Assembly: GCA_028554645.1 (NCBI GenBank) | Contig: JAQOOI010000050.1 | Coordinates: 62,001-126,000, forward strand | Direction of reading: 5' to 3' | DNA from: Omphalotus guepiniiformis | Lineage: Eukaryota; Basidiomycota; Agaricomycetes; Agaricales; Omphalotaceae | Length of the DNA: 64,000 bases | Shown here: piece by piece, positions 1-64,000 of the stretch | How the letters are laid out: every line of letters starts with the position of its first letter | Position numbering within the stretch: the stretch's first letter is position 1 | Notes under the pieces: model-generated | Database searches by the model: none | Told to the model about the DNA's origin: nothing | The model's input: the letters and a program-made list of their open reading frames with translations, nothing else | Translations under genes and position numbers: made by a program

Positions 1-1650
1 GTTCAAGATAATATGTGAATACCTGAGCAGGTATTGAGACTTGAACATCATCTGATACTGGTATATTATCATTGATTGGCCATTGCGACAAATCACCAAT
101 ACCCTGACATAAAAAAGGATTAAGTGCTTTGATGAGATGAGGTACAAGAAGAGAGTTGTCATGAGGATCTGTTCCTTTCATACAAAGCAAGATCATCCAA
201 GGCGATATCGGTTCTGGTGCAGTCTCTGTCCAGACCAAACATAGCACTGAGAGCAATCCAGCAGTTTTGGCTAGTGCCATTAAATGATTATTTGCTGACA
301 CTAATGTTGGATTGGGGAATATCTGCAATGAAGTATAGCCATTGTCGCTTGTCTGCAGCCAATATTGACCATTTCTGGTTATACACATTCCATATTCGAA
401 AACCAGACAATAACCGGTGGAATGTGAATTGTTCTACAGATGTGTTGTTCCCATAAGTAAATGACCCGACTGCTGAGTTGTTTGAGCCTCCAAAATGGGT
501 GTATATGTGGGCTAAAAAAGCATTGACAGCTTGCTGGATATTTGGAGCCCTTATAGATAGACAAAGTTGATCACCGTAACCATGAGCAGCTCCAACTAGT
601 CGTCTCCAGGTCTTGGATATAATGGTAGATCACCTATTCATGTTGGCTAGAAATCCATTCCGGAGATCAATCCTCTCCTCATCATCAATTTCTGACAATT
701 GAATAGCAGGCTTGTTGTTTGTGCTGCTGGTAATAACCAAATCCTCCACAATAGCAAGATAATTGGTTTCTTCCATTGCCTCACTCCCACTAGGTTGAAT
801 GGGAGTGAGCTGAAAGGGAGTGAACTGAACAGGAGTGGGCTGAACAGGAGTGGGCTGAACAGGAGTGGGCTGAACAGGAGTGGACTGAAAGGGAGTGGAC
901 TGAACAGGTGTGGGCTGAAGGGAAGTGGGCAGAACGGGTGTGGGCTAAACAGGAGTGGCAGAACAGAAGTGGGCAGAACAGAAGGTAATGAAGCATGCAA
1001 TGAGGAAGTAAGTGAGGAAGGCATAGATGAAATGAGGGAAGGAGCAAGCAAAGACAATGAAGTAAGCAAGGATGGAGCTAGGCTGGACAATTGAGAAATG
1101 AGAGCAGAGGACGAGCCAAGTGAAGACAATGGACCTAGGGAAGATGATGGGCTAAGGGAGGACGGTGGATCTTGGGGAGAAGATGATAATGGATCTTGTA
1201 AAGAGGAAGATACTAAAGGAGTCTGTGAAGTGAAAGACGATGGAGCAAGTAAAGATGATACTGATGAAGCCTCTGAAGCGAAAGACAATGGGGCCAGAAA
1301 AGACGAAGAATGCAAAGATAACGGAGCAATCAGCAAAGAGGAAGAAGGGAGTGAAGAGGAAGACGATGGAGTGAATGAAGATGACAAATGCAAAGAAGAT
1401 GGAGCCAGTGAAGATGATAGAGCAGGCATTTGAGTTCTTGAAGATTGTGAGGATGATGAAGTATCAAACACAAAGAGAGAAGACTGTACTTGGGAACTTG
1501 AATGTGAATAAGCTACTGGAGATGATGGTTGTTGCTGTAATGTAGAAGATGGAATGAGAGGTGTAGGGTGAAAAAATGCAGAGTTTGAGCGATGAATTGA
1601 TGTGTGGGATAATGAAGAGCTTGAAAATGTTAAACTGTTAAAATCGAGGG
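1..1650 (-). pseudogene. Remnant of a large Ser-rich protein gene (downstream part)
   Basis: Read on the minus strand, 1729-647 is open and very rich in Ser, Pro and Leu, with runs such as SSSSS and a repeated SPLLF block near its end. The first 24 codons come from the inserted LTR, so the host part starts at 1654. Below 647 more coding-like sequence follows in broken frames, including GAAHGYGDQLCLSIRAPN (around 560-600) and a stretch containing AHIYTHFGGSNNS. It is the 3' continuation of the Cys-cluster gene at 10,149-11,810, from which the gypsy element separates it, and it runs off the window start. I recall similar proteins next to integrase-core genes in mushrooms, but that is memory, not a search. 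No function is assigned. Confidence 0.45.
795..985. repeat. 15-bp coding minisatellite
   Basis: About a dozen imperfect copies of a 15-bp unit (AACAGGAGTGGGCTG on the plus strand) lie head to tail. On the minus strand the unit encodes a five-residue repeat of the SPLLF/SPLPF type within the Ser-rich reading frame. Confidence 0.8.
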
Positions 1651-1654
1651 GAGA

Positions 1655-2195
1655 TGTTACGGCTATGCGCCGGAACTCCGGGTCAGACCTCCGGTTTCTA
1701 GAACTTCTTTGATTTCTTCTTCCTGACATCTATTCAATCTTGCCATATGGTTCACTTTACAAATTCACGCTTTCCTATTCGCTTTTATTATTCTTTTCTA
1801 CTCCGGACATCCGAACGTCGCCGACGTTCCATGTTCTTATTGTTCTTTAGTTTCATTCTTCTCACACTATTGTTTTATTACTCCGAGTATCTCTGGTAGA
1901 ATACTCATATAAATACTTCACGCTTATACTGTATATACTTTAGTTTTTAAATCAATTTAGTCTCCGGACTACTATCTTGAATTTCTCGTCTGAACTCTCA
2001 TCTCTCCTCGGACTTCCAATCCGGGTGCAGCACGGGGGGCAGTATCGAAATAATACTGCCTACCGGGTGAAGTCTTGTTGCCGGAGCAATTCGGAGCTCC
2101 TGGTTTATCTTGTCTTGTTCCTTTCGAACTCCTTCTCTCGGACCTCCTCGGAGGTCCTCGCTCTCTTACCGTCTCTAGTCCGCACGGACTTAACA
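1655..2195 (+). repeat. 5' LTR of the first gypsy element
   Basis: 541 bp, TG...CA ends, matching 9603-10143 except at four sites. At all four, one copy has CpG and the other TpG or CpA, the pattern expected from deamination of methylated cytosine. Confidence 0.95.
1908..1915 (+). promoter_or_regulatory. TATA box in the gypsy LTR
   Basis: TATAAATA lies in the middle of the LTR, where the U3 promoter of a gypsy element is expected. The same octamer is present in the 3' LTR. Transcription would start some 30 nt downstream; the exact start is not visible. Confidence 0.5.
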
Positions 2196-2230
2196 GTATT
2201 TAAAAACTCTTCTCTGTGCTGCTATTGATC

Positions 2231-3854
2231 ATGTCACAACATCCTACAAACCCCTTACTTGAGGCTTCACAGTCTCACGCACCATTTTACCAAGGTCGCG
2301 ATCCCAATGCTCTTCGTGAGCGGCGGAGATCCGGTCTTTACTCAGTTCGCGCAAGCGAATTCGTCTCACCAAGCCGAGGCTCACGCCTTTCTCAACAACC
2401 TCCGGTTCTATCGACATTATTTTCACCAGGTCATTTGCCTGGTTTTCGAAATCCTCCGGTAACTCCGACTCGTCGAACTTCCACAATGCTGGGAGTATTA
2501 CCAATACATGAAGACGTTTCCGATACTGCTCCTGAAGAGCAGAATGACGAAGACGATGACATTATCGCAGCGGCGACGGAAGGAGAGGCTGGGGATCAGC
2601 CAGAAGGAATAGGAGGTAATGGTGCGGATCCTGGAGAAGGTGATGAAGGTAATGGTGGTGGTGGACCAGGCCATGGAGGTCCGGGTGGACCTGGCGGGCC
2701 TGGAGGACCAGGTGGAAATGGTGGCGGTGGACCGGGTGGTCCTGGAGGTCCTGGGGAACCTTCCGGGGGTACCGGTGGCACCGGTGATGAAGATTTTAGG
2801 CGGATGATGCAGGAGTTTCTTACCACTAGCATGGCTGGTTTTACTAACATGGCTAGGGCATTTAATACACAGGCATCCGCGGCTCCGGAGAGCAAATCGC
2901 GCTTGAAGGAGCCAGACGTTTTTTGACGGGTCGGATCTGCGGAAGCTCCGAAACTTCATCATTTCCTTGGCCCTTCACCACTCAGATTGGCCTCAATATT
3001 TCTCTTCCGACGATCGTAAGATCACTTTCGCGCTCTCTTATCTGTCTGGATCAGCTCTGGAATATTTCCAGCCAGAGCTACTGAACCCGGATCCGGACGA
3101 TCCTCCGGCATGGATGGTCAATTATCAGGCCTTCATGCAAGAGCTGATGGAAAATTTCGGAGAGTACGATATGGAAGCGGAGGCTGAGCAACGCCTCAGT
3201 GGACTCAAAATGAGGGATACGGATCGAATCCGTAATTACAATGTAAAGTTCGGAGCCTATGCAGCGATGGTTCTTTGGGATCAAGCTGCTCTACGCTGGG
3301 CCTATTATCAAGGTTTGCCATCTCGTATTAAGGACAAACTAATGCGGATCGAGTATCCGAAAACCTATCAGGGGACCCGGAAAGAGGCCACCAAGATTGA
3401 TGCTCGTTACTGGGCTCGCTCTGCTGAAAAGCAGCGAGAACAACGGACGTCTGGTGGAGGCTCCGGTAACTCCGGAAGTGGCTCCTCCACTTCACAATCT
3501 GGCTCGCAGAAGAAGAAGAGTGGCAATCCCAACAAGCCCTCCTCTTCCTCTAACAACCGCTCGTACTCCGGAAACTCCGGATCTGGTTCTGGTTCTGGCT
3601 CCGGTTCTAACTCCGGCAAGACAAATTCCTCTTCGACCACGCCAAAACCATACGCAGATAGGCTAGGAAAGGATGGGAAGTTGACGCAGGCGGAGAAGGA
3701 CAGGCGCCGGAAGTTGAAGTTATGTTTCTTTTGTGGAGGTAATCATACTATGGATAATTGTGATAAGCGGAAGAAGTTGAACGAGGCTCGTGGACGAGCT
3801 TCGGAGGTAACTTCGGAGGACCCCAAACCGACTCCAAAGGAGTCGGAAAAATAG
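2231..3854 (+). pseudogene. gag: gypsy gag (capsid/nucleocapsid), frameshifted
   Basis: Encodes the structural protein that packages element RNA. The start at 2231 (MSQHPTNPLL) is the first plausible Met after the LTR. The N-terminal third has an acidic stretch and a Gly/Pro repeat (GPGGPGG...). Reading stops at a TGA at 2924-2926 directly after a run of six T; one base fewer would fuse it with the frame continuing through the capsid-like region (LHHSDWPQYFSSDDRKI) to 3854. Near the C-terminus, after a Ser/Gly-rich linker, a zinc knuckle CFFCGGNHTMDNC is seen; its middle spacing is three residues (CX2CX3HX4C) instead of the usual four. The single-base insertion makes this copy defective unless ribosomes shift there. 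Confidence 0.85.
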
Positions 3855-6800
3855 TCCGCAGCCCAGATGCCTCGACACAAAATTTGGGTTGCGTTGGCCA
3901 CGATCGTGTCATCTCCGAGGTTACTCTCAACGTGTCCGCTCTTTTACACCACTCTGATTCACTTGTATTACCACTTTGTATCGATCGGAGCTCCTCGGGC
4001 CTCAAGGGCCTCGTTAGGGAGCCCGAAAATCAGTCTACTTCATTTTTGAAATTTTCTACGTTACTTGATTCTGGTTCTTCTCATAGTTTCCTCGATTCAA
4101 AATTTGTTCATGATTATTTTCTTCCGGTAACTCCGGTTCCTCCGGTTCGACTACGCCTTCTTGATGGTTCAACCGCTTCTTCATTAATTGAAGAGCTAGT
4201 TACTTTACCTGTTCAATTTCCTTCCGGGGAGACCTTGTCTCTTGACTTTTTTGTCACTTCTTTGGATTCATCTTGTAAAGCTGTTTTAGGATACAACTTT
4301 CTTACCCGCTACAACCCGTTGGTTGACTGGGTCACAGGAGTTATTTCATTCCGAAACACTGATCAAACAGTTCCATCTCCCATTCCACAGGCTGCATCTT
4401 CAACTTCGGTTGAGGTCGCGTCCATCGACGCATCTCCAACACCTACCTCTCGTCCTCGGAAGGCAAACTTTCCCTTTGAACCCATCTACTCATATCCAAC
4501 CGTCACGCAAATGGGAGCAAGAATTCCGGACCCGTCGGATCCGGATATTGCTTTTATTGGTGCTGCAGCATTCATACGGGCTTGCAAGGAAGCTGGACAA
4601 GATCCCATTGTGATCTACAAACGTCCGGTTGCCTCCGTTACTGGTAACGCAGCATCTATCCATTCACCTGTTGATCTCTCCAGAATACCGGAAGAGTATC
4701 ACGATTTTGCTGACATTTTTGATGAAGGTCTTTCAGAAGTCTTACCACCGTACCGCCCTTACGACCTTAAAATCGACTTAGAGGACGGTGCTGAACCTCC
4801 CCTCGGACGTGTTTACCCACTGTCCGCGAAGGAACTAGAGGCCCTTAGGACTTTCTTGGACAAGCATCTCGCCAACGGATTCATTACGACCTCTTCATCT
4901 AAACACGGAGCTCCGGTATTGTTTGTTCCTAAAAAGAATGGCTCACTCCGTCTCTGTGTAGATTTTCGTGGCTTGAACAAGATTACCCGCAAGGACCGGT
5001 ATCCTTTACCATTAATTTCCGACCTCCTCGACGCTCCTAAAAAGGCGAAAATCTATACCAAGCTTGATCTTCGACATGCTTACCACTTGGTCCGGGTCGC
5101 CGAGGGAGACGAATGGAAAACTGCTTTCCGCACCAGATACAGCTCTTACGAATGGAAGGTCATTCCCGAGGGACTAACCAATGCTCCGGCGGCTTTTCAA
5201 CGGTTTGTAAATGAAATATTTGCCGACTTACTAGATGTCTACGTTATTGTCTACCTGGACGACGTTCTAATCTATTCGGACAACCGAGCAGACCATCGAA
5301 AACATGTCCGCGAAGTTCTCCGACGCCTCCGGAAGCACGGCTTATTCTGCAATCCCAACAAATGTGTCTTCGACTCCGAAACTGTTGAATACCTCGGTTA
5401 CATTCTGTCACTGGACGGTCTTCGGATGTCCGAGGAGAAGGTTAAGGCCATCGTCGATTGGCCCCTTCCTCGACCGGGACGCATCAAAGACATTCAGTCC
5501 TTCCTTGGTTTCTGCAATTTCTACCGCCGTTTCATTTTCAATTATTCTGGTATCGTGGTTCCACTAACTCGTCTTACTCGTAAAGGTATTCCTTGGAAAT
5601 AGTCCGAGGAGTGTCAACATTCTTTTGATTCACTTAAATCTGCTTTTCTTTCCGCTCCTGTTTTAACTCACTGGGAACCTGACCGACAGATAGTCCTGGA
5701 AACGGACGCCTCGGACTACGCTATAGCGGCAATTCTTTCACTTCGTATGGACGATGGAGAAATCCATCCAGTTGCATTCCTGTCTCGGACCCTTCATGCC
5801 GCCGAGCTCAACTACGACACACACGACAAGGAGCTCCTCGCCATCTTTGAATCTTTCCAACACTGGCGGCATTACTTGGAGGGCTCCGCAACGCCGGTCG
5901 ACGTGGTCACAGATCATAAGAACTTGGAGTACTTCAGTACTACCAAGGTCTTGACGCGCCGACAGGTTAGATGGAGTGAATACTTGTCTCACTTTAATAT
6001 GGTAATCCGGTTCTGACCGGGGCGCCTCGGAGCAAAACCTGACACTCTGACTCGACGTTGGGACGTCTACCCAAAAGAGGGAGATAGTACTTACGCTACG
6101 GTCAATCCACAGAATCTGAAACCGATTTTCACCCAAGAACAACTATCGACTTCACTTCGAGCAACTTTCCTAGAAGGTCCGGTCCTTCGCGCTAGTATCA
6201 TTATGGATCTCGACAAACTACACCAGTCGATCCGGGAATCTCTAGCTTCAGACCCGGAGTCCAAGGCAGGTATGTCACTTGCCAATGATGATGCTAACAA
6301 ACGTTGGACTTTAGACAACTCCGGACAACTCCGGCTCGACAGTCGCATTTATGTTCCAGACTCGGGTGACCTGCGGCTTCAGGTACTTCGATATTTCCAT
6401 GACCATCCACTTTCAGGACACTTTGGGCAGAACCGGACACTCGAGGTCATCCGAAGACAGTATACCTGGCCTCGGATCCGAGAGTTCGTCCGGTCCTACG
6501 TGCAATCCTGCACTGTTTGCGGTCGCAACAAGAGCCGTAGACACCGTCCTTATGGTCTTCTTCAACCTCTCCCAGTACCGGAACGTCCTTGGGATTCCAT
6601 ATCCATGGACTTCATTGAACAACTTCCGGATTCTCATGGCTTTACAGCCATTCTAGTCGTGGTAGACAGGGCATCTAAGCAAGCCATTTTTATTCCTACT
6701 TTTGACACCATAACCTCCGAACAGCTAGCCCAACTTTTTGTCCTTCACGTATTCTCCAAACACGGTGTTCCTCGGCATGTCACCTCCGACCGGGGCTCCG

Positions 6801-7690
6801 AGTTTGTCTCGCAGTTTTTTAGGGCTTTAGGTAAAGCGTTGCAGATGGAGCTTCATTACACCTCCGGTTATCATCCGGAGGCTGATGGACAAACTGAACG
6901 AGCTAACCAAACTCTGGAACAGTACATCCGAATTTATTGTTCTTACCAACAGGATGACTGGGATGAACTCTTGGCCATTGCAGAGTTTGCTTACAATAAT
7001 GCTCCGAACGGCTCCACTGGCATTTCGCCCTTCTTTGCCAACAAAGGTTATCACCCAAACCTTTCAATACATCCGGAATACAACCTCGCATCCGACCGGG
7101 CTCGACAGTTTGTGGTCAACCTTGACGAGCTCCACACTTTTCTACGCAATGAGATCACTCTTGCTCAGACTCGTTACAAGGAACAAGCTGACCGGCGGAG
7201 GTCCTCGGCTCCGGAATTTCCCATTGGCTCAGAAGTATATCTTAACGCTAAGCACATTCGTTCTACCCGTCCTACAGCTAAATTTTCCGAGAAATATCTA
7301 GGACCATTTAAAATTCTAGCTCGACCTAGTAACCTTGCCTATACACTACAGCTTCCGGACTACCTCCGGTCCGTACATCCAGTATTCCATGTCTCCCAAC
7401 TCGAACCAGCACCTCCCAACACCATTCCTAACCGCATGCAACCTCCGCCTCCTCCGGTTGAGGTCAACGGTGAAGTTGAATACGAGATCGCTCAAATACT
7501 GGACTCCAAGTTGGATCGGAGACGCCGGAAATGTCTGCTATTGTACTATGTCCAATGGCTTGGTTATAAAGGAACAGATGAAGAATTCTCGTGGGTCTTA
7601 GCTGATGAACTCACGGCTGAAGACTACATCCAGGATTTCCATGTTCGATATCCGGACAAACCTGGACCTCTGTCGAAGTTGATAATCTGA
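3851..7690 (+). pseudogene. pol: gypsy pol: PR-RT-RNaseH-IN-chromodomain, two nonsense codons
   Basis: The frame is -1 relative to gag and has no own ATG, so it was probably read by a -1 shift near GAAAAATAG at the end of gag; that site is not a canonical heptamer. Domains: aspartic protease (LLDSGSS, about residue 72), reverse transcriptase (YLDD, about 468), RNase H (ETDAS, about 616), integrase zinc finger and DDE core (D in MDFIEQ, D in TSDRGSE, E in QTERANQ), and a C-terminal chromodomain (YYVQWLGY, about 1225) of the kind that targets chromoviruses to modified histones. Two stops interrupt one frame: TAG at 5600-5602, in place of the expected Trp, and TGA at 6014-6016, in place of an expected Arg CGA. 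Each needs one transition. Full length would be about 1,279 residues. Confidence 0.9.
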
Positions 7691-7887
7691 TCGGACATCC
7701 TCGGATGTTGACGGTCTTGGTGTTTCTTTCTTTTTACAATTTCTATCTTTCTCTTACCATCACGCTTATCTCATCATAAAAAACAGACATTCATTTATAT
7801 ACAAACAAAACAAAAAAAAGCTATCAAGAAAAAAAAAACAAAAGATATTACAACACCATTTCTTTTCTATTTACATGTCATTCCTAT

Positions 7888-9372
7888 CTACGTCCTACTC
7901 GGGCCTCCGCGCTCTTCCCGTCGTCTTTCAATTTCTTTTCGCCTCTCTGCGAACATTTCTCGCTCCTCCGAGGTATAGCGAGGATTTGTTTCCTCCTCTG
8001 TTCTAATCCTCTCTACCGGGACTTCTCGGACGCCCGTGTAGATTTCGTCCACTTGCTCAAAAAATTCAGTCAACTGGGCGGCCTCTCCGCCCAGTACTCC
8101 TTGGACCATCCTACTGTTCATGACACTAGGAAGGGTTGGCTCTCGGACCTCCGGACGAGCATCCGATCGCTCTGCCTGGTCGCGCTCCCAAGCGAAGTGT
8201 AGTTCCCGGCCCATCTTGGCGAGCCGGATCGAGGCGTTGATTATCGCCTGGTTCATGATGTACGACCCCTGCATAGGAGTCGTGGCACCCATTGCCATTC
8301 CCAAGGCAAGGGCCCAATCGCGGGTTCGCTCCGCCAAGAAAACACCCCAACTAGAGACCTCTTCTCTAGTTGAGTAGACGGCGGCGTCCACATCGTCGAT
8401 CCGCTGGTTGACCAGGTCCAACTCAGAGAGCTCCGTGGAGTCCCGCGGTTCTCCGGCTCGTCCCTCGACCTTCTTCTCTAACCTAGCTAACCTAGACAGT
8501 ATTTCTTCATTTTGCTGCATAAGCAGCTCGAGGGAAGCCGGAGAAAAGGAAGTGGTGGTGGTGCTCGGAGCACTGACTCGCTCCGAAAACGAGCATTTTG
8601 ATTTTTGTTTCCTGCATTCGTCGCAGGAGGTGGATTTGGTGTTCCGAGGGCGCCCGGAACAGTGGTATCGTCGTGCCCGGCACTGCAGGCAGGCGGGTCG
8701 GGAGCTAGGAGCTCCGGTTTCTTCTTCTTCGTCTTCTTCATCTGAAATGACAATAGACTAATATTTTGTTATAACTCAATTCCAATACTGGTATTCATTT
8801 ACTTACCGCTGAAATCACGTTTTTTCTCTTTTTCTTAGGAGACCCACCAGCCTCCGGTTCCTCTTGTGCCTTCCTCTTCCCATCCCTCTTCTCTTTCCTC
8901 CTCCTCGCCTCCTCAGTCTTCTCAATAGCCCTCCTGGCTTTCTTCTCCTCCTCCGCCTCACTTTCCTCCTCGGCCCTCCAGTTCTCCTCATCCAGAATCC
9001 TTTGCGCCTCCTCAACCTCTCTCCTCCTCCGCTCTCGCTCCTCCGCCCTCCACTTTTCTTGCGCCTCCTGACGCCACTCCTGAATCCTCCGGACTTCCTC
9101 TGTCCACTCATTCTTTGCCTTATCGTACTCAGCCCACTCCCTATCTTCTTCCTGTTCAACTAAAAGAACATTGAGTATCGGACATCCGCAGACAGGATAA
9201 ACTCACCCATGGCAATAGCCACTTTTATTCTATCAAACTCCTCCGCATTCTCCGGTGTCTTCCTTCGAGGCAAGGCTGGTTTGACCCTTGGCTCGGGTTC
9301 CGGACGTCCGAATGGCGCCGGAAGGGGGTATTCATTTTCAAAGGTTGGGGTGGTGGCTCGAGTCGCTGGCAT
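7888..9372 (-). CDS. Antisense gypsy accessory gene: Zn(II)2Cys6 coiled-coil nuclear protein
   Basis: Three exons on the minus strand: 9372-9207, 9159-8807 and 8757-7888. The introns are 47 nt (GTGAGT...TTTTAG) and 49 nt (GTAAGT...TATTAG), and all phases agree, giving 462 residues. In order: a Pro-rich start, a long charged helix (about 57-155), a nuclear-localisation-like SPKKKRKN (162-169), a SUMO-interaction-like IVIS followed by eight acidic residues (175-186), and six cysteines at 196, 199, 206, 218, 221 and 228. The spacing CX2CX6CX11CX2CX6C fits the fungal Zn(II)2Cys6 DNA-binding cluster. A heptad-like coiled coil follows (about 249-275), then an unrecognised C-terminal domain. The gene lies wholly inside the element, antisense to pol, between pol and the 3' LTR. 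No lesion is visible although gag and pol are broken. The role is inferred: DNA-binding regulator. Confidence 0.8.
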
Positions 9373-9516
9373 CTTTGTGTTGAGTTTACGGGGTTGAAGA
9401 GCGCGGGGTTGGGGGAACTTAGAGGTTTGCAGGCTAGGCTTTTATATCAATCCAGTGTTTGGCAGGATTTGGTCGATGTTGAAAATTCGGACACATCTCA
9501 CTCCGAGGGGCAGGGT

Positions 9517-9562
9517 CGGACTTGGGACTTGGGACTTGGGACTTGGGACTTGGGACTTGGTA
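9517..9562 (+). repeat. 7-bp tandem repeat
   Basis: About six copies of GGGACTT lie upstream of the 3' LTR, in the region expected to hold the promoter of the antisense gene. Confidence 0.85.
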
Positions 9563-9602
9563 CTTAGGGTTCTTGAGGGCAAGAACCCTAAGAGGGAGAT
9601 AC
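9563..9602 (+). promoter_or_regulatory. Perfect hairpin followed by the polypurine tract
   Basis: CTTAGGGTTCTTG (9563-9575) and its exact complement (9580-9592) flank a 4-nt loop. The purine-rich GAGGGAGATAC follows and touches the 3' LTR at 9603, the position of the plus-strand primer (PPT) in LTR retrotransposons. The hairpin may be incidental or may be part of priming or RNA control. Confidence 0.6.
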
Positions 9603-10143
9603 TGTTACGGCTATGCGCCGGAACTCCGGGTCAGACCTCCGGTTTCTAGAACTTCTTTGATTTCTTCTTCCTGACATCTATTCAATCTTGCCATATGGTT
9701 CACTTTACAAATTCACGCTTTCCTATTCGCTTTTATTATTCTTTTCTACTCCGGACATCCGAACGTCGCCGACGTTCCATGTTCTTATTGTTCTTTAGTT
9801 TCATTCTTCTCACACTATTGTTTTATTACTCCGAGTATCTCCGGTAGAATACTCATATAAATACTTCACGCTTATACTGTATATACTTTAGTTTTTAAAT
9901 CAATTTAGTCTCCGGACTACTATCTTGAATTTCTCGTCTGAACTCTCATCTCTCCTCGGACTTCCAATCCGGGTGCAGCACGGGGGGCAGTATCGAAATA
10001 ATACTGCCTACCAGGTGAAGTCTTGTTGCTGGAGCAATTCGGAGCTCCTGGTTTATCTTGTCTTGTTCCTTTCGAACTCCTTCTCTCAGACCTCCTCGGA
10101 GGTCCTCGCTCTCTTACCGTCTCTAGTCCGCACGGACTTAACA
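9603..10143 (+). repeat. 3' LTR of the first gypsy element
   Basis: 541 bp, same ends as 1655-2195. Three of the four LTR differences are CpG losses in this copy. Confidence 0.95.
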
Positions 10144-10148
10144 GGAGA

Positions 10149-11810
10149 CAAAGCAGTATTTGTTTGAGGACTTGTTGATGGAAGTGATATCTAACAAATA
10201 AGAAAGCTTAGTAATGTTCAAAGTATTATCAAAAATATAACATACAGATGAAGAAGAACTTGTTGAAGGGGCAAAAAGCAGATTAGTTGAAACAGATTGC
10301 CCATCAACTAGACCTGGTGAGCGACTACTTGTTGCCATTATTGGACATGATTCTTCGCATTCCACTTTATCAGAGCCAGACTCTAAGACAGAGGCTCCAG
10401 CTGGATCAAGTAGACCTTCGAGTACACGCTGTCCAAAACAGATGTGAAAGGTACCACTTCCATCAACTGGACCCAAGAGATGACTTCTTGGAGCTATTTT
10501 AGATATTGTGTTAGTGGCAGTCGAGATGGACATGAAGCAATATTAGTATGAACCAACAACAATATAGATATCTGTATTATCAGAATTGATCAAGCGCTTT
10601 GCATGAGTATGCAATGACCTTGTGCTCATGAATGTGATGGTGGGCTTGTGGAAGTTGATAATTTTTCCACCACTCGAGTTGTAATTCCCTGTATTTCCAA
10701 ATATCCAACAAGCCTGGCTATACGTGTTGGATGGCTCTATTATGGTATCAGACATTTTGAAGTTACAATGAGAAAGATGGTTGACTAGTTGGTGGTCTAT
10801 CTGTTCCAGACAGGCTGAGAGTCTGCAGCAGCGATAACAATAGGAACAACTAAGTTGGCCTGATGAAGTCGAGTAATGATATGGATAAATCTGGATGATG
10901 GTGATATTCACATTCTTATTTCTGTAGGTAAAGCGCTAAGATCACAGTTTTTCATCATATTTTGAGTCCAGATATGATAAGGCTATTAAGAAATGAGTAA
11001 GATTCACTTTTATAATAAAATAATGGCTCAAAATACCTCAATTGGAATAACAAGAGCATGCAGTGTAAATGTCAAACTCTGCTCTCGCCTTCCCTTAAAA
11101 GATCCAATAGTAGGAATTGTAGTCCCTCTAGCTCCTCTAGCTCCACCTCCAGTCACGTTCCTGAACATCAGACTGGGCATTACTGCTTGAGTTGCAGCAG
11201 TATAACTTCTTTGTCGTCTTTGATTTGTGGTCAGGCCTGTGAGATTTTCATTTGGTCTATTTCTATTGACCAGTTGAAATGGCGTACAAGCAGGAGGCAT
11301 ACTTGTACCACCAGGCTGCGAGAATTGTGACAAAGATGAAGTTGATGATGACAAAGGAATAAGACTTGGAAAAGATGAAGAATTTGAGGATGAAAAAGCA
11401 GTTGTTGGTAAGGTAGACAGAGCTGGAATATGAGATAAAGCAGTAGCTAGAGATACAGAAGAAGATGGTGCAGGAATGTGAGCCAACCAGGAGGCTTGGC
11501 AGTCTTGACATGGTGAAAATCGGGTTAAAACAGCTAGTCTAAAATATATACAGATCAATGATCAAGACAACAATAAGAAAAGACAGTTTCATACATGACA
11601 GAATGCAGAACAGCTAGTGGATGGACACCCTAACCGCAATGGCAAGTCTTCTTGAACTGGTCTGTGAGCAGATAGCTCGTGCATGCAGTAGCACTGTTGA
11701 GCAATACTAAAGTCATATACTAGCACAAGTTCTGAATGAGATATTGACGTACCTTTCCAGTAGAAGACTCTAACTATTTTGACGGGCAAGGACATCCTTC
11801 CTCCAAACAA
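10149..11810 (-). pseudogene. Cys-cluster gene, 5' part, cut by the gypsy insertion
   Basis: Minus-strand coding remnants in several frames. The start is near 11,795 (MSLPVKIVRVFYWK), then Cys/His-rich pieces (QQCYCMHELSAH, LGCPSTSCSAFC, PCQDCQASWLAH) divided by probable short introns. A Ser-rich middle follows, then a basic patch (GGGARGARGTTIPTIG), and the sequence reaches the gypsy target duplication. It continues at 1654 and below. The repeated C-x-C...H and GCP-x-T/S-x-C patterns recall proteins encoded beside integrase-core genes in mushrooms; that is recollection. It is divergent from the integrase pseudogene starting about 12,065, with about 250 bp between them that could be a shared promoter. 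Frames do not join cleanly, so it is decayed. Confidence 0.5.
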
Positions 11811-12064
11811 GGCTCACCCATAGAGGTGGTCAAGTAGAGAGAAAGATTGACATCTTGTTTGGACATAGGATCTGTACTATTTGTTCAATTGGAAGACTGC
11901 CAATTTATCATAGTCAAACTGTTCTAGTATGTCATTCAAGAATATAGGAGCAATAGTCTAGGAGATATAGATAGTAATCTGTAGTATAGTTCAATATGCT
12001 ATTATTTGTAATAAAACATGTTGTCGACTGTTTCAGTCAATTTTCATAAGATTTCAACTCGTCA

Positions 12065-13770
12065 ATGGAACAATCACTTCCTTTACAGACAATCTGTCTA
12101 GCATACCATGTACTTGCATCTAGAACAAATAGAAGCCTACTGACACAGGTTGGAGACTCTGTGCGACTTGGGTCAGTAAAGGATGAGTGTTCAAGACTGC
12201 TAGACATTGCTCAGCAGGTATATCTATTTTCAAGTACAATAAGATATACACTACTTACGCAAGACTCTTAGCATGTCAATAATATACCAACAGACAAGTT
12301 CATTATTATTATAGATGGTCTTCAAAATATGATATCAGCACTTGGCGAAGCAGCACTGTCTTCACTAGATTCTCCTGACTATCAAGTGCAGTCTGCTCTA
12401 TCACTGAACTACTCTGGTGAAGTGGGTTGTCCTCGTCTAGACCTAGATCGAGATTTGCTTCAAAGAGGACTGGAGCTCCAAGGACCCACTGCTCTTGCTG
12501 CAATTTTTCAATGTTCTGCTTGGACCATACACTGAAGAGCTTTGAAGTATGGTCTTGCAGATCCAGGTCCACCTGTCTATGTTGATTTTCAACAAGCTAG
12601 TGGGGAAATCAGTTGTGTTTACTGTGGCCTTTGAAGAGGACACAATCACACAGATATCACAGACTCTGAATTAGATGAGGCTATAACATATATTCTCAGC
12701 GTATTTTCAACTGTTGGTAGAAGATTGTTGAAAGGACATCTTTGATTTATAGGACATATTGTTTTAGATACACATATTCGTTCCTCCTATACACATGTAC
12801 ATGGTGCTGCAATCAACCGATGGGGACCATATAGAATAACACAGAGGGTGTATAAGGTTGCAGGATCTAATGCTCTATGGCATCATGATGGTCAACACGG
12901 TTAGTAAATAATAACATCCAGAGTATCAAATAATAAGCTTGTTGTTGGAATAGGTCTTATTCGATGAAAGATAATCTTTCATGCATTTATAGATGGTTTT
13001 GTATGCTTTATTACTGGCATACAAGCCAGTAATAACAATTGATTCTCAACAGTTGGTCTTTAATGATACAATCATAGTTCATGGATGTTCAAGTCGTGTT
13101 CGAGGTGATCATGGAACAGAAAATCTTGATGTTGCTGCTTTTATGGAAGAAATGTTTAGTGTTCAAAGAGGAAGTTATATCTAGGGCAAGTAAGTCTTCT
13201 ATTATTTGTCGTTCCTGAACACTTATATATTTTATTAAAAGTGTTCACAATATCCGTATAGAAAGGCTTTGGAAAGATCTGACAAGAGTACTTGGATCTA
13301 AATAGAAGAGTTTTTTTAGATCTCTGGAGGTCAACAATGGTCTAAATGTGGATCTTGACACCCATATCTGGCTTTTTCATTTTCTCTTTCTTGAGATAAT
13401 CAATGATGAGGCACATCAATGAGCTGAAACTTGGAATCATCACCGAATGACTCTTCCAGGAGAGCCACAGCGATCTCCTATTGACCAGTTCATGATAGGT
13501 GGATTGGAGCATGGAATATGGGGAGTCATGGCTGAGGATCTTTGTCAAGCTAACTACAATGCCTTGCATGAAGATCTTGACAACAATGAAGATATTTCAT
13601 CGCATGGTATTGACTGGAATGATTTAGATCAACTTCATGCTATTAGTTTGGAAGAGGATACCTAGCATTTAGGTGGATCTTTTGACCATAATGATAATCC
13701 TTTGCTATCACACTGTCGCGACTAAAAGCGGTCTAGGCTTGAAATCATGCAGATTGAGAAAGATTTTGGT
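12065..13770 (+). pseudogene. Integrase-core (DDE-like) gene remnant
   Basis: Pieces in several frames line up with a mushroom integrase-core family that I recognise: an N-terminal helical part, GLELQGPTALAAIFQCSA (a helix-turn-helix-like segment), GPPVYVDF, HVHGAAINRWGPY, ALWHHDGQHG (first catalytic Asp), VRGDHGTENLDVA (second Asp and Asn/Glu region) and RIERLWKD (catalytic Glu). Stops fall at positions explained by single transitions, for example a TGA where a CGA Arg is likely near 13,424. The last visible part is at 13,447-13,665, and the C-terminal exon lies at 29,098-29,277 beyond the second gypsy insertion. Not functional as it stands. Confidence 0.75.
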
Positions 13771-14734
13771 TGTTCAAACATTGGAAACTGAACAATGAGG
13801 ACTAGAGTTCACCCAGACTGCTAGTTGAAACATGAGAACACACTTAGTTACCCAAGCCTGAGTGTAGAGTTAGCTACAGTACATGATATGGTACTTAGCA
13901 ACTGTGACCAATGGGATCATGGAGAGAGATACTAGTTTTGCCCCTCACTTTGTATTGGAGTACCAATGTTCCATGCTAAGTTGAGTTGGTCAGACCCACC
14001 CTCTAAAGACTAGAGACTCTCATGAGTGTTGTTTGATTGTAATCCAAGGAAATGATGGAAGTTACAATTCAATCTGAGAAACATCTAAGTCCACTGGACT
14101 ATCTAACTCCAGCTGGTCTTGCTAACTCAGGTTGGCTGTAAAGACTGAATGCTGAGAGTGCAGACAATCTTGTATTGTTCTGACCAGAGAAATATGTTGT
14201 ACATTTGGTATTATGCTTAGGATGGTGTTACTACTTGTGAACCACCTTTGTCTGTTGGCTAAAGAGGAAGAATCCTCTAAGTCATTTCTGAAGAAGGGAG
14301 TTAGATACTCAAGCTGTCCTACCATGGAGCTAGATGTTGATTCTGGAGTATCCCTCTGAGATGTAACATCTAACTGAGTGATACCCTGAACCCAGACACC
14401 CAAATAGGGAAGAATAAACGATTATTGGGACATAATACTACCCATAGCTTGTTGCTAGAACCAGCTAAAAGAAGAAGTACCTCCTGGAGACAAATCAGAT
14501 GCAAGATCTGGCCAGATAGACACATGTGCTACTGTACAGCTTGTGGATGATAGTAACGACGGAGTAGGGTCTAGATGACCTCTGAAACGAAGAAGCAACC
14601 ACTGGATATGCTAGGAACCTCACCAGCAGCCCCCAGTTAGGAAATTCAAAAGAGTTGCAAATTTCAAAATCATAAAAGATGTTGTCATATAGCACCATTC
14701 TGGACTGATATTGCATGCTGTATACCCTGGTTAG
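13771..14734 (+). repeat. U3-like first part of a family-B LTR
   Basis: Begins TGTTCAA. 14304-14734 is a near-identical inverted copy of 24853-25281 (one difference noted), and the whole segment is a diverged inverted copy of about 51,540-52,492. It ends abruptly at ...CCCTGGTTAG, before sequence unrelated to the LTR. Confidence 0.8.
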
Positions 14735-14802
14735 AAATTTTGACTTAGTAACCCGGTCCAGGTTTTTCAATGTCCAAATCGAGAAGTTAGGTATAGAACT
14801 AG

Positions 14803-14810
14803 TATAAAAG
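14803..14810 (+). promoter_or_regulatory. TATA box of gene 1
   Basis: TATAAAAG lies 98 nt upstream of the gene 1 ATG in a stretch (14735-14907) not shared with the LTR, followed by a pyrimidine-rich leader. Confidence 0.5.
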
Positions 14811-14907
14811 GTTCCCCAAATCGTTGACGACAATTCAGCACCATAAGATACTTGGTTCTACCCTTTTACATCCTTCCCAATTCTTATACTTCTCATACTT
14901 CATTACT

Positions 14908-16309
14908 ATGCCCCCAAAAGGTCCCAAAGGTTGGCCTGAGCGCCCTGAGTGGGTAGCAACTACTCAACGTTATATTTCTCGTGCTACTGGAGCTATGGAG
15001 GCCAAGGACGTCGATACTGAGCTATTGGGCATGTTGATCACTGCTCTAGCTAGTCATCTTGTGAGTAACATCTAACTCGATGTCTGCCATGTTTCAGTAT
15101 CTAACTCTGTGTTTCTCTGTTATAGAAGAAGTCCCTTCCTGCTTTTGCAGTTGCCAAGTCCGAAGAAGCCTTTGGTCTATATGACAAAGGTGTTTCCTTG
15201 GTGTCTGACACCCTCAAGAAATATTCAAGCATTCCTGAGCCTGACACTTTTGCTCATATCAAGATCTTCAGGGAGGACTTGGTTAAGCACAGGGAGAGGG
15301 ATCTTCCACCCAGAAAGTGCAAAGTACGCATTTTTCTCAAGTATCCTCGTCACCTGGAGTAACTAACTGCATGTTTCCGTGCAGCCAGCGAAAACTCCTG
15401 AACTTGTTGATGACGACGATGATGAGAATGAGGAAATCGAAGTTATTACAGGTGACAGAGACATTACTGTTGAGTATCTAACTCCATAGTGGCCTGAATA
15501 ATTTCTAATTTTCCTTTCCTTTCATTTTTCAGATGGCTGATGGACCAGCCCTGGGACTTTCTGCATCCATCCATGCTCCCAAGAAGGACAGCAAGGACTC
15601 AGGCAAGGTTACCAACACCCCTAGTGCAGCTGCTAAGACTGCTAAGGACAAAGTAGTACCTACTACTCCAGTGGTAGGTATCCTTTCTCAGCCTTATTAT
15701 TTCATCTCTTTTACTTACTTTGAATGTCTTTTGGACCATATAGGCCAACCCAATTCAGTCCAAAGTGGTAAGTGTTATTTTACTCTGAGTTGCTAAGTAC
15801 AGCATGACTGACTGTTTATTGCTCCTATAGCCTGAGACTGTCTCAGAAGCTCCCAAGGCTGGTAGTCAGAAGAAGCCTCGCATTGAGAAGCCCTTTGTCA
15901 ACCTTAGTGAAGAGACAGAGCGTGAGTATCTAACTCAATCTGGTTCAACGTCGAGTATCTAACTCTATATTTTCCAGATAAGCACAAGCTCAGGGAAAGT
16001 GGAGAAGAGATAGTCAATCGCATTACGGCTCTATTTCCGTTCATGGACCTTGACCACTTCTCTCCAGAAGTCCTTCACTCTATTTCCAACTTTCTGAGGA
16101 CTGAACTCAGTGTTCACCAACATGCTATCCAGTATCACCATTCTCAGTACAGGTTTGCCTACCAGGAATATTCCAAGTTGGAGCAGCTCAGGAAGGCGAA
16201 AAAGAAGGCCAATCGTGCCTCTCAGGATCCCTTGCAGGCAGGTCCAGCAGTAGCTTCAGACTCAGCTCCATTTCATGAATTTCCTCCTGCAGACTTGACA
16301 CTGAACTAG
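14908..16309 (+). CDS. Gene 1: intact seven-exon accessory gene of gypsy family B
   Basis: Exons 14908-15060, 15126-15323, 15385-15468, 15533-15673, 15744-15767, 15831-15921 and 15978-16309. All phases agree and give 340 residues ending at TAG. Introns are 56-70 nt. Five have standard GT..G donors; the third uses an unusual GTTGAG donor. The product is soluble with no signal or membrane segment: a Lys-rich start (MPPKGPKGWPERPEW), an acidic middle (VDDDDDENEEIEVIT), a basic Ala/Lys/Pro stretch, and a helical C-terminal part (HQHAIQYHHSQYRFAYQ then a Lys-rich tail). No known domain is recognised, and there is no Cys cluster. It converges on gag-pol, whose stop is 213 nt away, so it is antisense to pol. 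The 13-bp motif GAGTATCTAACTC occurs in several of its introns. It is intact although the neighbouring gag-pol is broken. Confidence 0.7.
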
Positions 16310-16522
16310 ATGTTACTTTTTAGCACCTTAGTTTCACTGTATAGGTAGTATACACGTCACTGGTACATCACATAGGACATCCTCGAGTATTTAGAACATC
16401 CTTTTCGTTTATCTTAGTAGTTTAGAACTACTTTTTACACTTTTATATATTTTTCATTGAGCTAGATAGTCTCTCTCGAGTATCTAACTAGCTACTTTTT
16501 AAATACAGTGTGTTTTAGCTTT

Positions 16523-19500
16523 CTATCTCTTTGAAGAATGAGCCCTGGTCTGCATTGGAGCATCCCAATCAGGCTCTTCTTCATCTACATCATTGTCAGA
16601 TGCAGCTTCTTCATCAGTGAACTCTTCTAAGTCTTCAACATCAACAGGAATTCTCAACTGAGGAATACTGTCAAAGATATAATCCCTTTCAAGTTCACTA
16701 TCTAACTCTGTGTTTTCATTAACCATGGCTTCTAGCTGTTCACTAGTCAAGTCTATAAGTTCATGAATGTTCTCAGGCAGTTCAATTGGTTCATATCTAG
16801 CAACATGGGGCAGTACTCTGAAGGCAGCAACCTTTTCTCTGAGTACAGTACCATCCATTTGGGCCACAATGTAGGATCCCCCTTTGGTTCTCCTTATTAT
16901 AATCATGGGTCCCAAGTATCTAGGATACATTTTCCTGTCCAAGTTCTTCTCAACTTGTGTATTTCTGACTTGTACTAATGTACTAGGTTTGAAATCAAAG
17001 TCTCTGATAATATTTCTGTATTCTTCTTCATATTGTCTTAGAGTATCTCTCTTGGTAGTATCTATCCTGGATATCATTTCTTGAACATGGGCTCTATGTT
17101 TAGCTAGAGCTTGAGCTCTGTAGCCAATAAGTTCTTCATATGTCAGAATTCTATCTGGTAGTTTTACCAACCAAGTGGACTCAACAATATCTAAGGGTAA
17201 AATAGGTTCAGCACTGGTAACAAGGAAGTATGGTGAACATCCAAGTCCCTTTCTAGCTGTAATTCTATCTGCCCAGAAGACATGCTTGAGAAACCACCAC
17301 CATCTCTTTAGATCTCCCCCTGTAGCTTTTGCAAGGGCAGTTCTAATGTCAAAGTGGGCTCTCTCAATCTTGCCATTGGCTTGTGAATTGTAAGGAGATA
17401 TGTTAATCCCTTTAATTCCATATTTCTCTTCTAGCCATTTAAGCATAGCTCGCATTTGGGGTGCATTGTCAGTTACAACTTTATCAGGATATCCCCATCT
17501 GCATATAATATCATCAAAGAACCATTCTCCCAATGACCTAGCATTGTCAGATCTTAAAGCTCTTCCTTCAGACCAAGATGATAGTGCACATCTGCCATGT
17601 ACAACATCTTTGCAACCATTGCTTGCAGATGATACTTTGAAAACATCAACATGAATCTTCTGAAGCAGAGAGGGAGTGTGGGTAAGAGTGGGAGGAATTT
17701 TCAACAAGTCCATTTTGCGGTTCTGGCAGACTTGGCAGGATTTGACAAACCAATTGACATCACCATTCAAGTCTGGCCACCAAAAACGCTTTTCTATAAG
17801 AGCTTTTGTTGCAAACATTCCTTTATGTCCCAGATGATCATGAGCAGCATGCATCATGTACATCCTTTTCTCTTTAGGCACAACCAGTCTATGCTGGCCT
17901 CCTGTATCATCATTTCTCCTATAGAGACGACCATCTCTGTCTACAAAGAATTTTACAGCTCTGGATAAGAACTTTTTCTGGAGTGTCCCGCTCAATTGAG
18001 TTAGATACTGGTTTCCGTGCAGATATCAGTCTCTAATTAAATCAAGTTGATCATCCAGCTCTTTTGTAGACACAGATCTATGATCTTCCCAGTAAGGGTG
18101 TTCATGTGTCCATTCAGTACCTCCTTCAGGCACAACAAGAGTTTGAGCAAACTGCAACACCGAGTTAGATACTGGATATTGAGTTAGCAACAACGCTCTA
18201 ATGGAATTCAGATGGTGTTCTTCTTCAATGGCTTCTTGCAAATTGTCTTCAAAGTCATCAATTGACTTGGCAACATCCTGCAAGTAACCTCCTCTAGTAT
18301 CTATTTCATCTTTAAAGGACTCAAACTCAAAGGGTGACTCAGTTTCACCATCTCCCATCCTGAATTTCACTGGCAGACCGTCATCTTCATCAATAAATGA
18401 ATCAGGATCTCTAGACGCAGCTCTTTCAGTTGGTATGGTGCCCCTAGGGGGTCTTGATAAACCATCAGGTCCTTTGTGTTCAGTACCTTTGATGTGTACT
18501 AAGGTGAAGTGAAACTTCCTTATTTCTTCAATCCACCTGTTTATAGTTGCATTGGGACCACTACTGGGCTTGTCAAGCATGCCTTTAATGTAGCTTGCAT
18601 CTGTTTCCACAGTAAGTTCCCTACATCCATATGTCTGGTAGTATGTTTGTTGTAAGGCCAACATCAAGCCATAAAGTTCTCTCTTAGGTTGGGAAAACCT
18701 TGCTTCTCTCTCATTTAAAGTAATAGAACCCATCCAATTGTAGTATTTTCTTCTTGGGATCCAGAGGATCTGTTTGGTACAATTGAAAACCAACTGCCAT
18801 CCATGAAGTATCTACTGAAAGGGTGATTCCAGAACTTAAATCATAGTCAATAGGACGGAGTGCTGGAGCATTCCTAATCCCATCTTTAATCATTTCTACA
18901 GCTTCTAACTCTGCAGGACCCATTTGAAACGGTACATCTCCAGTTAAGATTGTTAAAGGTCTAGCTTTCTTAGCATAATTCTTCATGAACATTCTCATCT
19001 GACCAGCAGTGCCCAAAAATGACCGGATATCTTTCTTTTCAGACCATTTTGATGCATCACAAGTCAGAACAACCTCAGCTAGCCGTTCAACTGGTTTTTC
19101 TCCTTCATAACTGATATGATGTCCAACAACATCACCTTCAACTACACAGATAAAAGCTTTGGTACCAGCAAAAGTACCACCAGCATGTTTCATTCTCTGT
19201 ACAATTCTGTTCATATTCTGTAGATGCTCCCACACAAACCTTCTGATGCCAGAATTCTCAGGTATAGTCTCATATCCTCCATCTGGAGTTCCATAACGAG
19301 TAGCTGGACCTTTTACTGGTACATCATCAATGTAAGGTTTAGTTACATGTGGAATTTCATCTCTGAAGATATATGTAACATCATCATGATAGATAGGAAC
19401 AGAGTTTGTTCAACCCATAGGTAACTTCACTAATCTATGTGGGCCAAAAGGTGTCTGGAAGGTTGTAAGATCTCTTAAACTTTCATCAACCAGTCTCTCA

Positions 19501-21975
19501 TCATAGCCAACAAAGATATCCAGCCATCCCAAACATGCTCTTCCAGAAAAGCTTCTAGCTATATCTGCAGTTGCAGGAGGGATTCCTGAATGTTGGATAG
19601 TCACTTTATTGAGTGGTTCCAAACTGTGTACCAATCTTAAGCTTTTTCCATCTTTCTTCAAGACACAGAACCATTTGGATCTATAGGATGAACTAGAAGG
19701 CTCATATACACCAGCATCTATCTTGTCCTTGATCATCTTACACACTTGATCATAGATCCCTGGAGATATAGGAATATTCCTTTCCACCCAAGGTGTGTGA
19801 GGCAATACTGGAAACTTTACTGGAGGAAAGAACTCTGTATTAAAAGTTCCACCTTCAGATGCTTCCCATGCAAATGATTTCTCTTGGACTTCCATGAGAT
19901 GATGTACAAGCTTCATTTCTGCAGACCATAAGAAACCTTCATTATGATTCTTGTCTATAATTTCTTTTCTTTCTTGAATATACCTCTTCCCAGGAGTGAA
20001 CTCTGGTGGATGAGTAGGTAGCTCAGGCATATCCTTTAACGGATCTCCTATGATCTTTCTCTTAATTCGGAACTCTGCAGGCAATGTAGCTTTAACAGGT
20101 TTAACTTTTACAGCAACTGGTTTGTACTTTCTTGAAGCCAATACAGTCACTAACTCAGCAAACTTGTTTCCATTAGCATTTCTGCTCTATCTAGGTCTAA
20201 GAGGCGATTGTTTGTGCCTTTCTTTAACAGATTTACACTTGTCAATCCTCTTTTGTTGACACTTAGATACTGGTTCCTCATTGTATACAGGCGCTGGTGG
20301 AGTATCTAACTCCAGATTTTCATCCAAAGTTTGATTTTCACGCTAGGTACAATACACCTGCTTCTTTTCAGAGTCTACAGAACGATTTAGATATGATCTA
20401 ACTGTATCTGCAGCACCTTTATCTTTTTCTCTTATGGTGGATTCAGCTGCAAACACAAATGCTTCAGCCTTTTCAGGTTCTGAGAACAATTTCGCATCTG
20501 GCAGCTTAAATCCAGCAATAGTAGCATTTCCATTATCATCTATTTCAATACAAACAGCAACCTCTCCCTGATCTCCTATCAGTTCATTAAGGTCCGATGA
20601 AAATTTTGAGTCTCCCCCTCGGGCTTGAGTGGGATACTCGAAGATTTTTGTGTTTCTGGGACAAGTTTTGGTTCACCGGGTACAGGTTTGACCTTTACTC
20701 CATGACCTCTATCATATGTGCCCATTATACACTTCATTCCGCTGTTTGGATCTGTGATAGTGATTTCTTGCTCTCCAGTCTCAAAGTTCCTAATCACACT
20801 GCTTGTCAACACATCAAATGGTCTCCCCAAGAGAACATCATAAGGCACTTTATCTATTACATGTATCTGCATATAGATTGGAATTTCTCCAAAGGTAAAT
20901 GGTACATTCCTAGCTAGTCCCCTTGTTGCTTGCACTTTGCATATGGATTACTGCAGCAGGGTCCCATCTCAGGCCTAAACCAATTGCAACTCTAGTGTCC
21001 ATTGATACAATTTGAGAGCCACTGTCAATGACTGTCTCAATTTGCTGGTCAGAGTAGTTTATCTTTGGATAGATTGCCTTTAGACTGTCAGTCTGACTGG
21101 CTACTATAATGATCTTATCCCTTTCTTCTGAAGGAATATCTCATTGATATTGATTCACAACATCCTTGTGAACCACTGAACCTTTCTTAAGGTCATCTGT
21201 GTCTTCATCTAAGATAATAAACACATCTTCCCTCTCATAGACCATATCATCAACATTAACCATATAGGTTGCCTTAGACAGAGTAACATCTTCCTCAAGT
21301 TGAGTACCATACTCAGGATCATCTTCATCCCTAACCTCTTGAACAAAAGCCTTTATACGCTGTTTATACACTCTACTGTTCTTCAACTTTCTCTGCATGA
21401 TTTTCTTTAGTGCAGGAGGTATAGCAATGAGATCACCACTACTAATATCTATCTCAGACCTAAAGATTTTGTCTGCTATCTCTTCAGCAAGACCAGGTTT
21501 GAACAATGAGTTTCTAAGCTTAAAATCAGGCTCAGATTTGCGCAAAGGCTTTGTATAAACAATAGCATTCTTTGTGTCACTATTCATTCCTTCTCTAGTT
21601 CTGGACTGAGTAATATCACCTTCCTTTGACTTGTGTTGGCTCCCTACAGGCGCTCCCTTTGGTATAGGTGGCCTATCAATTGCCTTTACATTGTCAAATG
21701 GCCGGTTAGATACTCTCCGTGCAGTATCGAACTCCATGTCAGAGGGAGACTCAGGCTCCTCTGTGTCAAATTCAATAGGTAGCTCAAAACAAACTTGTTC
21801 TTTTCTCATGGCAGGAGGTCTGTATTTCTCCTTTTCAGATGGTTTCAAGGTGGGTAACAAGACTTCCATTTTCTTTCTCTTTGCAAGATTAAAATCCTCA
21901 GGAGTTTGACTTGCTCTGTGAGAAGGATGTTGTGAAAATACATCTTCTACACCAAACTCCTTCATTGGAACCTCT
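16523..21975 (-). pseudogene. pol: Family-B gypsy pol: PR, RT, RNase H, DDE integrase, decayed
   Basis: Read from 21,975 down. A long N-terminal linker is followed by an aspartic protease (VIDSGSQ, about 21,030), RT (KLPMG then YIDD at 19,323-19,334), RNase H (VETDASY, about 18,600), integrase zinc finger (HLGHKGMFA to CQVCQNRK), DDE core (HVDVF, TDNAPQM, KIERAHF) and an acidic tail ending at 16,523. Lesions include a TGA at about 21,141, a frameshift near 20,940, another near 20,590, stops near 20,340 and 20,190, a TGA at 19,408-19,410 in place of the Trp expected before TNSV, a frameshift near 18,760 and a TGA at 18,026-18,028. This copy cannot make an active polyprotein. Confidence 0.85.
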
Positions 21976-21983
21976 AGTTTTTT
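21974..21983 (-). promoter_or_regulatory. Canonical -1 ribosomal frameshift site between gag and pol
   Basis: On the minus strand the codons are TCA AAA AAC TAG: the heptamer A AAA AAC in correct phase, immediately followed by the zero-frame stop. A -1 slip continues as LEVPMKEFGVED in the pol frame. A AAA AAC is a well-known slippery site. A downstream pseudoknot was not assessed. Confidence 0.8.
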
Positions 21984-23924
21984 GACTCAGAGGTACTATC
22001 TCTCTTCAGAATCTGCTTTTTCTCCGAGTTAGCAACTGGAGCTAAATTCTGTAGTGTAGTACAAACATGACTGAACTGCGCAACAAGACTGTTTATAGCA
22101 TCTAGTAAACTGTTTTGAGAAGGGCCTGCCATTACAGCAGTATCCTCTTCCTCAAAAGCATACAGATTCTGGTCAACATGAGAGGGAGATTGGTCCCAAC
22201 CATGTCTTCTGGCAATTTCCTCAATCTTATCTTTCTTAGACCAAGTATCTGAAGGATCAGCTCTTGGCCAATACACTCCATCTTTTAATGCCCATTTACC
22301 AGCACTGTTTTTGGTCATCCACCCCAACCTGATAAATCTAAGTTGATGGGAACAGTCCACAGATCTATGTCCAGGTTCATCACACATGTAGCAATTAGAG
22401 TCAGAGTGGTGAATTGTTATGAACAGAAGAGACCTGAGACAACCTAGGAGCATCATTGTGTCCATTAGAATTCATCCCAGACCCAGAATTTTGAATTGGA
22501 GCATTCATGTTCATTCTCATGGAGCTAGATATTACTTGGGTCATTTTTGCCAAGTTAGCAACTGTCTCTGAGAGCTTTGCAAGAGCTGCCAAATTCGATT
22601 CCTGAGCTTATCTGATCTGATTAAACTGATTCTGGTGACTATCCACTGTAGCAGACAACTTCATTGCCCATTGGTCTGGTTCTGCCTTCACAGTAGTTGC
22701 TACTTGGTATGGATCATACAGTTTCCTAGTAGCACTCTGTTCAGGTGTTGGAAGTGCTCTGGAGTAACCCTCAGCTATGCTAGGACCATTCATGAATAAA
22801 CCAAAGTTATAACCACCTGCTCTTTTTACAGAACAGAGTTTTTCAGCCTCAGACATAACATCTTTCAGAGTAAAAGGATCATCTTCTCTCTGAACATGTA
22901 TGTGGCCATTGATTACTTTGTTTTCCAGACGATCCAGAAGCTTTCTTCTGAAAGGTTCATCCAATGCACTCAAGAAACCAGCAACAGCTTCTGAGTTAGA
23001 TACTACAGGTGTAGCACCAGAGGACAGTTTCTCATATTCAATCTCATACTCTCTCTTAAATGCCATCAGTTTCTGAATAGCACCAAGCACAATGAGTTTA
23101 TATTCTTCTACAATAGCATAAAGCTTTTGTCTTGATCCCAGACCTCTGTCTGCAGATTCAGAAAAGTTCTTCATCAAAGCTTCCTTAAATGCAAGCCAAT
23201 CTAACTTTCTGACTGCTTCAAGCCATTGAAACTCTGCTTTAGTATGGAACTCCATATACCTGAGAGCCAACATGACCTTTGCAGCATCAGTCTTAGTTCC
23301 AGTAGAGACAAAGATATTTTCTAACTCTACCAACCATGCAACTAATTCAGATGGATGTCTCTTGTCAAATATGGGTGCATGCTTTGAAACTTTCGGTAAT
23401 TTCTCATTTTGCAACTCTAGGATTGCTGGGGCAGGTATCTGAATATCAGGTGCAATTCCCAAAGATAGTATCTCGCTCCGTGGAGTTAGATTCTTGGTGG
23501 GACCTTGCCCTTGAGTACCTTCTCCAGGATTAGCTTGTTCACCAGTGGTAGACATGTTGTTTCTTTTATCTTTTACAATCCTCACAGGTATTCTCTTATG
23601 AGTCAAGAAAAAGAATTGAGGACTATTAAGAAATTTCCTCTTATTTTTCTTGTATCTAGCTGAAAGTTCAGCAAACTCTGGAAGATTCCTTTCAGGAATA
23701 GGACTAAGGGATGATAGAGACGAAAGTGGACTAGATTCAGGTTCAGGTGACACTTCTTTCTCCTTTCCTTTTGAACTTTTTCTTCTGGGTAACTGGTTCA
23801 GAGGTAATTCTTCTGTTCCAGCTCTCACAGAATTTCTAGTTTGTCTAGGGTGGGTGCTTTTCCTTGAGCTGCTAATTTTGACAAAACAAACTCGAAGTAT
23901 ATAGCTATGTTTTTCTTGCAACAA
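21974..23924 (-). pseudogene. gag: Family-B gypsy gag, decayed
   Basis: The minus-strand frame from 23,924 encodes a basic, Ser-rich lead; a likelier start is MSTTGEQANPGEG near 23,555. A capsid-like region (FDKRHPSELVAWLVELENIF...) runs to a TAA at 22,608-22,610, reading continues in the same frame to about 22,401, then a one-base shift leads to the zinc knuckle CYMCDEPGHRSVDC (CX2CX4HX4C, near 22,350-22,390) and on to a TAG at 21,974-21,976. The TAA and the one-base shift look like lesions; the final TAG is the expected zero-frame stop of a programmed -1 frameshift. Confidence 0.8.
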
Positions 23925-24046
23925 CTTCTATAAAGATGTAGTTGCTAACTGCAGAACAGAACAAAGTTCAAGCAGGAGAATAGTCCAGATAGGTTCCAGA
24001 CGTGTGCAGATAGCACAGAAGGGTTCAAATATCAAGTCTAAAGCCA

Positions 24047-24065
24047 CCCCTCGCAGTGGGCTCCA
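24047..24065 (-). other. Primer binding site of family-B gypsy
   Basis: Five nt after the LTR end, the minus strand reads TGGAGCCCACTGCGAGGGG, beginning with the TGG that pairs with a tRNA CCA end. It implies a tRNA ending in ...GTGGGCTCCA; the tRNA identity is not established. A copy of the LTR edge (ATAATGTGCA) recurs at 52,713 without this site. Confidence 0.6.
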
Positions 24066-24070
24066 GATAA

Positions 24071-25281
24071 TGTGCAAGAATTAGACTGAGAGGGGGTCTC
24101 AAGAAACAACCTCTAACTCAATTCTAGGGGGGGGTTTGTGGAGGTGTGGCTGGCGTTGTCAAAGGTTCCGCACAGTTAAACTCAACAATTGAACTCAATA
24201 CTGAGCTAGCAAGTGTCTGCAGTCCGCTCTGAACAGGGTATAAGTGACAGGGCAACTCAAAAACACTGGTTCAAGACAGAGGGCAACTAGTTTCTCAGGG
24301 GTTCAGGGGATGGTTCAGGGCAATAATCAGAGTGGGCAACTCGATTTAATGGTCCAAACAGTGACAGTATCAATCAGAACAGTAGCAGCAACAGTTTCAG
24401 CAGGCAGAACAGCACAGACAGAACAGCAGGGATAGCAACAGTTTCAGTATCTCTCTCAAGGTTTGCCACAAGGGACTTTACAGAAGTTTGCACAACTGGT
24501 ATATTTCTCTATAACTGAACTCCTAAGAGCCAGGCAAATTTCGTCTAGAAGAAGTTCTGCTTTGGTAGTGAGCCTAGGCAGTCCTAACTTAAGGAAAAAT
24601 ATCTACAAGTAGGTAGTTCTTATATACAGGTCAGAAAATAAATATAGTAAATCTCGAAAATGTAAGGAAATCTGAGCAGAGTAAATAGAATAGATAACAG
24701 AAAGACTAATTGAGCAGGGATTGGTGTCTTTTAAGGTATTTTTGTAGGTATTTTTCAGTTAGATACTGTCATGTATAGGTATCTTGGGTATAAAAATTGT
24801 TATAAAATCGCTTTGTCCATATAGTGGCTTGGCAATCAAGTCCAGGGTATCTAACCAGGGTGTACAGCATGCAATATCAGTCCAGAATGGTGCCATATGA
24901 CAACATCTTTTATGATTTTGAAATTTGCAACTCTTTTGAATTTCCTAACTGGGGGCTGCTGGTGAGGTTCCTAGCATATCCAGTGGTTGCTTCTTCGTTT
25001 CAGAGGTCATCTAGACCCTACTCCGTCGTTACTATCATCCACAAGCTGTACAGTAGCACATGTGTCTATCTGGCCAGATCTTGCATCTGATTTGTCTCCA
25101 GGAGGTACTTCTTCTTTTAGCTGGTTCTAGCAACAAGCTATGGGTAGTATTATGTCCCAATAATCGTTTATTCTTCCCTATTTGGGTGTCTGGGTTCAGG
25201 GTATCACTCAGTTAGATGTTACATCTCAGAGGGATACTCCAGAATCAACATCTAGCTCCATGGTAGGACAGCTTGAGTATC
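24071..25281 (-). repeat. Family-B LTR next to gag (5' LTR in minus orientation, U3 truncated)
   Basis: The 782-bp part 24071-24852 is, as far as I can compare, identical to the inverted copy 28316-29097. The rest (24853-25281) matches 14304-14734 inverted. The 5' half of U3 (matching 13771-14303) is missing at 25,281, where gene 2 sequence begins. Confidence 0.85.
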
Positions 25282-25304
25282 TTCCCACTTAGTGTGTACA
25301 CACT

Positions 25305-27658
25305 ATGCAGGCCAACAACTACCAGGCCCTTTCCACCGTCTGCTCTAAGCTTGGGGACTTCGATTGTTGACTCCGCGACCAGTCGTTTGAACACTATGGT
25401 GCAGGTCTCCGGCTCAAATTAATGTCCACTACTTTCGAGGAGGCAAAATTCGCTCTTGTAAGTTTTGTTTTCATTTCTCATTTATGCTTTTGCTAACGCG
25501 CGTTTACTTTGTATAGGCACACGTTGCGTTGGTTTTTAATCGTTGTCAGAAGAACGAGACCCATTTGCCTGACTACTTCACGGGAACCTTCCTTGCTGCT
25601 TCGAACCTCGCTCTTTGGCTACATCATCAGAGGCCTGGAACTTTCGTTCTGCCACCTTGGTGTCCTTCCAGAGCTCGATACAATGATTTACACAAGAAGT
25701 TCACAGTGAGTATCTAGCTCAGGGGTCAGTTTCTTTGACATCTTAAAGTCTCATTTCTCTTTTTAGCTTCGGAATCTCTGGGAGCCTTTACCGCCTTTTC
25801 CCAAGTCTCTCCTAGGCCCTCAGCTTGAAGACGACAAAGACAACGAAGAAGATGACGAGATTTGCCTCCCTCCCATTGAATCTGTTGCTTCAGCTGCCAA
25901 GTCTACTCGTTCCGCCAAGAAGACTGCTCCGGCTACGGAGACGAAACCTAAACCTGCCCTGACGCTGATGCCGGGTCGATCTGTGGTAAGTTTTGAGTTT
26001 CTCGCAGTGGATCCCTCCTGACTTATTCATTTTTCTAGTCGAAATGCAAGTCTCTGAATTCCGAGGACTCTGCCGCTTTCACCGATGAATCTGATGACAA
26101 CGACGCAGAAGTTCCTGATTCTGAGCCTCCGAGAAAGAAAACCCGGACCTCATTGACCAAGAAGCCTGAGGCTCCCAAATCTTCTAAGGTGAGTTCCATT
26201 TTCTCTGCTTACGTGTATTCATTTCTCATGTGTTTTACAGGGCAAGGGTAAGCAAACAGTGAAGCCTCGCCCAAAGACTCAATCAATTCGCGTGGAGGAA
26301 CCTGTTGAGGAACCGCCGGCGCGTCAAACTCGATCCAAGGCTGCTTCCACTTCGACCAAAACAACTCTCCCTGAATCCAGCGACAAGGAGGAAGTAGAGG
26401 ATGAGGAAGACAAGCCCAAGAAGAAGAATGAGGGATCGAAGGGTGCTAAGGAGTCCAAAGTCGATCTCTCTGCTCCCCTTTGGCCGAATCGCACGGGTTT
26501 CTCAACTACATCTGTGCTGAAGGCTCCCGGTGTTCATGACGAACCCCCTAATCTTCAAGTAGGTCTTCTTTTTCATTTCTCAGTATGGTCTACTAACCTT
26601 TCCTTCCTTTATCCAGCATGTCGATGGTCGCACCTTTCAACACCGGAACAAGGAGGAGTATACCAACGTTCCCAGTATTTCATTTCGTTTTTCTTAACTG
26701 TAGCTTTTTAGAACTAACAATTTGTCTAGATCGTACTCTCTTTGGGTGGCCTTACGGTCGCCCTGTTACTCTTCAACAGCTCGTCTCTATCAATCGCTCG
26801 TTCGACCGCGTAAGTAACTCATTTTTCTTATTGTAGCACTTTTATCTGATATTTTTTTTACAGTTCTTCGGCGATTCTATCTGCGCAGCTTGTGTTGGCA
26901 GTACCCATTCCGATGGTCGCAAGTGTCGCCCTCAAATCAAGGAGAACTCGTTCGACTGGAGATGTAGTACCTGCGCCAAGGACAATCATGCGTGCAGTTG
27001 GACATACAGCCTCGAAGGTACCGATCAGATGCACTGCCTTTCATACACCTTAGCTCGCAGCAGTAGCGCTGGTGTGTTATTCTCATTTCTCTTGGGTTTA
27101 ATTCAATTTCTAATTGAATTTCTTGTTTATCTAGTCATTGCACAAGAGGCGGGTCAACTCCAACTTCTTATCGACTCCTACGAGAAGATGCAGGAAGGGG
27201 TTGTCGCGCAGATGCAGGCAATGGAACAACTTCACGCTGGAATCCTCGAACGTCAGGCGCATATCAAGGCATCGTGCAGGGACCCTTGACTTGTACTTCA
27301 TCAGCTTAAGACTGGTGACCCATCCTTCGAATACACCAACGAGCAGATGTGACTTCTTTGTACCGCGCTTGGTTGGGACATCAACATTGTTTCTCGCGCT
27401 AGTTACATTCCGAAGAACAGTGCCGGTAATTTCATCGTGGTCGATCCTGAGGAGGACAAAGCCAAAGTTGGCCCATCTCATCCCTCCACATCTCGAGCCA
27501 AATCTATCGCTAAGAACACTGAAGAGCCACGTCCAGCGACTAGTGATTCTCACAACAATCCAGAGGTCGAGGACAATGAGGACAACTTGGACACCGAGAA
27601 GGTTCTCGCTCCCGCGAGCAGTCCACTACCTGAAGAGGATCATATCCCTTCAGAGTGA
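25305..27658 (+). pseudogene. Gene 2: multi-exon Cys6 coiled-coil protein gene, CpG-decayed
   Basis: Start ATG 25305 (MQANNYQALSTV). At least eight introns of about 50-120 nt can be placed (for example GTAAGT...TATAG before 25,516, GTGAGT...TTTTAG before 25,767). Product order: a helical N-terminal part with LPDYFTGTF, an acidic and Lys-rich middle with RKKTRTS-type nuclear-localisation signals, then six cysteines encoded at 26,882-26,995 (CX2CX10CX12CX2CX6C), a Gln/Glu-rich coiled coil (IAQEAGQLQLLIDSYEKM) and an acidic tail ending at 27,658. Three in-frame TGA stops (25,368, 27,288, 27,350) each sit in TGACT, one C-to-T step from an Arg CGA codon. The order acidic, basic, Cys6, coiled coil parallels the antisense gene of the first gypsy. 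Function unknown; inferred DNA-binding. Confidence 0.65.
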
Positions 27659-28315
27659 CTCGCACATGAGGTTCCTCTGGCCCTTCTTGCATATCTTCCT
27701 CAATATTACGGTGATTTCTACACAGCGTTGGACTGATCGTTTCTTTATTAGTTCTCTGTTTGCATCTCGTGCGGGGTGACTCAAGTGTTCAACACACTGA
27801 GTTGCCCTTATATATATATATCTTGTATTTCCGACACTCACTGTATTCTATCCAGATAGTAGTACATGTAGAGTGTCTTCGATAGTCATAACAATGAGCT
27901 TCTAGAGCTCAAATATATTTCATTTGTCTTGTTTTCTTCTTTAAGTGTGAACTTTAAGTTGAAATGTTATAAAAGACCGAGTATCCCTCTCCAGATATAG
28001 TATCTAAGTCGAGCTTCAGAGGAAGACTCCATGATTACAGGTTATATTCAAATAAAACTCTGTAAGTATCTTTATTTAATATGGATAAGTCAAGATTTAT
28101 TTTGCCCAAGGTTTCCGCGTGAAGACAAAGTTGAACTCGGCAATCTTAAGCCGGCTAAGCCCTCAGACGGTCAAAGCTGTTCCAGATCTCTAGATCTTAA
28201 TCTTTGAAAAATCAAAAATTTCGCTCTAGAGTCATTGTTAACTTGTCTTTACTCTCTCCCCCAAAGCAAAATAAATTTCAACGTCCCCGTTGAATCGCAT
28301 GGACAGGCCTAGTCA
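27659..28315. other. Spacer after gene 2, no gene seen
   Basis: AT-rich 3' flank of gene 2 with poly-pyrimidine stretches. It ends ...CCTAGTCA directly before the LTR fragment. No reading frame or repeat is supported apart from one motif near-match (AGTATCTAAGTC). Confidence 0.4.
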
Positions 28316-29097
28316 AGATACCCTGGACTTGATTGCCAAGCCACTATATGGACAAAGCGATTTTATAACAATTTTTATACCCCAGATACCTATACATGAC
28401 AGTATCTAACTGAAAAATACCTACAAAAATACCTTAAAAGACACCAATCCCTGCTCAATTAGTCTTTCTGTTATCTATTCTATTTACTCTGCTCAGATTC
28501 CCTTACATTTTCGAGATTTACTATATTTATTTTCTGACCTGTATATAAGAACTACCTACTTGTAGATATTTTTCCTTAAGTTAGGACTGCCTAGGCTCAC
28601 TACCAAAGCAGAACTTCTTCTAGACGAAATTTGCCTGGCTCTTAGGAGTTCAGTTATAGAGAAATATACCAGTTGTGCAAACTTCTGTAAAGTCCCTTGT
28701 GGCAAACCTTGAGAGAGATACTGAAACTGTTGCTATCCCTGCTGTTCTGTCTGTGCTGTTCTGCCTGCTGAAACTGTTGCTGCTACTGTTCTGATTGATA
28801 CTGTCACTGTTTGGACCATTAAATCGAGTTGCCCACTCTGATTATTGCCCTGAACCATCCCCTGAACCCCTGAGAAACTAGTTGCCCTCTGTCTTGAACC
28901 AGTGTTTTTGAGTTGCCCTGTCACTTATACCCTGTTCAGAGCGGACTGCAGACACTTGCTAGCTCAGTATTGAGTTCAATTGTTGAGTTTAACTGTGCGG
29001 AACCTTTGACAACGCCAGCCACACCTCCACAAACCCCCCCCTAGAATTGAGTTAGAGGTTGTTTCTTGAGACCCCCTCTCAGTCTAATTCTTGCACA
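28316..29097 (+). repeat. R-U5-like second part of a family-B LTR
   Basis: 782 bp starting AGATACCCTGG and ending TTGCACA, the inverted identical copy of 24071-24852. Integrase coding sequence resumes at 29,098. Confidence 0.85.
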
Positions 29098-29277
29098 TTA
29101 ACACATTCCCAATCATTTAGCTCATGTTGAAATACCTCATCTTTCATTTGAACCTAGTAATGAATTGAAACTATTACTTTCTCAGCAACTTCAAGAATCT
29201 CCTTATTATGATAGAGTTGATATGGAATCTCGTAGATTGTTATGGAGAACTGCTCTAGATATTTGTACTTTGTAGAT
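29098..29277 (+). pseudogene. C-terminal fragment of the interrupted integrase gene
   Basis: In one frame it reads HIPNHLAHVEIPHLSFEP, then LLLSQQLQESPYYDRVDM and LLWRTALDICTL before a stop. This matches the C-terminal style I recall for the integrase-core family and has the right strand and position to complete the pseudogene ending at 13,770. Confidence 0.55.
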
Positions 29278-29337
29278 AGTTTTGAATTCAAGTATATTAA
29301 TCAAATGACGAAAAGAAAACAAACAGATTTATAACAA

Positions 29338-32300
29338 TCAGTCTAATTCTAAAAGTTTTTCTCGGGTAAGTGATAAAGGAACAGGATATGCTGATGAATT
29401 AGAACCAAGACAAGCATTTCGAGCAATCTTGTCCAAATTTTCAAAGTCTTCCTTACAAAAGGCTTTCTCCCATCTTGATACTTTGCAGAGTAAATGCTCC
29501 ACAAATATTGGGCTAAAATACAGAGTTTTCCGATCTGCATTTGACAAGTAACGGTGTAGGAAGTTATAGACAAGTTTGAATGAATATTTGACACTTGACT
29601 TGTTGCAGCCATGACCAACATCAAATCCTAACTGCTAAAGACCCTCAAAGGCTCCCATGCTATGATGAGCAGCGATAATATCACCCATAGGCATCTACAC
29701 TTGGCATATCACATAAGTTGAATAGGACAAGTGTATTTGCAAATTGCATTTGAGTGATACCTGAGCCAAATCCTTCAATAGATGTATTGACGCTTAGCTT
29801 CAATGCATCACCATAGCTTGGCAAAGATTCCTCGTCACAGAACTCCCGCCATAGATTCACAATCTTTGGAGTGAACATAGGCAAGATGCGATCCAAAATG
29901 AGGATGTTGTCCTCATTCAGTTGAACCAAGACCAAGACAGGGACAGGGTGTACCCCAGCATCACATGTTTTCAATATGCATTGATGGATCCGTAATCCAT
30001 GCCCGTTCAAATGCTGTTACACAGTCTGCACCAGAAAGGAAAAAACGGCAAAAATATTGTTTGACAAAGGTTTCCATCATCTTGCCCTGTCCAGTGCCTA
30101 TACGGACAAGAAGATTTAAAAGCCCATAATCGCCTTTCAGATTGTCCTCTGAGAGCGATAATTTAAGTAGGGTCTGAAAATGATTGGTTGCTCGTATTGT
30201 ATCAAAATGATCAGGATCTCGGACACTAAAGGAGTTGTTAAGAGTGGGATGTTGTCCTTGAATGATACACCCCAAGATAGGATGAAGTTCTGTCCCAAGT
30301 TTCAAAGAGAGAGCTTCTCGGAGTATACAACCCAGCTTGTCAGCTTGAAAGCCATCTGCCCAAGGACAGATATCTGTCAGTAATGTATTTGCGGGAACTC
30401 GGGGAAGTAGTTGCAAGGAACTATAAACAAGATTCCGTTTTTTATGTCCGCTTGCTTGACGCTTGCTAGCTAGTGGCACTGCAAACAATTCAACATAAAT
30501 CTCATGGGAAAATGTTAAAAATGTGGTGAAACAATGTGAAAAAGTTTAATTTTTTGTGATATTTCACCATATTTCTAACATTTTCCCACAGGATTTATGT
30601 TGAATTGCTTGCAGTGTGGCTTTTGCAATGAACATTTTGCTATCATGTCCTGCACTTCCAGAGATAATGGATTTGCTGCCTCCAAAACATCTGCCCATTG
30701 AAAGTCAATGTATAAGGACTCTTTCAGACCATCAAATACCGGCTGCTTCTTCATAATTTTGTTGAAGAGAGCTAAATCTGATGTAGATTTATCTGAAGAA
30801 GTAGAAAACAGTGTGGCAGGGCTTTCTAGAACTGACTGAATCTCAAGCGCAGCAAAAATGCAGTCACTATCAAGCCAATCAACTAGACAGTCCAGTAGCC
30901 CGCCATGCACAACAGATCAAGCAATGATTGCTTCCTTGGTTATTAGAGATCGCCGATCACAATTGAGCTGTGTGTCATAGATCGTTATTGCAGGCAGAAT
31001 AATGTAATCTGTAAGAATGTCTAAAAAGACTTTTTGTCCATAGATTGATTGGTCTTCTGGAGACGTTAACTTTGTCTTGGGCGAGAGTGTAATAGTTATC
31101 TGTTCTGAGGAAGAGAGATTTCGAATTCCAAAGATATTTGATGGTATAATCAAAGGATTTGGTAAGGGCTCGTCAGCTCTTCTATGGTGAGCATTTTGAT
31201 ATTTCTTGACATCTCTGATAGACCCTGTAATAGCCTTTACAAAGGAGGCTACACAGTTGTTCAACACATCTGAAACTCTCTGTTCTCCTGTTTCTGAGAA
31301 TTGATCGAAAACACTTTTTGCAAGTGTAGGTCCCCATTCTGTATACCACAGAAAGATAAAGCGAAGGGAACGGCAGATGGATAAATTGAGTGAACGTTTA
31401 AGGAGATCAACTTCCTGTAAAGCAACAGTGTCTTGAGTAAGTGTCTCTGTACTGGCTTGCAAATTTAAGAGAAGCTGGTGTTGATTTTGACCAATAATTT
31501 TGACCAATAAAGGATAAATGAGTATCCCAGTGCTGGTATGAGCTAGAAAGTTGATCTGATTTTGCATATATATCATAGCAAATGGAAGTTGACACAGAAG
31601 AAAAGGATTCTTTTGATTTCAAGGCCTTGAGATTGTGATACTGGCGGGCAAGATTTTCAACATCTAAAAGACATGAAAGAGCAAGATATCCTTTGCCATC
31701 AGAACTTAGAGGCAATTGAGAAGTGGAGACAGAGCTTTCTGTCAGAGAAGAATTGGACCCTGAGATGTCTATTGTTTTTTGTCATTTGTTATGTTGAGTT
31801 TTGAGAAAGTTCTTTACCAGTTCAGGTGCACTATAAATTAATCACATAACTCTAAGTAACAGAAACAAAGAGTGAAAAAAGTGAATATTTACTTTATTTC
31901 AGCTGCATCAATCCAGCTATCAGTATATTCAGGAAATCCTCTCCAGTGTACAAGATATTCAGTTGAGTTGTTCTGAAACAATCAAATTAGTATTCTGAAT
32001 AATTCTATTGACTTGACATACCTTTTCTGTCGTGTCTATTATACCTGTTATGACATACGTATTTTCTTCTACAGAAGAAACAGATTCATCACTTTGCCTA
32101 GAACGTTTCAAGATAGCAGCCTGAGAACGGATCTGAGGCCTGGATGATATAGCAGTTGATGATGGTGTTGTAGAGGAGGATTCAGTTTGCCGCTCTTTAA
32201 ATTGAGCGATCATCTTGTCCTGTATTTGGCGAAATACATTTTTGTTCATACAAAGCAAGTAGCGGATATTGTTGTTATGAAGATTTTTGTATAGTCCCCG

Positions 32301-33044
32301 CATGAAGTCAACCTTTTTTGTGTCTGCCTCTGGATCAAAGAAAGGATGGAGAGTCTTGACTTCACCATTCATAGACTCAAAGGAGAATGTACTACTAGCA
32401 ACAGGCAAGCTTGTTTCTGTATCTCAAGCCATATTATAGCTATGCATATAACGTTCATGCAATAAACGGGTTTTTTGATTATCGTAAGATTCTAAAGCAG
32501 GATAACCATCATTGGCAAAGGTATGAAGTTTCTCCTTTGATTTCAAAGAAGAGCCTTCTTTGTTTCCATATCCAGTTTGCCTTGTTACAGCGATTCCAGC
32601 ATCCCGATGAAATGCAGCCCAACTTGGATAAAGAACATATACAACTTGATTTTCTTCTCCAACATCCTGAATCCTGATAAAGACTATCAAGAGAGGTAAC
32701 AAAGTCGTTCCAAGCCTCCGAGTCAGTCTTTGGTGCAGTTCCTGAATGAAGATTGTTTCCTTTGAACAGAAGAAAGAAATAAAGATTTCCATCTTTATTG
32801 GGCCAGGTCTGAGCATATACACCACAACGTGCATGAAGAAAATCTCTAGCTGTACTTCCTGCAATATCTTGTTAGATTTTGATATTAAAAATAATATTGA
32901 AATCTTACCAGGAGGTAGACAAAGTAGTCCCACTAATAGAGTCCAGCCATTGAAGTCATTATTGTCATCAACATGCCAAGCACCCTGGAGATCTCCAATA
33001 AACTCTGCTAGGGTGCCACCAATTCGAGCAGAGGAAACCATCAC
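29338..33044 (-). pseudogene. Large chromodomain gene, decayed and MITE-split
   Basis: Read from 33,044 down. N-terminus MVSSARIGGTLAEFIGDL, a probable 50-nt intron at about 32,858-32,909, STARDFLHARCGVYAQTW, then QVVYVLYPSWAAFHRDAG and KLHTFANDGYPALESYD. A chromodomain follows, split by a short intron (TYVITGIIDTTEK / NNSTEYLVHWRGFPEYTD, about 31,930-32,060), with the aromatic and W/F residues of a methyl-lysine reader. A long helical C-terminal region ends at 29,338 (SLTREKLLELD). Lesions: a TGA at about 30,917 where CGA is likely, a frameshift near 29,980, a stop near 29,640 and a 140-bp MITE at 30,477. I recall such proteins as a multi-copy family of unknown function in mushrooms; no function assigned. 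Confidence 0.6.
30477..30616. mobile_element. 140-bp CACTA-like MITE
   Basis: A near-palindrome: terminal inverted repeats of over 40 bp start CACTGCAAACAATTCAAC on the left, and the right end is its complement with a few mismatches. A 3-bp target duplication TGG flanks it (30474-30476 and 30617-30619). CACTG ends and a 3-bp duplication fit the CACTA/CMC superfamily. Taking out the element plus one TGG joins the two minus-strand coding pieces in frame (...SLQKP|LASKRQ...). It encodes nothing. Confidence 0.8.
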
Positions 33045-34865
33045 AGACTAGTAAAATGTGAGACTACTAGTACCAATGATGTCCCTATGTATGATTGCTC
33101 TGTAGACACAGAAAATAATACAATGTGGAAGGGTGTCATGCAAGGAAACTAATCACAAGTCCATGCACTGACAGCTTCTTGTACTATTAGTACTGCTGTT
33201 TCAAACTTATACTGCTGCCAGTGGGACTTGATCAGCGGTGTAATGATCAGTGGAAGAGCTGGGTACAGAAGTCTGGTTAGTACTATTCAAGTTGGGTATC
33301 TCATGAGAGTTCAACTTACACACATTCTGTAAGGGCCTTGATTAAAACATTGAAAACCCTCTGCAGCTCCTCACCAGGTTCACCAGCAACCTCGAGTATC
33401 TCATTATACTTTGAATTGACATGTTCAACCACTTCAAAAAGGCTTAGAAGAGACCCTTATGGAGTACAGTAGTCTATAATCAAAGATTTAATAGAAAGCC
33501 TGCTAATCCGAGAGGTTTGAGTGGTAACTTACCAAAGAGACACAATAAAGATGAAGTGAGCGCAATTGTGGGCCTGCAAGAGGGACTTAGTCAGAGTGCT
33601 GTGTGTCAAATCCAACCATCTTCCTCTTTGCAAACTGTCTGGTTGCAAACACAAGTAGATTGAGCACTATCAGCAATGCAAAAGGTATCAGGACTGGAAG
33701 CCCATCGAAGTTGCATTTGACCTGCCAGATGGTAATTACTAGAAGTTAGGTTGTGTGCAGAAATTAATTTAAAAATTCCACCTTGGATCTGTTGAGCAGC
33801 CTTTCCTGAGCTTGAGGATACAAATCTTTCTCAAAGTGAAGGTACCACAACTTCATGGCACTGGCGTATTTAGCTTGCATGAATGGTCCCTGGTCACTAG
33901 CAGTGGTGTTGACGTTATTACACCAAATCAGGGAGGCGCCAAGTTGCCTGACAACTTCATGAACCATTGCTGATTGGAAAGACCAATTTATTAAAGATCT
34001 TTTGTTGAAGGCTGATTGAGAGTGGTCTCTTTCCTGGGAATGCCCATAGCAGCTGCTACTGTCAGCTCCCACATCTGCAGAGAGGCTGGGTTGAAAAAGA
34101 GCACCACCATTATTTGCGCCTCAACCAACTCAATCAAGGAATAACGGGAAGTTGATCTTTTATATGACTTGAGAAGTACTCATTGCAAGAATTAAGGCTT
34201 CAAATCATAATCAATAATCTTTCATACCATGCTTCACCTGAACATTGAACCCACAATCATGTTGGTAGAAGAACCCTAATATTTTCCTGTACTGATGTAC
34301 AACCTTAAAGTGAGACAACGGAACCTTGTGAAAGGAGCCAGTGTAAATTTGTTTTAAACATGCAAAGAGGATCTTTGCAGCGACTTTTGAGCTTCTATAC
34401 CGTGGCAGCCCCTCCTGCCTGGCACTCTACCTGTTCAAGAAGCTTCACTACTGCTTCCAAGTCCGCCCAAAAATCCAGTAACCATGGGTCTGGTTGTTGT
34501 TGGAAGACTAAGAATGTGTTATGAAGCAACACACTGGAGAGAATGAGTGCTCCACAAACTGGGCTAAAAGGCTACAATGTCAAGTCTGCCTGACATTACT
34601 CCCCAGCACTGTTTAAGCAGTTCAGTTGCTAGGTTGCCAATTCCTAACAGAATGGGTGATGGGATTCTGGTAGTCAGTGGTGTGGGGGAATGATATATAG
34701 GTTCAAGTGTGTCCTGAGGCCCAGGACAAAGTTCTTCAATGAGTAGATCAAGATTTGTAGTCCCATTAGGAGATGAGACCAGAGAAATGCTCACTTTAGT
34801 ACAAAAGTACTCACAAATGACCTTTGTGCTGTTTTGTCTGATGTCACTGTCCTCGTTGGAGATGG
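33045..34865 (-). other. Unrecognised decayed coding remnants
   Basis: Short minus-strand open stretches (34,072-33,764 and 34,794-34,564) and a hydrophobic stretch near 33,640-33,720 (LPVLIPFALLIVLNLLVF) look like exons of one or more dead genes, but no family is recognised and frames are broken. No repeat found. Confidence 0.3.
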
Positions 34866-35255
34866 TGTTAGAATCTAAGACAATGCACTACCAGTGATAC
34901 ACTGATCAGACACAATGAATAGAGTTCAATTACAGTTCACTGAGATCACTAAAGCGTTGTAATAGTAGCTTAATGCACAAGAATTGCTTTCCAAGTGTCT
35001 TAGATTTCTCCAGACATGTAAGGATTTACATATTGTTTGGTCCTGTTGTGTCAGGCCGCGCATGAGGCGTGAAAATGAGTGTCCACATTTTCATGCGCAC
35101 TCTAAACACTCCAAATTGACCCTACATACATGGTATAACTATCTACAATAGGTATTAAAGTCATTAGTATAGTATTATATGTACTTGAAGGACTTTCTAA
35201 TGATATGTACAGTATTTGTATAGTATCTACAAGTGTTCTAGCACTTCATTCAACA
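34866..35255 (-). repeat. Solo copia LTR
   Basis: 390 bp, minus orientation, TGTTAGAATC...TTCAACA. Perfect target duplication GATGG at 34861-34865 and 35256-35260. Very similar to the LTRs of the complete copia element at 42,268. Confidence 0.9.
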
Positions 35256-35519
35256 GATGGTCCCAAAGGCAGATTCTGGTTTTGTTTATGATGTCTTGGA
35301 GTTTCATTTTGGAGCTGACACTGCTACTGAGGAAGATGTGATTTGTCATAAGGTCATGAATGGGCTAGATTAGTGGGACATTGGTGAAAGGAGGTGAAGA
35401 GCATGGGGTAAAAAGTGATAGTGACCCTTGAAATTTCAAGTGGTACATAAGCTTGCCTGTCACTCCTCTGACTCTAAGCTTTTCAATTTGTCTTATGCAT
35501 TGGCAAGGAGGAGATTATG

Positions 35520-35848
35520 AGCAGCTGGCATCAGCTCACAGCATTTACAAGTAGCTCACATTATCTGGCATCAGCTGCTGGATAGTGCTCAATAATTTGA
35601 GCAAATACTAGCTGGTTCTGACTACTGTTGAATAATGTGAGCTGCTAGATGGTGCTGGATAACACAAGTTAATGCTGGGTCTAGATATTGCTAGCTGATA
35701 CTGGCTGGTACTAGATAATGGAAGCTGTTAATAGATATGAGCTGATGCTAGATAGTATAAGCTGTTGTCAGCTGATGCCAGCTACTGCAAGATGATGCTA
35801 GCTGCTGTCAGCTGCTTCTAGCTGATGCCAGCTATTCCTAGCTACTGC
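35520..35848. repeat. Degenerate AGCTG-rich tandem region
   Basis: Some 330 bp built from drifting units such as AGCTGATGCCAGCT and GCTAGCTG. Low complexity with no coding frame. It directly precedes a tRNA-like repeat. Confidence 0.6.
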
Positions 35849-35852
35849 TAAT

Positions 35853-36010
35853 GGCATGATAACTCAGTTGGTTAGAGCTCCAGTTATGTGTGCTGGGTGT
35901 CGCTGGTTTAATCCCAGTTCATGCCAATACATTTCCCCTACTTTGTTAGGTCACTTGACCATAAGCAAGTTGCTGCCATTAGTTTGGCCTTGTTTACATG
36001 GGCTCAACAG
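35853..36010 (+). repeat. tRNA-derived short repeat, copy 1
   Basis: The 73-nt head 35853-35925 folds as a tRNA cloverleaf with A-box-like and B-box-like segments (ACTCAGTTGG and GGTTTAATC). A body shared with the other copies follows (CTTGACCATAAGCAAG..., TTGGCCTTGTTTAC). 3' end truncated. Confidence 0.75.
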
Positions 36011-36326
36011 CAGTACCTCATGACAGGGGAGTAGGTTTCTCTTATAATGACTGAATAAGACTGACCAATGATTGCTTACAGTTGAACAATCTCACACAAC
36101 AAAGTAAGATGTATTACTACTATATCACAGTCACACCTTTTTATTGTCTGATTATTTAAATGAAACTATGTTGGCTGCCCAGAATGTACTTACCACAACT
36201 GCAATTCAAGTCAGTCATTGAGAAATCCTCTCTTTCACATGTCAATGGTGCAATTGAATGGATTCCTGGATTCAGCTGCTTCAGTTCATATAACTGGAGA
36301 TAAATCAGATTTGGACTTTGAAGAGA

Positions 36327-36545
36327 ATCTAAAGCAATGCACTACCGATGAATAATAGAGTTCAATTACAGTTCACTGTGATCACTAAATTGTTGTAACA
36401 GTAGCTTGATGCACAACAATTGCTTTCCAAGTGTCTTAGATTTCCCCAGTCCTGTTGTGTCAGGCTGAGGTGTGAAAATAAGTGTCCACATTTCTGCATG
36501 TGCTCTAAACACTCCAGGATGACCCTACATACATGGTATAACTCA
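36327..36545 (-). repeat. Old copia LTR, part 1
   Basis: Diverged minus-strand copia LTR, interrupted at 36,546 by a tRNA-derived repeat and resumed at 36,810-36,920. Confidence 0.75.
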
Positions 36546-36809
36546 TGTTGGGGATCAAGAGCTCCAGGTAAACAAGGCCAAATTAATGGCAGCAACTTGC
36601 TTACGGTCAAGTGACCACATAACAAAGCAGGGGGAATATGTTGGCATGAGCTGGAATTGAACCAACAACACCCAGCACACATAACTGGTGCTCTAACCAA
36701 CTGAGCTATCATGCCATTGGTAGAGTATGGAGGTTAGTCCATCTCACTATGAGTGGTGTTAACACTCAATGGTGGGGCTAGCACCAGGTCTTCTATTGCT
36801 CATCCAACA
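36546..36809 (-). repeat. tRNA-derived repeat, copy 2, with TG...CA ends
   Basis: 264 bp, starting TGTTGGGGATC and ending TCATCCAACA. It contains a 73-nt tRNA-like segment on the minus strand (36643-36715) with a perfect 7-bp acceptor stem. It sits inside an older copia LTR: sequence near GTATAACT resumes as GTATGACT after it, a possible imperfect target duplication. Confidence 0.75.
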
Positions 36810-36920
36810 GTATGACTATCTACAATAAGTATTAAAATCATTACTGTATTCTATGTACTTGGAAGATTTCTAATGATATGTACAGTATCTGTATAGTATG
36901 TACAAGTGTGCTATCACTAC
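36810..36920 (-). repeat. Old copia LTR, part 2
   Basis: Continuation of the LTR begun at 36,327; ends degenerate near ATCACTACAT. Confidence 0.65.
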
Positions 36921-37319
36921 ATATAACAACTTGATTGAGCTGCTATGGTTCAATCAAGATGCTGAGGATTCCAGGATTGCTAAGGCTCTTAAGTAGATTT
37001 CCCTATTCCCAACACCTGCTTTGGCCAGTACGGCTCATGACAGTGGACAGGCAGGCCCTAGTAGCTCACAGGAGACCCAGAGGACATGGGAAGGTTAAAT
37101 TCAGGAGAGGAGAGCTCTGGTTTCATCTGAAGTGAATTCACAAGAGAATTAGAGAGAAAAAAAAGCAAAGGCACAGTTGAGCAAAAAGAAGCATGGTGAG
37201 ATGGAATAAGCTGGAGTTTCTTGTTTACCAATTGGTAAACTCTTCCCAGCTTGAAATTTTTATTAGTAGGGAACAAATGCAAGCTCAACTTAACTCACAT
37301 CCATTCTGCCAGCTCAGTT
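36921..37319. other. No gene or repeat recognised
   Basis: A short open frame at 36,935-37,135 has no recognisable content. Confidence 0.4.
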
Positions 37320-37545
37320 TATTGTAGATAGTTATACCATGTATGTAGGATTCTGGAGTGTTTAGAGCGCACACAAAAATGTGGATACTCATTTTCATGC
37401 CTCATGTGTGGCCTGACACAACAGGACCACTTGGAAAGCAATTCTTGCACATTAAGCTACTATTACAATGCTTTAATGATCTCAGTGAACTGTAATTGAA
37501 CTCTATTCATTGTGTCTGATCAGTTATCACTGGTAGCGCATTATC
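37320..37545 (+). repeat. Copia LTR fragment
   Basis: Plus-strand copia LTR lacking its first part and several internal bases (TATTGTAGATAGTTATACC to ...GTAGCGCATT). Diverged. Confidence 0.75.
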
Positions 37546-38046
37546 ACAACTTGACACCAATGCAAGACCAGTGGTGGGTAATTAATTGGTGTTGAATGAG
37601 GCATTGTTAACTTTTCTGGGAAAAAACTGTTGGCTTCCTGGCACTGGTCTGCATTCTGCTTTCAAGGAGATCAATCTGCTTCAATACAGTATGATACTTA
37701 AGCAAAAACCTGCTTGTTGAGTGCCTGAAGAGGACAGCTCCTGCCCTTAGTTCTTGCCCCAAGAGTCTCTGATATGATTGAGTATGCAGTGTATGAGCAC
37801 AGCAAGAACAATCTTCTGCAAACTAGACTAAGATGTGTTGCAAGAATGCATGGAGGAATTCTGTGGCACTTGTCCAAGACATTGTCAATGCAGAAGTTGT
37901 CACTGGAGGACCCTTGAGGGCCTTCTTCTGAGCACAGTTGCTGAGTGCCCCATCTCAGAATCTCCATTCATGCCCTCTCATGCCCTAGTGATCTGTTCAC
38001 CATCTCTGTCCACCATACTCTACCAATGGTGTAGATAATAGACATT
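37546..38046. other. No gene recognised
   Basis: Nothing identifiable between the LTR fragment and the copia pol fragment; short open frames only. Confidence 0.4.
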
Positions 38047-38826
38047 GTGCTTTCCATAGGTCTGAGCGGAAGAGACAGGCTCCTGGTGAATGGTGGAAAG
38101 TGAACCTCCCGGTGCAGATGTGCCAGATGATGATGATAATATGGAGGAAGCCCACATCATGACTGACAATGGTCCAGAGCCTTTGACATTCAAGCAGGCT
38201 ATGGAAGGACCTAATGCCAGACAATGGCAGGAGGCCATGATGGAGGAAATGAATGCACACCTCACCAATGGCACTTGGGATGTTGTGGAACTTCCACCAG
38301 ATGAGAGAGCAATTGGATCTAAATGGGTATTCAAGTCAAAGCGCTGTTGAATGAAGTGCTAGAACACTTGTAGATACTATACAAATACTGTACATATCAT
38401 TAGAAAGTCCTTCAAGTACATATAATACTATACTAATGACTTTAATACCTATTGTAGATAGTTATACCATGTATGTAGGGTCATTCTGGAGTGTTTAGAG
38501 CGCGCGCGAAAATGTGGACACTCATTTTCACGCCTCATGCGCGGCCTGACACAACAGGACCAAACAATATGTAAATCCTTACATGTCTGGAGAAATCTAA
38601 GACACTTGGAAAGCAATTCTTGTGCATTAAGCTACTATTACAACGCTTTAGTGATCTCAGTGAACTGTAATTGAACTCTATTCATTGTGTCTGATCAGTG
38701 TATCACTGGTAGTGCATTGTCTTAGATTCTAACAAGCGCAAGGCTGATGGATCCATTGAAAGGTTCAAGGCTAGACTTATTGCCAGGATTCAGCCAAAGA
38801 CCTGGCTTTGACTATCTACAACTCAC
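38047..38826 (+). pseudogene. Copia pol fragment (start of RT) with a nested solo LTR
   Basis: 38047-38344 and 38735-38826 match the region of the complete copia ORF from RSERKRQAPGEWWK through NGTWDVVELPP to FKARL. About 20 bp are missing after NLP, and later bases are lost. A solo LTR (38345-38734) interrupts the frame with an AGCGC target duplication. Confidence 0.85.
38345..38734 (+). repeat. Solo copia LTR inside a copia pol fragment
   Basis: 390 bp, TGTTGAATG...TTCTAACA, with perfect 5-bp duplication AGCGC on both sides (38340-38344, 38735-38739). Confidence 0.9.
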
Positions 38827-39377
38827 TGGACCACAACATTTTCATTTCTTCATCTAATCTGTCAGACTTCATTTCAGGGCAGAGTGCCCATTTATTGGTA
38901 TATTGATTTTCATCACCCGCCGTCGCGTCTTCAAAATTGACATCAGCAGTAATAGCAATAACAACTGGCATCAATTATCAAGCAAGCTTCTATACACAAG
39001 GAAGGAAGGCATGCAGGTTTTGGGGTGTCTGTCATGACTAAATTAATGACATCAACATGGTCAGACTCCAGAGGGCATGCACCATGACTAAGTAGAAACC
39101 GTGTGTACTTCTATACTATATACTTTATACAATGTCAGTAGTGGTAGCATGAAACCATAACACACTTACTTATGTACAATAGGATTTGTTATTCAATTAC
39201 CACCCAATAAGCAAACCAAGCAATCGGAAGCAAGGTAGGTGGGCTTGATTGTGTTATGACTTCACAATAAAGCAATCAGAAAGCAAGGTGGGCTATAGTG
39301 TATCAGATGCATATGGTATCAAGAGAAAAATCAAAAACACACTCAACTTAGCCAGCTTCAATCGGTCCTGGGTTTTC
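38827..39377. other. No gene recognised
   Basis: Short simple stretches only; nothing supported. Confidence 0.4.
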
Positions 39378-39486
39378 ATGCATTAAGCTACTATTACAAC
39401 GCTTTAGTGATCTCAGTGAACTGTAATTGAACTCTATTCATTGTGTCTGAGTGTATCACTGGTAGTGCATTGTCTTAGATTCTAAC
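39378..39486 (+). repeat. Copia LTR 3' fragment
   Basis: The last ~110 bp of the copia LTR (CATTAAGCTACTATTAC to GATTCTAACA). Confidence 0.8.
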
Positions 39487-39775
39487 ACTTTTTGTATTCT
39501 TGGATGCCATATGGCTGAGTGGGAAAGATGGTGGCCAGACCAATGTCTTCAATATTCCCCTATCCTATCAAAGATGCAGTCCTGCATCTGGCTTGCTTAG
39601 CAGGCTTCCATCAGTGTTTTGAGGAGGTTTGCACTGGTATTCAAGGCCAGACACCTGTGGAGCCTTTCAGTGACTCAAAGTCCTGTAGTGAGTCCTGCAC
39701 CAAATCACAAATACAGTTAAAAACAAAAAGACCTGTTTCCATAGGAGCAGCAGAAGGTGGTGCCATTGGGATTTT

Positions 39776-39971
39776 TGTTGGGAATCAGGAGCACCAGTAA
39801 ACAAGGCCAAATTAATGGCAGCAACTTGCTTACAGTCAAGCCACATAACAAAGTAGGGGAAATGTATTGGCATGAGCTGAGATTGAACCAGTCACACCCA
39901 GCACACATAATTGCTCTAACCAACTGAGCTATCATGCTGTTGGTTAGAGTATGGAGATTGCTCATTCAACA
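39776..39971 (-). repeat. tRNA-derived repeat, copy 3, with TG...CA ends
   Basis: 196 bp, starting TGTTGGGAATC and ending TCATTCAACA, the same two ends as the copy at 36,546. The tRNA-like part (about 39,869-39,937) has a deletion in the anticodon arm. Flanks ATTTT and GTTTT could be a one-mismatch duplication. Confidence 0.7.
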
Positions 39972-41485
39972 GTTTTTGGGTAAATACTCCATTTGGACAT
40001 AGTCAGCAGTGTTTGCATGGCTCTGACTAATTTGAAGTTGTATGTTGCACAAAATGAAAGTATTGACAGCATGCTGGTACATTACAGATTTCCTCCATCT
40101 TTAATACCATAAAATATAGTGGAGACATCAGCACAGCCAATTACAGTGTCCTTGATCTGCTGCTCTATATGAGCTGTTTGTTGCTTGTCAACAGCTGGAG
40201 GCTTTGTGGACTGGCAACACCATTCATATGTCAAGAATAGAAGTTGTGGAACGGATTATCAAGATAGAGGAAGTGCAAGCAATCAGTTATGTAATTCATC
40301 GCACTAACCTGCACCAAATGGTGACAACCTCCGAGGATATATACAATTGAGTTACCGACAATTGAGTTACCGACAATCTGGACTACTAACCTGCACCAAA
40401 TGGTGACAACCTCCGAGGATGTATACAATTGAGTTACCGACAATTGAGTTACCGACAATCTGGACTACACAGCCATCCCAGACAGTCAATGGAGGACTTG
40501 GGAAACCCAACCCCAGTTTTCTTGGCAAGGTATGTGGAAATGCTGAAAACTGGAAGCCTGGAAACTATTTCTCTCTCATATCATTGGCCCAGGCCCTATC
40601 TGAAGAGCTGTTGTAATTTTTTGTCTATGGGGCCATAAAGAGAATACTCAACATGTCCCGCTTTCTCTTTTCAGACACCTTTTCTGGGCCTGTAAAGACT
40701 GAAATCAAGAATAAAAGCTAGCCTGATGGGACCCTTAATTGGCTTAACACAACCTGTTTCAAACAAGGAATTTGAAGACTTGAATGGGTGCAAAAAGAAA
40801 GTCTCTTCTAAATGTTCCAGTCAAATGGAAAATGTTGTGCTCACTATGAATTATTTAGAGAGGGGGCACCACCTTTCTTTCTTCTCTTGGCTTTACAATG
40901 ATAATTAGGCTGGTCTTTTGCAAACCAACAGGCCTGTTACTGTTTGGAAGGGATGCAGCCACAGATTGAAACCCTACTGCTGACTGGCAAATCATTGTAT
41001 TCTATTTAGATATCACAATCTTGGTAGCCACTAGTCCTATTGAAGTTGCTCTTCCCTTGAGCATGTTGAAAAATCAAAGATTTTTTAGCCTGCAACAACT
41101 CTTCCTCCTCCAATCTGGAAGATAATTGATTTGATCAATCCTACTTGGAATATAAAAAAGCATTTTCAAGAAGGATTGAACTACAACTTTCAGGATCCTT
41201 CTTCTTTAGTGCTCTAAATTGGATCTTTTAAGAAAAGATTTTCTGATAACTCAGTGTATGATATACGCCTTGGTGGCAGGATCCTATGTGTATTGGGGAT
41301 GTAACTACAAGAGGGGTGAAGGAATCAAGATAAGTGTAGCAAAAGTGAGGCCAAAACTTGAAAATTCTGAGTATTATTGGACTAGCCATTTTAGATGACC
41401 TACCTATTGCACTACTCATTTACCCTGCTAGGGTGCTTCTCTTTTGCAGAGGCCTGGCTTTCCATTTTCAAACTTACTGAAAAGC
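39972..41485. other. Non-coding stretch with one tandem duplication
   Basis: No recognisable gene apart from the 82-bp duplication at 40,303. Short open frames (40,419-40,638; 40,726-40,908) have no family resemblance that I can name. Confidence 0.4.
40303..40466. repeat. 82-bp tandem duplication
   Basis: Two units (40303-40384, 40385-40466) that differ at one base noticed. Each contains a 15-bp sub-repeat ACAATTGAGTTACCG twice. Confidence 0.9.
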
Positions 41486-41875
41486 TGTTAGAATCTAAGA
41501 CAATGCACTACCAGTGATACACTGATCAGACACAATGAATAGAGTTCAATTACAGTTCACTGAGATCACTAAAGTGTTGTAATAGTAGCTTAATGCACAA
41601 GAATTGTTTTCCAAGTGTCTTAGATTTCTCCAGACATGTAAGGATTTACATATTGTTTGGTCCTGTTGTGTCAGGCCGCGCATGAGGCGTGAAAATGAGG
41701 GTCCACATTTTTGCGCGCACTCTAAACACTCCAGAATGACCCTACATACATGGTATAACGATCTACAATAGCCATTAAAGTCATTACTATGGTATTATAT
41801 GTACTTGAAGGACTTTCTAATGATATGTACAGTATTTGTATAGTATGTACAAGTGTTCTAGCACTTCATTCAACA
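41486..41875 (-). repeat. Solo copia LTR
   Basis: 390 bp, minus orientation, perfect duplication AAAGC at 41481-41485 and 41876-41880. Confidence 0.9.
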
Positions 41876-42102
41876 AAAGCTTCCTCAAAACATCCACCAT
41901 CATTACTACTCAACATTGCCACATTACAGGTATAGGCTGTGCCAAGATCAGATTCTAAAACCTTCTCTTAAGTACGTCAGAGTAATTGCATGACTCAACC
42001 TCCTCTAACTGCATTTGCAGTACCTCAACTTGAGACACTTGCATTCACTTCTCTTTCTGTTGTCAGTCCAAGTCCTTCTGATGTGGCCCATTAGGGGCTT
42101 TT

Positions 42103-42267
42103 TGTTGAATGAAGTGTTAAAACACTTGTACATACTATACAAGTACTGTACCTTTAGAAAGTCCCTCAAGTACATAGAATACCATAGTAATAATACTTCT
42201 TGTAGATAGTTATACCGTGTTTAGAGCATGCACAGAAATGTGGACACTCATTTTTGTGCCTCATGTA
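42103..42267 (+). repeat. Older copia LTR, left piece
   Basis: Diverged start of a copia LTR (TGTTGAATGAAGTG). It is interrupted by the complete copia element and continues at 47,573-47,767. Confidence 0.85.
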
Positions 42268-42656
42268 TGTTGAATGAAGTGCTAGAACACTTGTAGATAC
42301 TATACAAATACTGTACATATCATTAGAAAGTCCTTCAAGTACATATAATACTATAGTAATGACTTTAATACCTATTGTAGATAGTTATACCATGTATGTA
42401 GGGTCATTCTGGAGTGTTTAGAGCGCGCGCGAAAATGTGGACACTCATTTCACGCCTCATGCGCGGCCTGACACAACAGGACCAAACAATATGTAAATCC
42501 TTACATGTCTGGAGAAATCTAAGACACTTGGAAAGCAATTCTTGTGCATTAAGCTACTATTACAACGCTTTAGTGATCTCAGTGAACTGTAATTGAACTC
42601 TATTCATTGTGTCTGATCAGTGTATCACTGGTAGTGCATTGTCTTAGATTCTAACA
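42268..42656 (+). repeat. 5' LTR of copia
   Basis: TGTTGAATG...GATTCTAACA, with a GCGCGCGCG run in the middle; no difference from the 3' LTR seen. Confidence 0.95.
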
Positions 42657-42668
42657 GGTTATGGGCCC
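42657..42668 (+). other. Half-tRNA primer binding site
   Basis: GGTTATGGGCCC is complementary to GGGCCCATAACC, the anticodon stem-loop of eukaryotic initiator tRNA-Met (CAU in the loop). Drosophila copia also primes from an internal cut in initiator tRNA rather than its 3' end. The older copy at 47,768 keeps GGTTATGG. Confidence 0.75.
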
Positions 42669-42915
42669 CGGCCTTTAAAACTTGAACAGAACTGATTGAT
42701 CTTGCTCAATTGCTATTGTTGGCTCTGTGACATTTATTGTCAATTATTGAAACCCCTTACAAGTCAATCTATTGACTGTACAAAATATTGTTGGCTCTAT
42801 TGGATTTGTGGCATTTACTGTCATTCATTGTTACCAGTTCATTAATTGACTGGACACAATCACTTGGGTTATTGGAACACATTCACACAAACACATTCAT
42901 TCTTCCTTCACAATT

Positions 42916-45900
42916 ATGTCTTCTTCAGACACACCAAAATTTAAACCTCTCAATAACTCCAACTATCCTGAATGGAGTGGAGATATGATGGCTTGGTTGA
43001 TGCGTATGGGCTATTGGAGATTGGTCTCTGGTGCAGAGTCAAAGCCTACTGAAGGCTCACCTCTGGCCAATTGGGAGATTAAAGCCAGTAAAGCTGCTGG
43101 TGACATCTACCTTTCTCTGGAACAAGATCAGAAGGTTCATGTCAAGTCCTATCTTGCTGGTGGTGATCCTGTTGGCATGTGGTCAGCTCTAGAAAGAGTG
43201 CATGTGTCCAGGACACCAGGTGCACGCTTCAATGCCTATGATGCTCTGTTCAGCATCACAAAGGAGGAGGATGAGAGTTTAGTTGATCTGGGGACAAGGA
43301 TTGAAAATGCAGTCTTCACCATTAGGAATCTCAGAGACAAGGAATATACCTTGGAGAAACTTGATGCAGAGCTGCAAGCTTTGGCCTTAGTCCGTGCATT
43401 GCCCCCAGAATCTAACCTCACTGCAAACTTGCTGCTATTGGACACATTGGACAAGGACAAGATTCTTCAGTACTTCATTGCTGAAGAACAAAATCTGAAA
43501 AGACAGGCAGAGCAGGTGAACAAGGCCAATGCTGCTGCCAAAGCACAAGGCTATATCAAGCCTACCTGGAAGAAGGGGTTCTGTCATTACTGCAAGAAGG
43601 AAGGGCATTGGAAGGCTGAATGTCCCACCTTGAAAGCAAGGAATGAAGGAAAGAGTGGGAATGGGAGATATCAGGCCAATAAGGCTGAAGTGAAAGAGGA
43701 AGATGTTGTTGAAGGTGCTGGCAGTGCAAGTACATTCTCTTCTAATGATACTTCATCTTCTGACATACTTGATTGGAATACAGACACGGGGGCCACTTCT
43801 CATATGACACCACATCACCATTGGATTAGGAATTATACCCCCTATAGAGTACCTATTAAATTGGCTGATGATAGAATTATATATTCTGAAGGTGTAGGAA
43901 ATGTTGTGTTTAGACCAATCATTGATGGAAAAGTATCTAGGGATGTTGAATTTAGTAGAGTACTGCATGTACCTTCACTTAAAAATAATCTGCTTTCTGT
44001 TCTGTACTTAACAAAACATAAAGGCTTTCATGTACATATTTGGTCTGATAGAATGGAATTTGATAGAAATGGTCCTATTCTTTTTACTGCGCGTGTTACT
44101 GCAAATAATGTGGGATACTTGAATGGACATACTATAGATAAGTCTGAAAGCCTTTGTTTGACAACAACTCTACCTCTGGATCTGAAGCTGTGGCACAGGC
44201 GCTTCTGTCATCATGGGCACGATGATATATTGCGCATGAGGGATAATTTGGCAGAGGGCTTGAAACTAGACTCTAATGCAAAGCCAGATCCTGTTTGTGA
44301 ACCTTGTCTGGCTGGCAAGATGCATGCACATCCATTCCATTCCTCACACACCAGAGCTGATACTGTGTTGGGCCTCATTCATTCTGATCTCCATGATGTT
44401 GGTGTACATTCTCCTAGTGGATACAGATACTGGATCACATTCATTGATGACAAGTGGCGCTTCCGTGCAGCACTTCCTCTGAAGAAGAAGAGTGATGCAT
44501 TTGATGCATTCAAGAAGTACAAAGCTTGGGCTGAGAACACCACTGGAGAGAAAATCAAAATCTTTAGATGTGATAAAGGTGGAGAGTACATATCAAAGGA
44601 GTTCATTGCATTTCTGGACAGCTGTGGAATAGAGTGTCAATACACTGTCAGAAATAGGCCTCAACAGAATGGTGTTGCTGAAAGAGCAAATAGAGTGATG
44701 GAGGAAAGGATTGTTGCAATGCTAGAAGAGTCTGGTTTACCAAAGTCATTTTGGGTAGAGTGCCTGGCTGCACTTGTTCATGTGTGGAATTGTTGCCCTA
44801 CATCTGCTGTACCAAACTGCACTCCCTATGAGGGATGGTACAAGAGGAAACCAAAGGTGGATCATCTGAGGGTCTGGGGTTGTGTTGCATATGTGCATGT
44901 TCAGAAGGATAAGAGGAAACACTTGGGATCCCATATGGAAAGGTGTATCTTCATTGGGTATCCAGATGGTGTGAAGGGATGGAGGTTCTGGAATCCTGTC
45001 ACTAAGAAGGTTGTGATCAGTGAGAGAGCTGACTTTGATGAGAGGTACACTTATACAGTCGGATCTTCACAACCACCTTCCAAACCTTCACCTTCCAAAC
45101 CTTCAACTAGTACACCACCCAATACTTTCTATGTTCCTCTTGATGATAATCCTCACTCTGACTCTGACTCTGAGTCAGATGACCCTGCATTACCTGAACC
45201 TGACCATGAGTCCTCTACAGAACAAGACAATACTGGCCCTGAGCAGAATAATGAACCTGCTGATGACAATGATAGTTCTGCAGAGGAGGAACAGATTGAA
45301 CCACCTGAGGATGTCCTTGGAGATAATAGACCAATTGCTTTCCGTAGGTCTGAGCGGAAGAGACAGGCTCCTGGTGAATGGTGGAAAGTGAACCTCCCTG
45401 CTCCCAAGCGAAACAAGGATGCAGATGTGCCAGATGATGATGATAATATGGAGGAAGCCCACATCATGACTGACAATGGTCCAGAGCCTTTGACATTCAA
45501 GCAGGCTATGGATGGACCTAATGCCAGACAATGGCAGGAGGCCATGATGGAGGAGATGAATGCACACCTCACCAATGGCACTTGGGATGTTGTGGAACTT
45601 CCACCAGATAAGAGAGCAATTGGATCTAAATGGGTATTCAAGATAAAGCACAAGGCTGATGGATCCATTGAAAGGTTCAAGGCTAGACTTGTTGCCAAAG
45701 GATTCAGCCAAAGACCTGGTTTTGACTATCTAGAGACATCCTCATCTACTATGAGACAGACTACAATCCGCACTATTCTTGCTCTGGCTGCCATTGAGGA
45801 CTTGCATTTGCGCTCTGTGGATATCTCTCATGCATTCATCAATAGTGACATTGATACAGAGATCTTCATGACACAGCCAGAAGGGTTCACGGAGCGTGGT

Positions 45901-47058
45901 CCTAGATTTGTCTGCAGGCTGAACAAGTCCCTGTATGGGTTAAAGCAGTCACCCAGACTTTGGGGTGAGAAGCTTGCAGGAGTGTTACAATCAATGGGCT
46001 TTAGTCGCACCCAATCTGATCCAAACCTATATGTCTATCAGAAAGATGACATTAAGGTTTTTGTACCTGTGTTTGTGGATGACATCACTCTTGCTTCCAA
46101 GTCAGAGGCATCTTTGGACCACTTTGTGGCAGAGCTAGCAAAGCACTTCAAACTCCGTGACCTGGGTCCTACATCATATCTGCTGGGAATAGAAATCACA
46201 AGAAATAGAAAGGAGAGAAAATTGTATATGGGTCAGAAACAATATATTGTCAACAAACTTAATGAGTTTGGCATGTCTGATTGTAGACCTGTTGGTACAC
46301 CCATGGATCCAGGAGCTGCTCTGTCAACTGCACAGTGTCCAAAGACTGCTGAAGGAAAGGAAGAGATGGCCAGAATTCCATATATTAGTGCTGTTGGCTC
46401 CTTGTTGTATCTTGCTACCACCAGTCGTCCTGATATTGCATACACAGCTAGTGTATTGGCATGGTTCAATTCAAATCCTGGCATGGCACACTGGGTTGCA
46501 GTAAAGCATGCATTCAGATATCTGAAGGGAACAATGGACATGAAGCTTGAATATGGTCCTGATCCCTGCCAGCCAGATCTATTTGTTACATACTGTGATG
46601 CAGACTTTGGTGGTAACAGGGACAACTCAAAGTCCACTAGTGGGTATATGGTCAAACTTGGATCAGGTGTGGTTAGTTGGAGCAGTAAGCTACAGCCCTT
46701 TGTAACACTCTCCTCTACAGAGGCAGAATATGGGGCAGGTGTTGCTGCTGGCAAGGAGATTTGTGCCATGAATAGCCTGTTACAAGATTTGGGATACCAG
46801 ACACCTCAGCCAGCCAGGTTGCTAATGGACAATCAATCCACAATCAAGGTTGCTAAGAATCCTGAGCATCATGGGAGGATGAAGCATCTTGACCGGCATT
46901 ACTACTGGCTGAGAGACCAAGTTGAATACAAGGTCATGGCTCCTGAATATCTGCCTACTGATGAGAATGCAGCTGATTTGCTCACCAAGCCTCTCAGTAA
47001 GCCCAAGGTGGAGAAGTTGAGGGAGATGATGGGATTGCACATAATACAGAACCCCTAG
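42916..47058 (+). CDS. copia Gag-Pol polyprotein
   Basis: 1,380 codons without interruption, starting MSSSDTPKFKPLNNSNYPEW. Order: copia-type Gag; zinc knuckle CHYCKKEGHWKAEC (about 222); aspartic protease DTGA (about 288); pre-integrase zinc motif (LWHRRFCHHGH); integrase DDE (HSDLHD, CDKGGEY, QQNGVAERANR); a Ser/Asp-rich linker; RT (WVFKIKHKADGS, catalytic FVDD about 1054); and RNase H (CDADFGG, STEAEY, DNQSTIKV, HIDxxYH-like HLDRHYYW). In the cytoplasm it would form the particle, copy element RNA and insert the cDNA. All catalytic residues I can check are present, and the length is typical of copia elements. Confidence 0.95.
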   Translation: MSSSDTPKFKPLNNSNYPEWSGDMMAWLMRMGYWRLVSGAESKPTEGSPLANWEIKASKAAGDIYLSLEQDQKVHVKSYLAGGDPVGMWSALERVHVSRTPGARFNAYDALFSITKEEDESLVDLGTRIENAVFTIRNLRDKEYTLEKLDAELQALALVRALPPESNLTANLLLLDTLDKDKILQYFIAEEQNLKRQAEQVNKANAAAKAQGYIKPTWKKGFCHYCKKEGHWKAECPTLKARNEGKSGNGRYQANKAEVKEEDVVEGAGSASTFSSNDTSSSDILDWNTDTGATSHMTPHHHWIRNYTPYRVPIKLADDRIIYSEGVGNVVFRPIIDGKVSRDVEFSRVLHVPSLKNNLLSVLYLTKHKGFHVHIWSDRMEFDRNGPILFTARVTANNVGYLNGHTIDKSESLCLTTTLPLDLKLWHRRFCHHGHDDILRMRDNLAEGLKLDSNAKPDPVCEPCLAGKMHAHPFHSSHTRADTVLGLIHSDLHDVGVHSPSGYRYWITFIDDKWRFRAALPLKKKSDAFDAFKKYKAWAENTTGEKIKIFRCDKGGEYISKEFIAFLDSCGIECQYTVRNRPQQNGVAERANRVMEERIVAMLEESGLPKSFWVECLAALVHVWNCCPTSAVPNCTPYEGWYKRKPKVDHLRVWGCVAYVHVQKDKRKHLGSHMERCIFIGYPDGVKGWRFWNPVTKKVVISERADFDERYTYTVGSSQPPSKPSPSKPSTSTPPNTFYVPLDDNPHSDSDSESDDPALPEPDHESSTEQDNTGPEQNNEPADDNDSSAEEEQIEPPEDVLGDNRPIAFRRSERKRQAPGEWWKVNLPAPKRNKDADVPDDDDNMEEAHIMTDNGPEPLTFKQAMDGPNARQWQEAMMEEMNAHLTNGTWDVVELPPDKRAIGSKWVFKIKHKADGSIERFKARLVAKGFSQRPGFDYLETSSSTMRQTTIRTILALAAIEDLHLRSVDISHAFINSDIDTEIFMTQPEGFTERGPRFVCRLNKSLYGLKQSPRLWGEKLAGVLQSMGFSRTQSDPNLYVYQKDDIKVFVPVFVDDITLASKSEASLDHFVAELAKHFKLRDLGPTSYLLGIEITRNRKERKLYMGQKQYIVNKLNEFGMSDCRPVGTPMDPGAALSTAQCPKTAEGKEEMARIPYISAVGSLLYLATTSRPDIAYTASVLAWFNSNPGMAHWVAVKHAFRYLKGTMDMKLEYGPDPCQPDLFVTYCDADFGGNRDNSKSTSGYMVKLGSGVVSWSSKLQPFVTLSSTEAEYGAGVAAGKEICAMNSLLQDLGYQTPQPARLLMDNQSTIKVAKNPEHHGRMKHLDRHYYWLRDQVEYKVMAPEYLPTDENAADLLTKPLSKPKVEKLREMMGLHIIQNP

Positions 47059-47173
47059 GTTGAAGAAGTGCATCATCAGGGGGCTGTGAAGAAGTTGAGG
47101 AAAGTGCAGAGGTTGAGGGATATGTGATGACACACTTCATCAATAGAGCACCTCCATTACACAAGTGTTCTAT

Positions 47174-47183
47174 CAGGGGGCTG
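47174..47183 (+). other. copia polypurine tract
   Basis: TCAGGGGGCTG directly abuts the 3' LTR, as expected for plus-strand priming. A second copy (CAGGGGGCTG) is at about 47,076. Confidence 0.7.
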
Positions 47184-47572
47184 TGTTGAATGAAGTGCTA
47201 GAACACTTGTAGATACTATACAAATACTGTACATATCATTAGAAAGTCCTTCAAGTACATATAATACTATAGTAATGACTTTAATACCTATTGTAGATAG
47301 TTATACCATGTATGTAGGGTCATTCTGGAGTGTTTAGAGCGCGCGCGAAAATGTGGACACTCATTTCACGCCTCATGCGCGGCCTGACACAACAGGACCA
47401 AACAATATGTAAATCCTTACATGTCTGGAGAAATCTAAGACACTTGGAAAGCAATTCTTGTGCATTAAGCTACTATTACAACGCTTTAGTGATCTCAGTG
47501 AACTGTAATTGAACTCTATTCATTGTGTCTGATCAGTGTATCACTGGTAGTGCATTGTCTTAGATTCTAACA
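47184..47572 (+). repeat. 3' LTR of copia
   Basis: 389 bp, no difference from 42268-42656 seen. Confidence 0.95.
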
Positions 47573-47767
47573 ATGTACAGCCTGACACAACAGGACCAAG
47601 CAATAGAATCCTTACAAGTCTGGAGAAATCTAAGACACTTGGAAAACAATTCTTGTGCATTAAGCTACTATTACAACACTTTAGTGATCTCAGTGAACTG
47701 TAATTGAACTCTATTCATTGTGTCTGATCAGTGTATCACTGGTAGTGCATTGCTTTAGATTCTAACA
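47573..47767 (+). repeat. Older copia LTR, right piece
   Basis: Continues the LTR started at 42,103. Ends TTCTAACA and is followed by GGTTATGG, a decayed primer site. Confidence 0.85.
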
Positions 47768-48250
47768 GGTTATGGACACTGGCCTCTAAAACTTCAGCAG
47801 AACTGATTGATCTTGCTCAATTGCTATTGTTGGCTCTGTGACATTTATTGTCAGTTTCCATTGACTGTACAAAATATTGTTGGCTCTATTGGATCTGTGG
47901 CATTCACTATCATTCATTGTTGGGCACAATCAATTGGTTTATTGGAACACATTCACACAAACACATTCATTCTTCCTTCATAATTATGTCTTCTTCCCCT
48001 CAATAACTGCAACCATCCTGAATGGAGTGGAGATATGAAGGCTTGGTTGATGTGTATGGGCTATTGGAGATTGGTCTCTAGCAGAGTCAAAGCCTGCTGA
48101 AGGTGCAGCTCTTGCCAATTGGGAGATCAAAGCCAGTAAAGCTGCTGGTGTCATCTACCTTTCTCTGGAACAAGAAGGTTCATGTACCAAGGCCAATTCT
48201 GTTGCCAAAGTGCAAAGGAGGTTTTGAACAAGACAGGTGTTCACTGCACA
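47768..48250 (+). pseudogene. Remnant of an older copia: leader and gag
   Basis: The leader (GAACTGATTGATCTTGCTC) and early gag (CATCCTGAATGGAGTGGAG, GCCAGTAAAGCTGCTGGTG) match the intact copy with deletions and frame breaks. The body of this older element is lost. Confidence 0.8.
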
Positions 48251-48535
48251 ATCACAATCAATTGACCATAAGCTCAAACAACGGCCAGGTATTCTAAGAG
48301 AAGAAAAAGAAGTCTATCCATTCACCCCTGCTCATGAAGAACTATATATTTTTATAAAGACCAGTGTGCTGTACTTTACTAGAAAATTGCTTGAAACACC
48401 TTCTAGATGGCCTACAGACTAATATGCAGCTCCTCCGCTCTCCTAATCAAGAAACTCAGTAAGGTACCCTCCTGTCTCTTGTCAGCACTCAAGCGCTCCA
48501 CCACTACAGGATCATCAGGAGGGAGACTATTGTAC

Positions 48536-48763
48536 ACCATTGAGTGTTAACACCACTGATAGCAAGATGGATTAACCTCCATACTCTACCAATGGCATGA
48601 TAGCTCAGTTGGTTAGAGCACCAGTTATGTGTGCTGGGTGTTGCTGGTTCAATCTCAGCTCATGCCAATACATTTCCCCTACTTTGTTATGTGGTCACTT
48701 GACCGTAAGCAAGTTGCTGCCATTAATTTGGCCTTGTTTACATGGAGCTCTTAATTCCCAACA
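48536..48763 (+). repeat. tRNA-derived repeat, copy 4
   Basis: The tRNA-like head 48594-48666 pairs perfectly in its 7-bp acceptor stem (GGCATGA/TCATGCC), D stem (GCTC/GAGC) and, with one G-U each, anticodon and T stems. A body ending TTCCCAACA follows, and 58 bp upstream are shared with the copy at 36,546. In position the anticodon would be TGT (Thr), but base 33 is A instead of T. Confidence 0.75.
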
Positions 48764-49770
48764 AGTCATCCCTGGATAGCCTGAGTCCCGATTTAGAAAG
48801 GCATAGACCTGGTACTTAGAAAGCCTCTGGTGTTTGAAACCCTATTTGAAGTTTTTGAAGAATTCAGAAGAAGATGAAAAGAATAAGTCTCACCAGCCAA
48901 CTTTCTTGGGAGAACCTCTCGAAGTCGACAGCAAACTTGTTGTAGGAAAGCACCTTTTGGCCTTGGAACTCAGTTCGGGAAGTGTCCTTGAAGCTAAGAT
49001 AACAATCACTCCATTCCAGCAGGGACAATAGTCAGGCCTTTATAACTTCCAGGTCTGATTCTGAGATGGTGGTTGTCTCCTTGGTTTCATATCACTTGTA
49101 AGACTTGGATTTGGAGGCAGTACTTTTCTGGGAGGAAGAAGAAGTTTGAGAGTTATTTTTCCCACCAGCGGAGAGGCCTTTTGGGTCTGGCTCATTCTTG
49201 TCCTGCTCCTCTGGCTCATCCTTGTCCCACCCCTCCAACTTGTTCTCTTCTGGCTCAGACCAGACCTGGTGGACTAGAGAGGTGTCATTCTTGAAAGCCT
49301 GAGAGATAGAAGACCTGTTATCTGGATTGTCAGCGGAGAGACCTAGAGGTTCTATAGGTGGTGACTAGGTCAGTTGAAAAACTTAGCACATGCTGTGCCT
49401 CAGCTTTCAAATATCTAAATTTACCCTTGAGAGCTGATCAGAGCTTGTCAACAGTAGCGTGCTCAAATCAGCCAAACTTCTTGACCGGCCATGGAATATC
49501 TGGCTAAGATCCTATAAGAGCTTGTAGCTCTTTTTTTCCCAAGCCTTTTCTACAATATATAGCCTGCCTGTGAGTATTAGACAAGTTGGAGTTAATAGAA
49601 AAACTTACAGATTCTTGCTTTGATAATGTCAGGTCAAACTCATGCTAAAAGAAAGGATTAGGGGCTAAAATGTTAGAAAGGGAATTGAGTGAGTCAAAAG
49701 CAATATAGGGGAATTGAACTTGAATGGAGAACAACTTACAACCAGAAAGAAAGGGAAAAACTTTAGGTCA
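48764..49770. other. No gene recognised
   Basis: Open stretches at 48,834-49,031 and 49,073-49,294 have no recognisable domain; a CT/GG-rich low-complexity part lies around 49,190-49,260. Confidence 0.35.
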
Positions 49771-49774
49771 AAGT

Positions 49775-49890
49775 CCCTCATTTAAGCAGAATTCCCTCAT
49801 TTGAGTAGAAGTCCCTCAATTGAGTAGAAGTCCCCTCATTTGAGTAAAGACCCCCTCATTTGAGTAGAAATTTCTCAAGGGTGGAGAATT
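49775..49890 (+). repeat. ~20-bp tandem repeat
   Basis: Five imperfect units of CCCTCATTTGAGTAGAAGT; two further degenerate units at about 49,965-50,010. Confidence 0.85.
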
Positions 49891-50731
49891 CCCTGGGAAT
49901 TACACTTCGACCTGGACACCTGTCAGAACCAAAAGAAAAATTAGCTGCCTACATGAGTTTGCTTTTCATAGAAGTCCTCTTATTTGAGTAGAAATCCCCT
50001 CATTCAAGTAAAAACTTCTCAAGGTTGTGGAAATCCCCAGGCATCAGTGTAAGCACCCCCAACCTAGACCTCTGTCAGAACCAAAAGATAACCAAGTTTG
50101 CTTTGCCTACATAAGTTAACTGGAGACTGTTTCAGCTCCCAGGATTAAGTCACCTGGATTGAGAGTCCCTTTCTGGGGCTGAATTTGACAGGTTGGAATT
50201 AGGTGGGCCTCCAGTTCCGCCAGCCAACTACTGAAGAAGGTCTTGAAGAGAAGTGAAAGTGTACAATCCCACTATCTTTAACTGAGATAAGATATTTTAC
50301 AGCCTAAACCAGGAATACACTAAAACTTCAGCCTATCACCTCAGCCGCTGGGTTCATTACAATTGTTCCTTGTGGGATAACCTCTGATTTGAACACCTCA
50401 ATGAAGCTCGTACAACCTATGGCTAGGATTTCAATCTGATTTAACACCTCAATCAAGCTACAGCTAGGGATCACTTTACACTCTTTCACACATGCACAGA
50501 TTACAACACCCTGTTATGTCCTTGTCAAATCCACATAGTATGGACTAGCAACCAGAGCACATGTACAAAAGTTACCACTAGGCAGCACTAGTACACTACC
50601 GAGAGGATTGGTAGTAATGATAATGATTTAGTTATTCTACCATAGAGTTATCAAAGGTTAGATCTACCAATAACTGACTGAGGTGTTGAATGAAAATGGT
50701 GGCCTCATAACACACCCCAGTCATGCACCGG
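49891..50731. other. No gene recognised
   Basis: A phrase resembling 49,900-49,940 (ACCTGTCAGAACCAAAAGA) recurs at 50,070-50,095, suggesting an old duplication; nothing coding. Confidence 0.35.
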
Positions 50732-52492
50732 TGTAGTAACTATGAAATGAACGAGAGAGATACTCAAATGAGCACAATCTAACTCAATCAAAAATGATGA
50801 GGTGAGGTGTGACTGGTGTTGTCAGAGATTCTGCACAGTTAGACACAACAAATGAACTTGAATGAGCCAGATATAGATGTCTTTCTTTCAATCTGAACGA
50901 GAAATGGGCAGAGGGTATCTCAAAACACAAGACTCAGACAGAAGGCAAGTGAGGTTTTCAGGGTTCAGGAGGGATTCAGAACAATCAATCTCAAAGTTAA
51001 ACTCAATCCAATAGTCAGACAATGCAGGGAACAGCTTCAGATGCAGCACAGACAGTTACAGTAGGCAGATTCAGCACAGACAGAACAGCAGTTTCAGCAA
51101 AGATTCAGTATCTCTTTCAATTTATCACAAGGGACTTTACAGAAGTTTTCACAACTGGATAGATATTTCTCGAACTGAACTCTAAAGAGCTAGGCTATAT
51201 TTTGTCTAAGAAGGGTTTCCTGCTTTGGCTTGTAGCTTTGGGCAGTACTAGCTTAAGAAAATCTAAATAGATACTCTGTAAGCTATATATGCTAAATCAT
51301 AAAATCAAATATATATCTCAAAATTAAAGGGGTAATCTGAACAGTAAATGATTCAAAAGTAAGTAAGTATCAATTGAGTAGAGATTGAGTTCTTTTTAGG
51401 TAGTTTTCTAGGTAATTTTCCAGTTCAATAGTCAAAATGTAGGAACTTTGGGTATAGATTGATATAAAATCAGAAATATATCGCTTTGTCTGTCCGTGTT
51501 CTAGGGGTGTAGAGCATACCCAGGGTATCTAAATAAAGAGAACATGTAAATAGCAATCAGTATCATGACAGTTGACATTCTCCTCAGTGCATTGCAAATC
51601 TGGTCCCCTATAAGTTTCTTCAAAATTGGCACATTCTCCTCTACTAGGGCAGCATTAGGAGTTGTGTAGAAGCTCTAGAGCTTATCTAGACCCCACAGCA
51701 ACGTATAGTAACTGTTTATTTTAAGTTTTACCCCTATACATCTCTTTTGGTCAGATTTATACTCAAGTTATATTTCTTGTTTAGAATAGCTCTCAGCTTC
51801 TCCTAGGACAGTATTCTATCTCATAGTTTTGTCTAAGACCTCCAATTAGAGTGTCTTTATCTTCCATCAAGTTCAGAGGGTTATTGAATTTCAGAGAGAT
51901 ACTCAGATTCTAGAGGGATACTCATTTTCAGTATCTAACTCCTTTTGTCATGAAGATTGAGTATCTAACTCATTTGTGCAGATGTAACTTTGAATCTACT
52001 TCCTTTATTACACAGATTGGCACTTCTTAGTGACATCATGTTCACATAGTACACAATGTACAATATTTCTCTGGTAATACAATCTTCAAGATTGCCCACA
52101 TTCTCAGCATTCAATCTTATAGTGCCAACTTAGTTAGCAAGACCAGCTGGAACTTTTAGTCAGTCCAAAGGACTTACTTAGATAGTTGTTCAATTGAAGT
52201 AAAAGTCCATCAACTCCTTGGATTACAGTCAACAACACTTGTTAGAGTCTCTAGTTATTAGAGGGTGGGTCTAACCAACTCAATCTGGTATGGAACATTG
52301 GTATTCCAACACATCTTGAGAGGCATAACTAGTATCTCTCTGGATAACCCATTGGTCACAGTTGCTTAGCACCAGATTCAGTACTGTAGCAATCTCTAAA
52401 CTTAGGTATGGTGGATACAAGTATATTTCATGTCTTAACTAGCAGTCTGGGGTGACTCTAGTCCTTAATGTTCAGTTTGCAATGCTTGAACA
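50732..52492 (-). repeat. Diverged full-length family-B LTR (about 1.76 kb)
   Basis: 50,732-51,540 aligns with 24071-24852, and 51,540-52,492 aligns with the inverted 13771-14734, so it shows the natural order of the two LTR parts. Ends TGTTCAAG on the minus strand. Edges are approximate and no target duplication was found. Confidence 0.65.
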
Positions 52493-52716
52493 TCCAATAT
52501 TTACTTCAATTTGATAGATTTCAGTGTTGAAAGGCTTTTTCACACAACACCAGCCTAACAGCCAGAGACCTCTTGGAAACCATCAACATACTGTGCAGAA
52601 TTGATAGAAAATGCTAAAACCGAAAGCTCAGTCTGAAATTGAAAGCCAAAGCCAAAATCAAAGGCTGAGCCTGAAATCAGAGATCAATCCCAAAATTGAA
52701 AGGCTGAAGTTGATAA

Positions 52717-53484
52717 TGTGCAGGGATTAGACTGAGAGGGAGTCTCAAGAAACAGCCTCTAACTCAATTCTAGGGGGGTTTGTGGAGGTGTGGCTGGCAT
52801 TGGCAAAGGTTCCGCATAGTTAAACTCAACAATTGAACTCAATACTGAGCTAGCAAATATCTGCAGTCTGCTCTGAACAGGGTATAAGTGACAGGGCAAC
52901 TCAAAAACACAGGTTCAAGACAGAGGGCAACTAGTTCCCCAGGGGTTCAGGAGGATGGTTCAGGGCAATAAGCAGAGTGGGCAACTTGATTCAATGGTCT
53001 CAACAGTGACAGTATCAATCAGAACAGCAGCAGCAACAGTTCCAGCAGGCAGAACAGCAGACAGAACAGCAGGAACAGCAGCTGTTCCAGTATCTCTCTT
53101 AAGATTTGCCACAAGAGACTTTACAGAAGTTTGCACAACTGGTATATTTCTCTATAACTGAACTCCCAAGAGCCAGGCAATTTTTGTCTAGAAGAAGTTC
53201 TGCTTTGGTAGTGAGCCTAGGCAGTCCTAACTTAAGGAAAAATATCTACAAGAAGGGTAGCTCTTATATACAGGCCAGAAAATAAATATAGTAAATCTCA
53301 AAAATATAAGGGGATCTGAGCAGAGTAAATATAATAGATAACAGAAAGACTAATTGAGCAGGGATTGATATCTTTTTAGGTATTTCCATAGGTACTTTAC
53401 AGTTAGATACTGTCATGTATAGAGGTATCTTGGGTATAAAAATTGTTAAAAAAATCACTTTGTCCATATAGTGGCTTGGCAATC
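52717..53484 (-). repeat. Family-B LTR fragment
   Basis: Close but not identical copy of 24071-24840 (TGTGCAGGGATTAG to TGGCTTGGCAATC). The U3 part is absent. A short direct repeat (ATTATCAATACATATGG) follows at 53,499 and 53,569. Confidence 0.8.
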
Positions 53485-53599
53485 TTTTAACCCAGTGATC
53501 TATTATCAATACATATGGTTAGAATCTCTCCTCAGCATGGCAATATGGTAAAGGCTGTTATTTCACCTATTATCAATACATATGGTTAGAATCTCTAAT

Positions 53600-53835
53600 A
53601 GAGGAATAAGTACTAATGTCTAGGTGAAATGAATGAGTGAAAAACATACCTCCTCAGCACAAAACAATATGGTAAAGGCTGAGGAGTACGAGTTGGGGAG
53701 ATGACAAATTATGGGGAAGAAAAAAATCACGTGAGAGTTGTGTACTCAGGTTGATAGCGAAGGTAAATTGAGAGCAATAAGATAGCAGAGGGAAACGGAG
53801 TCAAATACAGATATATAACGGACCTAATGTCAACA
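53600..53835 (-). repeat. Start of a second copia family's 3' LTR
   Basis: The minus strand begins TGTTGACATTAGG at 53,835 directly after a GTGGGGGTG purine tract (53,836-53,844). Its far end is not resolved. Confidence 0.5.
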
Positions 53836-53909
53836 CACCCCCACAAACGAAGGACACAGTGAGCACAGAAATAAATGGATGGGAATAGGAATGAACAGAA
53901 GAGCAATTA

Positions 53910-54150
53910 AGTTTCAGAGAAGGAAATGAGGCCCAAGGAACGGACGTGTTTGTAATGTAAGTCAGGGGGAAGACGTTTTGTGAAAATGTTGGCAAACATC
54001 TCTTGAGTCGGGATCCAAGTAGTAGAAAAAACACCTGAAGAAATGTGGTCTCTAATGAAATGAAAACAAGTATCAATATGGCGGGAGCGCTTTGAAATGA
54101 CATCTCTACACTCACAGGTGAGACGATCACTCTCGATATTGAGTCATCTT
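53910..54150 (-). pseudogene. Copia RNase H C-terminal fragment
   Basis: The minus strand reads SRHIDTCFHFIRDH, then WIPTQEMFANIFTKRLPP and HVRSLGL, the familiar KHID..YHFIRD...ADIFTK end of copia RNase H, followed by a purine tract and LTR start. It is a different family from the copia at 42,268. 5' part absent. Confidence 0.8.
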
Positions 54151-54336
54151 TTGATGTTCGGATCAACAATGTCTTTCTGTCTTCCAGTTCTTGTTCCTGT
54201 CTCATGTAAATGTATTATTTGAGGTGTCTTCCCTACTATATAGCTGATGAGTATGTGTGTCTGTCCAGGTTCACGCTCTCTGTCTTACTTTTTTTCTTCT
54301 TGTTGTCTAGTTCATCAACTGCTTGTGCCTGCGAAG

Positions 54337-56137
54337 ATGTCCTTCGTCAAGTCGTCACATTTCTGTGGGCTGCGGCAGCGGATTGCTGAATTTGACGAAC
54401 AGAATTTTTCTTTCCCGGATGAAGTTATCGACGATATTGAAGGGAAACAAGAAACCGAAGCTCACAGTGTTAGCACTAGTGGCCGCAACAGCAAAACCGA
54501 CAAGCTGAACAAAGCAACGGACCTCACGCCAGAACGATCGACACAGAGTGCACCTGACAGCACCTATCCTGTGGCCAGCACTCCAGGAGACATCAACATG
54601 CTTGATATGCGTCAGGTGTTGAACGAGGCCTCAAAAGGTATCAATAATAATACTGATGCCGAATATAGACGGCGAGTTTCTCTACTCATTTGACTGTATG
54701 CGTACATCCCATGTCTCTTCTCTTTAGTATTATGAATCAGGCTGAAGAATTCCTAGTTGGTCGAGGGCTCGTCAAAAAGGGCGAGTTCTACATGCGCACA
54801 CCACATGAAGACACACCTATGTTCATCGTAGCGTGGATTATGTATTTGTACGTCTTTGTTGTCTAATTGTAGAGCAGACATTAATCAGTGGTACCCTCAG
54901 ATGTGACTCAATCAATCTTGATGGGACTTCAAAGCACCCCTCGGAAATTCGCAGCGGATATGGTCATGCACAGAAGATGCGTGCTGCTATGACTTACGCC
55001 TTCAACCATGTGCTTGGGCTGGGTCTCGTCACCTGGGAGCGCAGTGAAACTACAGGCAAGATGAAGGGGAATCCGTCAGTGTCCCAAATGATGTCAAGCT
55101 ATATGATTAGTCTAAGGCGGCGCAAGGTGAACATTCTTTCTTGTGACGTGTTTGGTATTTTAGACCCTGATCAACATTGTAGGTTCAACAGGGAGAAACT
55201 CAAACAAGTGCACATGCAATCACAGCGGTAGGTAGTACTACCGCTGAGTATTGTTAACCTCACTGACATTTGGTATCAGGAGTACATTGGTCAGATGTAT
55301 GATTTCAACCACCGTGACGAGAATTGGATAATCAAATCATATGCACCTGTTTGCCGCAACGAAAAGACAAACGATGATCAGTGGGCAGGTCCTAGGTTGC
55401 GTCGTGCACTGCACCTGGCATATACGATCGCATTTCTTTGTCTTTTGCGAGTCGATGAGGTTCTTAAGATTCAAACACATGAAGTAGAGCTCATTCCCGG
55501 TGACAGGCTGTGTCTGAAGGTGACATTACCCTTCTGGAAGACCAATCAATTCGGAAGTGAGGCGCTGTTTTCCGTTCACTGCTCTTTGTTCACTTATTGC
55601 ATGCTTTTCAGAAATTCAACCATTTTTTCTGTATATGCTGCCGGAGCCACTCAAGCATCTTTGCCCAGTTCGTGCTTACGCTGAGTGGATAAATACGACT
55701 TCTATTGTTGATGGATTTATCTTCCGTAAATTTGGCTCTGGCGACCGCATCTCACAAGACCCAAGTGCTTCAATGGTTCGTATTGCATAACTCGTCATGA
55801 TCATGTTTCAGGCTTATATACTGGATAGCAGAGCTCTGAGAAGTTTCTCAAAGGTTTTCAAAATAACTTGCTTGATATTGGGGTTGACCCAGCACCTTAT
55901 GGCACGCATTCGTTTAGCCGTGGTGGCTGTCAGTTCCTCTCTGTTGACCTTCGCTGGCCACTTCGTAAGGTCTGCGAGTGGGGTGGATGGTCCACAGACT
56001 TTTCATACTTGACAATTGTCAAGTATCTGATAAGCTGGAATGATGATCCCCGCAATCCTTGCGAAGATTTTTTCAATATGGATCGTAAACCTGCCGTGCT
56101 TTGCTTTGCATGTGGCCGATCGTGTGAGTGCTCGTAG
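54337..56137 (+). CDS. Tyrosine recombinase (mushroom Crypton/DNA breaking-rejoining type)
   Basis: Starts MSFVKSSHFCGLRQRI. Exons are joined over about six short introns; one (after 54,671) would need a GC donor and one (after 55,773) has a weak acceptor. An N-terminal SAM-like helical region (CDSINLDGTSKHPSEI, then GYGHAQKMRAAMTYAF) precedes the catalytic part: first Arg in LCLLRVDEVL, box II in PYGTHSFSRGG, WGGWSTDF, and a Tyr nucleophile candidate in TIVKYL. Ends FACGRSCECS. In this family box II is normally HxxR; here the residue three after His is Ser and Arg is one further on, so catalysis is doubtful. It is followed by a nuclease gene on the same strand 204 bp away. Full length for the family, no stop in exons. 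Confidence 0.7.
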
Positions 56138-56340
56138 AGGCCAATATTTATCCTTTACCTTTGAATGCTCTTATGTTTCCTTCTCTTCTGGACATCCATT
56201 TTTCTACAATGTAATGTGCTCTTGTTCAATATAAATCTCACTGTTTCTGGCCCCTAAATTGACCTTGGTGTATCCGGATACCGACTAAGACATGAGGCGT
56301 GAGACATGTTGAGCTCGTCGCATTTCCTTCATCAAACATC

Positions 56341-58264
56341 ATGGGGGTAAAAGGACTTTGGCCGGTGACTATCTTGCTGTGACTGGATTATTCTTGTGCT
56401 CATCTACTATTCAAGCTTATCCGAACATGTGGTGCTTCAGAGTCTATGGTCAATTACAGCATTGAACACGGATTCAAACCGAAATTTGACGGCACTCAAA
56501 CTTTGCATCTGGGAATTGATTCTAGGTGAATTCTTCATCCTAAATTCCACTGACGTTCTCGTTAATCTGACTTGCATTTGAAGTGTGCTCCTGGATGGCT
56601 ATCAAGCGGCCTACATTGCCAAGGCTGGAATACACACATCATCCACAAGTTCGCTCTTGCAGTTGTTCCGATTTCTATGTCAGTTGTCCCGGTCACCAAT
56701 TGACGTGACATTTGTGTTCGATGGAACTTCTCGACCTTGTCAAAAGCGAGGTGTGAGAGTCATTAATTGGAGCATACCCATGTACGACCACGCAAAGAAC
56801 TTGATTACAGCTTTTGGATATCGAGTACACACAGTAAGCCATTTAGTGTGGTGTGGTTTTGGCATCCAGCAATTCCATTGAATAAATGTACTTAGGCCCC
56901 AGGTGAAGCTGAAGCAGAGCTGGTCACAATGAATGTCAAAGGCATCATTGATGCAGTAGTCTCAAAGGATAGTGATGTCTTTCCATTGGGTGCACGATGT
57001 GTTATTGTCGTCAATCCGTGAGCACGTTGCAGACAATTGCGTGTAAATCTCCAATTCTAATAGCTTAGCTGTAGAGAGCGTAGCACAAACACAAATCTTA
57101 TAGTGGACGTTTACCGTGCCACTGTGATCAAGCAGTATATGAATCTCACACACGCTGGTTTTATTCTCTTTGCATTGCTCACAGGCAATGATTACGACGA
57201 TGGAGTTCGAGGCCTAGGACCATCATCGGCTCATGCTCTCGCCCAATGTGGATTTGGAGATTGTCTTCTGGCTGCTGTTGAGTGTGATTATAATGACTCT
57301 CAGTTCTCATACCTCAAAGCAGAGATGTGCAAAGAGCTTCGTACAAACTCTCGCGGCATCCTCAGTCGATGTGAACCACAAATGGCACAGGCACTATCAG
57401 ACTCTACATTTCCCTCTCGTCAAACACTAAACACATTCTTGTCTCCTTGTACATCTTGGACAAACAACAGCGCACCAGACACCAAGACTTGGCTTCCCAG
57501 AGCCCCCGATCTGAGAAGGATTCGGGCCTTCTGTGTTGAGCAATTCGGATGGTCAGGCAAGAAACTTATCGATAAGTTTCACAGCTATCTGTGGCCAGGT
57601 CTAATAATGAGAATGATGTGCTCAGTGTGTATCCATTCATTATCCAATATATGCTGATGCTCAATTCTCGATTCACTTTTGTGTTTCAAAAGAGGAAATT
57701 AGTGTACGACAAGACTTTGGGGCTACTCAGAACACCACCATACTATGGAACCACCATCATCGGAGAGAATCCCCCAGACCTAGGCAGCAAGGCTGGCAAA
57801 GAAAACCTGCGCATGACTTTTTTGACCTCTGAGTTCCTTGAGGTCATCGAGCTCACTCCAGCCACTCAACTGGAGCACACGTACAAGCAGAAGATCAATG
57901 TATTCGTTCCTATCTCTATCATTGCTGCTGCCACGTTCCAATGTTGACCAACTCCTCACAACATGGTCAGTACTTTATAAATGTTCTTTGAGTTTACTAA
58001 AAGAAAGTGTCTTCGAGACAGGTGACATATGAAGCATCTCCATCTCAAGTCTCTATCAAGACGACAACATCGTTGCCAACCAAGAGATCAGTTGACGATG
58101 ATAGCGAAGAGATAGAATATGTGAAAACGGTGCAACAAAATGGGGCGGCTGATGTTGACAGCGACAATATACAACTTGTCAGGATGGTATGGCGCAGCAC
58201 GTATACAAGCAGTGGGTCAGACCGCACTCATACAGTTATTGACCTAACAATTAATGACGAGTAA
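56341..58264 (+). CDS. XPG/FEN1-like nuclease (PIN domain, GEN1-like)
   Basis: Starts MGVKGLWP, the conserved N-terminus of structure-specific 5' nucleases, with several introns of about 50-75 nt. XPG-N: LHLGIDSS and VTFVFDG. XPG-I: PGEAEAELVTM and SKDSDVF, supplying the acidic metal ligands. Helix-two-turn-helix region: LTGNDYDDGVRGLG. Then YLWPGLIMRMMCS, a further exon (LVYDKTLGLL...VFVPISIIAA), and a last exon with an acidic tail ending VIDLTINDE, a textbook-like SUMO-interaction motif. An in-frame TGA at 57,945-57,947 separates the tail; CGA to TGA would explain it, or splicing differs. Such genes are multi-copy in mushrooms; role probably DNA-branch cleavage. Confidence 0.7.
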
Positions 58265-58376
58265 ATTTGTGTACGAGATATGTACAAATAGTAACCAAGC
58301 TAGCTTCAACCATTAATATCAATTCATTCAAAGTATTCCACACACTAGGTGCATCAGACACGATAGATTTCAATGC

Positions 58377-60034
58377 TCAACTTCGCTTCGCGATTGCTGA
58401 CGGCCGAACCAGTTCCCGACCTCGATAGGCATAATGCTCCTGGAACCGCTCACCCAGTACATCTTTCTGCTCAAGACATTCGTGTGCGTAATCGGCCTTG
58501 CGCTGCTCTCGAAGCCTTTTGGTAATTGTTGTCCAAGAGAAATGTTGTCCCGTCTCAGTGTCAGAGAATTCGGCCCAGAAATTGGCTTCACTAGAGCGAT
58601 TAAAGCGTTCGACTACAAACTGCCAGCAAATAGTCAGGATAAAGTGTGGTCAACAAAGTATATATGTAATCTGACCTTCCAGTCAGACCACTTCCCTTTC
58701 GTACCCTTCCATCGTGTATCACCACTGTAGGCATATGCCTTCTCCCACAGCCAAAGAGGAATGCCATATCCTTTGATCTTCAACAGACACTCGGAAGTGT
58801 CGTAACCTGGAGCCCGGTCATCCCACATTCTCACTAACTTCGGTATGTCATTTGCAAACGATACAAGTGCCAGATCTGGGACATCACTCGGAAGAAAGTC
58901 AATGCGAGTTCCATCACCGAGAACCATCACTTTCGGTGTTGTTGTTGTTGTTGCGGGAACGGATGCAGGAGCTGTCAGTGGAGCTGTCAGTGGAGCTGTA
59001 GTCATCGAAACATCGGTACATGCATTGGCGGTGCTAGCATCCCTGTCATCGAGTTTCTGCTCCTGCATCAATGAAGAGGTGCCAGTAGCGGCGGGGCGAG
59101 AAGCGGACACAGTATTCAATAAAAGCAGGGTGTCGAGCTGGAGCTTGATCATATCTAACCTAGTTTCGATAATCTCCTGTTGTGATAGTCTCAGCGCGAC
59201 TGACCGGCAACAACCTAACTCACGGGCAACTCACTGAATCCTTCTTCACATACGGCTTCACGGTGTTTGTTGCACTATGCGGAGTCTGTATGTCCGGGAA
59301 TGCCTTGACGATCTCAGCAGCCTTATCAATAGGATGAACTCAGCACTTGTCACATCATCATACTAATCACCGGCCCGCTGTCCTTTATGAGGGCGACGTG
59401 CACCTGGTTTCTGACTGGGACACACAAATGAGATTCCAGAAACAAGGTGACAGTGACCCGAGTTACTCACTTGTTCCATTGATTTGGATCCAGACTATAC
59501 GCTTTAAGCCGCTCCTGTAGTACGGCCTTCGTTCCTGAGAGAGGGAGGCCGAAGACGCGGCATGTATCCTTGAGTTGGTTGACATTCATCTGATAGCTGT
59601 AGATAGATGATTAGCATTGCTGCGAAGAAGGAAAATCAAGCTCGAAGAACCCACATTTTGATAGTTTCCATATCTCCACCCTCTCCAGGGAAAGTGAACT
59701 CATCATCTCGTGAAGTTGGAGCGGTCACGCTGCCGTGCGTGGAGACCACCATCGCATGCCTCAAGTGAAAGGGCCTGGCAAGCCCCAGCCAAGCAGCAGC
59801 CAAATGTCCAGCAAGCGAGGTGTCCGCAATGTAGAGAATTAAAGCTGCAGTGATAAACGAGCAGACGAGGAGGAGCGAGAGGGTGAGGACCAGAGGTTGC
59901 AGTAGTTGCAGTGGTGATGTGCTGGCAAGAGCAGTAGCAGCGACAAGCCAGCGGGAAACCGTTCCAGGGACTCCATCTGTGGCAGCAACAACCGATCGCG
60001 AGATCCTGGAAGCAAAAGAAAAATATTCAATCAA
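58377..60034 (-). CDS. SAP-domain protein of an expanded mushroom family
   Basis: Read from the minus strand. A first exon (start at 60,034, or more likely 59,752, MVVSTHGSV) ends FPGEGGDMETIK. A SAP-box exon has QLKDTCRVFGLPLSGTKA (about 59,520-59,590), the DNA-binding L...GLxxSGTKxxL pattern. Then a basic exon (QKPGARRPHKGQRAG), KAAEIVKAFPDIQTPHS, and a coiled stretch EIIETRLDMIKLQLDTLL. A Thr/Ala/Pro linker with two APLTAPLTAP copies precedes a conserved C-terminal domain (LGDGTRIDFLPSDVPDLA, WSDWK / FVVERFNRSSEANFWAEF) that ends at 58,377. The last intron (58,675-58,620) is certain; others are plausible. The 60,034 start would add a membrane-like helix that may be spurious. I recall this family as multi-copy and uncharacterised. 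Confidence 0.6.
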
Positions 60035-60392
60035 GGCGGAAGAGCGAAAAACGGTAGAGGGCGCAAGATTGGAATGGAGACGATGAGCGGGGAGCGAGAG
60101 CCAGAAGGGGAACGAGGCTCCGGCCAGACAGCGCCAAACAAAACCACGGCATGAGACTGATTACGCAGTGTGCCGAGGATGAGGGCATTTTGATGACATC
60201 AAACCAGACCTCACCCCCTCACGTAAGGTGACCGGCAGTGGGAGGCCCGTGACCTCACTGTCTTTATCCCGAGAGAAGTCACTCACAAGCTGTATTGCAA
60301 AAGCACAGGACAAGGTAGGGTTAGAAGTAGGGTTTATAAATCTGCCATACTCCGGCATGTAGCTGAGTTTGAAATCAGTATAGAGGGCTGCT
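60035..60392. other. Upstream region of the SAP gene, nothing recognised
   Basis: A minus-strand open frame at 60,161-60,421 has no recognisable domain. Confidence 0.35.
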
Positions 60393-60542
60393 TGACCGCT
60401 TTGGGGGACCTTTTTTCTCATGGACTATAGCTCTATATTAGGGTACTTTGTCCACAGTCCATAGATTTACAGTCCACAGTACACCAGTCCGCTTTGGGTA
60501 CATATTTTTCCCATGGTCAGTAGGCCTGCTTTAGGTTACCTT
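60393..60542 (+). repeat. Degenerate ~35-bp tandem array
   Basis: Four drifting units of the type CTGCTTTAGGGTACTTTT followed by TCCCATGGTCAGTAG. A fifth lies after the gag-only element (62,145-62,195), showing that the element split the array. Confidence 0.6.
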
Positions 60543-60758
60543 TGTTAGAATAGCGGTTTCAACAGCGCTACTCGGGATTTAAGCACGAGACCCTGGCAAA
60601 CGCGCAGGGTATTTCATTCGCAATTCTAACTACATATATAATAACTACAGACAAAGCAAGTAAAGAATAAAGCAAGGATAAAGCAAGAATGAAGCGGAAA
60701 TGGAAATAAAGCAGTAGGTCTAAATCAAGCACTTCGACTTGTCATTGACATTCCAACA
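60543..60758 (-). repeat. 3' LTR (minus orientation) of the gag-only element
   Basis: 216 bp, matches 61929-62144 base for base as far as read. Confidence 0.95.
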
Positions 60759-60851
60759 CACCCCTGCAAGTCGTAGTGCAGATCTACAGCTGGAAAAACA
60801 GAAATATAAAACAAGAAATTTATGAAAAAATAAAAATGCACCCCTGCAAAC

Positions 60852-61715
60852 CTAAAAGGCACCTCCAGCCTCCCAGTCTGAATCTGAATCCTCCATAGTG
60901 ACTGCAGCGGCCACGGCGTCCTTTTTCTTCTTCAGTGACTTTTCCCACGCAAGTCTAGCAGGGCACTCAGATTTGTAGTGACCTTTCTTGTCACAAAAAT
61001 AGCAGGTGATGTCGCTAGGAGAGCGTGAGACCAATGCAGCAACTAGTGCCTCATCAGCGGTGTCTGATTTAGGGGACGGGAAATTTTCGGAACAAGAGTT
61101 TTGTCGGGTTTCCTCATTGAGAAGGCGAGTGATGACACGATCGAGTGTAAGTTGCTCGGGAGGGGTTGCGTCAAAATTAACAATGACAGCATTGTAAGTG
61201 AAAGGAAGACCCATCGTAAGTGCAAGGATCTTGTCCTGGTCCGTAACATCAACATCAGCATGCTTCAACCTCAATGACAATGCCTGAATCCGCCCAATGT
61301 AAGCCTCCATGCTCTCCTCATCCAACTTCTTCGCAGTCAATAGTTGTCGGCGCAAAGCAAGACTGGTTGCAAAACCTGCAGCCCGGTGAACCCTCTCCAA
61401 GTCTCTCCATATCATCAATGGGTCCTTCGAAGTCATATGAGCCAACTGCCCATCATCAACCCTCAAAATCATCTCAGCTCTAGCCTCAGCCATCTTCGTC
61501 GCATCTCGTGCAGCCATCTTTGATGTCATCTCGGCATCAATCTTCACCTGATCCTTCAGACTTCCATCAGCATTCTTCTCGCTTATCAAAATCTCCACAA
61601 TTTCGGCCCAAAGTCCTTTCCGAACCAGTATAGCTTCCATCCGTAGTGCCCAAGATGGATAATTTGAATTATTAAGCCGAGAGAAAGACACAGAGGACAC
61701 GGTATCAGAGGACAT
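60852..61715 (-). CDS. gag: Copia-type Gag of the gag-only element
   Basis: Likely start MSSDTVSSVSFSRLNNSN at 61,715; an upstream in-frame Met at 61,769 adds 18 hydrophobic residues and is less likely. 287 residues. The DUF4219/UBN2-type capsid pattern is clear (NNSNYPSWALRMEAIL, LRRQLLTAKKLDEESMEAYI), then a zinc knuckle CYFCDKKGHYKSEC (CX2CX4HX4C) and a short acidic end (EDSDSDWEAGGAF). No protease or RT follows. The frame is intact, consistent with selection or very recent insertion. Confidence 0.9.
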   Translation of the reverse strand: MSSDTVSSVSFSRLNNSNYPSWALRMEAILVRKGLWAEIVEILISEKNADGSLKDQVKIDAEMTSKMAARDATKMAEARAEMILRVDDGQLAHMTSKDPLMIWRDLERVHRAAGFATSLALRRQLLTAKKLDEESMEAYIGRIQALSLRLKHADVDVTDQDKILALTMGLPFTYNAVIVNFDATPPEQLTLDRVITRLLNEETRQNSCSENFPSPKSDTADEALVAALVSRSPSDITCYFCDKKGHYKSECPARLAWEKSLKKKKDAVAAAVTMEDSDSDWEAGGAF

Positions 61716-61928
61716 GGTGGACACCAGCAGAGGTATGTAGATATTGGAAAATGATGTAAGTACTTGCACCTCGTCGTCGTGGGGTCAGCAAGCTCAACTG
61801 CCTTATGTAAACAAGGACTTTTTCTTCTTGCCTCGTCGTCGTGAGGGCTTTTCGACACGTAAGACTCGAAAACGAGAATGGCAGCGATGCAAAAGAAAAG
61901 CAGAGATCAGGGGTTGCTAGCGCGTTTG

Positions 61929-62144
61929 TGTTAGAATAGCGGTTTCAACAGCGCTACTCGGGATTTAAGCACGAGACCCTGGCAAACGCGCAGGGTATTT
62001 CATTCGCAATTCTAACTACATATATAATAACTACAGACAAAGCAAGTAAAGAATAAAGCAAGGATAAAGCAAGAATGAAGCGGAAATGGAAATAAAGCAG
62101 TAGGTCTAAATCAAGCACTTCGACTTGTCATTGACATTCCAACA
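61929..62144 (-). repeat. 5' LTR (minus orientation) of the gag-only element
   Basis: 216 bp. The adjoining internal sequence on the minus strand is CAAACGCGCTAGCAACCCC, not a standard primer site. Confidence 0.95.
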
Positions 62145-62151
62145 ACCTTTT

Positions 62152-62662
62152 CCCACACTCACTAGATCTGCATTTTAGAGTATTTTGGGCGCTTTTTTGA
62201 GCCATCAATCCATCAAATGTCAAAGCAAACATTATTATGGGTAGCATAGGGTCAGTAGGTAAATTTCGGAAAATTCTGAAAAAAATTCCCACGGGTGCGG
62301 ACCACTACTAGGATAGCCTGTGCAAAGTGGCTGTGCAAAACAATAAAAAATGCGGTGGGAAAATGCAAAATACTGGAAAAAACCTGGCGGTTTCTGCCAG
62401 AAAAAATCTCAAAAAAATCCGAAGAAATTCCCAGGGGTCTGGACCACTAGTAGGATATGATCTGCAAGGTATGGGTGTGATACATGCATAAATACTCACA
62501 TAAATAGCCAAATACTGGTTTGATAAATTTTCCCACACTCAGAATAAAATCCAATAAATCTGAAAAAATTTCCAGGGGTCTGAAAGTTCCATAGAATCTG
62601 GTGCACAGAATCATCATGTACAGCAAGTACAAATATCCCCACAAATAGCCAAATATACTTTT
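62152..62662 (+). repeat. Left arm of a large inverted repeat
   Basis: Pairs with 63,488-64,000. The outer ~370 bp are nearly identical to the other arm (one substitution and one A-run change noticed); the inner ~140 bp differ at about one base in ten. Inside the arm are three drifting units around TTCCCAGGGGTCTGGACC. Confidence 0.9.
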
Positions 62663-63487
62663 AATATTTTTCTCATGCTCTATGAATCTGAAAGAAAAAA
62701 AAGTGTAGTAGGTGATAGTTAGTACTAATACATTTATATTTTAGCAAAGCATAGAATAGACATAAATACTAGACTCAAAGCACACTGTCTTAGAAGGACT
62801 TTCATATAGATCACAATAATAACACATTCTATCTATATATGTTACAATATTATTCTTGCTTATTATTCTATGCTGCTAGTCTTGACAGAAGAGCAGCCCC
62901 ATTCACTGGTAAGTAACAACAGTGAGATAAATTGGCAGTTCCATAGCCTATAAGTTCAATGTTCTGGAATGTATATGAATATATGTGCAGACACTGACAT
63001 GTTATGAGATGTTACTCTAGTAAGGCTCATATCATACATGTATATTGTAGGTGACTGTAATACTTCTCATGTTCACTAATGCATCATGAATTGAGAATAG
63101 ATGATAAAGTTATATTATTATATGCACAGTGTAGAACATATAGTAAGACTGTTGAGTACAGATATGTAACACAGGTAGTAAGTACAGTGACTAACTGACT
63201 GAGTGAGGCCATGATATAGACTGCAGATATCATAGTGTGATAGTGTGTATGAATAGTTAAAATCTCACAGTGGATGTTTCATCTTACTATGGCTCACCTC
63301 TCTTTTGGTGAATTGTGATACTAAGATAGTAGACACATAGAACTTTGTGAGGACTAAGCTAAAATCTGATTTGATATTCTAGAGTATTCAATAGGCAAGA
63401 CATGATGACCACCCACATGTAATGACATTCACTATACATAGTCTTTTTTAGATTCACTAGAAAGTTGTCTTAATTATGAGAAAAGAT
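62663..63487. other. AT-rich core between inverted arms
   Basis: About 825 bp, AT-rich, no gene, no internal repeat recognised. Confidence 0.6.
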
Positions 63488-64000
63488 ATTGAAAAGTATT
63501 TGGCCATTTGTGGGGGATATTTGTGTTTATTGTACATGATGATTCTGTGCACCAGATCCTATAGAACTTTCAGACCCCTGGAAATTTTTTCAGATTTATT
63601 AGATTTTGTTCTGAGTGTGAGAAAATTGATCAGACCAGTATTTGGCTATTTATGTGAGTATTTATGCATGTATCACACCCATACCTTGCAGATCATATCC
63701 TACTAGTGGTCCAGACCCCTGGGAATTTCTTCGGATTTTTTTGAGATTTTTTCTGGCAGAAACCGCCAGGTTTTTTCCAGTATTTTGCATTTTCCCACCG
63801 CATTTTTTATTGTTTTGCACAGCCACTTTGCACAGGCTATCCTAGTAGTGGTCCGCACCCGTGGGAATTTTTTCAGAATTTTCCGAAATTTACCTACTGA
63901 CCCTATGCTACCCATAATAATGTTTGCTTTGACATTTGATGGATTGATGGCTCAAAAAAGCGCCCAAAATACCCTAAAATGCAGATCTAGTGAGTGTGGG
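63488..64000 (-). repeat. Right arm of the large inverted repeat, running off the window
   Basis: Reverse complement of 62,152-62,662. The match is still perfect at the last window base, so the true arm end is outside. Confidence 0.9.

Follow-up and report, generated by a model that had tools for sequence, protein, structure and literature searches.

Antisense genes lying between pol and the 3' LTR of Ty3/gypsy retrotransposons have long been known in plants, where those of Grande (gene23), RIRE2, Retand (TRP28) and PvRetro13 are grouped together as aORF-3R genes (PMC7264820; PMC11963269). As described in the portions of these sources available to us, the Grande gene yields a nuclear antisense protein from its own promoter, that of Retand carries a predicted DNA-binding TRP28 domain, and that of PvRetro13 an SMC-like domain (PMC7264820; PMC11963269). 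The accessible part of one review gives aORF-like sequences as lacking outside transposable elements, and the functions of aORFs as unknown (PMC7264820). Among fungi, Boty (or BcGypsy1) of Botrytis cinerea bears an antisense gene, brtn, between pol and the 3' LTR (PMC7264820; PMC8365987), and the review also notes an antisense promoter in the 3' LTR of HTLV (PMC7264820). In the available text of two surveys, one of fungal LTR elements (PMC3248453) and the other of Tcn1-like chromoviruses (PMC2864245), the word ‘antisense’ is absent.

Here, we describe a three-exon antisense gene of 462 residues (9372-7888), which sits between pol and the 3' LTR of a chromovirus in the basidiomycete Omphalotus guepiniiformis. 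The window that we analysed is a stretch of 64,000 nucleotides (positions 62,001 to 126,000 of contig JAQOOI010000050.1, assembly GCA_028554645.1); coordinates are those of the window, unless a locus or contig is named.

The chromovirus and its antisense gene

The host element is a Ty3/gypsy chromovirus of 8.5 kb on the plus strand (1655-10143), delimited by its LTRs and target duplication and identified by its Pfam domains. The two LTRs (1655..2195 and 9603..10143, both on the plus strand) are each 541 bp in length with 4 mismatches between them, and the insertion is flanked on either side by the target site duplication GGAGA (1650..1654 and 10144..10148). Within these boundaries the gag-RT-integrase order and the presence of a chromodomain after the integrase are those of a chromovirus, and all four domains were matched in Pfam. 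The gag region (2216..3854, plus strand) consists of two open pieces, 2216-2926 and 2967-3854, the second of which matches Retrotrans_gag at 26.1 bits; pol (3884..7690, plus strand) encodes protease-like, RT and integrase sequences, with the chromodomain at the integrase end (7481..7642) barely over its cut-off (PF00385, 25.4 bits against 25.1). The sense gag-pol of the window copy is broken: the frame changes near 2926, and stop codons interrupt pol at 5602 and 6016. CpG dinucleotides stand at 0.97 of expectation in the element and at only 0.34 outside 1655-10143, the pattern to be expected where a young insertion lies next to old methylated repeats. Elsewhere in the window, an open frame of 1380 aa at 42916-47058 (plus strand) appears by eye to be a copia-type polyprotein, and several frames at 16523-23924 (minus strand) to be pieces of another retroelement (integrase, RNase H, RT and gag-like).

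The antisense gene, all of it on the minus strand, begins with an ATG at 9372. Exon 1 (9207..9372), which is kept in other copies, is followed by a phase 1 intron of 47 bp (9160..9206, GTGAGT..TTTTAG), by exon 2 (8807..9159), encoding a charged helical region with an NLS-like end, by a phase 0 intron of 49 bp (8758..8806, GTAAGT..TATTAG), and by exon 3 (7888..8757), which encodes six cysteines, a coiled coil and a helical domain before the stop. An earlier note on this DNA had described three exons with good splice sites, a continuous 462-residue frame and a location wholly inside an element with matching LTRs and target duplication; re-derivation of the exon and intron coordinates, and the LTR comparison above, bear out each of these points. 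The SPKKKRKN and SIVISDEED sequences that it had picked out are likewise present in the window protein, and on sequence grounds we read SPKKKRK (8822..8842) as a putative basic NLS and SIVISD with its following acidic run (8740..8757) as a putative SUMO-interaction motif. Upstream, a TATAAAA lies at -74 from the antisense ATG (9440..9446, minus strand), outside the LTR; it is found at this distance in 4 of the 5 gene copies inspected, the fifth having a TATA variant.

The protein contains exactly six cysteines, all of them within residues 196-228 (8593..8691, minus strand), and their spacing is the CX2CX6CX11CX2CX6C of the earlier note, which falls within the class pattern CX2CX6CX5-12CX2CX6-8C. 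No motif of this kind arose in 20,000 composition shuffles of the protein, and all six cysteines are invariant in an alignment of 13 sequences, from which paralogs E and G, both lacking the motif, had been left out beforehand. The suggested search against Zn_clus, the sole Pfam family listed for the window protein, did produce a match, albeit a borderline one for the window copy itself: 19.6 bits for the whole protein and 20.7 for exon 3 alone, both below the curated cut-off of 21. Exon 3 scored over the cut-off in five of six other element copies (21.2-22.9 bits; 16.0 in the sixth), and paralog B reached 26.6 bits as a protein over positions 2-35, and 30.1 in the genome search. For the element copies, the best-matching stretch covers profile positions 1-15 and falls on the second half of the cluster.

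In the predicted structure of a fragment comprising cysteines and coil, a helix (59-87) follows the cluster with pLDDT values of 95-97 in its core, and all eight PDB matches returned by Foldseek at E <= 10, each with a weak E-value, are Zn2Cys6 proteins: GAL4 (two), PPR1, Pho7 (two), HAP1 (two chains) and 1cld, which we take to be LAC9. Conservation of the cysteines, the Zn_clus scores of other copies and these matches together support the original reading of a Gal4-type Zn2Cys6 protein. The window protein has in common with GAL4, PPR1, HAP1 and LEU3 the cysteine spacing, basic loops and a predicted coiled coil after the cluster; unlike those regulators, its best stretch against both Pfam and LEU3 is the second CX2CX6C, and it is encoded by a retrotransposon, on the antisense strand.

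Copies, sister elements and near-telomeric relatives

Searching the same 42.5-Mb genome for the gene gave 32 match rows, which represent at least 29 gene copies and one fragment of 82 bp. The frame is intact (at least 450 residues from the ATG) in 20 of the 27 near-complete copies, one of the 20 ending 10 residues early; five of the remaining seven are frameshifted or stopped, and two have a replaced 5' end. GT-AG is retained at both introns in all 27, and in the intact copies exon lengths vary solely by multiples of three, with introns varying by single bases or by 21 bp. Of the 27 near-complete copies, 24 have the six-cysteine motif ahead of any stop, and 26 have SIVISD. Averaged solely over pairs with dS > 0.02 (133 of the 153 pairs formed by 18 distinct intact copies), dN/dS has a mean of 0.09 and a range of 0.04-0.28, and differences between copies number 2577, 1781 and 12018 at codon positions 1, 2 and 3, respectively. 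Conservation in sister copies and a dN/dS not near 1 had both been named as tests in the earlier note and were both found; taken with the retained splice sites, they establish the antisense gene as a protein gene under selection. The Cys cluster is conserved, yet is not the most constrained part of the protein (pN/pS of 0.20, compared with 0.105 in the N-terminal and 0.096 in the C-terminal part).

The gene and its host element differ in apparent age. Synonymous divergence of the antisense gene is 0.26-0.51 in 14 of the 15 pairs formed by six copies (the exception, L030-L022, being 0.07), RT dS is 0.01-0.15 among the seven copies compared, and, of eight copies set against the window copy by LTR bins, five differ by 0-5% and two (L012 and L033) by up to 8%, L023 not being comparable. 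Across copies L010-L033, the region corresponding to 7888-9372 is a divergence hot spot with a mosaic character, where divergence shifts in steps along the gene. As the gene is far more divergent than RT or LTR, and stepwise so, this looks like recombination between elements, by which old gene alleles have been joined to younger pol and LTRs.

Six relatives of the window element were sampled (L047-L052). In L049, L051 and L052, no more than 40 bp separate the end of pol from an LTR, and no antisense gene lies there; in L050, an antisense F-box-like ORF (L050:6422-8191, minus strand) lies just after the chromovirus pol, and may be a flanking host gene rather than one belonging to the element. 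The remaining pair, L047 and L048 (RT 58-59% identical), carry an antisense gene of four exons with coiled-coil-like sequence (minus strand, L047:5807-6953 and L048:5555-6703), the products of which are 327 and 330 residues long, 55% identical, and end in VIDLT plus acidic residues; pN/pS is 0.39, with pS, at 0.70, close to saturation. This sister gene has TATAAAA at -76 and -78 in L047 and L048, such that the box lies at -74 to -78 in both slot genes. The genome contains 13 sizeable copies of it, of which 11 have no stops in the exon searched and 12 are separated by about 3 kb from a match to the sister RT (about 17 kb for the one on C12); elsewhere, C20 has two short, broken fragments and C27 a weak match. 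No relationship to the window antisense gene could be detected, and the main exon gave no Pfam match at E <= 0.01. The same slot, from pol to the 3' LTR, holds two unrelated antisense intron-bearing genes.

Besides the element copies, the genome search found homologues of the window gene on contigs C1, C4, C5, C13, C15, C41 and C78. Those on C1, C4, C13, C15, C41 and C78 have the same domain order, and these six contigs have stretches of 0.7-9.6 kb in common, mostly at 98-99.97% identity (two pairs at 97.2 and 94.5%), loci L038-L044 and L046 being near-identical blocks on C15, C4, C1, C13, C78 and C41. Contig C78 starts with a CCCCTAA array, and its gene is truncated directly at that array, roughly 96 bp in from the end of the contig; eight other contig ends, also inspected, showed no array of this kind, and for contigs besides C78 we use the term ‘near-telomeric’ on the basis of the shared blocks and, for most, closeness to contig ends. 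A run of about seven divergent paralogs is found on C15, where gene A, the one relative checked, matches the element gene in the position and phase of both introns. Eight aligned paralogs are 24-49% identical to element exon 3, and those at L039:3902-4921 and L039:7019-7978 keep the helical domain and lack the six cysteines. A helicase gene adjoins the C5 homologue, and another protein of the CX2CX6C..CX2CX6C type is encoded on the same contig (L045:4163-5053), near a helicase at L045:3-1670; in the part of the source available, subtelomeric RecQ-like helicases are known from Agaricus (PMC7473861).

Candidate TCCGG and CTCCGG sites

A short motif recurs throughout the element: dinucleotide composition predicts 4.0 CTCCGG and 12.6 TCCGG, and the observed counts are 36 and 58, respectively. 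Six other gypsy loci have 0-2 CTCCGG each. In the two pol pieces, TCCGG is the most over-represented 5-mer relative to synonymous codon shuffles (24 against 8.1, z 6.2, compared with z of -1.6 to 2.5 in the longest ORFs of seven other loci), and its enrichment in pol exceeds codon choice. Against shuffles, the antisense gene has both TCCGG (7 against 1.0) and CCGGAG (6 against 2.1) in excess, and the gag piece is enriched in CTCCGG (7 against 1.35) and not in TCCGG (8 against 5.4, P 0.085). Four CTCCGG are present in the 5' LTR and five in the 3' LTR (at 9624, 9637, 9749, 9839 and 9910), the fourth of which starts 17 bp before the sense TATA and is changed in the 5' LTR of the window copy. Mild enrichment is also seen at non-element loci: TCCGG occurs 14 times against 5.7 at L057 (C1:9001-15000, beside DUF2264 genes), and CCGGAG 11 times against 3.3 at L039.

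The sites also tend to be paired. There are 10 TCCGG pairs 9-13 bp apart, a range picked after the data had been seen, where two jitter controls give 1.6 and 1.5; three of the ten fall within a Ser/Gly repeat of gag. Four pairs are exactly 9 bp apart, generating CGG-N6-CGG, whereas two other copies have just two such pairs each in the corresponding stretch; among CGG direct repeats in the element, gaps of 6 and 7 are commonest, with a further high count at a gap of 15. CGG is the usual half-site of Zn2Cys6 proteins, and HAP1 binds CGG-N6-CGG direct repeats, which the 9-bp-spaced repeats of the element resemble.

Proposed role and known counterparts

We propose a model, which we hold to be about evenly balanced between right and wrong, in which the antisense accessory gene encodes a nuclear, dimeric protein of Zn2Cys6 type, probably host-derived, that most likely binds the element's own CGG-type sites and either controls its expression or marks its DNA. 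Transcription would start from a TATA promoter that belongs to the gene itself and is situated between the 3' LTR and the ATG, the transcript then being spliced twice; because the gene runs antisense to the genomic RNA, its introns are not lost in any round of reverse transcription. The protein, presumably with zinc bound, would then enter the nucleus and dimerise, most likely binding, in the LTR and along gag-pol, half-sites of CGG type (TCCGG), often arranged as direct repeats with a spacing of roughly one helical turn. Such binding might control expression of the element via the LTR promoter, or might mark cDNA and integrated copies in the nucleus; a connection to SUMO-modified host proteins might run through the acidic SIM-like motif. 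A fuller version, to which we subscribe only tentatively, would have a telomere-adjacent Zn2Cys6 gene captured with its introns and served by an element-wide array of its own CGG direct-repeat sites, the element thereby both producing a DNA-binding factor of its own and directing where it binds; antisense regulators would then be swappable modules of fungal chromoviruses, as the unrelated antisense coiled-coil gene in the sister family's slot suggests.

Other explanations, not all of them mutually exclusive, have to be set against this proposal. It is quite possible, though we lean the other way, that the TCCGG enrichment has nothing to do with the protein and reflects, for example, RNA-level packaging or some other signal in the sense transcript: the motif is strand-biased within the element (36 CTCCGG against 5 CCGGAG), and the LTR sites are no better kept than other CpGs (0.911 against 0.914 across 27 LTRs). 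Arguing for a connection with the protein are an enrichment far stronger than in the six other gypsy loci sampled, a pair spacing near one helical turn, and a core that is the usual half-site of the class. Alternatively, the protein might act as a companion of the cDNA and not as a promoter regulator: through the many TCCGG sites along gag-pol it would coat or compact the double-stranded molecule, and deliver it for integration to the nucleus or to chromatin marked by SUMO. We think this unlikely, even though an excess of TCCGG or CTCCGG extends beyond the LTR to pol, gag and the antisense gene, the protein has NLS-like and SIM-like motifs, and the sister protein ends in a likewise acidic sequence; presence in particles is only hypothetical, and a protein encoded antisense, with its own TATA, would not have its supply tied to that of Gag-Pol.

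More doubtful again is that the transfer ran from element to host, with an element-borne antisense gene released to chromosome ends and amplified there, the arrays being its domesticated or decaying copies. An unrooted tree, in which element copies fall on one side of a branch (support 72/80) and near-telomeric genes on the other, is compatible with such a history, but the paralogs are diverse, a midpoint root (for display only) places the element genes inside that diversity, and the pol pieces and LTR of the window element found no match in the nine array loci L038-L046, where the positive control L054 did match. Given the diverse paralogs and the missing pol and LTR matches, we favour capture, the element gene having probably been taken from the near-telomeric host family. 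Selection on the frame bears on two further explanations, both highly improbable. Retroelement antisense transcripts can be regulatory, according to the available part of the review (PMC7264820), and the antisense RNA, acting through double-stranded RNA control, might be what matters; RNA function alone would not be expected to give a dN/dS of 0.09 or the third-position pattern over the frame. That the gene is a passenger, captured from the host by chance and without a role for the element, strikes us as the least probable of all: host-gene capture by retroelements is known (same review, in part; PMC7264820), but the frame is selected, with 20 of 27 near-complete copies intact and dN/dS low at synonymous divergence of up to about 0.5.

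Returning to our preferred reading, of a host-derived regulator encoded by the element, the window gene is like the plant aORF-3R genes in being antisense, located from pol to 3' LTR, and kept in most copies, as far as the available descriptions go (PMC7264820; PMC11963269); it is unlike them, so described, in its Zn2Cys6-type cluster, its two introns, its host-genome relatives outside elements and its enriched candidate site. Boty, too, is a fungal gypsy with an antisense gene in this slot, and brtn is not described as a zinc-cluster protein in the portions of the sources available (PMC7264820; PMC8365987). The earlier note's remark that it knew of no described fungal gypsy with such a gene therefore needs to be narrowed: it may hold for the zinc cluster, and does not for an antisense gene in the slot. 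An antisense Zn2Cys6 gene with host relatives and candidate sites was not found in the literature searched. The slot itself is already known, in plants and in Boty; what is new is the zinc cluster, the near-telomeric relatives, the TCCGG pattern and the second antisense family. Because it brings a domain of transcription-factor type together with a family near chromosome ends from which it may derive and a specific sequence as its candidate target, the window gene makes the function of an antisense retrotransposon gene testable.

A final parallel is with HBZ of HTLV-1, an antisense, spliced, coiled-coil nuclear bZIP regulator encoded near the 3' LTR. We claim no relationship between the two; they are alike in being antisense and spliced, in their coiled coil and in their position near the 3' LTR, and they differ in that HBZ is a retroviral bZIP protein, whereas the window gene encodes a zinc cluster and has its TATA box outside the LTR.
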